Positions 1 to 64,000 of a stretch of DNA of 64,000 nt are shown here, in pieces. Position 1 is the stretch's first letter, and every line of letters starts with the position of its first letter. The notes under the pieces were generated by a model, which had not been told where the DNA came from, searched no databases, and saw only the letters and a list, made by a program, of their open reading frames with translations. The stretch is taken from positions 4,978,382 through 5,042,381 of the forward strand of contig OV121088.1 in assembly GCA_921293015.1 (NCBI GenBank), written 5' to 3'. Source of the stretch: Phorcus lineatus (Eukaryota > Mollusca > Gastropoda > Trochida > Trochidae). A program made the translations under genes and the position numbers.

Positions 1-54
1 ATATTCAGATACTTCAGATACATCAGATACATCAACATACATCAGATATGGTAA
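1..54. repeat. degenerate CAGATACAT short tandem repeat
   Basis: The window opens inside an imperfect run of CAGATACAT-like units about 9-11 bases long. The array may continue to the left of the window. Confidence 0.5.
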
Positions 55-3000
55 TATCATTTTTTACTAATGCTGTTACCAAATAGACAAAGGTGTGGTA
101 TTTATTTGTATATCTTATAAATGCAGATCCCAACAAAACTATACAATTGGATAAGCCATCAAAATATATCAGATATTTCGAAATAGTTGTAAACCTTTAT
201 CGCTATTAATGGTATCCTTTTCGAGAAGTACTTACAGAAGATGAAAAGTACCCTTTAAAAGCTAACTGATTTAGCAGAGTAAAGGTTCCTATAAGGATTG
301 AAAGCGTTAATATAACGTTGTTTAGTTATTGATAGTCATTCGCAATTATGGAAACTTGTCTAAATCATTTTGAGAATAAACTTTGAGTTACAATTATTCT
401 TGGAAGTTAGTTTTAGATGAATGTGTGTTATATTTAGAATAAATAGCACGTAAATTAGTGTTTTGAAATATTTGTATCCAAAATAGCACATCTCTAAAAT
501 CATGGAGCTTTTCTATAATAATATACTAGACTTGTTGAATTAATTCACTAAAATGCGAGCTGAATATATATCTTGAGCTTTAGAGACACTTAGATAGACA
601 ATGAGACGGAACCTGTTTCATTGGAAAAATCTAGAGTATTATATGTTGTCTGTGTAAACATTTGTATGGAAATACATAATAATAATTAATAAAATTTATG
701 ATTTATTCCATATCATTTCCTATAGAGTCGAAATAAGAAGAAGCCACGATGTTAGATAGATATATTTGCGTGACTGCCTCCAGTAATACAGATTGAAAAC
801 ATAAACCATCATATCTTGATATCTTAGGAAAAATGGAAAAATATTTGCTTCCGCAAATCTAAGGGTTTGCTGGCGTTTAATAACACTGAATCCCGGAAAT
901 TTTACAAACGCAATATGTACATGTATCTTCTTTATGGGTACTAATCAAAAGGTACATTTCCTTCTTAGGAGTCAGGGTTTGATAAGAATAGTTTGAGTTC
1001 AATTTACTTTACGGAAGTTTGAACCTTTAAAAAATGTATAATTGGCAAGGACAATGAAACATTTCAGAAACGAAAGAAAAATCTTCTTTTATTACATTGG
1101 TACGGGAATATGAGCCTATTTCACATTTAAAGTTTTAGCTTTATATTGACGAAACGAGCAGCAACAATATATTATTCACTTGAAAAGGTGTTATTTCCTT
1201 ACTTTGATTCGTCCCATAAAAAGTGATGTCAGTTGTCATCTCTTTCATTTGTGTAATTGTAATTGCAAATAATTCAAAAACATCCTAACATGTAAACATC
1301 AAACACGATAACTAATGTTATTTAAGTTTCATTGCGTTAAGATGAAGCGTTAATCATTAATTGCAAACACTTTTAAGTTTACAAATTAGTAAGATATATA
1401 AGGTGAAACATTGATTAACCCTTTCATCAGGAAAGTGTTTGAGAATTGATTAAAACAGATTTATAGGGTTCAGGATTTTATAATTTAAATGAATTGTCCT
1501 AATTGCATGCAATGTAAAACCTCTCTGTTTGATCTCAAACACCAAAGAAACGTTAAAATAACACTAGGAGTAATTATCAGTTTTCTTCATTACTTTGTGA
1601 TTTAACAAATAGGGCAATTCTTGTTGACACAAAAGTCAAATATCGAACCTAGTCTTGTACTCCGTCTTGGACTGCAACTGCATATGATAATGCATAGTGT
1701 TTACATGACCTTTTTATTGATGGTAGCATCGATATAATGTTAAACTGTCTTTCAAGTTATATTGTGTCTTATGCTCTTTCATGTAAATGGTATATTGTTT
1801 TTAATTGCCGGTCTTCAAGAAAAATCTCTGAATTTCTGTGATCGATTCAATTCAATTCAATTAGCATTTTTTACAGATAACATTTCCAACACATGGATAG
1901 ATAATGATTTCATCACCATAAAAGTATTGAATAAATTGAATCAACTCACATTTACAATTGTTTTATAATGCATGTCATTATGTAAATGGTTCCATCTTTA
2001 CGAAATTACATCAACTTCGTTGTCCCATTTGAAGTGTTTTGTTCTGTTCTATGTTTATTTTCACGTAAGTCATTTTTATTAACTTTCATGTTGTGATGAT
2101 TGGTATATAGCTTTCGAAGGCATGAAAATCACCCCACTCACTTGTGCGTATTATACATTTTACTTCACATACACACCAATGACAAATACTTAAAGAGTGT
2201 GTAATATACTTTATCCAAACTCCCCAACCCCAATAATTTGATTTACATTAAACAGTCAGTTGTGGAAGAAGCATTTTGCAAAGGTGAAGTTTGAACCGTT
2301 ACACACCATCATCTTTGCAAAAATTGTATCCAAATTGAAAATAAGATTTTAGGTGTTTCAATTAAGATATCAAAGACATCTTATAAGTGGTGTAGATAAA
2401 CAGTATGTTGAAGCCAGGCATTAGAGTAATTTGAATTCAATATTAAGAGTAGCAATGCGGTTTTCCTTACTGCCATTGGTTGTATAGGATACTTTAGTCA
2501 TTTGATTACTGATCATTTCCCTGTCCAAATGATATTTGGTGTAAACATATGTTTCCTGGATCTCGTTTTAAATATTCTTTTGTGCTATGCACTACACGGA
2601 TCTTAATGACGAGTGGAATACGCTTCCAATCATTAGTTACGTTCTGCAGAAAAGGGAGAAAAAACAAAATTTTTAAAACGTTTGTATGACAATCATCCAT
2701 TGAAATACTTCAAAGGATCACATTCTCTGTGATCTTGAAACTCAAATGAAGATTCATGTCTGAGATGGACCTCAAAGGCTTTGTACTCTTTTAGTTCTTG
2801 GATCATTAATCAAAAGTTCGAAACAATACAAAATCAATCTTTAACTTTCTCTGCAGACTTTTTCTTGAATCGATCGCGTATAATCGTAAATAGGTATTTC
2901 ACAATTATGAAGTATGTTTGTTATTTATACAGGTATTATTCAATGTTTACCTCCATTTATTTATATATACACATCTTTGTTTTAAAAGCACTTACGAAAC

Positions 3001-6000
3001 TTGCAACATTTATACATTATTGTGTTAGCAATGTATGTTAAAATCATAGAACATTTAACGATCATCGTCCTCATTTATGAAGAGGTACACGTGTTTAATG
3101 AAAAATGAACCTTTCGTTAACACAACAATCGGTTTAGCTTATATACATCTATTTCCCATGGTCGAATATATGTACGATTGTTATATATACTTTGAGGGTC
3201 TTCACAGATTACCTTTCTGAACTACACAAGTTTACAAAATATGTACTTTGAATGTAATTTTTCCAATACGAACGTTGTCATAATTTTGGAAAATCAAGAA
3301 TGTCTTCAAGAGGTGACTTTCAAAACAAATTATATACTGTTTTAGTTCTACAAAGTTGTTGTATTAAGTATTTGAATCACAAAAAAAAGCTTGTTTCATA
3401 TGCTGTACGTGAAGGGCTCTAGATCAAGTGATCAACAACCCCAATTTCTATATGCGCTGATGTATACAAAAAGAGTGTTCCAGAATTCAGAGAGATGGAG
3501 CAAAAATTGGAAGGAGATGAGTTCTTAAAACTGGTACACGTTTTTAGGGACAGACGGACGAAGCCAAGACAGAATACCTCTTTGGCTAAGCAGCCGGTTG
3601 TATAAACGGCATAAGTGTTTCCTTTAAATCTTGAAAACTAAAATGAAACAATAAAACACAGCGGATTCAAATGAAAGAGGTTTCCAACTTGATTTATAGC
3701 TTAGAATTTTACTATACAAATTTTGTAAAATGTTCAAAGAGCAGCTTCTTTTCATCGCATTTATGTCTAATATGGATATTCCACTGGCTTTGGTGTATAG
3801 ATATGTTCAGCAGTGCATCGTCTTATCATAGAAGACTAGTAAAGATGTCCTATATGAACTCAAAGTCGTAAAATGTCTGAGTATGAAGATTGAAAAAAGA
3901 TAAACCTGTCAATGTCAATTAAGCTTGTGTCATAAATACTTGCCTCAGATCTTCCTTGATCTGCCTCCTGAATTCGTGAACGAATAGCCCGATTGATAGT
4001 TATCATTCCGTGCAGTGACAAATCTCTCTCCAGGATATTTTGACAAATAACGCTTATGTATTTGTAAGGGGTGATGTATATGCAGATATGTTTAATGTTG
4101 TTACATGCAAACACATGCATTAATACATACATGCATACATACACAAATAGACGATACATAATTCATACATACTTTAAAAATGTATACCTTTATTACTCAC
4201 CAGTATCTTCTATCTATCGCATTATTTATCGGAATATATTTAAACACTCTCGAAATGATTAAACACTGGAATGCAAATAGATTCTTAAACCGCAGATACC
4301 AAAGACCTTTCACATTACTGAACACTTCCCAACTTCCCGATGGACGCTTCCATATTTACCCTTACATTTTCACTGGCACTTTGGATTTCTGCAATATTAA
4401 AATATATCAAATAAATGTAGTAAGTGAACAAATGAAGTAAAAGTGTTTTGGATAGTCCTGAGATATATTTAAGTTAAACTTATTGACATCCCCTCGTAGT
4501 CTCGTTTATCTTTATGGCACAAAAAAGTATACTACCTAGGTGTATTTGTAATGAGAAGTACATATCCATTCATTAAACCATTAACACCAATTTCAAATTT
4601 GTCTTTGGTATTCCAATCACCAACTATTTCGTGTGGCATCAATATTATCGACATCTAAGATTGTGTATTAAATGAATTGCTGTTAAAAGATCTGAGGATA
4701 ATATTTATTTAAGTAAAATCACCTTGCTCAGTGAGTTCTTCTTTAAAATCCCTGATAAATATGAACATTCAAACATATTATCACCATTTCATATCCAAAG
4801 CCTGGTTGAATATTTAGTTTTCATTATTCCTCCTCGTGATTGTTTTTGACAGAGATGTTGGTAGACTCTATATAACATCAAACAAACGGTTACTATTTCA
4901 CGTAGTGAATGTAATGAAACAATGTGTACATAAATCATGCACACCGAGCTAAGGGTTTCTAACGAATACAAGTACTTATAAACCACACAAGGTGAGTGGA
5001 GGAGAGATTACCGCCTTCGAGCATTTCACCAAAGAAACCTCGATCTAATTCTCTGAATGTCTGGTACCAGAGTGTTTATACTGATATATATATATGCTTG
5101 ACAACGACATTTGAATTCTTTGTCGAAACGTCGCTTTCCTTATTGATCTCCTAATCAACTCATAGAATGCCTATCAAATAAGTCTACAAAAAACCTGTTA
5201 AATATTGATTCATATCGATCAAATTGTCGATTGAGATTGTTTCTGTTTATTGTATTGTATTACTCAGTAGTCTTCAAACATATGCGTATGCGTTGATATC
5301 GACTACAATGAAGGAATATTTAGAAAAAGTAGGCTACCTTCCGTCACAAAATGAGGGATGGCATACATAACATACATAAGAAAATGAAGTGTTGTTCTTG
5401 AGTGTTACATACGGATAAGGGTTTTAACTTGCCTATTTCTTCTTAAATTGGTTAATGCTGTTGAGGTTGGTTTAATTGTTTTCAAAGAAAATTGTATTTC
5501 TTATTCATGTAGATCTTAGACAAAGTATGATATGAAATTGTGTAAGAAAATTAGTTGGACTTTTATTTTATTTTTCTCTTATTTTTATTTGCAAAGATGC
5601 TTTTATTTCATTTATCAGAATGCTGGAATACTTGATCTGAGCTCCAGAGAAAATGACAGAGAATAATTAAATTTAAGATTCTTTTGATGAGCATGTAAAT
5701 ACAGATCTAAAGATGAAAATAAGATTTACACAGATATACAAATATATGGCAAATTAAATCGTATCATAAAATTCTTTTGAAAAATATATTATCTATACTT
5801 TGATGTTTTTTTCACCCTATATACATATATAGTATTGCCAGTATTTTGTTCAAATTTGTATGTCTATATTACTATAAGGTAATTTCCCAATATGATGAAC
5901 ATTTATTTTGTTCAAAGTCATAATTAATTGACAGTTAAAAACTGAAATTGATTAATCTATCACCAAACCTGACGGAAGATTAGATCAACTAAAATATCAA

Positions 6001-6787
6001 TATGAATGAATAGAATATTTATTTAGTACTTTCAAATTAGAACAAGAAATGTATAACATATTGCTCTCCCTTTCAAATAAATGACGAATTATTGAGGGGA
6101 AATGATAACATAAACGTCAAATTAAGCACAAAGTGTTGGATTTCTTCACACATTGCATATCACGTTGACGTTCGATGATCTATAAATGACATATTTCATT
6201 TTTGAAAATGACATCAATGGTGATTTGTAGATGTAGGCACCCTAGCACATTGTTTCCAGTGATGGCTTTTTTATTTATTTATTTTTTTATTTTCGGACTG
6301 TATATACATGTATTTGATATTCTCAAGACCACTGTAATAATTAAGCGATCTCAAACAAATGTACTTGTGAATGGCAATCTTAGAGTTATTGGGTAAACTT
6401 TGAAGTTGTTTACACACTATACCCGACTATACTGAATATATGGCTATTGACTGATGTCTTTTTTAAATGGTGTAGCCATTTTATGATTAATGATGTAGAA
6501 ATGTCTGACGTGCATTTCTCTGCAAATGCACTCTGTATAGATAAATTTAATGTTTAACAAGAACCGAAAAATTATGTATTTCATCTGAGGTCATCTGGCT
6601 CTCTGATCTATTTCTGTTTTATCTTATAAAGTAATTATGTTTCTTCTTTAACGCAAGACTAACAAATGTACAAGTGCAATAAATCGGTTTCGTTCCTGCT
6701 AAAATATGAGTTTGTTTTTATATTGATGGTCATGTTTTATTATCTTCCATGATTGACTAAATCATATCACAATGATTGTTTGATAGA

Positions 6788-6819
<32 letters not shown>

Positions 6820-7636
6820 TCATACATACCCACATATATAAATGGAAACTGACATACATACAAACATGCACAGCTGTATGTATTTCATGCACAGCTTACG
6901 ATTCAATAAACGATACAAAATATACTGCCTTCTGCCTTTTGTTAAAGGTCGTTTTAAGCACGCAATCTATCTAAATTTGTAAGTGTTTGAATCAAAACGA
7001 AAGAAAAAGTAAATAACATAATTTAATGATTTTCTCCTTTCTTCATATAAATGAAAATTAATTATTGATTGTTTTTTTCTATATTCAACAATCACTCGGG
7101 ATTTTAAATAATCATACAAACATCCGCCGATTCAGTGTAGTTATCTTTGCTTTAAAACAAAAAAATTATTCAAAAGTAAATGTTGATTTAAAACTATTCT
7201 TAAAACACATCATAAACATAACAGTTATGGTTGAATGGAGAATAATTACATTTATACCCGAAATAATATTGATTGACTGATGCAGTTGATAAATTATTTT
7301 TGCAAAAGAAGCGGATTGATCTTTTAGAATTCCGTCAAAAATAAATAATCGTTGCCTTCTATCTTAAAGGAAATGGATTTTTTAAATATTTTGATTTTGT
7401 GTGATACATAAGAAATTTACTCTTTAAAAGTTTTGCAAAAATTAAATTGTGTTATGTACGTTACAAAATTGTTTTTTATGTAACCAAGCTTTTCCACATG
7501 GAGCCGGATCTTTATATAACGATTAAATGCAAACTTCATAATGTAAATATATATTCATATTAAGGACTTGAGCAATTAGTACACACATCTTTCCGAGTTC
7601 GTTTTGTTTGTAACATAAACAACACAATTTTGACAT
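55..7636. other. AT-rich intergenic DNA, no gene recognised
   Basis: No reading frame here exceeds 100 codons and none resembles a protein family I know. The only clear structure is a CATA microsatellite near 6.8 kb. A short frame on the minus strand around 3.9-4.1 kb looks faintly protein-like but has no supporting splice structure. Confidence 0.5.
6791..6830. repeat. (CATA)n microsatellite
   Basis: About nine CATA units, with one CATT interruption near the right end. Confidence 0.85.
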
Positions 7637-7645
7637 GCAATTGAC

Positions 7646-7957
7646 CATCCTGTTAAATCAGCGTATAAGAATCCGCTCAGCTCCTTCTCAATACCCTGAC
7701 CTCTTTCGGGCCGGTTTGATATTCCTGGCTAAATTTACCTGTTATTCTTTCAGCCAATAAAGTGTCGTACGGCAAGGAGCTTGAAGCTGCTATCTTGAAC
7801 TCAACAGATTTTTCCATCCGGGTTGTGCAGCTGTTGCTGGCTGCGAGTCCTCTTATTGACTGGTGAGATAGCTAGCGATACGAGGCTTTTGGCTTGAAAG
7901 AGATCAGGGTATTATGAAGGAGATGAGAGGATTCAAATACGCTAATTTGGCAGGATG
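7646..7957. mobile_element. 312-bp Mutator-like MITE with long terminal inverted repeats
   Basis: The two ends are imperfect inverted repeats of roughly 65 bp: the left begins CATCCTG and the right ends CAGGATG. The flanks carry a 9-bp near-perfect direct repeat, GCAATTGAC (7637-7645) and GCCATTGAC (7958-7966), read as the target-site duplication. Long TIRs with 9-bp duplications are typical of Mutator-like elements. The interior has no coding capacity. An 831-bp element at 51320-52150 shares the same seven terminal bases and the same duplication length, so the two probably used the same transposase. Confidence 0.75.
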
Positions 7958-7966
7958 GCCATTGAC

Positions 7967-10406
7967 ACAAAAGTTACGATTGTATCTTTTGTTGAATAAG
8001 TTTAAATGGCTGAATTGTTAAAAAAGTGTGTTTTTAAAAAGGGCATTCAATTATGAAACAACTTGATGAATATAAACACCGGGTAATTGTTGGTCAATAA
8101 GTTAGATTGGGATCATAAACAACAATCCGGTTTGCTTCATGACTTCGTCATGCATATTGTTGTGTTATTATTTTTACTTTTACTTTTGCTCCTGGATGTT
8201 AATCTACTGAAATGAACTGATGAAAGGCACAACGCAAATTCTAATTCAAAATTGTTATTACTATATTTTACGTCATTATTTGACATTGGAGTATGTATAC
8301 GGTATTTCTCTGGCAAACAATTTAAAAAATCAAGTCGTTATCTTTTAAAATAAAAAAATAAAAAAGTTAGATAGGTTTCTATGAATATAAATAGCTAAAT
8401 ATGAAACTCAAGAGTAAAAAAACTACATTGTTTGAAGAATCCATTGTTTATGTTTCTATTTCGTGTTCAGTATTTTACATTTGAAAAAAAAATAACTTGA
8501 AAAGATATTTTGATATGCAATACTTTATGAAATACATAAACATGTATAATTGACCGGTTTAAGACTGCAAAAGTGCAAAACATTATGTTGGCCTGTGTAG
8601 GCTATTCACTTTTGATTTGCTATTCCCAAGCTACGAAGTATGAAGTATATATCATTTTGCTGTGCGTACGAACATTTTAAACATATATCTCTCCGATTGT
8701 TTTCTAGGATACTTCATATTCTTAATAGTTATGCATTCACTGCACTATTACTTTTTTCGTTTTCATAATTTCTGTTTGTTTAAAAAAGAATTACTTAAAA
8801 ATACTTTTTTCATACTTTTTATACAAAGAGTCTGTTCTAGAATGTAGTTGATGATCAAATTATTCCTCATTATTAATCATCTATCCAACTTCCTCCCTTA
8901 CAAAGACAGCATCCTCTTATCATTGCTGATATAACTTTAGCAATGTCAGAAAGGCATTTCAGTTCACACTATCACGTCACATATTTCCAGTTACCCGATT
9001 GAGACAAAAACGGGTGTTTAAACATCGTGAATGGAACTGTGCCTAAGCACACACATAATTTCGCGAATTGAATTGAATTGATTTTATCAAGGAAAATATT
9101 TAAGGAATTGTTGTAATCATTTGAGAAGTCACTGTAAATTAGGTTTTCATAGACAGAAAAATGTTATCCAATGATAGCAACTGTTGTTTTTCCTTTGTAA
9201 AACAATTAAAACATTTTACTCTTAGAAGATTTGAGAAACAACTGTGAAAACAAGCGTTTTTAGACCAAATCTGGTTCTTTCAAATAACACATGAAGCTGA
9301 TCAACCACCATTGCAGGCTAATAACATTACATTTCACATTACATTCGTGATTAATCTGCTTAGTTAATGGCCCATTGTTGAGAGGAGAGGTTATACAATG
9401 TTCTTTTATGTGTGAAACCCCAGTTTAAGGGGAAATCGGAATGCATAGCAAACCCAAATTTAATTGTAACCGTTAGGATAGAGTAACAGATAAAGTGCAT
9501 AACAAACATGAAGTCTATGACTATACTGATTTGCCGAATTTGCTATTAACCATCCTCGATCACCCTCGGATTCATGTACAATGTAACTCCACATAAATCA
9601 CCCCTGGAGATTTGCAGGTCGTAATCGACACCTATTTTCTTTAGTTTGTTCTAATTATAGGCAGTTGTTTCAATACAGAGTTTTTCTGGTAAAAGGTCCA
9701 AGTGGGGATACAGTGAAGAGCATTGAAACATTCAGCACTCGGTAACCGAGAATGGCTTTAAATTAGCTGTTTATAATTTTATATGAATGAAGCGACCAAT
9801 CACAAGAAGCTTAAGGGTTTATGTGTTTTAATCATCTATCGTTGAGCACTTATATACTTCATAGGATTCAATATTCTTTTCCTCGAATACATTGTTTAAA
9901 TGTGTTGCTGACAAATTGACTCTCCTGTACATGATCAAATAAGAAAAGTGAACACCTTTTACCGACTGAAGTCACTTTAATTATCTTCAAGAAGTGAAGC
10001 TAAGGTGACATCCATACTTGTATATGCTAAAGCTTCTCAACGTCCAATGAAATAAAATGTTATGGAATAAATCGGTGTAAGTAATGTTACGGGCGCTCTT
10101 TATTTGATATGAATTGACATTTACTTCTAATGATCATTAATCGATTTTAGATATATTTTAACGCTTTGCATTTAAAAATTATTAACAAATGCTCAGGCGG
10201 GGAAGGCGCACAGTGTTTTATTTATGTGCGCCATTTATCATCGCTATGGGCCTTGATGGCCCAATCAATTTTTTAGGTAGCGCCAATTGAGATTTTGATG
10301 CGCAAATGGCGCAATGGCGCGGTGTAAAGGAACCCATGATAAATCTTGATGTCATGGGATTAAAGATTAACCATGTAATAAATCCATCTCTGGAAAAGGA
10401 GTTATA

Positions 10407-10407
<1 letters not shown>
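7967..10407. other. AT-rich intergenic DNA with a small GC-richer patch
   Basis: No gene seen. The stretch 10190-10330 is richer in GC than its surroundings and repeats the string GCGCCA or its complement several times. It may be a worn transposon fragment, but I cannot assign it. Confidence 0.4.

Positions 10408-10488
<81 letters not shown>
10408..10488. repeat. (AAT)27 microsatellite
   Basis: An essentially uninterrupted AAT run of about 81 bp, probably grown from the tail of the adjoining retrotransposon end. Confidence 0.95.
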
Positions 10489-10545
10489 TTTTATAGCGCC
10501 GAGATTCAGCTGGGCTGTTTTCAGGCGCTTTACAATCAGAAAAAG
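10408..10545 (-). mobile_element. LINE-type 3' end with ATT-repeat tail, minus strand
   Basis: Read on the minus strand, a GC-richer segment with two GCGC-containing arms able to pair (AAAGCGCCTGAA and GGCGCTATAAA) runs straight into a TTA/ATT repeat. This hairpin plus trinucleotide tail is a common 3' terminus of non-LTR retrotransposons and their SINE partners. A similar GCGCTTTATAAA end terminates the LINE remnant at 11.6 kb in the same orientation. No coding sequence is left here. Confidence 0.55.
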
Positions 10546-11636
10546 CTATTGGTAAGAAAGGTTGAAAAGATGAGTTTTAAAGAGTCTTTTTGAAAACTTT
10601 TACTGAGAGTGATGTCTATAATGTAGTCTGGCAGTGAATTCCTTATTACATCCTAGATCTCACTGACGAATTCCTAAATCATAATTAGCAATCTTTTTCT
10701 AAGAAAACATTTTTCTGTGGTATAAAAATACTGCTTGTTTTCAATTTTTTTATCGATCTGAGTTATGATATAGGCGACCAATATTTCAAAGAGATGTGTC
10801 CTCAGGAAGACCACATAACTAAGGTCAAATTGCTTATTTTGTCACTCCCATCTCCTAAAACATGATTCAGGATGCAAACGGAATGCCTTTTCTGAATTTC
10901 AGAGGAGACAAAAATCTTCATTTGGCTTTCGAGATGAAATATTAGGATGAATTTATGAGTTGAAGTAAACAAAATATAAGATGGTCATACTAGTGTTTTG
11001 ATCGTTTCTTCAGAAAAAAAAGTCCGTGATAATAGACTTTGGCAAGTGTAAGTAAGTTCCTACATTAAAGAAATGTAAATGAAGTCACTTGCTGGGGTCT
11101 GTAAATGCTCATAGTTTTCAACATTTATGTAGTGTCTATATATCATTCAAGGATGAAACACTTCAATACTTCTATACAGGCAACACAAAAACGTTATCAA
11201 ACCCAATGCGATGAATAATCGCATGTTTGGTTCTGATCAAATCGGTGAGACAGGAAAACTCCAGATTCCAGTTGTTTATGACAAGTTATACATTGATATT
11301 ATTCCCTTTTAGTCTTTGTCCTGACTATTGACCTGAGTACCTTTGCTTTACACGTATTGTGTTTAGCTTTGAAAATGAATAATGATTTCTTTTTAATTTA
11401 ACTTACACAGTGCTAAATGGTACAATAATGAGTGATATTGTTAGGTGGTATGATGTATTAAAGCATGTAATTGTTTGTAACATGAATATAGTTTTAGAAC
11501 TTCATTCCATACAGATGTTCTGATACTGTCCTAATAATACTTTCCGAAACAAAGAAATATAAAGGATAAAAGGCAATATACATATAGTTAAAAGGTTCTT
11601 TGGAGTATTGTATACTTGTAATAAATAAAAATGAGT

Positions 11637-12060
11637 GGATTTATAAAGCGCTCCAGGCACTAAGTGTCCGTTCTGAGGAAACTTATATATATGTATATAT
11701 TTAGGGCAGTTACAACAGGCAAAGAAACTGGGGTCTTGCATTCATAATATCGTTTGAAAAGGAATACCTTTAAGTGAGATTTGAAGTTATCAAGGGTTGG
11801 TGATAATCTAATATCATGCGGAAAAGAGTTCCAGAGAGAAGGAGCAGTGTCGCTGAAAGAGCGATAACCAAAAGACTTCAGATGACAATTAGGTATCTCC
11901 AGAACATCAAGATTAGGTTATCTTAATGTTCTCACAGGAATGTGCTTTGGTACTATGTGCAGTTCCATGATAGCACTGATATGCAAGAGTAAGAATCTTG
12001 AAGTTAACTCTTGCTCGACTGTTACAATAGTCTAAGCTCGGATGTTGCTTTTCTGGAGAG
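11637..12060 (-). pseudogene. LINE reverse-transcriptase C-terminal remnant
   Basis: The minus strand around 11872-11752 translates to a block containing RSFSDTAPSLWNSFPHDI and then SPTLDNFKSHLKVFLFKR. This is the conserved carboxyl end of many non-LTR retrotransposon ORF2 proteins (the usual form has APxLWNxLP and FKxxLKxxLF). Upstream on the same strand, NFKILTLAYQCYHG matches the preceding conserved segment. The pieces are split by a stop just before PNLDVLEIPN and by at least one frame change, so it is dead. It ends at a GCGCTTTATAAA 3' terminus near 11645. Confidence 0.75.
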
Positions 12061-12161
12061 TATATGTCTGATGTGTCCAATGTTGCGAAGGTGATGGCAA
12101 CAACTTCTACAGGTGTTAGTAACTTGACTCTCCATTTGCAAATCAGAATCAGTATAAACAT

Positions 12162-15100
12162 TGACTTGTTTCAAAGTTATCAATTTTTTTATTTAGATGA
12201 AAGTGATGACGATGCTACTAGACTAGATACTTGAAATTATATCTAAAATACAAAGAATGATTTTTTTCTGATAGAAATAAGTATTTACAATTAGCAATAG
12301 GAATCATGTACTAAATTATGGGTGAGGAAATGATTAACTCAAAATTGATTTCTGATCAATAACATAATGACTAGGGTTAAACCATAGGTTTAAAGGTCAT
12401 TAAATATGTTTTTGATGACTTGAAGTTTAGTGTAACAAAAGTGTTATAGCTAATAGAATTAGGCATCCCTAATTAGGGAGGATGTCCGGGTAATGCAAAA
12501 CGTTTGTATAGTCATTATTACAATTAAAATGTTCATAAAATTGAGTAATTGAGTAACCCTGAAGCCCAAATGAAAAGATAAACGCATGACGATATTTCAT
12601 ATTTAAGTAATTACTATTGGTTTATATCAAAATTCAAAACGTAAACTTGTATATAAAATTGTCTGATTGTTCATAAAATTAATTTCTCAATGCTAAGCTG
12701 TCTTGCGATTTTTGACGAAGTGATGTGTGATTATAGAGATGATAAAGAAAATAACGTATCTGTCAATAATAACCCAGGTGTGGAGTTACAGTGTAAACTA
12801 TCTATGAGAAGTGCCATTAACTCATAAAAAATAAACTTCCATGTAGATAAATAGATGTTCCCGTCATGAATTAAGAAACATTTCCTCGTTTCTTTTGAAA
12901 CAAAATATATCTTCACTAAATGACAAAATTTTTCGACGTTTGTGGCCATTGAAATGCCATCTGATGATATGAAAACATTTTGATGTCATGTATTCGGGTA
13001 TTGTGCAAAATCTACTGTGCTATCCCCCATGGAACCTAGTTATTTCTAAAACGAAAAGAAGAATGTAGACAAAACAGCATGCGGATATTTGTCTGTTTGA
13101 TTCTTGTTGATCTGTTTATAGAATATATAGAGCAGATACCGTCTGATTAACCTGTTCATAAAAAAGTCAAATTTAGTCATTCTAGATTTAATTACAAAAT
13201 ATGCTTAATTTTGGTAGCTTTTTAGGATGTTTCGGGCTTTTTCCCAGCGAATTCAGGAGACAAGTTGTTACGAGTTTGTCACAAAATGTCTAGCTGATCA
13301 GACAAACTGAGTATCTGGAGTTAGAAATAAAACCCTTAAAATATGCATCCAAAGATATGAGACAGCCTTTTAAATCAGTTTCAGTTGTTCAATTGCCTTT
13401 TAATTCAACCTAAACACACTGATAGAAACTAAATAAGCAACTTTAAAATGTTTTTGAAACTACAATTTCCATTTCAGCTTCTCCTTCTATCTAAGAACTA
13501 CTATCAAAATTGAATAAATCTCACATTGCACTGCGTAGGCACTTGGCCTCTTTGCTTGAATTCGTTAAAATAAATCTAACCGTTCATTCCTTGTTATATT
13601 TTTATATCAGTTTAACACTCTACCACATATAAAACAACTTCGAATTCTATGTGAGTTCCTCGTTTTACAGGCTGAGTTGAACCTCAATTCCTTTAGCGAT
13701 GATAACAATTGACTGGAGCTGGCTGAAAATCGTATTTTCACTAATTTGAATGCGGAAATAACGAAGAAGTTGGTTCTGTTCATTCTTCAGATGTAAAGCC
13801 AAAGGGATTACATGAACTGAGTAATAAGAGAAACGTCACCACATTTACAACAGAGCAGAAAACTAAAAAAAACTGCTGCCTGAGAAAGACGACTTTGGAT
13901 GTGTGTGACAGGCACATGTATTATAGTATTATTAAGTACTCACGATTCCTAAATCAGAGTACAATAAATTTATGTCACAAATATGAATATAGAATAATAC
14001 GAAAATCATGTTCAGATACCTGAAATCCCTCTTTCAAAATGTTTTGGCAAGAATGTTTAGAATTAAAGTTTTAGAAATATGAAAGGCAAGAGTTTATGGA
14101 ATATATCTATTCCACTCGATCAAATTATTTCTGTATATGCTTTTAAACAATGCATAATGTAACAAAAGCTGATATTGCGTTTGAAAAGATTGACTGACAA
14201 CAAATTCCACAACGATTTAACGATAATAGCATTCTGTTAAACACTCATTTTATTTTGATTGATTCTATAGAGCCTTCTTAAGTGTTTTGAAGAGGAGAAA
14301 CATATTGTCTTTACAGGGCCAACAAAAAACCAGTTTGCTCCAAATTTATGACTTCCAATTGATTTTATTCTGAAAAACGAAAAGAAATAATTTGAAATAC
14401 ATTCATTTTTGTGCACTCTCGTTTCATCAAAGAGACAATCATTCTCTCAAGTTATTCCTATGCTTATTATTATACTTATTCTCACTTCAAGATCAACAGA
14501 TATCGACGTTGAACATATTTCACTATTTCTTTAAAACAGACATTGACAATCAGAACGAAATCAAGAGAAAAAACTATTATTTAAGTCTTAAGATATTGCA
14601 TGAACTTACAAAGGTTACGTTATATCTTGCCTTTTTGTAACTCTCATTAATTTGAAAAAAAAATCCGTTGTATTTGTTTACATGACTTTCAGGTTTTATC
14701 ATAATCTATTATATTGAAACTGTACAAAAGTTCGACCACATAAGCTACCCGCAAGAAAAAACCGAGATGGAGTATATGATATAGCAGGTTCGTCTGTCCT
14801 AAAGGGGTTCTATATCTTGCACAGTCAACGCCTTAAATAGTTGGTTTGCAGTCTTTTTGATACCCATTTTTAATTCTATTTTATTATCTATATACCTGGC
14901 TGGTGCGCATTACGGACATACACATACCTGTAAAAGAATGGGGCATTATCAAAAGTGTTGCTCTTTGTCATGTCAACCATACGGTATCTTGGTAGAGAAT
15001 ATGTTTTAGTTATAAGTAATATTTCTTAGACTTTGCAAAATGATTACATACTACCGTGATGCATACTTGATTAGATGATTATTTCGAAAGTTAGGAGCCT

Positions 15101-16142
15101 TGAATAACAATTCGTGACTCTCCCATTTACTATTAAATAATAAACTTTATGTTAGATAGAAAACTTGATCAGTTGGTGATAGGCCTTTAACAAATATAAC
15201 CGTGACATAGTGGTTTCAAATGTTTATTGGCAAAAGAAAAACCTGGTAACGCTTTAATATTTATATGTTCGTAACATTATAAACTTATAAAAGTATTTGA
15301 TTGATTTAAACGTTTGCACAACACCATGCAATTAACATTGTGTGTTAATTTGAAAATGATAAATAATCAATTATCTTCAGTACTTGATGCATTTTGCTCA
15401 GTGCGTTTTCTGTCTTTTTAGAACATGGGAGTTTTCCATTACGTACATACTTGTGATCATGAATTGCGTATCAATAACACTTATGTAGTTAAACTTTAGT
15501 TATCTGAATGAACAACACTGACTTAAAACATGTTCACTTTGTTTATGTTAGCATGTCAAATATTCTGCACTAAGAAAACATAAGATGTTATCTGCTTATT
15601 TAAGTCATACATAAAAAAATATATCTAATGTGCTCAGCGCAGAGAAATAAGAAGAGAAAAAGATGATTGGTCAAATAAATAACCAGTCGAAGAGCTAAGG
15701 CCATCTTCTCGGTCGCATTGTGTATCAATGCCCATTACGTCGTCTTAATTAATTGCAGCGATTTCCAATTATAAACCATATAAAAGTTTATGAGAAGAAG
15801 AACAATTTACAAATAATTACCATTCCAATGTGCATGATTATTCAAGAATTCAAACGTTCAAATACATTAGGATAAAACAAACTGATAAGTGTCACAGTTT
15901 AGCGTAACATCGGATTACTGTGTCGCCTGAAAACCGCTTTGTTTCAAAACATTACTCCGTTATTGCCACTAATGTCCCTTTAGAGTCATTTCCTGCTGGT
16001 AATATATGCTTTGACGTGAACGTAATTAGATTTTCAGATGATAGTTTAATACAAATGGTTTTGTTGACATTATATAGAATTAAACTTTGACACAAGTAAA
16101 TGTATGAAATATCGTATACCTTCAGACTTCTGTGTCTGTGTC
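12162..16142. other. AT-rich intergenic DNA, no gene recognised
   Basis: I see no conserved coding block, RNA gene or transposon terminus here. Only short frames under about 85 codons occur, with low-complexity AT-driven composition. Confidence 0.5.
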
Positions 16143-16171
16143 GGGGGGGGGGGGGGGGGGGGGGGGGGGGG
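16143..16171. repeat. G29 homopolymer
   Basis: Twenty-nine consecutive G residues directly abut the 5' end of a SINE. In an AT-rich genome this is striking, but homopolymer length is often misread, so the exact count should not be trusted. The short frame that reads poly-glycine through it is not a gene. Confidence 0.9.
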
Positions 16172-16475
16172 ATGGGGATAGCGCAGTGGCTAGCGCGTTC
16201 GGCCTCGGATCAAGAGGCCCGTGGTTCGAATGCCGCCAGGGGCTGGGCAACTTTGTCTGCAGTAGAGAACTGTTCTACACGCAGTCAAGTTTGGGTGCAA
16301 TGCTACACTGAAATTCAGCGCGGTACCACGGTTTCACCGCAATACATAGCCACATATTATAATACATAGCCACATGGTGTTGCGGGCTTTCTCCCTGCAA
16401 TGATAATAGCAGCCGCGATATAAGTGATCTTGAAAGCGGCGTTAAACACCAACCCACCTCACCTCTCATCTTATG
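16172..16475 (+). mobile_element. tRNA-derived SINE, copy 1 (full head)
   Basis: The head carries both internal RNA polymerase III promoter boxes of a tRNA: box A TAGCGCAGTGG (16179-16189) and box B GGTTCGAATGC (16223-16233). The body runs through GGGCTGGGCAACTTTG and CAGCAGCCGCGATATAAGT-like segments. The 3' end is GCGGCGTTAAACACCAAC followed by CACCT-type repeats. Two further copies lie at 23152-23458 and 30061-30163. No target-site duplication is visible; the G29 tract on the left and a transposon end on the right obscure the borders. Confidence 0.85.
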
Positions 16476-16481
16476 CCAGTC

Positions 16482-19096
16482 CCCAGTGGGCACAACAACG
16501 TTGTTTCAACGTTGAAAATTGGTTGGTCGTCAACGTTGAAACTTGGTTGAAAATAGGTTGTATATGAAAGTTTTTTAGACGTTGAAATCTGACGTTGTCT
16601 CAACGTAGGAATATGACCTTTTATCAACATTAAGGTTGAAAATATATGTTTTTCAGACGTCTGTATCTGACGTTGAATCAACGTTGAAATTATACCTGAC
16701 ATCAAGTTTGAGTGGCCCAGAGCCTGCTAACTTCATCGGGCTGACTAAGTTTTGCTCATTGGTTCTTCTTCGCCCGGACGTCGACAAATGAAATCGGCTG
16801 AGCATCGGTCAATCTTTGATTTACTAATTTATCTCCTTCAGTGCAGCATTTTTATAAACAAAACTCCCAAAACTGATACAATGGTAATACAATTTGAAAG
16901 TAATTCTTCCAGTTACCTAAAATATTGCTTTCTTGTAATTAGTATTTATTCACGGGTATTGAGCTCGAGCATACCGTAGGCTACAGTTAATTACTAATTA
17001 TCAATAAACTGTCTCCTCTTTGACATCTTACCCTCTGCTTATTTTACAGTTGAGATTGATCATATAAAATTCTAATTCCTGAATGTAATTTTCTGGATTA
17101 AAAAACGTATTCATCAAACAAGTACATCATACCGAGACATGCTCAGAATTCAGAAAAAAATCTCCTTTAGCACAGCATTTTTATTAACAAAACTGATACA
17201 CTAAATTAAATTTGACAGTGAGTCTTCCAGTTTCCTTGAAAAGAATGATCCCATCGGTCCTAAATAAAGTGTGTTCCTGAAAAAATAAAACATTCAGATA
17301 ATATTTAATGAAATAAAACAAAATAGTACAGGTTACCTTTACTAAAATCTACAAAACATATGAAGAATTATATTACATAAAGTGATTAAAATCTTATATG
17401 ATAAATATATTACAAATATTATTAATTTAATTCTTGTAAAAACGTACAAATGTATGAAAAACGGAAATTTAATGATTAAAGGTGATACTTACTCATATAT
17501 TTCTCTGGCATTTGTATTCTTGGACCGATAGTAGGTAATAGTACTTGTGTAGTCTGATTTAGGATTGCAAAGCAAAACCCCTCCTGAAATTAAAAGTTTC
17601 ACATACACTGGTAGTTTGATCATTTATCCATTTATTTTATAAAAATCCATTTAATGTCAATTGTTGTGATCTGATTAACTCACACATAATTTTGGTGGCA
17701 ATTAAAAATATTCTTTTTCTAATTTCTGTCATCGAGTTATTATCCCCGGGTTTACTTTTGTCTACTTTTTCAAGGACCTGAAAGTGTTGCAAAATATTTC
17801 ATCTAAAACCTGTCTTGTTTATTTTAATATGAATTTTAAAAATTTGCATAGTGACAGTTTGTACTATTACAACAAGATTTACCTCAATTATAAATTTATA
17901 ATATATAACAAAGAAAAAATTAAGGCCTATTGTAGACATAGTGTGCGAGTTAACATAATTTTTGATCAACGTCAGTGAACTTTGACCTCACGCCAAATAG
18001 GTTTAAATTTCACTGTCTTATGAACAGAAACTTTGGGGGAAAAACCCAGGTGGCAGTAAATAACATGAACATCCAGTCATAATAATATTTGTTATCACTC
18101 AAACATCAAAACAATTCAGTGATGATCATTTGTTTTGTCTGACCTATAAAACGTTGCCCACCATGGCATATGCCTCAGTTACCGGCCACACAGCAATTAA
18201 AATATCTTATAAAAATCTTCAAAGCTTAGGTACTGATCGATTACAAATTCTAGAATTCATTTGACTAATTAGTTTGTGCAATGTGCACCAAGCCAACGCA
18301 CTGACATGATTAGCCTATGAAGGTCAACTTTACCGTAACTTTGAAACAGTAATTTGGTTATAATAAAACATATACTCATCAGCAGAAAACATGAGCAAGA
18401 GTATAGAGTAACCTTTGTGTATCAGTCCTGGTTTTACTTTACAGACAATGAAAAGATTATCAAGTTTTTAAATACTTACATTTAACTAGGTGCAGTTTGA
18501 GTAACATCCACTGGAGCAGACGACACTGGGTTATCATCAAAACTTGCATAGTGAATTTAAAACGAAACATAAATATAAAAGTCGGATTACAATGCGGAAA
18601 AGGATCAAGTATTAAAAAAATACAAAGATGTTCAAAGAAAAGGATTTTGTATTGTTAAATCCAGAAAATATATTGATTCAATCATTAGTGAAATATTTTG
18701 ATGTCAAATGACTAAAGGCAGAAGGCTAAATAAATACAGTTAATTTCAACTGTAGTTCTTTTCTAAAATGAAAAGATGCCTGAAAATTTTCATGGAACAA
18801 AAACAGCAATATGTCTATAAAAAAACCATTTAAATTATTTCCAATTGGTTAATTCATATAAAAAGGGGAAGTACCATTTATTGATTCCAATTTACAATGT
18901 ATTTAAAACAAAATGTAAACAGGAATCAATTGGTTGGAAGTGTGTTGTATTCAGACGTTGAAACAACGTTGTCCCTAAAACCAATCTCTTACGTCGCTTT
19001 CCCAACGTTGAATCAACGTTGATAAAAGGTTGATCAACCAAACAACTAAATTTCAACGTTGAATCAACGTTGATCCAACGTTGTGTGCCTGCTGGG
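16482..19096. mobile_element. 2.6-kb DNA-transposon-like element with AACGTTGA-rich inverted ends
   Basis: The left end begins CCCAGTGGGCACAACAACG and the right end, read on the opposite strand, begins CCCAGCAGGCACACAACG. Both continue into about 170-230 bp of irregularly repeated CAACGTTGA and GGTTGAA words (16482-16715 and 18930-19096). The interior is AT-rich and encodes no recognisable transposase; it contains a diverged direct repeat of about 95 bp (16832-16932 and 17161-17250). This fits a non-autonomous element with subterminal repeats. I see no convincing target-site duplication, so two separate solo ends in opposite orientation remain possible. Confidence 0.55.
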
Positions 19097-19523
19097 TCTC
19101 GTCTATAGTAAGGTAACACATGACTGTATATATCTGCTATGAAAATTCAATATATTTAAGAAATTTTCTAAAAGATAATACATCTGATATTTGATACAGA
19201 AGGTTTTTAAACTTTCCATAAAAGTGACAATGACATTAGTTACATGATAGAGAGATATTATTATCACTGGCAATATTTTGTTCTGTTGTTAACTCTTGTC
19301 TTTTTACCTGATAAGATGTGATAAAAGAAAATCGAACATTCACTGGTATTATAATCAATTTGCTGAAAACACAAATGTATGAGCTAATTTTAGGCATGTA
19401 AAATCAGCTCAAAAGCGAAAGAATTAGTACACATGCCATTAATTTTATATGATTAGATATGACCCCGTCCCATTTTTCAACAACTAACTTTGATTCATTT
19501 TGTAAGAAAACACTCAAACGTTT

Positions 19524-19529
<6 letters not shown>

Positions 19530-19597
<68 letters not shown>
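19530..19597. repeat. (AT)n microsatellite
   Basis: About 34 AT units. It is one of three long AT runs close to the Penelope-like element. Confidence 0.95.
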
Positions 19598-19600
<3 letters not shown>

Positions 19601-19780
19601 CTAAGTCTCATATAATGTATAGATGCAATGTATATTCAATCTGTAACGATTGGGAGGTAATAACAAATAATACCATTTTAACAGTATGATACAAATAGTG
19701 TGGAGAACAACGAGTTCGTAAAGTCAGTTGTAGAAAACTAGGTTGATCAAATGTGTGAATGAGTGCTTTCTAACAGCTGT

Positions 19781-19785
<5 letters not shown>

Positions 19786-19835
<50 letters not shown>
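19786..19835. repeat. (TA)n microsatellite at the left edge of the Penelope-like element
   Basis: About 25 TA units run directly into the left inverted arm, so the element appears inserted in, or capped by, a TA repeat. Confidence 0.9.
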
Positions 19836-19838
<3 letters not shown>

Positions 19839-20414
19839 TAAAAAACAAAAGTCTGGAAATGATTTAAATCCCCGACCGGTTTCACACTATTCAGTGATCA
19901 TCATGGGGTCTTTATGACGTTGCCATGCTATGACGTCACAGAACAAGGGGCGCATAACTCTTGACAATCGATGCGTACCCACAGATTGGTGACGTCATTA
20001 CTTTACATCAATCACATATAATAATACTAACAGCAGTTTTTAGATATGGACAAAGTTAGGTGACATTAATTGCATTTAATTGTGGCTTGAAAAGTTTAAT
20101 GAAATAATGTTCTTTCATCTTTCTCTTTTCATCACTGTTCGACATGACTTTGTAGAAGGGGAATATTTTAAAATTATTCCCGGCGCATCTTTCTATATGT
20201 TCACTCAGTGGAATGTAGCGGTAGGACGGGTCCCTGATTTGCTGCCTATGGACCCTCACTCTTGATCTAAGTGTGTCCCCCGTTTGTCCTATGTAATCTT
20301 CGCCACAACCACCGCATTTGATAACATATATTAAATTTTGTGATGCGCATGTCATGTTTTCCCGTACGCGGAATATGTGGCCACTTTTGAAGTTATATTC
20401 TTTCCCTTCTAATA
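19834..20414 (-). repeat. left inverted arm of the Penelope-like element
   Basis: Reverse complement of 21753-22333. It carries the endonuclease-encoding end on the minus strand (a 99-codon frame at 20355-20056, identical in translation to 21812-22111). It is a structural duplicate and not a separate gene. Confidence 0.92.
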
Positions 20415-20419
20415 GGTAA

Positions 20420-22111
20420 GAGGAAGATTACCTTATAAATTTTGAACATAAAGAAAGCAATTTTTATGGTTTACCCAAAATTCATAAAAGCTCTGAAATA
20501 AGAGAACAATGTAAAAACCTGTCGTCCCCATATATAAAAGTAGCACCGGTTAATGATTTAAAACTGCGACCTATCATCGCCGGGCCCGAATGTCCAACGC
20601 ATAGATTAAGTAATTTTATTGACATTCTGTTAAAACCTTTTACTAAGTATGTTAAAAGTTACATACGGGACACGACAGACTTTCTCAATAACCTCCCCCA
20701 ATCTGTAGATAGCACAACTAAATTGGTAAGTTTTGATGTAGTAAACTTGTACTCAAACATACCACATGCTCTAGGGATTAAGGCTATCCGTTTCTGGCTA
20801 CATAAACATCCTTCAGCTATACCTGAACGAGTATCTAAAGAGTTCATAATAGACAGTATACAGTTTATCTTAAATAACAACACCTTTCATTTCAATGGCG
20901 CCCATTATAAACAAATTAAAGGGACCGCTATGGGTACCAAAATGGCGCCAACTTACGCCACACTGGTCCTGGGCTATTTGGAAGAAATATTATAGTCCAA
21001 AGTTGAGCAACAATTTGGAATAGAATTCAGTACAGAATTTCAAACACAATGGAAGCGATTTTTAGATGATTGTTTCATCCTTTGGAAAAGGAGCGATACT
21101 GATTTAGAATGTCTGACAAATGAATTACAAAATTTACACCCAAGTTTGTCATTCACCAAGGAGGTAAATGATACACAGCTTCCCTTCTTAGATGTAAAAG
21201 TATCCATCTCAAATAATCTTGTTGAAACGGATGTATACTACAAACCAACTGATTCTAAACAATATTTGGATTTCAATTCATGCCATCCTCGCCATACAAA
21301 AAACAGCGTTCCGTATTCGTTAGCTAGACGAATCCGCATGATTGTTTCAAATACTGATCGTGTAGATTATAGATTGAATGAATTAAAAGATCTATTATCA
21401 AAAAGGCACTATCCGAAACAAATAATTGATGACGCTATTTTGAAAGCAAAACGGCAAAATCGTAATGATCTCCTTAAAGTTAAAGAGCAAGTACAAGAAA
21501 AGGTACTACCATTTGTATCAACATTTAATCCAAGAAACCCAGAGATATTCCCAAAACTTAAAGAAACGCTCCACCCCCTACAAAATTGTGATACCTTAAA
21601 AGATAAACTTTCACATGTACAACTTATAAAGAGTAAACGGCAAAGCCGAAATATTAAACAAATAATAAGCAAAGCTAAATTTGATCAGTCAAGCCAAATT
21701 GACAAATCAATAAGCAAGTGTGGAAGACCAAATTGTGGCACTTGCCCGTACTTATTAGAAGGGAAAGAATATAACTTCAAAAGTGGCCACATATTCCGCG
21801 TACGGGAAAACATGACATGCGCATCACAAAATTTAATATATGTTATCAAATGCGGTGGTTGTGGCGAAGATTACATAGGACAAACGGGGGACACACTTAG
21901 ATCAAGAGTGAGGGTCCATAGGCAGCAAATCAGGGACCCGTCCTACCGCTACATTCCACTGAGTGAACATATAGAAAGATGCGCCGGGAATAATTTTAAA
22001 ATATTCCCCTTCTACAAAGTCATGTCGAACAGTGATGAAAAGAGAAAGATGAAAGAACATTATTTCATTAAACTTTTCAAGCCACAATTAAATGCAATTA
22101 ATGTCACCTAA
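20420..22111 (+). pseudogene. Penelope-like RT and GIY-YIG endonuclease, 5'-truncated, one in-frame TAG
   Basis: The frame opens at the junction with the left arm and reads 564 codons if a single TAG at 20993-20995 is passed. Reverse-transcriptase landmarks in order: FYGLPKIHK, LRPIIAGPECPTHRLSN, SFDVVNLYSNIPH, then IKGTAMGTKMAP before the stop. After the stop come the catalytic FLDD (21059-21070) and LPFLDV. A cysteine motif CGRPNCGTCP (21719-21748) precedes the GIY-YIG domain, seen as YVIKC followed by DYIGQT, with the usual downstream Arg and the Glu in KEHYFIKLFKPQLN. This order is diagnostic of canonical Penelope-like elements. The missing amino terminus and the stop make it inactive as it stands; the stop could instead be a sequencing error. 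Confidence 0.9.
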
Positions 22112-22333
22112 CTTTGTCCATATCTAAAAACTGCTGTTAGTATTATTATATGTGATTGATGTAAAGTAATGACGTCACCAATCTGTGGGTACGCATCGAT
22201 TGTCAAGAGTTATGCGCCCCTTGTTCTGTGACGTCATAGCATGGCAACGTCATAAAGACCCCATGATGATCACTGAATAGTGTGAAACCGGTCGGGGATT
22301 TAAATCATTTCCAGACTTTTGTTTTTTATCTAT
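21753..22333 (+). repeat. right inverted arm of the Penelope-like element
   Basis: Holds the GIY-YIG coding end plus about 220 bp of 3' non-coding sequence. It pairs with 19834-20414 and could form a very long hairpin. Confidence 0.92.
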
Positions 22334-22366
22334 TTATTACTTGAACTATGAAGAAGTTTTTTTGTG

Positions 22367-22439
<73 letters not shown>

Positions 22440-23138
22440 GTCCCAAGATTTCCAAGTTCTTTCTCTTATAGAAGCATCAGGAGTCTAGAATTAAATGGAA
22501 ACGAAATAACTTTCCTTAGAGAACCTTTAGAAAACTAGCCTACCTACTGGTATGTGACCCTTTGGACAGTGTAATATTGTTACATGTGTTCATTATCCCA
22601 TTCGTATAACACTTATCTTGTTAATGACCTGGATAATATACTTTTGCAAGAATCCATGTTTCAGAATAATTATGAGAATAAAATCAGACGCAGCACAATT
22701 AGAATTTTCAACATACTAGACATTCATCATTCACATTTGGAATGTCTTATTAGCTCGTTCCTTCTTTAGTTGTTTTGGAAGGCTTGTAACAGACAGTTGA
22801 TTAACCCAGTGTGACTCTGTTCAGTGATTCGTTTTGGTTTCCATACTTTTATATAAATGACTCTCATTTTGTCCAATCAATACGTTGATTGTTTTTTCAC
22901 AAATTATTATGTAAAGTCACCTGTTATTTTTTACAAAACATCCTACAAGGTATGTTTTACAATACGTAGTTGACTTATAAACATTTTTACATTTTTTATA
23001 TATGTCATATTATGGAGCCGGCTCTTTATCCTAAACATTATGAGTTAGTTGAACTACTGCCAAATATTTAGATCATTTAAGTGTACAGTTGTGTCCTATG
23101 AACAAAATACAAAAACAAAAAATTTTTAAAGCCAGGTA
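22334..23138. other. non-coding spacer with (TA)n at 22369-22436
   Basis: A long TA microsatellite lies about 35 bp past the Penelope-like element. The remainder is AT-rich with no recognised gene. Confidence 0.6.
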
Positions 23139-23151
23139 CCGATTAGTTTTT

Positions 23152-23458
23152 TCAGTGCAGTTAGCGTGTTCGGCCTCGGATCAAGAGGTCCGTGGTTCGA
23201 ATGCCGCTAGGGGCTGGGCAACTTTGTCTGCAGTAGAGAACTGTTCCACACTCATTCAGGTTTGGGTGCAATGCTACACTGAATTTCAGCGCAGTACCAC
23301 CCATGGTTCGCTAGTTCCAGCCGATGCTCGCAGGTTTCACCTAATGTATAGCCACAATGGTGTTGCGGGCTTTCTCCCTGCAATAATACTAGCAGCCGCG
23401 ATATAAGTGGAATTACTTGAAAGCGGCGTTAAACACCAACTCACCTAAACTCATCTCG
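23152..23458 (+). mobile_element. tRNA-derived SINE, copy 2, with 13-bp target-site duplication
   Basis: Same family as the SINE at 16172-16475. Box B GGTTCGAATGC is intact (23194-23204), but the head is shortened and box A is spoiled. The flanks carry a perfect direct repeat CCGATTAGTTTTT at 23139-23151 and 23459-23471, as expected of LINE-driven target-primed insertion. The tail is GCGGCGTTAAACACCAAC followed by TCACCT-like words. Confidence 0.9.
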
Positions 23459-25493
23459 CCGATTAGTTTTTGAAAAAATGTATCACATATTTTGCTGTCT
23501 TTGTCTGAGCCCTTTACAGTATGTTAACAATTTTCTGTTTAATTAATATTACTACAACAAGAAAACCTATTTCTCTACAACATCACTGACAAAGTTAATA
23601 GATGCATATGAATATGATATATACTACGTATGAAAATGTCATATTCCTTTTCAAATTCTCATATGAATGTGCAACTCATTAATATAAGGAAACCCCAAAT
23701 ATATGAAAATCAGAAATGATCGTCTTTGACTCTTACAAAAACTTTTGGATCTCAGGAACCAAAGGATCATAAGCATATACAGATCTAAGGAGGTTTTGCT
23801 AATATATACTATGTAAATTAAAATGATGAATAATAGTATTAGAAGGATCTAGTATTATGAGCAGAAAATACCTAACAGATCCGATAGAAATGTCAAACTG
23901 ATTGTGATTCGTGTTCTCGCTTAGTTCAATCAACAAGGAAATCTATATTTCAAGCAATAATTCCCTCTGACCATGAAACGACTGTCATCTTTTTTATCAC
24001 AATTTTATCATTTGCAATTACGTGAACAGTTTTAACTATACTGTTACCTTACAATTGTCTTTCAAGTCAATATGCAATTAATTGTTATGGATCATCCTCA
24101 CTCGAGTCTATTTGTTGCAAATTCTTTAGGAAAAAAACATTGATTGATTTTCGGTCCGTTTAAAAAAGTATTGCCTGGACTTACATGATAGGCAGGATAT
24201 ACGTATTCATCTTAAAGACTTTCAATCTTATATCATCAAATGATTTTTCTCTTTCTTGCCCTTTGGAATTGATTATATAGCACATTACAAATAAAATTTG
24301 ATGGCATTGTCATTGTCATACATATTTTTAAAAAAATGATTATCTAAATAATATCATAATGATGATTTAACAATAAAGACTTTATTGGAAATCTTACCCG
24401 ACACAATATGTAATTTGAAATATGAAAATGTTGTTTAGAAACAGCAAATCTTGATTAGTAAAATTGAAAATGCCATTCCGTCATTCTTCTAACCAATTTC
24501 AGGTACATTAACCAAAAGGTAATTGATGCAATTATATAACTGTAAAATTCCATTGAACATCGATGTTGATTTAAAAAACGATAATCAATAACACTACCCG
24601 AAATAAGTTCTAGAAGAAACTCTCGATTGTAACCTGGCATATTAGATAATGCAACCAATTTGTAAGGAAGTCGAGTCAATGTGAGCGCGCACTATTGCCG
24701 AATACTACATTAAATGAAGCATCAATACTAACTAATGAGAAACTGACTCATTGACCGTAATTTACGTGATTAACCAGATACACGCACCTTGTATAGTACA
24801 TGATGGGAGCAACATTTATAAGATTCTGCTATTTGAAGAGAATAGGAAGGGTATCTAGCATAATGCATGACACTTGACTCTCTCCTGTTTCAATGTCGTA
24901 TCAAACTCTGAGAATGACAAATGTCGTCGATAAGTTTTAAGGAATTAACACTTTGAAATAACATCCAAGTCAATCTTACTTCCGGTCATCAATTAATGTG
25001 ACAGTCGATAAATCGGTGTCGAATTTCTAGGTGTTTTATGTAGAATATGTATGCATTATTTCTAAACTATTATCCTAGAAGCTCCTAGTTTTACATAGTG
25101 ACTACATGTAAAGTCTGCACGATGAAACAATTCATAGATTTAGATCAAAATATCTCTTGATGCACCTCTATGATAGTAACATGGTCATTTATATGCACCA
25201 TTTGTCATAGACAAATGCTTTCTGAATATATATTTCTGTATAACAGGTACATATACATTGACTGTCATATCAACATATCAAGTTGACATTCATTGACATT
25301 CTCTTTTCACAGCAAACTGTTATAAAATGAATTCTGAGACTCTAAAACTTCTTAAACCAGGCGCTGATTAGAAAAGACGCATCGAGAATGTGCCACTGAA
25401 ATTTTACTGAAAGAGCATCAATCTTAAAATACTCGATAAGATGTATCTCACACTTTGATGTACTCGCAGTGGTAAATCGCACTGAGTCAGAAG

Positions 25494-26079
25494 ATGAGAG
25501 TCCACTCTTCTACATCTATTCTGCTAATAGATTATTCTCAGGAAAAAAATTTTGTGAACGATAGGAGAGTAAAAATAAATTTCACGGGTCATAATTATAT
25601 GACAGTATGGTCAAACATCTACATACATAAACTTCGCAGTAATCATAACTTACAGGTAGAAACCGGCAGATGGCGTGGTCTGCCCTGTAAGGATAGAACA
25701 TGTCCTCTGTGCGATTCTCCAACCATAGCAGACGAAATACATTACGTATTCAAATGTAAAGCTTTTGAAACAGAACAACGTCTTTGTATTAATGAATATT
25801 ATTTAAAATGGCCGAATATGTACAAATACAAAAGCCGTATGTGTACTAATAGAATGTCATATATTAAAAACCTGTCGAAATATCTACGTATTGTTTACGA
25901 AAAGCTCAAATGAATTGTGTTGCTGATATCACCACTATTGTCTTTTTATGTTTATTGTATATATGTATAATTGTATTCCCTTGTACCACCATGGGTGGTT
26001 TTCGAGAAATAAACATTGTTTTATTGATTGATTGATTGATTGATTGAGTGGTTTCAATCAGTTGACGATACAATACACT
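25494..26079 (+). pseudogene. 3' end of a non-LTR retrotransposon with ATTG-repeat tail
   Basis: A 139-codon frame (25494-25913) ends in HKLRSNHNLQVETGRW, CPLCDSP, DEIHYVFKCKAF. This is the C-terminal Cys-His region (KLR.S.H.L.IETGR, C..C, DE.HF...C) found at the end of many LINE ORF2 proteins. After the stop comes about 100 bp of 3' UTR and then an ATTG repeat at about 26022-26047. In copy 2 of the duplicated unit the sequence jumps from the equivalent of about 25637 straight to that of about 26079, so this segment was inserted in copy 1 or lost from copy 2. The first 45 codons align with copy 2 and may be host DNA. Confidence 0.7.
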
Positions 26080-26611
26080 TGCTTGTCCTATCAATCATTC
26101 CTAGTCGTATAGTTGTAAAATTATTATCATGTAGGGTTATTTTAACATACATGCATGTCATCTATGTTCTCTACAAATACTGTACAACGTAAATAAATAT
26201 AAAATATGTAGATACAAAAATAATTTTAAAAAATAACTTGACACAATATCAAGGAATCGTTTATCAATGTATTCTCTTTTAAGAACAATATATCCATTAT
26301 AAACGTTTGCAATGTAAGAGTTATTTTCTCTGGTATGTCAGATTATGTGTATATTAATAATGCATTATTGATAAGTAATCTACTGCAGACCCTGTAGACC
26401 CTTGTTATGGCCTGGCAATTATAATGATTAGTTGTTATTCATTGGCATCGTCTTAACAAATGCGTTACCATCATTAACGGTGCAGAACAATCCCATGTCG
26501 ATTTTATTGATTCTATTACAGGAGAAAATAATCATACAGGACATGAATTCAGAATAATTATATCAAAGATGAATATGTATATGAGACATCTTCCTTAGTC
26601 GACAGCAAAGG

Positions 26612-26909
26612 ATGAAAGGATGTTACACTTTCGTTACCGTTTTGTTTTGTTTCGTTTTCAAAATATCAGGATGTTCACAGTTTGAAAGGGACATGACTTT
26701 GGATTATATTAGTGTGCTTGATTCTGAGGCAATAGACAAGGGATATACCACCATGGCCAACTGTTCCCGTTTCTGTCATGAAGATGATCTCTGTAGAACC
26801 CTCACATTTCAGCAGACAACTGGACGGTGCCGACTGTTCCCGAAGACCTTCCTGGAACCTGAGCGAAGAATAGAAGAAGCTCATAGCAGAACCTTTAGGA
26901 AAATAGATG
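26612..26909 (+). CDS. lectin paralogue 1, exon 1: signal peptide and PAN domain
   Basis: Codons 1-99 plus one base, donor G|GTAAATG. The ATG is the first codon of the hydrophobic leader (FVTVLFCFVF), and the same start is kept in paralogue 2. Reading past the donor gives only GKCIA before a stop. Confidence 0.88.
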
Positions 26910-29838
26910 GTAAATGTATAGCATGAACACATTGGCCCGAAACCTTATATAACCCCTGTTCATATATATATGTATACATAACTGTCCTATACATATATAT
27001 AGAGAGAGAAGGTGAGACTGGTTCAGCTTTATATGACTGTAACGATAGCTGGGTTTAATCTAAGAATTTATTTAAACCATATCAAAGCCAGGAACCAGTT
27101 TAATCATTTCCGACCAGTGTGCAGAACCCACCATCATATTTTTTAAACACCATATGAACCTTTTATCTTTTTTGGGTGAGACAACTGTGCATGGATGGTG
27201 CTGTATGCTTTCAACCTTTTCTATGTAAACATCTTTTAGAAGTATTTTGATTGTTTTACCATGTACCAGGTCGGAAATATTTCTTTAACGACACTATCAT
27301 GTTTTCGTTTTGAGTATATAAAGTTTCCCAGATTCGAACAAACATTTGTAGGGTATGCTATTTACAACTATGATACTAAAAAGTCGAGAACTATCTTCCC
27401 ATGACCGGAATCAGCTTTAAAGGATTAAAAAATATATATACTCAAAATACAAACTAAGCTATACAAAAATTTCATCTATCCTTGAAAATATGTCACCTTT
27501 CCTGGTACTGTAAACCTGTAATGTGAACCTGAATAAACAGGGTTTTTTTTTGCAATACGGAAAATGATATTCATGCCATTGTCACTGTGTAATTCATTTG
27601 AATCAGATGGTGCTGTGTGTGAGATGCCATCGTCTATAAGCAAGGGGAGACTACTCACAGTTGATGGGCAACAGGAAGGTTCCAGAGCCTTGTTTAACTG
27701 TGACGAGTATCACTTTCCTAATGTGGCATTCGGCGAATGTAGTGGAGGGTCATGGGTTGGCCTTGAAAATCCTTGTGCTTATAAGGTGAGTCAGTTATTT
27801 ACATCATGTACAAGTACAGCAGATGATATTCGTGAATCTATTGATTTGACACAAACATAGGATGAACAATGAATGTTTTTTTTCATTTTTGGAAAATAGG
27901 GAGGTTGCAAATCAGGAGCATTTTTATATTTACATAAGAATCATTTTCTAAAAAATAGAGAATCTCACCCTCGTGTCTTCTGATATCAAATATATCAACA
28001 CGAGGTGATAAAATTTACAAATATCCAAGGCTTGCCGAGGATATTTTTACTTTTATCAACGAGTGTTGATATATTTGATATCATAAGACAGGAGGGTGAG
28101 ATTCTATTTATCATTCAAAATCATTTTTAATTTCTATTCCGTAAACAATGTATATTTTTTAAACACTGCACTACTCTAAAACTCTCAGTGTGGTGATGCC
28201 ATAGCATTGTGACTTCGTCATGTTTATGACGTCATACTATTGTGATGTCATTACCTGATGATGAAAAACAAATGTGATGTTATGAACTTGATTGTAATAG
28301 GGCATTGTTCAAAATCTACTGTAAAATCGTTATCTCCAGATTGATCGTCCACAAGCGATATCTCCTGTGGAACACAGTTTTTGGATGATAAACACTTGTA
28401 TGTGAACCTGATATATATGATAACGTCAGACAAGGACAAACTGAACGAAGGAGGCCGTTAACGCAATGTCACCAAACTATCCTTATTGAGATATTATTAA
28501 TCAAAGATATAAAGTCCTTTTGCATGTTTTTTTATAGGCAGGCCCAAGTTACCATATCCCAGTAGAGGGTCGCATCAAACCTGGAGTTTGTGTTGTGATG
28601 ATTCTTCATCCGCCATCTTGGAGTACCAAGTATGAATATTTTTATTTTCTTACACTCTGTTTTTGATTAAATACATGGAAACATACATCTATATTGCCTT
28701 ATCATACATGATATATTTTTTACTGTCAACGTCTTAAGCTTATCAATACATTTCATTTCGTATAAAAAATCCCATTCATTCAAAATGTGCTTTAATGAAC
28801 CCCTGTTTTAAAAATAATAGTGACCAGGGCATATGAAGTGTAGTGAAGCAATGAACAAGCGCAAAAGTCATGTAACTCTATCAATATTAATGATGACAAA
28901 GAGAAATCTTTAGATGGTATACATGTACTTAAAAAATGTAATGACCGTCAGATTACCTTTATTTTTTAAATTTTACCAAAAGTATGTTATATATTACATA
29001 AACAATCATTTTAGATATAACCAAAAATATGTTATTCACAACAGTATCAATCATCTTAGATATAACCAAAAATATGTTATTCACAACAGTATCAATCATC
29101 TTAGATATAACCAAAAATATGTTATTCACAACAGTATCAATCATTTTAAGCCCTGCCCTGAGGTTGCAGAACGACAATGACGTGGCGTTTTCGTTGAGTT
29201 TCCGATTTAGCACTGAGATTGTGACCCGCAACTCCCAAGTTGGAGGCATCTGGGGATTTGAGGAGAGGGATGCCCCCTTCTGGCCTCTGGTTTTGGATCA
29301 AGTCTTCAACCTTACACTGTGCATTGAAGAGGACCTTTTTAGGGTAAGAACAAGTATAACATCAATTTAAAGGTTTCTTCGAGTTATGGACACAGATTAA
29401 AATATGTTATGATAACGTTGCATAGAGAGTCGTAAACATATTATTAAACTATTGATAAAAGTTACTGCTATAGCTTTTTAAGTAATAGTAAAGAAAATGC
29501 TCTTTAGAATGTTAAAAACGTTTTCTTTTTCAAACATCATCAGTATGATGTTATGATGAATATCGCCATGTAAGATATTATTTTCTGTTTGGTCTGTGCA
29601 TCTCATGATAGAGATGGGCCATTATCAGATAATTTTATGTATGTATATCAACATGAAGCAAGATGACGTCTTTAAAGGAACCACACATTTGTATCTAACT
29701 GAACATATTTTGTTATTACAGGCTTTTGTTGACACGGTTGAGTTATTCACCTTCAACCATCGCCTCCCGATCTCTGAGATCAATCAGCTTGAGATACGAG
29801 GAGAGTTCTATGCTCGTCGTGTAACTTTTACAGAGTAA
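26612..29838 (+). CDS. secreted PAN-sushi-galectin lectin, paralogue 1 (five exons, 292 aa)
   Basis: CDS = 26612-26909, 27607-27785, 28538-28629, 29151-29343, 29722-29838 (879 nt). Residues 1-20 are a signal peptide. Residues 21-98 form a PAN/apple domain with Cys21, 51, 55, 61 and 73. Residues 104-156 form a sushi-like module with Cys104, 131, 144 and 156 and the GECSGGSW signature. Residues 160-292 form a galectin domain. In the galectin fold Arg208, Asn217, Trp224, Glu227 and Arg229 match canonical sugar-binding positions, but His and Asn of HxNxR are Ser204 and Ser206. Possible N-glycosylation sequons: Asn50 and Asn243. Canonical galectins lack a leader, so this is an extracellular lectin of unusual build; immune or adhesive recognition is inference. 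All splice sites are GT-AG, in phase, and the structure is repeated exactly in paralogue 2. No AATAAA is seen close to the stop. Confidence 0.88.
27607..27785 (+). CDS. lectin paralogue 1, exon 2: sushi-like module
   Basis: Acceptor AATCAG, donor AAG|GTGAGT. It encodes residues 100-159, one four-cysteine module with the tryptophan of the sushi signature before the last cysteine. The module fits a single exon, as sushi domains often do. Intron 1 is 697 nt. Confidence 0.88.
27957..28395. mobile_element. foldback (hairpin) element in intron 2 of lectin paralogue 1
   Basis: The first 155 bp (27957-28111) are a hairpin: GAATCTCACCCTC...ATCAAATATATCAACAC reads back as its own complement around a centre near 28032. 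A further 280 bp includes TGACGTCA words and CAAGCGATATCTCCTGTGG. Much of it recurs in reverse orientation at 41480-41755. Intron 2 of paralogue 2 lacks it (268 nt against 752 nt), so it arrived after duplication or was lost from copy 2. Confidence 0.7.
28538..28629 (+). CDS. lectin paralogue 1, exon 3: start of galectin domain
   Basis: Acceptor TTTATAG, donor AA|GTATGA. It encodes residues 160-189 plus two bases of codon 190. PVEGRIKPGVCVVM resembles the first strands of a galectin (the usual form is xxGLxPGxxVxI). The preceding intron holds a foldback element absent from the paralogue. Confidence 0.82.
28975..29150 (+). repeat. 45-bp tandem repeat abutting exon 4 of lectin paralogue 1
   Basis: Four units starting at 28975, 29020, 29065 and 29110, the last cut to 41 bp by the exon 4 acceptor. 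Units 2-4 are nearly identical. Each carries a CAACAG and a TTAG that could act as a decoy 3' splice site. The frame of exon 4 stays open back through units 2-4. Confidence 0.9.
29151..29343 (+). CDS. lectin paralogue 1, exon 4: galectin core
   Basis: Acceptor TTTTAAG directly after a 45-bp tandem repeat, donor AGG|GTAAGA. It encodes residues 190-254 with FSLSFRF, TRNS, WGFEER and APFWPL. It holds most of the carbohydrate-binding positions, with Ser in place of His and Asn in HxNxR. Confidence 0.9.
29722..29838 (+). CDS. lectin paralogue 1, exon 5: end of galectin domain
   Basis: Acceptor TTATTACAG, stop TAA at 29836-29838. It encodes residues 255-292, including FNHRLPISEINQLEIRG, which corresponds to the FxHRxPxxxIxxLxIxG strand pair of galectins. 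Confidence 0.9.
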   Translation, partial: AFVDTVELFTFNHRLPISEINQLEIRGEFYARRVTFTE

Positions 29839-29934
29839 CTGTATCATTTCAATTGGTGTGCAACAAATTGCAGCTGGCCATGAGACGCTGTGAATGAAGA
29901 AAGTTCAATACTTGAAGATAAGAAAGTGAAGGAT

Positions 29935-31280
29935 ATTCATAAAACTATGAAGTGTTGTATGCATATAAGTATATTCATGTTTGTTTGTTTGTTTGTTTAG
30001 ATTGATAAATGTTGCAAAACAGCACAAGACAGGGATAATACAATTAGTAAATGTAATTTCCTACACCAAAATGGTGTTTCGGGCTTTCTCCCGCAATAAT
30101 TCTATAGCTAGCAGCCGCGATATAAGTAAAATACTCTTGAAACCCCATATCACCTCACCTCACCTTCTTATAAGAAAAATCAACAAGTTGCGAGGAATTA
30201 CGGTTTATATGTCCTGAGTAGAGTATGGTAATTAATTTCGAGCTTCTTCCATTTGGGAAATCACTTGTGATCGGAATATGTTTTTGTCTTTTTAATATGT
30301 TTCGTTTTTATTATAGTTTTCCCCTCTCATTATTAAAATATTTTCAGAGACTGTTGTTAATTGGGAATTCTAATTAAATTTGTCCTCGAAATTAGAATAT
30401 TGTATAATGATGTTTTATTCCCTTTTTAGCTCTCTGAGCGCTTATTGCTAGCCTATTATAAAACATTTTCTTCACTTTGGGAAATCACTTGTAAGTTTAA
30501 TCGGAAAATTTTCTGTCTTTTTAATATTTTTCATCTAATAAAACTAATTTAAACTGTGCTTCAGTCACAGTTAATCAAACTAAACATCTCTACTACTTGT
30601 TCCTTTGTTGTGCTTTTGCGAATATGTGAATTACGAAAAATCTTAATTTACTCGATCATCTTCACTGAGACTATATCCTGCTACATCAGGGTGTTTGTAT
30701 CCGCAAAGCTCTATCACGGCATTTGCCTGATGATGCTCTTTAATACAATGTGTATGACACTTGTTACAAACAGATTGCGGTAAACATTCAAGTAATCCAA
30801 AAAAATGAGTATTTGGAAAAAGTCACATGTAAAATTATTTTTCTATTTTCGTTAGTATTCTTACATGCCTCGAATATTGAAAAAAATATTGTTTATGTTC
30901 ATTTTGATAAAGTCATTCTACGGTATGTGTAATATCCCAGGAAGGAGATCAGCGTCATTTTTAGTCTCAGGATGTCCTATGTTACTGTAGTTACTGTTAC
31001 TGAGGATACTGTTTATTGCACATTGTATAAACTAAAATTTTCAAACAAACCTTACTGGCTCCTAAATACATAGAAATGTTCACATGCAACCATTAAATTG
31101 ATACAATGTTTGGACAGTGTTACTATAAGACAAATACATTGCAACTTACATCGATTTAATGATAGTTACACTAGATATTAAACTGAATGTTTACAGAGCA
31201 ATTCTTTTTCTTGGTCTGTTTAAGCGTAATTACAAAATACGAGTAAGCTGGTAACAAACTTGTTGTTAATAGAATCGTTT
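29935..31280 (+). repeat. nested, rearranged duplication downstream of lectin paralogue 1
   Basis: 29935-30240 repeats at about 31285-31560 (AACTATGAAGTG, CATGTTTGTTTG, AATTACGGTTTAT). The following 30241-31280 instead resembles DNA far downstream, about 37230-37870 (GGGAAATCACTT, TCAGTCACA, TGAATTACGAAAA), and about 49110-49330 in copy 2. This looks like a truncated extra repeat unit with an internal deletion, squeezed between the gene and its true downstream flank. Confidence 0.6.
30061..30163 (+). mobile_element. SINE fragment (3' part only)
   Basis: It contains GGTGTTTCGGGCTTTCTCCC, GCAGCCGCGATATAAGT and a CACCTCACCTCACC tail, matching the 3' third of the SINEs at 16172 and 23152, but the GCGGCGTTAAACACC block is degraded. 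The matching place in copy 2 (about 45930) lacks it, so it inserted in copy 1 only. Confidence 0.75.
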
Positions 31281-34200
31281 TGATAAAACTATGAAGTGGT
31301 GTACACATTTAAGCATATTCATGTTTGTTTGGTCGTTGAGATTAATAATGTTGCCAAACAGCAAAAGAAGCAAAAATGATATAATGTGTAAACATAGACG
31401 CAAGGAACAAGACGCAAGAATTACGGTTTATCTCTCCTGAGTCAATTATTGTGACAAAACCCGAGCTTAAGCGATGAATGTATCACAATAAGCCACAAAG
31501 GACAGATAAACCGTAAATTCGTTTCTTGCCAAGGTCATAGTTAAGACAATTTAGGAAGATACTTTCGTAAAGGTGAGTTACAAGTTAACTCGGTCATTGT
31601 CTTCATGCGCGACGAACGACAATTCAAAAGAAGTCTCAGCAAATTCTAATGTGTTTATTGATGATATATTTAGTAAGACGGTCTTATATCAACACAATCG
31701 TAAAGCAAACCACATTTAAACACTTATTGGTTCATATTATTCTAAGTCCGGTTTAAAGTTGTATGCTAAACTAACCGAACATACAATAAAAAGTAGTTAT
31801 GTTCAGAAGAACTGTAATTCCCATGACCATTATGAAGACCTTAATATCCGGCATAGATGTGCCCGCTGTTGGTTAGATTAATTAATATAAACTGCTACTA
31901 GTGGGCATAGGTTATTATTGCCAATAATCTCCTCTCTATACGGTATGCCTCTGGGATAATAATCATGAATCTTGAGCAATATATCTCTACATTATGCTGC
32001 ATGTTTATTCCTTCTCACACATATGTATCTGAGACGTCTCTTACGGCTATATCTGTTCTGTTTCTTCTAGTCAGTATTACAACATTAAATATGAACAGAC
32101 AACCTTTGCCGAAGGGCAATAATATTTTGATATATAATTATTATATTTTCTTGGATTCTCTTCCCCAACATTTTCTGTGCTATGAATTTGGGACGGTTTT
32201 TGAAACGACTATGACAAATTATATACAGTCAATCATTAGTATTAAGGCCACCCTGAGGGAATGACCAAAAATGACCTTTATATAGAGGTGGCCTTAGAGG
32301 TCCCAGTGTTATGTCATACTCAAACACAACAAACATAGATTATGATACCATAATTCAAAGAATTAGTTTAATATCAGTAGTTTCTTCGTGTATCTTTGCC
32401 TCTCTTTTCGATTATTACAAAACCTCTACCTTCCTTTTCAAAATGTTGTTAATCTGTGTTCTCCTCATGTCATATTTTTTCTGTAATATTTCGTGTACTA
32501 CTTTATCTTTTTGATTTTACAATTACATCGACTTTTTGAACAAGAGTTAATATTTTTGGATGATGAGGAGGCGTGTTTAGCGATGAAATATTACTGACCT
32601 GCATTTAGCTTTACAGAAATGATTTATATCACCACGCTTTACTTACACATAAGAATGGTCAATCTAAGTCATGACACGCCAAGTATTAGTATACTCACGC
32701 TATCGTGATATTGAGTGCGATTACAGTTCACCTCATCGCTTTGATAAGTATGATTGCAAGCTCGCTTGCGGACACTGACAACAATCACTTGGCTGTGTAT
32801 ACTGAGACGGACTTCTCGATCACGTGACCGTGCAAATTGCAAATATGTTTTTAAAGGAGTCAGTTTTGGTGAGAAAATATAATAGTGTGAAAGAGTAAAA
32901 TAGAAAAAGTATGTTTGCAAAGCAAATGTAAACAAATCTGCCACTAAGTGTGTTTATTACTTATTTGCCCTTAAAATAGGTCTATCGTAAACGTCTGCCA
33001 GTTGCTTGCAAATAAAGAGGCTATTTGTGATACACCTAGAACAGAATTGTAACATGATACTATTCCCAGGAAGTTGCCATAGATCAGGTGACCGGAAGAG
33101 ATATTTGTCTACTGAGAATATTTAGTACTTGTGCTAATACTGTAATAGTTGTTTCTGTCTGGTGACAGTTGTTTTTGAGTCTTTGGAAACATTTTCTCCT
33201 TTCATCATAGCTTTGTTTCTATTTAGTGTTGATTTAAAGATCAGACATGCAATCATCGTAGGAAATTGTGAATTACGACTTGAGATCAGCTTCATTTGAA
33301 ATCTGATAACTGTTGTCGTTATAAACTCTTACAACATGAACATAAAGCTATTGAACAGATTGAAATTGTCAATTTTTCACGTTTAGACTGACCAGTTACA
33401 TCGAACAGTATAAGGGACTTTAATTATACAAGATCCGCTCAAATCTATGTTTTATTACAAAGGAAATTGAGGTAGCGCGAACCTCATTTAGATGAAAAAA
33501 GAACATATTAGAACGTTCGACTTCTAATATATTAACCAACTATTTATATTAACCTTTTTGTTGCTGGTTCGAACTCTAGATCTACTAGATAGATATAGCG
33601 TCTGATTTTTCTCACCTTTAACAAAGACTGCATCCATACAGTATAGACAGGCAACCTTTGAATTTTATACCGTTTTATATTTGCTCAATATATCCTTTGT
33701 TGGCAGGAAATGTTTTCAAAATGAATGTAATGTATTTTGATTATGCTCATGTAGGTTTATATCTTTTATCATATGATGAAGGTACACCGGTGCAATAAAG
33801 CTATCGTATCAACTTGATATCCAAATCTGTCAAACATGCAAATTAGGTCAAAAGTCGAACTAATTTCTCGAAACTCCATTCATTTTATGTGAACCCTAAA
33901 GCGGTTACCCATCATTCATAATGTCATCGCAAGTTTACAAAGTGGTTTCCTTTCGAGTGAATATTCGTTAAACACAACACAGGAGAGGGTAGACCTACTA
34001 TGCGTTCATATTTGAAAAATACCTTGGTTATCAAGGCGGTTTAATTTTGTTTAGAAAATCACGTGTATTCTTAAATAACCTATAACATGCAGCCAATATC
34101 GGAAATCACACTTGAACTACCGTGAGCTTACGTTTTCGTGCATAAAATCGCTTTTACAGATTGTGACCAACCGATCTGTTAAAATAATATTTTAGAAAAT

Positions 34201-37200
34201 GTTCGAGTGATTACATATGTTATCAAGTATCATAATAACAAAGGAAACAATCCAAACTTCACCAATAATCTACGTTTAGTCTAAGGACACCAAGAATCAG
34301 GCCTCAGGTCACAGTAATTTTGACCCGGTAGTGGTTGTGGGAGAGGAGAAAAGGATGAAATAGTAGTGTATTGAGGGATATCATTTTCTAGGTTTGTTTA
34401 CATTGGTGACATATGTTTCTGGATTTCATTGAGAGGTAAGAACTGGTAGTTTCATCTGTAATTTTTTCTAAATTTTTTGAGTGAGTATTTTTCAATGGGT
34501 GTTGCTCATAGAATTTGCATATTTTGGGCAGTTTCATGTGCTTTTGCTGGCATGCCAGTGTATATTGACAGTTTTCATTCATATTTCAAAATCGGCCTGG
34601 TCAACACCAAGTTTAGTCTGCGTTTTTGTAGTGTCGAGAGTATGTGTTTTCACTTCAAAACAAGTCCCCCTGTCGCGCAATGTCAGGTAGCCTATCAGTG
34701 ACCCATGCAACTAATGATAAATGCACTGGAAATTAATTGTGGACTGAGGCCATCAATCGCGGAACAATCATGACAACGCAACTTGTAGTTAGAGTTACTT
34801 CCCCTGTTGCAGGGAAGTGTGCAAGTGATTTTCAGATTTTTCAGAATTATTACAGAACCATAAATCAATTACACTTTTTGTTTCTGAATTGGATATCTAT
34901 TGTGAAATATCGACTTATTTTCAAAAGTTGCGTACATAATTATGATTAAGTATTTAATGGAGGAATATTTCCTAGCAAAGTCACTTTGGTGCATTATACA
35001 TGACAATACACCGCAAAATCTAGGTCACTGCTCATAATAAGAATAAATCAGTTATGTGTTTCAAATCCTAGTTTTATAAATACAACATTAAATGAAATTT
35101 GGATTATTAACCTCGTATGTTTCCGCATCATTGGTATCATATATTAGGGATAAGATATGTGTATTATCCGAGCCTTTTCATTTTATATGGTATTGATATA
35201 ACGGAAACACACCTTGATAATAATCTATATTAATGTAACATATAACATATCGAAGTCTCAAAACTTCCCTCAGAGGGACGAAGGAAATATTTAACTAGTG
35301 ATTCACCAAGTGTGATTCATTAAATTATCGTCATGTTACCGCAGCAAGTTTATATTGATAAACCTTTTGTTGAGATTATATGCGCAGCTAGATAAATGGA
35401 CAAGCTATAATGATGCTAATGTTAATATTTTGATTGTCAAAGTCCGTTAGTAGTAATTAAGTTACAAGCATTCAAAATGGAAATGTATAAGTCAATATGT
35501 ATTTAATTTGCGAGCATGATCAAGCATGGTCAGTATATTACTTAATAAAGCTCCGTTTTATCTGGCTTCATTTCTTTATTGAAATTCATATGAAATATGG
35601 AAACTGTCATATGTACACATATGGAGTGCAGACGCCCAAAGGTAGACGCGAAATGTTTTAGTGATGGAGATAACAGTGTCCCAAATGTAAGCACAGGTTA
35701 TTGGTATAAACCAGAGGCTCATTATCCAAATACACATTAGGCTGTCATCGGCCTAAGATAGTGTCTGAGACATCGTTTATTACTATCAATTATCAAATAA
35801 TCTAGAAATAAAGCAGTATTTATTGATGAGGATGATGGTTAGGAGCATAGCATTTCAAGTACAACTGGTATCGAAGATATTCAATAAATGTTACAAACCA
35901 CTATATGAATTCAAATATACGATAATAACAACGATAATTCCTTTTAAATAGATACAAAGAGCGTCATTAACAAATTATTTAACACATTCTTTAATCTCTG
36001 TTTATGATATATTCGAAAAGGGATACACATAATTACGATGATGCTCATAAACACGTAAGCACTTCGTTGTAGCATACGATTATATTTGAGTAATATCCAG
36101 TCTCTACAATAACAACCAAAGGCTTGTAATATGCACACTAAATGAGCTAGTTTCAGACATCTTCGGTATTTTGATAGTTACTAGTTATTCTTGGGAGATA
36201 AGTGGATGCTGTGGAACAGGTGAATACTATGAGCATTTGTTATTTACACGGTTGTGGTATTGATGTCGTAATCTGCTGTCATTTCATCAATACGATGCAT
36301 CTCAGACATTTCTTTTTACGAATCTGGATGTATCGCAGTCTTTTCCCTACATTGCAGTATTATGATAAACTATATAGGCAATGCAGAACCTTTTTAAAGA
36401 CGCTTTTCACGAAAATGAATTTTTTTCTAACAATTGTTATAATAAACTAATGATTGAATGGAGTTTTGAAACAAATGTATAATGTTCAGTAAATAAATTT
36501 CCGTAACTAGAATGATTTGAAGTTCTTCACACTTAAATGATCACAACAATGTTATTCTCGATGTTTGAAACCTCATTCTACGGCCACGGATAATCGGATT
36601 GAGTGCTGACTTTTGCCTACTGAATACTTTTTGGTCAACATTTTCACAAATAAAACATCAAAAACGTCCTAGAGCACTTTAAAATGGTTCACCTTTTGTC
36701 ATTTATCAAGAAATTCACATAGGTTTAAGTTACACTTACACAAGTTGAACTCAGAAATATCTTATTTAGCCTAGTTGTTCTGATCATAACTTGAAACTGT
36801 TGATATAATATAATAATTGCATCAGTTGTGTTTTGTATTTAGTAAGCATGTGAGACGGCTGTAAATAGTCAAATGGAGCATATTGATATCCATTTTATAA
36901 ATAATATGAATATCCAATTTGTAAATTCACAATTCATTCAAAATCAGGCAAAAGTTTCCTTATGTGAGTTGATAATATCTGAATGAAAGTCGATATGATA
37001 TATGGATTATCTTTTTTTCTTCCTCAATGATTGTTGTCTTTTCATGAACTAATGCTCTCTTCTGAAGAAGAAAGAGGTATGGAATAATTCACTTTGCGTC
37101 TTTAATGATATTGTAGTATACAATTAAAGAAGACATCGATATCAAAGTATAAACGAAAACAGAGGGGAAAATCGCTTCTAAATCAACTGTAAAATTAAAT

Positions 37201-40122
37201 GTTAATTTTAAAAAGCATTTCCTTATATACGGCTGTTAATTGGATGGGATTTCTAATTCAATTTGTCTTTAAGAAATTAAAATATTGTGTAATACTGTTT
37301 TATTATCTTTTTACAGTAGCTCAAAGATTTGGGAAATCACTTATAAGTTTATTCGGAAATTGTTTCTATTTTTTTATATATATTGTTCATCTTTAATCGT
37401 AGTCTTTTTCCCTCTCATACCAAAACAGTGAAACAATTCCAGAGACGAATTCCCTTATGCAAACATAAGTTCATATTAGATTTCCAATAAACATATTTCA
37501 ACATTTTAAGCATCAACTAAAATCTTGATAGCTTTGTCTAAAATAATTAATTTCAGGGCTGAAAAAATGTCATTTTATGACTTTGCAATTCCCATATCAG
37601 TTCCTTAAGATTATTGTGAAGATCTTAATGACAGTGTAAACAAGGTGTACTGTATAAGCATGATGAAACTTAAATTTCCTAAGATAAATTCTAAAAATGC
37701 TTCAGTCACAATTCATCAGACTAATGTTTCTACTACCTGTCCCATTGTTGTGTTTTTGCAAATATATGAATTACGAAAATCATTTTACGTCATCGGCTTC
37801 AGTGCGTTTACATCCTGGTACATCAGCGTACTGTTTTCGTATTAATCAAGCAGTTCTTTGATCTCATTAGTTTATGAGATGTTTCATCAAGGTATCAAGG
37901 TATCAAGGTATCAACCTTAAAAAATTCGGGGAACTTCTTGGTCAAAGATAACAATATGTCTTCATCGAAGGTTATAAATGCAATGTGCATTTTCTGAAAT
38001 GCCAAATCAAGCAGCAAACAAGATACTGTATGCTTATGAACTTCTGGATTATGATGTCCTCATGATTGATGTTTGGTTTTTGTTGTCAAGTTGCTAAGCA
38101 ATAAAATAAATATCTAATGTCATGTTGTGAGGTTGTGTTTTTTTCTTGCATGTGTCAAGTGAATGTGAAATAGAAATGTCTGTGTTTACAGATAACGGTA
38201 AAAGCTCAAGCAATCTATAAACGATTACTTTGACAAAAGCTTTACGAAGATTATATATGGGTAATATATAAATATAATTAAAAGATATACTTTCAGTATT
38301 CTCTGTCTGTTCTTAACAACAGCATCAGTCAGGATATCCTCTTTGTAATGTTAAAGGGTTTTTCATTCTTCAATTTCCTTTTTGAGAAGGGTTATCCACA
38401 TCAGTAATCTTGATCCTGTTTTCTATTGCAAGGATTGCTTATCTCTAAAATAAAATTAATTAACCTTTCAAAAGTTCAACTCAATATGAAAATAAAGCAT
38501 AACCTGTACCATTTGCATAAACAAACTTTTGGAATTTTGCCTGACTCATTGACTTATTTAGTTACTTTACTTTCATGCTTAACAAGAAAACGAGTGGTTT
38601 GAACGTTGTCTTTTGTAGATAAAATCATTTGAAGTCGTAAAACAATCAAATGAAAACAAGTGACAATAATCGTGACATAACCTAATTAAAAAAACTAAAA
38701 CAAATTCCTGTCGTAAGACAAACTTGTAACAAATGAGTATATACTAAACATTCTTGTAATTTGTAACGAAAAAAATCTATATGAAAGTTCTGATATACCA
38801 ATTTACTACTAACTTGAGCTAAAAAAAACCATAAGGAACCAAACTAAATGAATAGGCTGGTATCACTCATGAAACATATTTTCTTCTACATTGAAGGAAG
38901 TAAGTGAAATTGATCGTCTTAGATGTTTTCACCGGAACAGTATCCTGAAAATTATTTCTTAAAAAGATGGGCAAAAGATAAGCTCTTCTGATATATATTT
39001 CAAGCGAGTTAGAAGCCTAAACAGTAGATTGTAAAAAATCAAAGCCTCTGTATGAAATTGGACAAGAGTCTTGCTTACATCGTGGATTATAAGAATATGA
39101 TACCTGCCAGTAGGCCTGTAAACACGTCACCCATGCATGTAGTCAGGAGAATACTTACAAAAAAGGTTAGTTAGAAAACCAATTTGTTGGAAGTACTGTA
39201 AGTCAGAAAATATTTGTTGGTATTTATGATTTTTGATCTATATATTTTGATATAGATTTAGGACACTGAAGGAAAATAGATCACCGAAAAATATATCAAA
39301 CTTTATAAATGATTAATCTAAAACACCACAAATATTTTATAATTAACGGTCCTTTAGAAAAATATTTTATAATTAACGGTCCTTTAGAAAAATAGGAATC
39401 TTTCTAATGGACCATCTAACAAATGGGAAGTTCACGGTTCTTCTACCGACCAACAACAGGATACACCCTCTTCTTTGTATATAAATAGTAAGGCATTGTA
39501 CTATCTAATGTATACATATTTTCCCTTTAAATTTCCTATTGATTCCCATATTTCTAGTTCACAAAACGAATATTTATCAACATACGCGCTTTCTTCAAAC
39601 CGATAACTTGTAAAATCATGTCAATAACTTCCAAAGTGAACACCATTTTCAGTTAAACAACGAACGGAACTACTTTTTAAAAATGTGTTGCAGATAAAAA
39701 AAACCCCAATCAATTTCGACTGCTGTGACAACATAACACACATGTTCATTTTATTACATAAGGGTTGTTTGTAAACATTGATCAATCTTCCGGGTCACTA
39801 GTCAGTATAGCATATACATCATTGTCAAAAGATAACCTTTTGATGCTTTTCTATGGATCTTCTCGATATTAAGCCACAACATAGTTGACTGGCGTTGGTA
39901 CCAATACCTTTAAACGAAAATAAAGACTTTTTAAAATGCATACTGTAGTATGCTGTCTGTGATTCAGTTTTCGAATGACACTTTTTCAGTTGCAGCTTTT
40001 TAAAAAAATATTTAAAGGAACTTTTGAATTGCGATAAGATTGAAGTGGAAGTGAAAGCAGAAAGAGGTAGAATGCGTTGAGTTAATTACACATGTTAGGA
40101 ACAAGAAGTTTTTAAAAGCTAA
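31281..40122. other. intergenic DNA of duplicated unit 1, no gene recognised
   Basis: About 31.3-35.9 kb aligns with 45.8-48.8 kb and about 38.1-39.5 kb with 49.0-50.0 kb, yet no reading frame is preserved between the copies. This argues against a missed conserved gene. The segment 35.9-38.1 kb is largely specific to copy 1. Confidence 0.5.
39331..39390. repeat. exact 30-bp tandem duplication
   Basis: Two identical 30-bp units (39331-39360 and 39361-39390) beginning AATATTTTATAATTAACGG. It is a simple recent slippage or duplication event. Confidence 0.9.
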
Positions 40123-41479
40123 TATAGTTTGCTGTTTTTGTCTGAGCCCTGAACCAGATGTTAAAAATTTTCTGTTAAATAAGTATTACTATAACAAGAA
40201 AACCTATTTCTCTACAGCATCACTGGCAATGGTAACAGATGCATATGGAAATGATATATATCTCATTATATGTATGAAAATTTACTATATGTATGAAAAT
40301 GTAATACTCCTTTTCGAATCCTCATATGCATGCACAAGGCACTACTATACGGAAATGCCAAATAGATTACACATATCAGAAAGGATCGTATATCACTCAT
40401 GAAAACTAAGAGCTGTAAGGAGATATATACAATGTAAATTAAACTGATGAATAATAGTATTAGAAGGATCTAATATTATGAGCAGAAAATACCTATATCT
40501 ATCTTTCTATATTTCAAGCAATAAGTCCCTCTGACCAAGCAACGACTGTTATCTATTTTTTTATCACACTTTTATCATTTGTAATTAAGAAGACAGTTGA
40601 AACTATACTGTTTAAGTCAATAAGCGATATTTGTTTAATATTTTCCAACTGCATATATATTTGATAGAAAAATGTTATTGGAAATATGAAAATTGAGTTC
40701 AAGAACAGCAAAGTTTGATTATAAAAAATATATAAGCTATTCCATCTTTCTTCCAAAACAATTCATCAACTACATTAACCAAAACTGTCTAATTCCATTG
40801 AACATGGATGTTGATGAAAGAAACGAGAATCAAAAACACTCCCCGAAATCAGTTATAGATGAAACAATCGATTGTAACCTGGCATATAGAATAATGCTAC
40901 CAATTTGTCAGCAAGTCGAGTCAATGTGAGCGCACACTACGGCTGAATACTACACCAAATAAAGTATCAATAGTAACTTATGAGAAACAGACTTCTTGAC
41001 CGTATTTAACGTGATTAACCAGATACTCGCACCTTTTATAGTACATAATGTGAGCAACACTTATGCTGCTATTGCAAGAGAATAGGAAAGGTATTTGTCA
41101 TAACATATGACACTTCTAAATTCAAGGTAAATGCTATGGGTGACATGTTGTATCAACCTCTGCATATGACAAATATTGTCAATATGTTTTAAGAAATTAA
41201 CACTTTTAAATAACATCTAAATCAATCTCTTAAATTCATGTGACAGTGATTTGATCGCTGTCGAATTTCTAGGTGTTAAATGTTGAAAGTGTATGCAATA
41301 TTTCGCAAATATTATCCTAGAAGCTCCTGAGTTTTACATAGTGACTTCATGTAAAGTCTACACGAGGAAATAATTCATAGACTGAGATCACAATACCTTC
41401 TGGTCCACCTCAATGGTAGTAACATGGTCATTTATGTGCACCATTTGTCTTAGACAATTGCTTCTGAATATTTATTTCT

Positions 41480-41755
41480 TTTTATCTTCCAAAACTGTGT
41501 TCCACAGGAGATATCGCTTGTGGAAGATCAAGCAATATCTCCTAGGAGATATCGTTTTGACAGTAGATTTTGAACAATGCCCTATTACAGTCAAGTTCAT
41601 GACATCACAATTGTTTTACATCATCAAGTAATGACATCAGAATGCTATGACGTCATAAGCATGATGACATCACAATGCTATGACATCACTCCACTGAGTG
41701 ACTGAGAGGCAAGTCTCGGATATTTGTAACTTTTATCAACTTGTGTTACCATTGA
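41480..41755. mobile_element. second foldback-family copy, 1.3 kb upstream of lectin paralogue 2
   Basis: The reverse complement of about 28180-28395 aligns through ACTGTGTTCCACAGGAGATA, the run of CATCA/TGACGTCAT words, and on into a GGCAAG...GGATATTTGTAA...TTTTATCAAC half-hairpin. One arm of the hairpin is mostly missing. Confidence 0.65.
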
Positions 41756-43020
41756 CTCTGAGATGAGAAGGACACAACACCAAAGCGCTTAAGATTTTCA
41801 AGTTTAGAAATACTTGATAAAATGAGTCTTACACTTTGATATAAAATTTACTTACAGTGTTAAATCGCCTTGGGTCTGAAGATCAGAGTCCACTTTTTTA
41901 ATCCATTCTACTAATAGATTTTACTCAGGAACTTTTTTTTAAACGATAGGAGAGTGAAATATATATTAGATAATAATTATATGAACTATTTGGTCAAACA
42001 TCTACGAATATAAACTTTGCACTTGCTTGTCCTATTTACAACTAAGTAGTCGCCTGAAGTGGAATTTATCGAAGTAAGACCTCCAATTTCAAATACGGGT
42101 ACTGAAAACCATTGACCGAAATGTGATCGATGAAGATCCCGAAGTAATTGATTTACTTTCTTCCCAAGAAGGAAGTATCTGGAAATATTGAGAAAAAGCA
42201 CTAATTATTTTTAGTGTGAAATATCTTATCTAATTTTGAGCCATTTTGTTAAACTTCAGTATCAAATGTGAAACGATATTACGACTTCAGTTCATGTATG
42301 ATATATTTTGTCTTTTCATTTGATAAATTACTCTTGAAACCTTTTCCTGTCATATTTGTTAATCAAAACATTTTTTTTCCTTGAACAGAGTTAGGAACTC
42401 CCAATACGGATCTCAGGACTGTCTGACATTTTGTCTTATCAGCACTTTTTCTTTGAAATATTTTTTCGCCAATAAACATTAGTTTAAGAAATAGGTATTA
42501 TCATTAGAGGGTCAAAACATTCCATTATTCGACCCATTCATTCCTAATGGTAAACGACTATAGTCGTATAGGTGTTAAGTTATCATAATTAAGGATTAAT
42601 TTTTTAACAAACAAGCACGTGGTTTTTGTTCCCAATGTATAGCAAAAAATATAATATTTAGACACAAAATATAATTTTCAAAATAACTTGAAAAATATCA
42701 AGGAAGCGTTTATTAATTTATTCTCTTTTAAGAACAAAACATTCATTATAAACGTTTGAAATATAAGAATTATTTTATTATTTCATGTTCAATAATGTGT
42801 ATATTATTAATTCATTATTGATAAGTAATCTATTGCTGATGTACACCCATGTGATGGCATGACAACGATAATGATAAGTTGTTATTGGCTAGCGTCTTCT
42901 AAAGAAGTATGTCAGACATTACATTTCTCATCATCTAACGTTGACGTGGTTGATATCAAGTACAGGCGAGATTGATTCTATAGAAATGAGAGTTTAATCT
43001 TTAATCAAACATGCATGTGT

Positions 43021-43030
43021 ATATATAAAA
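43021..43030 (+). promoter_or_regulatory. candidate TATA box of lectin paralogue 2
   Basis: ATATATAAAA begins 50 bp before the ATG, placing a start site a few bases to about 20 bp upstream of translation if it is used at the normal distance. The corresponding position in paralogue 1 reads ATATGTATATGAG, a much weaker match. Confidence 0.4.
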
Positions 43031-43070
43031 TACATCTTACTTACCAGATCGTATCAAGTCTAAGGCAAAC

Positions 43071-43368
43071 ATGAAAGGGTGTTACACTTATGTGATCGTG
43101 TTTTTTTGTTTCCCTTTCAATATCTCAGGATGTTCACATTTTGAAAAGGACATGACTTTAGATGATATTGGTGTGCTTCATTCTGAGGCAATAGAAAAGG
43201 GATATACCACTCTGGCCAAATGTTCCCGTTTCTGTCATGACGATGGTCTCTGTACAACATTCACATTTCAGCAGACAACTGGACACTGTCGACTGTTCCC
43301 GAAGACCTTCCTGGAACCTGAGCGAAGAACAGAAGAACGTCACAGCAGCACTTTTAGGAAAATAGATG
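43071..43368 (+). CDS. lectin paralogue 2, exon 1: signal peptide and PAN domain
   Basis: Donor G|GTAAATG as in paralogue 1. The leader VIVFFCFPF contains a proline absent from paralogue 1. PAN cysteines 21, 51, 55, 61 and 73 are retained. Confidence 0.88.
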
Positions 43369-45712
43369 GTAAATGTAAAGCTTGATCACACGGGCCACAG
43401 ACATTATATAAACCCTCAATATAGATACATGTATACATATCCATCTATACAAGATATAGAGAAGAAGAGACGTGATCATTTCAGCTCTAAATAACTGGGT
43501 CTAATCTTTGAATTTATTTAAACCATATTAAAACAAGGAACCAGTTTAATCAGAGTTCAGTGTCCACCGTCTCATTTTATCAACATCATATGAACCTTTT
43601 TTCTTTTTCTGGTCTGGCATCACTGCATGAATGTTGCTGTATGTTTTCAACCTTTTTTATGTAAAATTCTTTTAGAGGTATTTTGATACTTTGTTTTCTT
43701 TGTTTGATTATTTTACAGTGTCAGTTCGGCAATGTTTCTGTATGCACGCTGTTATGTTTTCGTTTTGTGAATATATTCAAACATAAGTGTGTAAGGTATA
43801 AGTTTTACATTAAGGGTACAAAGCAAACATGTTTCCATGAGCGGAATCAGCTTAAAATGATTTTTGAAAAGGTAAGTGACTCTCAAACTAAACAATACAA
43901 AGTTTTCATCACTGGCCCACATCTTGGTGCCATGAACATCTGATTTAAACCTGAATCGAGGTTTTTTTAACTCGGAAATACAGAAAATATTCCATATGCC
44001 ATTGTCGCTGTGTAATTCATTTGAATCAGATGATGCTGTGTGTGAGATGCCATCGTCTATAGACAAGGGGAGACTACTCGCGATTGATGGGCAACGGGAA
44101 AGTTCCAGAGCCTTCTTTAACTGTGATGAGTATCATTTTCCTGATGTGGCATACGGCGAATGTAGTGGAGGGTCATGGGTTGGCCTTGAAAATCCTTGTG
44201 TTTTTAAGGTTAGTCAGTTCTTTACTCATATACAAGTACAGCAGAAAGATATTCGTGAATCTTTTGATATTTTCATTATGAAAAGGTAATTCGAACATCA
44301 AGAGCATTTTTATATTTACATAATATTTATTTTCTATGAAAACCTCTTAGTCAAGTTAAAATAGTTTACAATGACGAACTGAACTAGAGTGGGCGAAACA
44401 CAATGTCACAAAACAATCCTTTTTGTAATATTCATTTTTAATCAAAGACATGAATTCCTTTGCACGTTTTTTATAGGCAGAGCCACGTTACCTTATACCT
44501 GTGGAGGGTCGCATCCATCCTGGAGTTTGTGTTGTCATGATACTTCATCCGCCATCTTGGAGTAACAAGTATAACTATATTTATTTTCTTACACTCTGTT
44601 TTTTATTAGATACATGGAATCATACATCTATTTTGCCTTATCACACATGATACATGCTGTCTTTTTACTGTCAACGTCTTAAGCTTATCATTTCGTATAA
44701 AATTTCTCATTCATTCAAAATGTGCTTTAAATGGACCAGGGCATTTCAAGTGAGTTAAAGTTCCATGAGCGCGTGCAAGAGTCATGTAACTCTCATCTCA
44801 TCCAAAATATTATGTAGCAATATTAATGATAATAATGAGAAAATCATTAGATGTAAGACATGTACATCTTTAGAGAAAATATAATGTCTTTGATTTTTAG
44901 ATACGACCAAAAGTATGTTATTAACTACATTATCAATCACTACAAATATGACCAAAAGTATGTTATTTACTAAATTATCAATCACTACAAATATGACCAT
45001 AAGTATGTTATTTACTAAATTATCGATCACTACAAAAATGACCAAAAGTATGTTATTCACTACAGTGTCAATCATTTTAAGCCCTGCCCTGAGGTTGCAG
45101 AATGAAAATGACGTGGCGTTTTCGTTGAGTTTCCGATTTAGCACTGAGAGTGTGATCCGCAACTCCGAAGTTGGAGGCATCTGGGGACATGAAGAAAGGG
45201 ATGTCCCCTTCTGGCCGCTGGTTTTGGATCAAGTCTTCCACCTTACACTGTGCATTGAAGAGGACCTTTTGAGGGTAAGTACAAATAAAACTGAAATGTT
45301 TCTACAAGTTAAGGACACAGTTGAAATTATGTAATGATTAGGTTGTGAAGAAAGTTTGACAAAATGTAGAGCTATAGTTTTTAAGTTAATATCAAAGAAA
45401 ATGCTCTTTTAAATGTCTTTTTTTAAAACATTATCACTATGATGTTTTGATGAATATCACCAAGGAAAAGATATTTTGTTCTATTTGTGTCTGTTTATGT
45501 ATCTAAATCAACATGAAGCAAGTCGACGTCTTTACAGGAACCACACAATTGTATCTAACTGCACTTTTTTTTATTTTTTTTTTATTTTATTACAGTGCTA
45601 TGTTGACACAGTGGAGATGTTCACCTTCAACCATCGCCTCCCGATCTCTGAGATCAATCAGCTGGAGATACGAGAAGAGTTCTATGCTCGTCGTGTAACT
45701 TTAACAGAGTAA
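43071..45712 (+). CDS. secreted PAN-sushi-galectin lectin, paralogue 2 (five exons, 292 aa)
   Basis: CDS = 43071-43368, 44030-44208, 44477-44568, 45082-45274, 45596-45712: the same five exon lengths and phases as paralogue 1. Signal peptide 1-20, PAN 21-98, sushi-like module 104-156, galectin 160-292. All PAN and sushi cysteines are conserved. The galectin core keeps Arg208, Asn217, Trp224, Glu227 and Arg229, with Ser204 and Ser206 replacing His and Asn. Differences from paralogue 1: 50 of 292 residues by hand count, 21 of them in the signal/PAN exon. It lacks the Asn50 and Asn243 sequons, has an added Cys255 and has Glu at 281 where galectins usually have Gly. AATAAA lies 86 nt past the stop. 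No stops or frameshifts, so both copies look functional. The ligand is unknown. Confidence 0.88.
44030..44208 (+). CDS. lectin paralogue 2, exon 2: sushi-like module
   Basis: Acceptor AATCAG, donor AAG|GTTAGT. The GECSGGSWVGLENPC block is unchanged from paralogue 1. Substitutions lie mainly between the first and third cysteines. Confidence 0.88.
44477..44568 (+). CDS. lectin paralogue 2, exon 3: start of galectin domain
   Basis: Acceptor TTATAG, donor AA|GTATAA. It encodes residues 160-189 plus two bases; IPVEGRI and PGVCVVMILHPPSWS match paralogue 1. Confidence 0.82.
44906..45081 (+). repeat. 45-bp tandem repeat abutting exon 4 of lectin paralogue 2
   Basis: Units start at 44906, 44951, 44996 and 45041, the last cut to 41 bp by the acceptor: the same count, period and end point as in paralogue 1. 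The units resemble one another more than they resemble those of paralogue 1, apart from the last unit. Confidence 0.9.
45082..45274 (+). CDS. lectin paralogue 2, exon 4: galectin core
   Basis: Acceptor TTTTAAG after its own 45-bp repeat array, donor AGG|GTAAGT. FSLSFRF, IRNS and WGHEER are visible. Only 8 substitutions from paralogue 1 in 64 residues, so this is among the best conserved exons. Confidence 0.9.
45596..45712 (+). CDS. lectin paralogue 2, exon 5: end of galectin domain
   Basis: A strong T-rich tract and TTACAG acceptor, stop TAA at 45710-45712. It begins Cys-Tyr where paralogue 1 has Ala-Phe and contains IREEF in place of IRGEF. Confidence 0.9.
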   Translation, partial: CYVDTVEMFTFNHRLPISEINQLEIREEFYARRVTLTE

Positions 45713-45797
45713 CTTTATCAGTTAAATTGGTGTGCAACCAATTGCATCTGGCCGTTAACCCTGTAAATGAAGAAAAGTTAAGTCAAAGCTTGAAGTC

Positions 45798-45803
45798 AAT
45801 AAA
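45798..45803 (+). terminator. candidate polyadenylation signal of lectin paralogue 2
   Basis: AATAAA lies 86 nt downstream of the stop codon. The aligned position in paralogue 1 reads GATAAG, so that gene must use another signal. Confidence 0.45.
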
Positions 45804-48800
45804 GTTCAGGATTTTGATGAAAATATGAAGTGTTGAACACATTTTAGTACAATCATGTTTGTTTGTTTAGATTAATACATGTTGCCAAACAGCACAAAAC
45901 ACACGGATAATATAATGTGTAACTGTAAATTCTTATAAGAATAATCAATACGATGCGAGGAATTACGGTTTATTTGTCCTGAGACGATCATGGTGATAAA
46001 TTCCGAGCTTTAGCGACAGACAAACCGTAATTACGAAATTCGAGTTGGTTAATTGTTTTCGTACCCAAGTCATATATAAGAATATTTACTTTTGGAAAAT
46101 ACTTTCGTGAAGGCAATGTGCAAGTTACCTCAGTCACTGTATCAATGCTTGAAGATCAACAATTATAACACGCCTTTCGATCGCGCAGTCAAATGTAGTG
46201 TCAGCAATTCCTAACGTGTCTATGGATAATATATTAAGTAAAACAGTCTTATATGAACGAAAGAGTAAAGCCAACCACATATATGAACAGACAACCTTTG
46301 CAAAAGGGCAATACCATCTTGATGTAGAATTGTTATCTTTTCATGGATTATCTTCCCCTGCATATTCTGTGATATGAACTTGGAACAGTTTTCAAAAACG
46401 GCTATGACATATGATATGCAGTCAAACACGAGTATGACAAGTGGCCTTTATACAAGTGGCCTGAGAGGTCCTAGTGTTATATCATACTAAAAAAAACAAC
46501 TAAAATAGATTGTTATGAAATAATTTAATGTAAAAAATAAAAGTGCATTTTATGTTTATGTTTTTACAAAAACTCTACCTTCCTTTTTCAAAATGTTGTT
46601 AATCTATGTTCTATTCATGCTATATAACCTTTTGCAATCTTACGTGTACTATTTGATTTCTCAATTACATCGACTCTTTGCACATGAGTTAATGTATAAT
46701 GATGATAAGGAGGCGTGTGTAACGATGAAATATTTCGTACCTGTCTTTACTTTTACAGAAACGATCTATAATACCACGCTCTACTTACACACAAGAATGC
46801 TCAGAATGCAATCCAAGTGAAAAAAGCTTATAGTATAAGTATAGTCACACTACCGTAATATTGAGTACAGTTTGATTACAGTTCACCTAATTACTTTGAT
46901 AATCATGACTGCCTGATAGTTAACGGACACTGAAAACAGTCAAATGGCTGTGTGATGAAGCGTACTTTTGGATCATGTAATTTTGCAAATTGCAGAGATG
47001 TTTTAAACCAGTTTTGGTGAGAACACAGAATTCTGTGAGGAGTAGAATAGAGCAAGTATGTATGCGGTGCAATGTAAACAACTCTACAACTCAGTTTCAG
47101 TGAGCGTGTTACCTCAAAATATGTCTATTTGAAAACAGCGTCTGCCAGTTACTTGCAACTAGAGAAACTAATTGTGATACACCAAGAACAGAATTGTAAC
47201 ATGTTACTATTTACTGGAAGTAGTTTGATGTCATAGATAAGGTGACGGAAAGAGGTGATTGTCTACTGAACAGATTCAGTACTTGTGTTATTACGGCACT
47301 AATTGTACCTGTCTGGTCACAATTGTTAATGGTTGTTTGAAACATTTTCTCTTTTCATTATAGCCTTCTAAATATTTTCTGTCGAGTTTCCATATCAGAC
47401 ATTCAATCAAAAGTTGGGAATTGGGATTATTGAATTTTATGAAATCTTTTGTCGTTATGAACTATTGCAACATTTAGATGAAGCTATTCTTTACCATATG
47501 ATACAGGGTGTTACCAGAGCAATAAGCTACCGTATTAACTTGGTATCCAAATCTGACAAACATAAAGATGAACTATTTTCGCAAAACTCCATATATTTTA
47601 TGCATATTTATCATTGATAATGTCTACGCGAGTTTACAAGGTGTTTTCTGTTTGAGTGCATATTCGAAAACATAGTTTGGTTATTAAAACGTTGTTACAA
47701 CTTGCTAAACAATCATTAGTTTTCTTAATACCAAGCAACATTCAGCAAATATCGTAAAACTAATGTGAACTTACGTTTTTGTGCATAAAATCGCTTGTAG
47801 AGTTTGTGACCTACCGATCTGTTAAAACATTATTTACATCGTACATCATTTTGAAAAAGTTTTTTAATGGAAGAATTTTTCCTGGCAATGTGACCGTCAC
47901 TTTGGTGTTTTGGAAATGAAAACACTCTGCAAAATCTAGGTCACTGCTCATAATAAGAAGCAATCGGTTATTCGTTTCAAATCATATGTTAAAAAATGAC
48001 ATTAAACGATAAAGATATTGTTAACTTTGTGTGTTTCCGTAGCATTTATATCATATATGAGGGATTATAATATATATGTATGTAAAGCTCGACTAATACG
48101 AATTGTCTTCCTTATATGTGATATAAATAATACGGAAACACACATTGTTAATATTCCCTATTTATGTAACACATATAGTCTCAATACTAATCTCAGGGGG
48201 CGAGGGAAAAAAACCTTGGGATTCACCTAGTGTGATCTATTTCTGCAGTGAGTTTATATCAAGAAAAATGTTGTTCAGGTAACCTGAACTTTTAAAAATG
48301 ACAATTTATATTAACACTATTCAGAAAAAAAACTAAAAAAGTCATATAGGTAATTTGATAATGTATGTCCGTCGGTACTAAGTAACAAGCGTTCAAAACG
48401 GAGTTAATAAGTTACAATGTATATGTGAGTCTAATGAATTCGATCTTTTACTTAATTAGCCTCTGTTTTATCTTAGATTTTTCTCTCCCAACTTTTATTA
48501 AAATGCAAATAAATTAAGTAACTATCTTAATTTAAACATATGGAGTCGTCCAGAGGTACACGCCAAATGAATTTAGTGATTTACATAACAGTGAAATGAA
48601 TGAATATAGGCGTTACTGGTATATAACCAGAGGACCATTATTCAGATCCTAGGATAGTGTTTGAAACATCGTTTATAACTTTCAATTATCCGACAATCTG
48701 GAGATGAAAGCAGTATGCATGGATGACGACGATGATAAGCAGCATGGCATTTACTGGTAGATATATATCAGAAGATTTCGGTTTAGCATCTCAAAGATCT

Positions 48801-50433
48801 ATCATGTTGTGTCCTACTTCTTAATGGAAATTAAACAATGATTTTTACAAGGAGGAACCATTTCTGAAAGTACTTAGAAATTCCTTACTTCAAAAGATAC
48901 TAAACTCTATTCTAGGCTCCTTATATCGTTATAAAAATCTGTTTTTATAGAAAGTTATAAATGGATTCTAAAATTTGAATTTGCTCAGCAATAGCATCAA
49001 CAATTGAGGATATATTGTGATTTCTTCTTGAATATTACAAGTGATTTTGAAATAAACATGTCTGTGTTATCAACAGATTGTTGTGAAACTTCAAGTCATC
49101 TGGAAATAAGTATTTGAAAAAAGTCACATATTTAGATTACTTTTCTGTATTCTTTTATGCCTCGGATAAGGAAACAAATATTGATTACTATTATTATGAT
49201 TCAGTTATTCTTCAGTGTGTGTTAAATCAGGGAAGATATCAGCATTATGTTCAGTATTAGGATGTCTTCTGTTTATGTGTATCTGTATCTTGTTCAAGAT
49301 AAAGAGTTTCATAGTACTCTTATTTATTGCACATTGTTAATGATAAAAATCATTTACATAAACAATAGATAAAGAAGTTCAAAATATGGGGACAGTTTTT
49401 GAGCATTTGCCTTAACAAAAACATCCTACAGAACTTGTATTAATTCAAATGATCAACCATCAACAAACTTAAACGTCATTAAACCACGCTAAATATTTAG
49501 GCATGGTGTATTATTTCAAATGATATCATTTAAAATAAAAAAAAGATAAGCTCTGCTGATAGTTATTTTCAGCGAGTTAGAAGCCTACACTAGATTGTAA
49601 AAACTCAAAGCCTCTGTATGAAATTGGATAAGAGTCTTGCTTACATCGTGGTTTCTAAGAATATGATAACTGCCAGTAGACCTGAAACATACGTCACCCA
49701 TATAGTCAGGAGGATACTCAGAAAGAAGGCCTTGTTCGTCAAAAAACACATTTGGTGGAAGTACTGCAAGTCACAAAATATAATTGGTATTTATGATTGT
49801 TGATTTATAGATTTTGGTATCGATTAAGGATATTTGCAGGAAAGGAAAATAGATCAGCGAAAAACATATCGAACCTTACAAGTAACTATTCTAAATTATA
49901 AGGAGTACTTTATGACTTATTATCCTTACGAAAAATCTTACTACCCCATCTTCATTTTATAAAAGATAGTAAGACAGTGAGCTATGTAATGTGTATGGTC
50001 ATGCTTTTGATAATTCAACAATAAACAATTTAAGAAGACAAATATGTATTTCATAGGAATATAATATCATGTGCGTAATAAGTCAAACTGATAAACAAAG
50101 ATAATGTCGCAATGGCATACACGGAACAATCGTTATATTTCACACTCTTGAAACATCGTCATTGGAAAGAAAACAATTCTTGGCACTTACTTGATATGAT
50201 ACACATTTTAAAAAGGTAATTTGATGTCTGAATAAGGTTAAATTGTCGAATCGTAAGATTATAGCAGCTTAAGAAAGTTATCTATTATACATTATTATAA
50301 GTGTCCACCAGCAATATATGTCAGGCTAAGGCATATTAGGTCAGGAATTGAATTTCAACCTAGATTCCTTATCAGTGACACACCTCGATGTCCAAAGTCA
50401 TTTATCTTAGAATTCTGTTTCAGCCCAAAAGTC
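45804..50433. other. intergenic DNA of duplicated unit 2 and spacer to the meteorin-like gene
   Basis: It is colinear in pieces with copy 1, but without a shared reading frame. No RNA gene or transposon terminus was recognised. Confidence 0.5.
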
Positions 50434-50528
50434 ATGGAGAATACTCTTTTTCTATTAGGAATTCTATTCGTTGTATTTTCGACAACCATCTCACAATTCC
50501 GACAACCATGCCAAGTAATGCCAAATGG
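50434..50528 (+). CDS. meteorin-like exon 1: signal peptide
   Basis: Encodes residues 1-31 plus two bases, donor GG|GTACGTG. The ATG opens a classic leader and Cys26 follows the likely cleavage point. Confidence 0.7.
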
Positions 50529-53500
50529 GTACGTGTAATTTAAATTTAATTAGAAATTAGTAACATTTATTACACTCCAGTATTTCTTGAATTAATATTT
50601 TTCAGTAATTGAGGAACTATTATTGACATTATTGACATTGTTGATTAATATGACTATTTTTGATAAAAAAATATTGAATAGGTACATAGGTTCCAAGACC
50701 TAATTCTCACTGGATTGTATTTTAAACAAAATTTAAATGAAACCTAATCAAAATAGTTTATTTGGTAATCTGTTTAAAACTCTTACCAATTGTTGGTCTT
50801 ATACAATAATTAGATGGAAAAACGACTTAAGTCATCATTACGCGTAGTCATTACAAATCTTATGTTAGTAAATTATGTAAATATATCTTATTATCTTGAA
50901 ATATCATAAAGTCATTAAAAAAGAATTCACTGCTCTACGTTAAGAACGAAAACACATTTCAAATTTAGTGTTTACAATTCTAAATTCAAAAAGTGAGCCA
51001 AAACGACTGCATCTATGTTGTGTGTTTTGTTTTAATTAGTCCATAAGGTTGCGTCAGACTTGATACTTTGAATTGCGTTTTGATTGCGGTAATTCGTGTT
51101 TGGAAACCTCACGGCAATGATTGAATAATCGTTGAAGAGTCCTTTGCAAAATTCTTCCCAATCCGTCCTTCCATTCTAGGAAGTGTGTCAGGTGTGTTGT
51201 GACGTTGACGTCGATCGAGTTTGTTCCATCAGTCACCTAATCGGTGTTTGAAAAGTTCAATGCAAGATTCTTGCGTTAGACCTGGCAAGGTCTGTGGATC
51301 TATAAAGAATGTATTTCATCATCCTGTCTCATGGTAAGACGTATAGCTGATGCTCAACTCTTCTTACCCTGGGTATAAACCCCAGCATTAACTTCGCGCC
51401 GTGACCTATGATTCAGCCAATCAAATACATTTATCGCGATAGTGTGCGATTAAATTTCAGCCAACCAAAGAGAGCATCTCAAACTGCAGTTGGCTTTCGC
51501 TCTTCTGCTGAATGGCGACGTCCATAGTTAAACAAACTGGAATCGAAAGTTGTTTAACCGAATAACGATGGTGATAATGCCCAAGTCCAATTTTGCGATT
51601 CCGTTTAGTTTATTACCACAAATCATGCATCCAGGTTTTAGGGATAGGTTTAATTTTCCACCACTTGACTGAATACCTTATCGTTGTGTGGTGGTTTGAG
51701 TGCTTCAGAGACCCTTAGAGCTATGCCAGCCAGAGCTTACATGCCACTGGCAGGGGCACAAACGCTGAATAGGTCGACGGGTAAAAGCCAGACCAAATTT
51801 GAGTCGTTCTGAAACCTGTTGACTATCTGTCTATATGCCTTTTTTCCCCCTCATCCGTTCGATCCCTTTCTCTGTCCACTCTCTTTTGGATGCTTTGTCA
51901 TCCACGTGTTTGATAACTGAAATAAAGTTCAACTCTCATTCAATCCCCAACTCACTCACTCACTCGTTTTGATTTTAGGGATGGGCGCCGTCTTTTTAAA
52001 TTGCCAACTCGCCTTTCAAGCGCAATCATTGGTTGATTACTTTTAGAAAGCTTGTAGGTCTTAGGTCACGGCGCAAAGTTAATGCTTGGGTTTACACCCA
52101 GGGCAAGAAGAGTGGAGCGTCAGCTATACGTTTTGCCCTGAGACAGGATGGTATTGCATACGACGGACAGTTACCTTATCAAATTATTCTAAATTAACAA
52201 AGTTTCCGTTTCATTAATAAAGGAAATGTTTGACATTCATAAACAGCCAAGTTACTCATCAGGTGATAAACAATAAATGAAAGATTATTTTCACAACATG
52301 GTAAAATGTTCGGTTTTAAATCAATAATGTAAATGCGCGTAATCATGCTACAGCTACTCTATCGCGCGGTCAATAATCGTATGCACGTGCAATGTGAGGA
52401 TGTAGTTTATGATTTTTCTTTTAGATGTCTCCACAGCCACCCTCTCTTAGTATTTGATATCAATTCATAAAATTACAGTTTCATCCGAATCTGTCGACCT
52501 TTCAAATGATCATCAATTATTTAAACGGTACACAGCACTACGTTATGTTTCAACCTTGCATTTGGAAATCTCTCGAAACAGGGGCGATCTTGGTCGAACA
52601 TTCATTTCAGGAAAATGGTTCCTAAACTTTGGTAGAATACAAAGTTAATGTAATGTAACTAATATAATTTCATTATAAATACCAAGGAGGATGTCCTAAA
52701 TGGTAAAGTTCTTTATAATCATGAAAAATCATTTTAAACAAATACCAAACCAGAAAAGGCCTTGACTCCTAATCAATTTTTACATAGCAATGATTGAAAA
52801 ACTTGTTTTCAATTTCTGTTTATATGTGTGCACGTGATTTTCATTAGTATACATCGTCAGTGTCATATGTTATTGTTCCGCAACTATTGGAAAACACGGC
52901 GAAACTCCTAATATTGCTAGGCATGGCCGGTAGTGCATCATAACACAATATATAATGATGCAATATCATATCAATGCAGCATTCATTAAGCTTTAATTTT
53001 ATTCATATGTTGATTATAAGTCTTGCCATACCTGAGGTACATAATATACCACATATTAGCTCCTGTTATGTACAAAACTTTGTTGATTGTATCAAAATGA
53101 AGTGAATAAAAAAGATTGAAAAAACAAAAAAGCTTTAATTTTATTAAAGTTATATGTAATATTTTTTTACTTTGAAATTGTGATTAAAAACATTTTCAGT
53201 GCATGCTACAGAATGATTTAGAAATATTATTTTCCTTAAGAAAGTATTTTTTTGCACTGGAGAGACGCTTACAAGGTTTGTTTATTGTATTTAAAATAAT
53301 AATTACCTATAAAGCATCAAATTGTAATTGAGGGATAAAAAAAAGATGTTAAAGTCAACTTATCTCCAAACTAAGCTGCTGCCTGAGCACAAAAGTAGCG
53401 CGTTATGTGTATGAATATTTTTCCGCTGCCGGACCAATTCTTCTTGATATCAAAGTCTAAACATTCTCCTCCGTTCCTGTATCCAGACCGATGACAAACA

Positions 53501-54555
53501 ACATGTACACACAGTATGCCAACAGTTCCTGCACCAACGGCAGTATCTGGTGGAACTACCCAAGAGGATCCCTACAAGTCAACTTTTTACGCAGAACTCC
53601 TCACTTTAGTGTGTGCATCTGGTCTGAGCTAGGACCTCTTGCTGCGGCCGTCTACGAAGTTACTGGCCAGACAAAGAGACTCCTTGAAAATCCAACTGAA
53701 GGTGAGTTAACGGAAGCTTTTTCAACAATTACAATTATGAGATTTCCCTATGGGTATGTCCAAAGAAACATTCGCGTCAGAATTACCTTTACGAAATCAA
53801 ATTTGAGATAATAATAATAATTCATTGGAATTTTTACGAATTTGCCCAAAGCTATATCAGTAGAACAATCAGTAATAATCCCTAAATAATCATGTGGAGT
53901 TCAGTAATTCCCTATTAAAAAGGTAACCGGTTAAAGGTTATTTGATATGTAATGATGTTGCAGTAGGCTTTGCAGGCAAACTGTCACTGTTCAGGAAAGA
54001 TGGATCAATATACCAAATTATGTTGTCATCGTGATTTGAAAACTATCATTGAATTACAAGGTTGTTCATTTCCCTGCACTTATATTACTAAATCTACTTA
54101 GAACAATAAGTAAAGTGCGTTCAGATTTCAAAATAAATGCACCTCACTTTCAATCTTAATAACAGTGAAGTGAAATTCAGACCCATTTTTTATATAGAAA
54201 TCGTCAAAACTGTCAACATCGATAAGATGGACGTAAATTGTATTGAAAAACAAAACTTGTGATATCATCTTACCATACCAAAGGGACTTTTTCAAATTGG
54301 ACTGAGAGAGACACGCGTCAAACATTGCCTTATATTCGCTGAACAACCAGTTACTGGTCAGTATGCTGACTCTTCGAAATTTCAGAAGGACTTTCTTACT
54401 TCCTAAATTCGAAAAGGTATTTTGACTCAATTGTTTTTTCTTTTTCAGATAAAGAGGTTTGCGCAGAGTCAACCAACAAGAAAGTGACCATTGAGCTGGA
54501 ATCACCTGAATTTCAAACATATATGACATTGTATGGTTTCAGAGTGGTTCTGTGA
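50434..54555 (+). CDS. meteorin-family secreted protein, N-terminal domain only (three exons, 138 aa)
   Basis: CDS = 50434-50528, 53487-53701, 54449-54555 (417 nt), all GT-AG and in phase. Residues 1-20 are a signal peptide (LFLLGILFVVF). The mature protein has four cysteines (26, 47, 75, 108). The blocks CTNGSIWWNYPRGSLQVNF, FSVCIW, AAVYEVTG and LYGFRVVL follow the order of the meteorin and meteorin-like N-terminal domain (C.xGxVxWxYPxGAL, LxVCI, GxxxYxEK.G, GFxYEL). Meteorins are secreted signalling proteins acting in neural and metabolic contexts in vertebrates, where they are about 290 residues. This one stops right after the first domain and lacks the C-terminal half. Sequons at Asn44 and Asn49. 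AATAAA signals lie just after the stop and at 54722. Assignment rests on motif order; a different CUB-like family is the main alternative. Confidence 0.75.
51320..52150. mobile_element. 831-bp Mutator-like non-autonomous element in meteorin-like intron 1
   Basis: Terminal inverted repeats of about 90 bp begin CATCCTGTCTCA on the left and end with its complement on the right, sharing long blocks such as ACGTATAGCTGA and GCATTAACTT with scattered mismatches. A 9-bp direct repeat flanks it: GTATTTCAT (51311-51319) and GTATTGCAT (52151-52159). No transposase frame is present. The terminal seven bases equal those of the MITE at 7646-7957. Confidence 0.85.
51690..51966 (+). mobile_element. possible retroposon 3' tail nested in the Mutator-like element
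   Basis: A GC-richer stretch with GCTGAATAGGTCGACGGGT, an AATAAA at 51921-51926 and a terminal run of CACT units (51947-51966) looks like the 3' end of a retroposed element. I cannot name the family and see no clear target-site duplication. Confidence 0.35.
53487..53701 (+). CDS. meteorin-like exon 2: conserved core
   Basis: Acceptor GTATCCAG, donor G|GTGAGT. It encodes residues 32-103 with the WWNYPRGSL and VCIW blocks. An ATG lies four bases inside the exon, but the phase-matched join to exon 1 gives the leader, so that ATG is probably internal. Confidence 0.8.
54449..54555 (+). CDS. meteorin-like exon 3: end of domain and stop
   Basis: Strong TTTTTTCTTTTTCAG acceptor. It encodes residues 104-138, ending LYGFRVVL and TGA at 54553-54555. 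The last strand matches the GFxYE-L end of the vertebrate N-terminal domain, then the frame closes. Confidence 0.75.
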
Positions 54556-54721
54556 AAATAAACCATCAGTTAAATTTGTGCATATTCGTCAACAAGAAAG
54601 TCTTTCAATACACCCTGCTTAAAATTATCGGTTATCAAAGTCCGTTGTATGTGGGCGTTGTTACATGGTTCATATGCGTATTTTCTCTATTCCACCCAAT
54701 CAGTCTGGATGACTGTAATCA

Positions 54722-54727
54722 AATAAA
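54722..54727 (+). terminator. candidate polyadenylation signal of the meteorin-like gene
   Basis: AATAAA lies 167 nt past the stop. Another AATAAA overlaps the region just after the stop (54557-54562) but would leave almost no 3' UTR. Confidence 0.4.
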
Positions 54728-57700
54728 TCTTTCAACGTAAACTAGCCTTTAAAAAATTCATGATGTCCTTGTATTGAAAATTCAGAAATAATGCCAATCT
54801 TGTTTGTAAAATACGAATGGCGTCATACACATATTTTACCGTCATGTGAATGTGCATATTGTCATATTAATGACGAACTGACTTCGTAAAAGTTTTTGAA
54901 ATTCGGTTTTGCACATTACATACTACTTGCAAACATGACAGCATAACATTTTAATCCCCGATACGAGGATCTAATGTATTCTAAGTGCAGGTGTATTTGA
55001 CAATGCACTACATTGTTGTGATGAATCTACATGCACCAAAAACTGGGTTTCTGTTCAAGTCAATTATACACCCATTCTACCAATATCGTAGTTACTGTAC
55101 ATGTAACTATGATAATGGGTTGAAAAAAGGTTTCTTATATGGCGATGTTAAAACCTTCGAACAAGTTGATACTAATAGAAATTTATAACGTACATGTAAT
55201 AACCTTGACACATGTACAAAAAATGTATTAAATACGACGGACAGTTACCGTATCAAATTATTCTAAATTACCAAAGCTTTCCGTTTTATAAATAAGAGAA
55301 ATGGTTAACGTTCATAAATAGCCAAGTTACTCATCAGTTGATAAACAATAAATGAATAAGGATTTTCATTACATGGAAACATGTCAGTAAAAGACAGTTA
55401 ACACACGGAACTCTGGATCCTAAACACGAATCACCCTCACGTTCATTGATACAATAAAATACAGTATTTTCCAAGGCAACTTGAAGTATAATAAGGTTAA
55501 GATTATTTAAGTTGCTTGATATATTTCACTGTTTCCATCCATTAATTTACCTTTTAAAATCGACTAAATTTGACTCCTTTAATATCATCAACATTTTTTA
55601 TGGACCTCTGGTAAAGAGAATTTTGGCAACGTTAATGTTTTTCTTTCTTTTGACTTCTTCAAAACAAAAGAGAATTAGAGGCTATTGTTTAAAACATCAG
55701 ATATTACTTTGAATGTCACGAGTTTATTAAATTTCAATTGATTCACGTTTTAAAAAATGAAGTATTATAAAATAAAATGTATGTTATCTCCAACATCTAA
55801 TTGCTAACGACAGCTACGACACTTATTGTGTGACAGTGCTCAGGCAAACAATGCAGTCAACTCATATAAGTTGTGATTGAATACCTACAGTGAAACGACC
55901 ACAGAGAAGTCGAGAAAGTTATTTCTTACTGCTTAATACATTACTCGCACGAAAATAGATCCTTTGTAAGTGTATCTTTCTCCAGCTGATGTTATGTTAT
56001 TTTGTGATAATGTGTTACAGAACGATTAGAGGCAACAGGTCGAAAGTACAAATATATTATGTTACAAACCCACATTTCATTAGCATATATTCGTTAAATT
56101 TGCATGATGGTTGCATGATGATATTGATAAGGATTAGTCAATAAAGTACATTATAGTATATTATTGCTATACTGCCTTGAATATCAAGACTTAGATATTA
56201 AATATTAGAATGTCAAAATATCCTGAAATAATGTTATTCATATTTTTATGTTAGCCATTTGTTATCAGTGAAGGACATAAAACTGATTTATGACCATATT
56301 AACCTTTTGGATTTTATGTGAAATTTGCTAAGTTATCCTCAAGTTAAAAACAACTTAGTTTTTTTATTCTATGTTTTTAGAGTCTGAACGATTCTTAAGA
56401 GCATAATTAGTTTCATTAATCTGTTAAAAGGTTGACAATTTGAAGAAACCAAATACCGACAATAACAATTAACAAGCTATCAAAAGGCAATTCAGTAATA
56501 ATTGAGAAATCAAGAACCTGCTTTTTAATGTCAAGGATCTGTAAAATATTTGTCTGACGCCACTTTTTATGTTCTTATGTTAGTGCCATTGTACTTTGTA
56601 ATTGTAGTTTAGAAGTTATTGTATTAAATACAGGCAATTCAAGGAACAATTCATGATTACGCAGAGAAAGACTGATATGTATCCTGGCATGAAGGTTAAG
56701 ATTAGGATAAATCGCCCAGTTATTATTCACTCACCAGGCCTAAAGGCTCGGTGTGTTTCATTCACGACATTGCATCCGTCCGTCCATCCGTAAACTTTAT
56801 GTGTGCCCATATGTGCTTTATCGTAACAGGCTTATCGCTTCGATAATTTGTTTCAAAATAAAATCAAATGTTATAAAATAACAGCAAAGCATAAACGTCA
56901 GAATGTTTTGGATATCAAAAGATATTTTATCAATGAATAATCTAAACAATTGCATACCGAAAACATCGCGACATTTCGTCAGCTTCACTCAATCCGTGAC
57001 AAGTATATTGCAAATACTCAAAGTGAGATGTTGTGTATCAGAGAGAGAAAGGTATTATTTTCAGCGATACATTACCGACCGCAATGAAAATATTAATCAT
57101 ATATGATGAAATATAGATTCTACAATAAATTAACTTTCCCTTGAGCTTTCTATTAGCTAGATAAGGATTTTTTATGGGTATTTTGACACCTCACATACGG
57201 ATGTAGAGGGAGTATTGAAAATACCGCATAATAATTACAAAATGATGTTGTTACACGTTTTTCGGCGATTCTGATTGGACGAGAGCTCTCAAAAACATGC
57301 AACCATTTCTCGATGAATGCAGAAAAATTTGCTGTTACATTGTATATCTCGTGCATTCATACTTTATGACGTCACAATCTGACAGAACAAATTGACGCGA
57401 CGGCTAGTCCGGTTATGACAACATCGCGTTACTTTGTTTTTTTTGGGCAAAATAAGAAATGAACGCATGTCATTAACTTCCTAACTGAATGGATAACCAG
57501 ATAATACTTTCCTCCCCCAGAAGAAACAATTACCTTCACCGAAAACTCTTGATTTTAATAACTACGAGTCCTGAAGTTGGATAGCTCGAATCGTTTTCAC
57601 AAACGGTAGCCATTTTGCATATCACGTGATATGCTACTGACGGTTATTTAAAAAATGCGGACTGGAGTTAAGACGAACTTTGATTGCATGCGCGTCAATG

Positions 57701-58077
57701 CTGATAGAAACGAAATTAAATCATATTCCGTTTTATTATATGATATTCGCAATTTTAATTCCACCACGTAATGTTCTGTGTAACACGTTGCAAAATAACG
57801 TAATGTTCACGACAATTATTCAAGTTTAGTTGAAATTATTCAGAAAATCTGTGGAAATAGATGTTATACAATTTGTTGCTGTTATACATCGATAGAGGCA
57901 CAAAAAATGTAAAACAATCCTTAATATTGGCGCTCTTACTCTATAAATTTCGAACATGACTTGAAGTATGGGTGGTGTTATTGTTTGTTACCAATGTCAT
58001 ATCATATGGGTTAGAACAGTATCCGCGCTTTTGAAGGAACATTCAGTGTTCACCTCTTACACGTAGATTCATTTTAT
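54728..58077. other. intergenic DNA, no gene recognised
   Basis: 55234-55380 repeats parts of the sequence at about 52157-52300 (ACGGACAGTTACC, GCCAAGTTACTCATCAG, GATAAACAATAAATGA), a local direct duplication of the DNA just right of the Mutator-like element. The stretch 57240-57670 is less AT-rich and has TGACGTCA and CACGTG words, but I cannot call a promoter or transposon. Confidence 0.5.
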
Positions 58078-58803
58078 TCATCATGGATACATGTAAATAA
58101 TTCTTATTCATCATGGATACATGCAAATTCATTTTATTCATCATGGATATATATAAATAATGTTTATTCATCGTAGATACATGTAAATTCATTTTATTCA
58201 TCATGGATATATAAAAGTTATTTTAGTTATCATGGATACATGTAAATTAATTTTATTCATCATGGATACATGTCAATTCATATTATTCATCATGGATACA
58301 TGTCAATTCATTTTATTCATCATGGATACATGTAAATTAATTTTATTCATCATGGATACATGTACATTCATATTAATCATCATGGATACATGTCAATTCA
58401 TATTATCCATCATGGATACATGTGAATTTATTCTATTCATCATGGATACATGTCAATTCATTTTATTTATCATGGATACATGTAAATTAATTTCATTCAT
58501 CATGGATACATGTAAATTCATATTATTCATCCTGGATACATGTCAATTCATATTATTCATCATGGATACATTTCAATTCATATTATTCATCATGGATACA
58601 TGTCAATTCATTTTATTCATCATGGATACATGTAAATTCATTTTATTCATCATGGAAACATGTAAATTCATTTTATTCATCATGGATATATATAAATAAT
58701 TTGTATTCATCATGGATACATGTAATTTCCTTTTATTCATCATAGATACATGTAAATTCATTTTATTCATCATGGATAAATGTAAATTCATTTTATTCAT
58801 CAT

Positions 58804-58847
<44 letters not shown>

Positions 58848-59530
58848 TTTGTGTTCATCACGGATACATGCAATTTGCTTTTATTCATCATGGATACATG
58901 TAAATTCATTTTATTCATCATGGATATATATAGATAATTTGTAGTCATCATGGATACATGTAATTTCCTTTTATTCATCATAGATACATGTAAATTCATT
59001 TTATTCATCATGGATAAATGTAAATTCATTTTATTCATCATGGATATATATAGATACTTTGTATTCATCATGGATACATGCAATTTGCTTTTATTCATCA
59101 TGGATACATGTAAATTCATTTTATTCATCATGGATATATATAAATAATTTGTATTCATCATGGATACATGTAATTTCCTTTTATTCATCATGGATACATG
59201 TAATTTCCTTTTATTCATCATGGATATATATAAATAATTTGTATTCATCATGGATACATGTAATTTCCTTTTATTCATCATAGATACATGTAAATTCATT
59301 TTATTCATCATGGATAAATGTAAATTCATTTTATTCATCATGGATATATATATATATATATAAATACTTTGTATTCATCATGGATACATGCAATTTGCTT
59401 TTATTCATCATGGACACATGTAAATTCATTTTATTCATCATGGATATATATAAATAATTTGTATTCATCATGGATACATGTAATTTCCTTTTATTCATCA
59501 TGGATACATGTAAATTCATTTTATTCATTA
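58078..59530. repeat. 30-bp minisatellite with higher-order periodicity and TA expansions
   Basis: About 48 units of roughly 30 bp, consensus built on TTCATCATGGATACATG plus an AATTCATTTTA-like half. Because 30 is a multiple of three, several frames on both strands stay open as 10-residue repeats, which are not genes. In the right half, variant units (AATTTCC, AATTTGC, TAGATAC, GATATATATA) recur about every 210 bp, or seven units. A TA run of about 40 bp at 58806-58846 has grown from one GATATATATA variant. Confidence 0.92.
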
Positions 59531-62500
59531 TGATCAATGAAGGTATTCATCACTCCTCTCACAACCAGCCCTCTTTCTCTATCGCTGTCTCTCAAACAGT
59601 GACTCTTACTTACCCTATATTTGTGGTTTTCATTTTTACTTTTGATTAACTTACACATGTAAATGTTTGTCTAATGTCTCGTCACACTGTCAGTGTAAAA
59701 TCATGGTTACTGTACATGTAACGTAAAGGAAAGGATTTAAATTATTTGATAAAGATATCTTTATTTATTTCTATTTTAGCTGATGACAAATATTAATTTG
59801 ACCTTTTAAAAGGTGTGTCCAGAGTTTTGTTGATCAATACTGGAAAATATTCGCGAGATGTATGTCATATTACGGGAATTCATTTATACACTTAATTGAA
59901 TTTTTTTTCTCCATATTTCATAATACAGGCAAACAAAAGGTATTGACAATGACACGGTTATACAAATAAAAAAGTAAAAATATTATTGATAATCTGTGAC
60001 TGTAAAGTTTTACACTTCAAAACTTTTTCATTGATTCAAATGTTAGTATATTTAGTCAGATTTACTTATGTTTTCACAGTTCACTAATATCGATTCTTTT
60101 TAAAAATGTGATGCTTTGATGAACAAGTCAAATCATATTAACAGTTTGAACATTTTTCTTATCTTAGAAATAACAATGACATTGGATAACATTCATAAAA
60201 CAACGTCTTTAACAATGCATTAAAAGCTTACTAAATTCTTGACAAAAGTTCAACGAAGTGATTAGAGATGTATGGTCCTTTTATTACTCATTCAAATCTT
60301 TAAAAACCCTATTCAGCAGTTAACGGAAATTCATATATCAAGATAAAACTCCAAAGTTGCTTTTGATATAGTACCCAAAATCATTAACAATAGAGTTGGC
60401 AAAGACTTGGAAAGCGAATTATACTTATTGTATTTGAAACATAAAGCGAATTTAAAAGTTGTCGCCACGAATTATTTCTTGCAATGTTATTAGTTTATTC
60501 ACTCTACATATTTGATAAGATGCAAATGTTACGTTTTATTGACCACTTTAAACATTATTTCCATTTTATGATGGAAAGTTGTAAATGGTAAGGATGTACA
60601 CTTTGATATGATAATAGTTTTCACAACAGTCACGTTTAGTATATTGATATACCTTTCTGGAATTCCAGTTTTCATTGCAATTCTTCTGTTCATTTATTAG
60701 TCATTATAAATATCATAAGAGGGCTGGTATACCTCAACTGAATACTAAAATAGGTCTCCAAAATTATGACAATATGATGGCCATTTTAAATTGAACTGTC
60801 ATTTAAAATATGGTATAATAAATAAATAGCAATTGCTTTTCCCAAACCTGATGCGCTGAACACTGCAATAGAAATTCTGTTCATACCTACGTAAACTTAA
60901 TTTCGTGACGTCACATCATATTTAGCCACACCCATCGACGGAACTATTTGTAAAAAAAAATCGTGTTTCTAATAATAGAATCAACTAAAGCAGTGCCATT
61001 TTGGGAAAGAACGGTAAATAAACAATTAACATATATTCGATATCGGATAATTATTGTTGTCTAACGATTGTAAAGGTAGGCCTTTTCATGATAAACAAGA
61101 GAGCTACAACCGATTGTTTTGCACCAAACAGAAGGCAAATGTCAGAATTTTACTCGTGGCATTTGCAGGGTGACTTAGGATGGTTTTTTTGCTGTGTTAT
61201 CAGATTCCATACGACCAATATTTTAAAACCACCAGTATAAAGCATCCACGAGGTTAAGTTCTGCTGCAACTAGTAATGTCACCGCTGACGGACGTCTGAT
61301 TGCCACTTGAGTCGTCAATTTTTATTGGCTGATGAACGAGTTGTAAGGTGGGCTAAGGATCCAATGATGTTTTGTTTGACGTTTGTCTTTTTCATTCTGT
61401 TGAGCGTTGCATTCATGATCATTCACGTACATAAAGCATCTATATCTATTGCAGATTTGTATATTTGGATCGTTAAAACCTTTTACAAACACCAAGTATG
61501 TTTACATTTTTTAAAATAAGAATTGACTTTAAATTTTATTAAGTTCATGGAGGTTTAGATTTAAAAAAGTACGGTGCACACTCAACTTACATGTAGATCC
61601 GCTTTAATGTAACCACGATATTGTTTTCAATATGATTTTGAGTTAAATACACGTTCTACAGTTTAACTTTTATGAACCACGTCGATTCAGGCGTCTTGGG
61701 TTCAAATTCTACCTGGTGTTATACACCTGTTCTACAAAATATATCTGAGCGCATTATTCTACAGATATTCGAAACATAACAATAACATGTTTGCACGAAG
61801 TTTTTAAAGCCTTGAATTACTGTATTGGTATAACATTATCCGTGTAATACTAGCCACGGCGACATAAGTGAAACATTCTTGACTCTTCACTGTACATTTC
61901 TGCAGTTGGTAGTTTTTTGTTAAACGACGTTTTTTATGTAATTGGTTTAAATGACGCGTTAAAACTTGGCATACAGCTGCATATCAAAAGTTTGTTCACT
62001 TACAATACCATGTAAATTGTGTTTGGTTTGAAGGTCAATAAAATAACTTCAGCAGAACTGACAAATTATCTCTCATTGGCAATGTGTAAAATAGTCATTC
62101 TTTAACGTATTGTGAGATTGTCTAGTCTCTCTTCGCATTTTGGCATGATAGAAGATAGAAGGGGTCACATCGTCGAAATTCCGATTTTCTTACATATCGA
62201 TTGAAATATTTCATTTCGACTGTCTAAGAAAAAACACAGCAAAATCATATTGACTTAATGAAAATAAGCAAACATGACTTGTGTTTAAACGCACTAGTGC
62301 ACGCCAATATTTCGTAAACACAACGAATGCACAGATACTGCATATCTCTCGATATTACTCACTTTCCTCACTCAAGTAATCTACCTCGTAAGTTATTTAA
62401 CAAATATTTACGTACTGAGGTAGTAAAGTGGTTTTTTAACGGCCGAAAGTATTCAATATTACGTTACATTAAATCCGCATGAACTACGATATCGGGAATA

Positions 62501-64000
62501 TTAAGATTTTGCTCATAACCAGAAAAGCGAAAACGGCAGCCGCTATGGTCATTCTAATAACAATGCTAATACTGTTTTATTAAATCAGTTAATTTACATC
62601 ATTGCTTTCATAAAAAGTATTTCATGGTTTTTTCTCAGTTCAGAGTTTAGGTAAATTCAATAGCTGCACACGGTACTAGTTCAGCCGTTTCCAAGTGTCA
62701 ATTATTTATCCGTTTTGTGCACAGCTAACTATTGATTTTTTTTATGTCCAAGCCGACAGCGGCTGTCTTAACGTTTTCATTGTTGTTTGCAGGTAAATTG
62801 TAAAGAATGTTTGCATTGAAAGAGAGTTAAGTGAATGCACAAGTCCTCATAAACCTTAAAATAGCCAATTTAAACCGTAAAAGCGTGCTCTAGTTTCCTT
62901 AAAGTTGTTGATCACTTGTAAAGGATTTTAACATTATTAAGGTTAACTGTATACGATGGAATACGATTGCGTTAAGGTGCGATGGATTTTCACTTCTATA
63001 TTTCAAATTCTTTATTATTCGTTTTGTTTTCGCAATGCTACTATGCCTCAAAGACATGCCAAATTGCATGATATTTGCACTGGGATATGCAGGTATGTGA
63101 ACAAACTTTAAACAAGCTTTAAAAAGCGATTGGACAAAAACGATTATACGTTATTTTCATGTAATTTCAATTGGCATTAATACAATATTTATAACACCAT
63201 ATTGGTTGATGTAAACTGAAACATCAGTATCAAACTCTGATAACTGAGATAAGTTACAAAAATGACGTTTGACGAGTAGACCGCCAACGGACCATAACCG
63301 CGATGTAATACATTTATACTGTCTACATACTAAACCGATTACCATGATAGGATTGTGCAACAGTCAGTAAACTCGATAGAATAACATCATTAATAACGTC
63401 TGACATATGCGAGTTTCACAACACAAAGAGTTTCACTTCAAATAACTCGAACACCCATGTGTATATGTATGGTGGAGGTCATATAGACACGAAGTATGAA
63501 TCTCTTCCTCGAGGGTCTATCCTTCCCGATAGTGTTAACACTGCTTTGTAGGGTTAGACGACACCAATATGACACAAAGCTTTCTATGGACTCAGCTTAA
63601 TTAGCTTGAGTGTATTAAACAAATACCTCTTAATGCAGACAATACAGAATTGTATAGAACCAATTATATCACTTATTCGAATCAAACAAAAATTAGAATT
63701 ATTCATCATAGTGTTAACAAAGTATTATTTCTGGTCAATGTGGACGAAGAATGCTTATCTGAGGATTATTCAATTTGAGTTCGTAAAGAAATCACAATTA
63801 GCTTTTCAGGGGTTTCAAGAAGCAATTTAGTACTTTGCTTTCAATAAAAAGAGTTGGCAGCTCTTTTTGCAGTAGATTAACGAAAACATATCCATGGGCT
63901 GCGTAAGGAACTTCATCGCACGCACAGCATTTACATATTGGGTTACCTTTGTTTATCCTGCCTCCCCTTTTTCATCCCATCAAAAGTTTTCGTCAAAAAT
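59531..64000. other. AT-rich DNA, no gene recognised
   Basis: No conserved coding block, RNA gene or repeat array found. Short frames near 61.3 and 63.7 kb have no recognisable motifs or splice context. Confidence 0.5.

Follow-up and report, generated by a model that had tools for sequence, protein, structure and literature searches.

Galectins are the textbook leaderless lectins. According to one survey, lophotrochozoan galectins are generally tandem-repeat proteins and those of rotifers have no canonical signal peptide (PMC8878817), and the mollusc tandem-repeat galectin CvGal1 is described as a protein with four CRDs and no signal peptide (PMC7053492). Secreted galectin-domain proteins are represented by the GREPs of the VIgL group in Biomphalaria, whose definition comprises a signal peptide, at least one IgSF domain and a galectin domain (PMC10875847); these snail plasma proteins were recovered via their affinity to larval schistosome proteins (PMC5433772). 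A single GREP is tabulated for B. glabrata, with no entry for either B. sudanica or B. pfeifferi; in B. sudanica, seven candidates with a galectin domain came up in a first pass, and no IgSF domain was found in them (PMC10875847). GREPs are given as restricted to heterobranch gastropods (PMC8878817), and mollusc IgSF domains are noted to be difficult for standard models in some cases (PMC9334734).

The window analyzed here is a stretch of 64,000 nucleotides from Phorcus lineatus (C13:4978382-5042381, in a 957.8-Mb assembly of 74 contigs). A preliminary description had seen in it two five-exon genes with identical exon lengths and 292-residue products, and the gene models that we rebuilt from the DNA agree with it: both copies have exons of 298, 179, 92, 193 and 117 nt, every intron is of the GT-AG type, and 242 of the 292 aa are identical between the products (83%). 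Both genes lie on the forward strand. In copy 1, exon 1 (26612..26909) encodes a signal-like leader and a PAN domain, exon 2 (27607..27785) a sushi-like module with four cysteines, exon 3 (28538..28629) the start of the galectin domain with the first conserved galectin cysteine, exon 4 (29151..29343) the galectin core with an altered H-x-N-x-R motif and the sequence N-L-T-L-C, and exon 5 (29722..29838) the end of the galectin domain and the stop codon. Copy 2 follows the same plan, with leader and PAN domain at 43071..43368, the sushi-like module at 44030..44208, the galectin start at 44477..44568, the galectin core, with the cysteine retained and the sequon gone, at 45082..45274, and the galectin end and stop codon at 45596..45712. 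The duplication also covers flanks and introns: between 26245/42694 and 30245/46010 the duplicated pieces lie 15.8-16.5 kb apart, and a further one at 32080/46272 has a spacing of 14.2 kb.

Intron 3 of both copies contains, just before exon 4, a 45-bp tandem array of 3.9 copies (28975-29148 and 44901-45074). The exon 4 reading frame runs open through this array (ORFs 29002-29370 and 44894-45334); an alternative, longer exon 4 is possible. Elsewhere in the window, exon-like ORFs at 50257-53811 perhaps belong to another secreted protein, the second of them weakly matching meteorin in PDB (E 0.2) with no Pfam hit; a Pfam scan of two neighboring ORFs gave no match. Judged by their translations, ORFs at 20056-22111 look like a reverse transcriptase with a GIY-YIG-type end behind it, the layout of Penelope-like elements. 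At 58058-59532 lies a large minisatellite whose units measure 30, 60 and 90 bp and which has long open stretches on both strands.

The two genes had been presented as a tandem pair. The pair is indeed intact, but this view proved too narrow, as a third copy and a genome-wide family exist. A galectin family search of the assembly returned at least 33 exon matches. Copy 3, also intact, lies in inverted orientation about 14 kb past the window (locus L009, C13:5056468-5060874) and has identical lengths for all five exons. Five further full-length models, one on contig C19 (L011) and four on C32 (L015, L019, L026 and L030), show the same five-exon order and encode 286-294 aa with 33-36% identity to the C13 trio, which brings the full-length models with this order to eight. 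At two more loci (L013 and L018) exons 1, 2 and 4 were found, while exons 3 and 5 were not located.

Which domains do these proteins contain? The galectin domain had been placed in residues 160-292, and Pfam called it there in both window proteins: Gal-bind_lectin (PF00337) matches each of them with E 8e-19 at residues 165/166-283/284, spanning Pfam positions 3/4-125/126 of 132. Galectins in PDB match as well (best E 5e-19), with the galectin-related protein 5it6 among the best matches (E 2.3e-13). The claim of a complete galectin fold thus stands as far as the nearly full-length Pfam domain goes, but two sugar-contact positions are altered. The galectin domain is what the proteins share with CvGal1; tandem-repeat mollusc galectins have two or four such domains per chain, whereas the window proteins and six relatives, in all of which Pfam called the domain, have a single galectin stretch each.

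The PAN domain is likewise supported. PAN_1 matches copy 2 with E 8.5e-5 and 22.8 bits, over the cut-off, and copy 1 with E 2.7e-4 and 21.2 bits, 0.2 under the cut-off of 21.4; it is found in all six relatives (E 0.011 to 1.1e-6, three of the six over the cut-off), and four PAN cysteines are invariant in all eight full-length models. For the four-cysteine sushi module the results are mixed. A Pfam scan of both window proteins gave no Sushi match at E <= 10, and among the six relatives two show it below threshold. On the other side, in a set of 15 sushi-type exons that contains the window pair, nine match PF00084 at E <= 1 (best 1.9e-5), and all 15 share four cysteines and a Trp; the sushi cysteines are also invariant in the eight full-length models. 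A profile built from the 15 exons picks out complement-type modules in PDB, namely those of factor XIII B chain (E 8e-4), complement C2 (0.002) and C1s (0.025). We refer to the module as sushi-like. A hydrophobic N-terminal stretch precedes the PAN domain in 8/8 full-length models; judged by hydrophobicity only, this leader points against the canonical galectin trait of lacking a signal peptide. No later 19-residue segment in the eight models averages more than 1.36 on the Kyte-Doolittle scale, and no stretch after the leader has the hydrophobicity typical of a membrane anchor. Gene models, Pfam calls and relatives together support the order leader, PAN, sushi-like, galectin that the preliminary description had given.

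For a count over the genome, we compiled exon sets for the three modules: 38 sushi exons out of 43 genome-search rows (five rows with E >0.01 were dropped), 42 galectin exons (33 rows of a first search plus nine new ones from the 28 rows of a second), and 23 PAN rows hand-picked near sushi clusters from the 28 and 43 rows of two separate PAN searches, with E up to 0.62. A same-strand galectin exon lies within 10 kb downstream of 26 of the 38 sushi exons, 19 of these pairings being firm and the other seven resting on weak galectin matches (E 0.037-0.68). A PAN exon lies within 6 kb upstream of 20/38, and 15/38 have both. Within these distances, no galectin exon was found for 12 sushi exons and no PAN exon for 18, and for 16 of the 42 galectin exons there is no upstream sushi exon.

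Several loci depart from the standard arrangement. L016 (C19:21115000-21124900), one of these 16, is a relative in which the upstream PAN exon is divided between two frames and no sushi exon was detected; it is likely a broken family member. The family is represented by sushi and galectin exons at C9:52825622-52939714 and at C39:3876929-3878714 too, but two PAN queries gave no match near the C9 rows or the C39 gene; the first exon may encode another module there. Twelve sushi-type exons of the family are spread over C25:32613813-37584533, and galectin exon-4 matches, all weak, lie beside four of them. These appear to be divergent or decaying members. We considered a different C-terminal domain for this cluster and rejected it, given a galectin exon-3-like stretch after the sushi exon of L036 and the weak exon-4 matches beside 4/12; at L036 itself, no galectin exon 4 was found in the 5.6 kb searched downstream of the sushi exon.

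In canonical galectins the sugar contacts are made by H-x-N-x-R, followed by N, W, E and R. Aligned to galectin-9, the motif reads S-L-S-F-R in copies 1 and 2 and E-V-S-F-R in copy 3. The canonical set is thus incomplete in the window pair, with Ser in place of both His and Asn, but the pair retains the motif Arg as well as all four of the residues that follow it (Asn, Trp, Glu, Arg). In the exons of 16 relatives, His is kept in 12, Arg in 12 and Asn in none; of seven distinct galectin exons on contig C7, five keep HFNPR. With both His and Asn replaced by Ser, ordinary beta-galactoside binding by the window pair appears doubtful from the sequence.

A rival proposal is that the galectin domain no longer binds sugar and serves as a structural or protein-binding part of the extracellular matrix, the mucus or the shell matrix. 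Besides the two replaced residues and the Asn, which none of the 16 relatives keeps, it draws on galectin-13, which has Arg in place of His and is reported not to bind beta-galactosides (PMC5772480), and on the galectin-related protein 5it6, which stands among the best PDB matches; both combine the galectin fold with a changed sugar-contact position, as here. The retained Arg, Asn, Trp, Glu and Arg and the His kept in 12/16 relatives speak against it, and so does the first domain of 4hl0, which reads H-I-S-V-R in the PDB alignment. The 4hl0 protein presumably binds lactose, so losing the Asn by itself does not have to prevent binding. To our knowledge, neither galectin-13 nor the galectin-related protein has a leader or extra modules, both of which precede the domain here. 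We consider this proposal rather unlikely, and favor an extracellular recognition protein whose ligand is probably something other than simple beta-galactose.

A passage through the ER, as had been claimed, is supported by the leader and by a signature in the galectin core. N-x-S/T-x-C, in the form N-x-T-x-C, combines a sequon with a cysteine and occurs in 16/16 family loci (the fetched loci outside the window labeled as family, copy 3 included) compared with 0/11 other galectin rows, where the rows compared are those that a profile of family and window exons matched at E <= 0.01 in fetched loci; as the profile was built from family exons, the 11 comprise just the rows similar enough to be matched, and one exon is counted twice among them because it lies in two overlapping loci. 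Such a signature is as expected of an ER-routed protein, and secretion is probable. Of the window pair, copy 1 carries N-L-T-L-C; in copy 2 the cysteine is still there, the Asn is replaced by His, and an additional cysteine has been gained. Two galectin cysteines, one in a G-x-C of exon 3 and the sequon cysteine of exon 4, are invariant in 8/8 models and lie, in a by-eye alignment, at or near Cys16/Cys88 of galectin-1 and Cys19/Cys92 of galectin-13, the second cysteine here seemingly shifted by about two residues. A disulfide may join this Cys177-Cys247 pair. For comparison, the galectin-13 pair is described as near enough to bond, yet the bond was not seen, and disulfides of galectin-1 as accompanying a loss of activity (PMC5772480).

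The coding sequences of the C13 trio align without any indel (879 coding bases between copies 1 and 2), whereas aligning the introns of copies 1 and 2 opens 6-10 gap runs per intron, at 66-83% identity. For the whole protein, copies 1 and 2 have a dN/dS of 0.53 (bootstrap 0.34-0.84, reaching 1 in 1/300), and the pairs with copy 3 have 0.29 and 0.35 (0/300 each). The modules differ: over the three pairs, dN/dS is 0.43, 0.20 and 0.23 in the galectin domain and 0.75, 0.97 and 1.22, i.e. near 1, in the PAN domain; in the sushi-like module it is 1.01 for copies 1 and 2 and 0.23 and 0.27 for the other pairs. With PAN near 1 and sushi at 1.01, the case for constraint applies to the protein as a whole and to its galectin domain more than to each single module.

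These values bear on two further explanations. The window copies could be relics heading for loss, given that copy 2 lacks the family sequon and has an additional cysteine and that the relative at L016 has a disrupted PAN exon. Neither copy has a stop, a frameshift or a lost splice site, and with intact reading frames and dN/dS bootstraps below 1 in nearly all replicates we rejected this very improbable reading. Tandem, fast-changing families of secreted proteins commonly end up in reproductive recognition, and the tandem clusters and the PAN dN/dS would suit gamete- or reproduction-related recognition proteins, but whole-protein dN/dS is below 1 in all three C13 pairs; we regard such a role as clearly unlikely.

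A stretch of exon 1 is unusually alike in all three C13 copies (26640..26909 on the forward strand in copy 1, bounds approximate). Between copies 1 and 3, 17/232 bases differ in the PAN part of exon 1 and 117/578 in exons 2-5 (Fisher p 3e-6); the corresponding counts are 24/232 and 124/578 for copies 2 and 3 (p 2e-4) and 24/232 and 51/578 for copies 1 and 2 (p 0.5). Synonymous distance to copy 3 is 0.08-0.09 in the PAN domain and 0.58-0.73 in the sushi-like and galectin parts, and the likeness drops off within the leader and just beyond the exon end. Weaker results came from four-fold sites, with 2/26 differences in PAN and 19/59 in the rest between copies 1 and 3 (p 0.016) and 3/26 and 16/59 between copies 2 and 3 (p 0.16), and from the longest identical run, whose length 90 and 74 out of 2000 shuffles attained by chance. 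The likeliest cause, as judged from these sequence comparisons, is gene conversion of exon 1 between the inverted copies; constraint on silent sites is less likely.

Taken together, the products of this gene family are probably extracellular recognition proteins whose sugar-binding site is altered. Our main reading, to which we give a probability of about 0.5, is that they are soluble, ER-routed extracellular proteins with a galectin domain behind PAN and sushi-like modules, which bind a ligand that is probably not simple beta-galactose and act in recognition, most likely in defense. For this reading we count the gene models, the Pfam calls of galectin and PAN_1, the sushi-like exons, the eight models of the same order, whole-protein dN/dS below 1, the invariant cysteines, the N-x-T-x-C in all 16 loci, the leader without a later anchor-like stretch and the 26 sushi-galectin pairings. 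Counted against it are the Sushi domain that Pfam does not call in the window proteins, the sequon lost in copy 2, the PAN dN/dS near 1, and the sushi exons for which no galectin (12/38) or PAN exon (18/38) was found. The N-terminal signal peptide would direct the protein into the ER, where disulfides, and in copy 1 an N-glycan, would be gained. The PAN and sushi-like front modules might then dock the protein, bind partners or build oligomers, and the galectin-type domain would recognize the ligand. Duplication has produced a family whose galectin domains diverge, which is what one would expect if the proteins are secreted and act in recognition. Secretion, disulfide pairing, docking and ligand recognition, like the role in immunity or adhesion put forward in the preliminary description, are what we infer; defense is our best guess, drawn by analogy to GREPs.

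For the PAN-sushi-galectin order, no named family turned up in the literature searched, but secreted galectin-domain proteins have a precedent in the snail GREPs, which share with them a signal peptide, N-terminal extracellular modules and a C-terminal galectin domain (PMC10875847, PMC5433772). Unlike GREPs, which contain IgSF domains, the proteins described here carry PAN and sushi-like modules, and Pfam scans gave no match to any Ig family in the window proteins (E <= 10) or the six relatives (E <= 1). Moreover, one GREP is tabulated for B. glabrata (PMC10875847), whereas many family exons occur here in one genome. Membership in the GREPs was rejected, as no Ig domain was found and PAN and sushi-like modules account for the protein front; as the definition requires IgSF, the window proteins are not GREPs, though they may work alike. 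GREPs are the closest named relative, and the PAN-sushi-galectin genes are a parallel build. Among the literature matches listed, none was recognized from its title or abstract as describing galectin, PAN and sushi domains in this order, and such proteins may exist unnamed in eukaryotic databases.

It is possible, and we put it forward tentatively, that the genes form an unnamed, expanded lineage of ER-routed galectins, in which disulfides and N-glycans were gained, the PAN exon of the C13 copies was homogenized by exon-limited conversion and the galectin domain is diverging, a repertoire parallel to FREP/CREP/GREP. If true, an ER-routed galectin family would show a cytosolic fold remade for the outside. 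It would also be a second case, beside the GREPs, of galectins in multi-module secreted proteins, and would provide a candidate recognition repertoire in an invertebrate.
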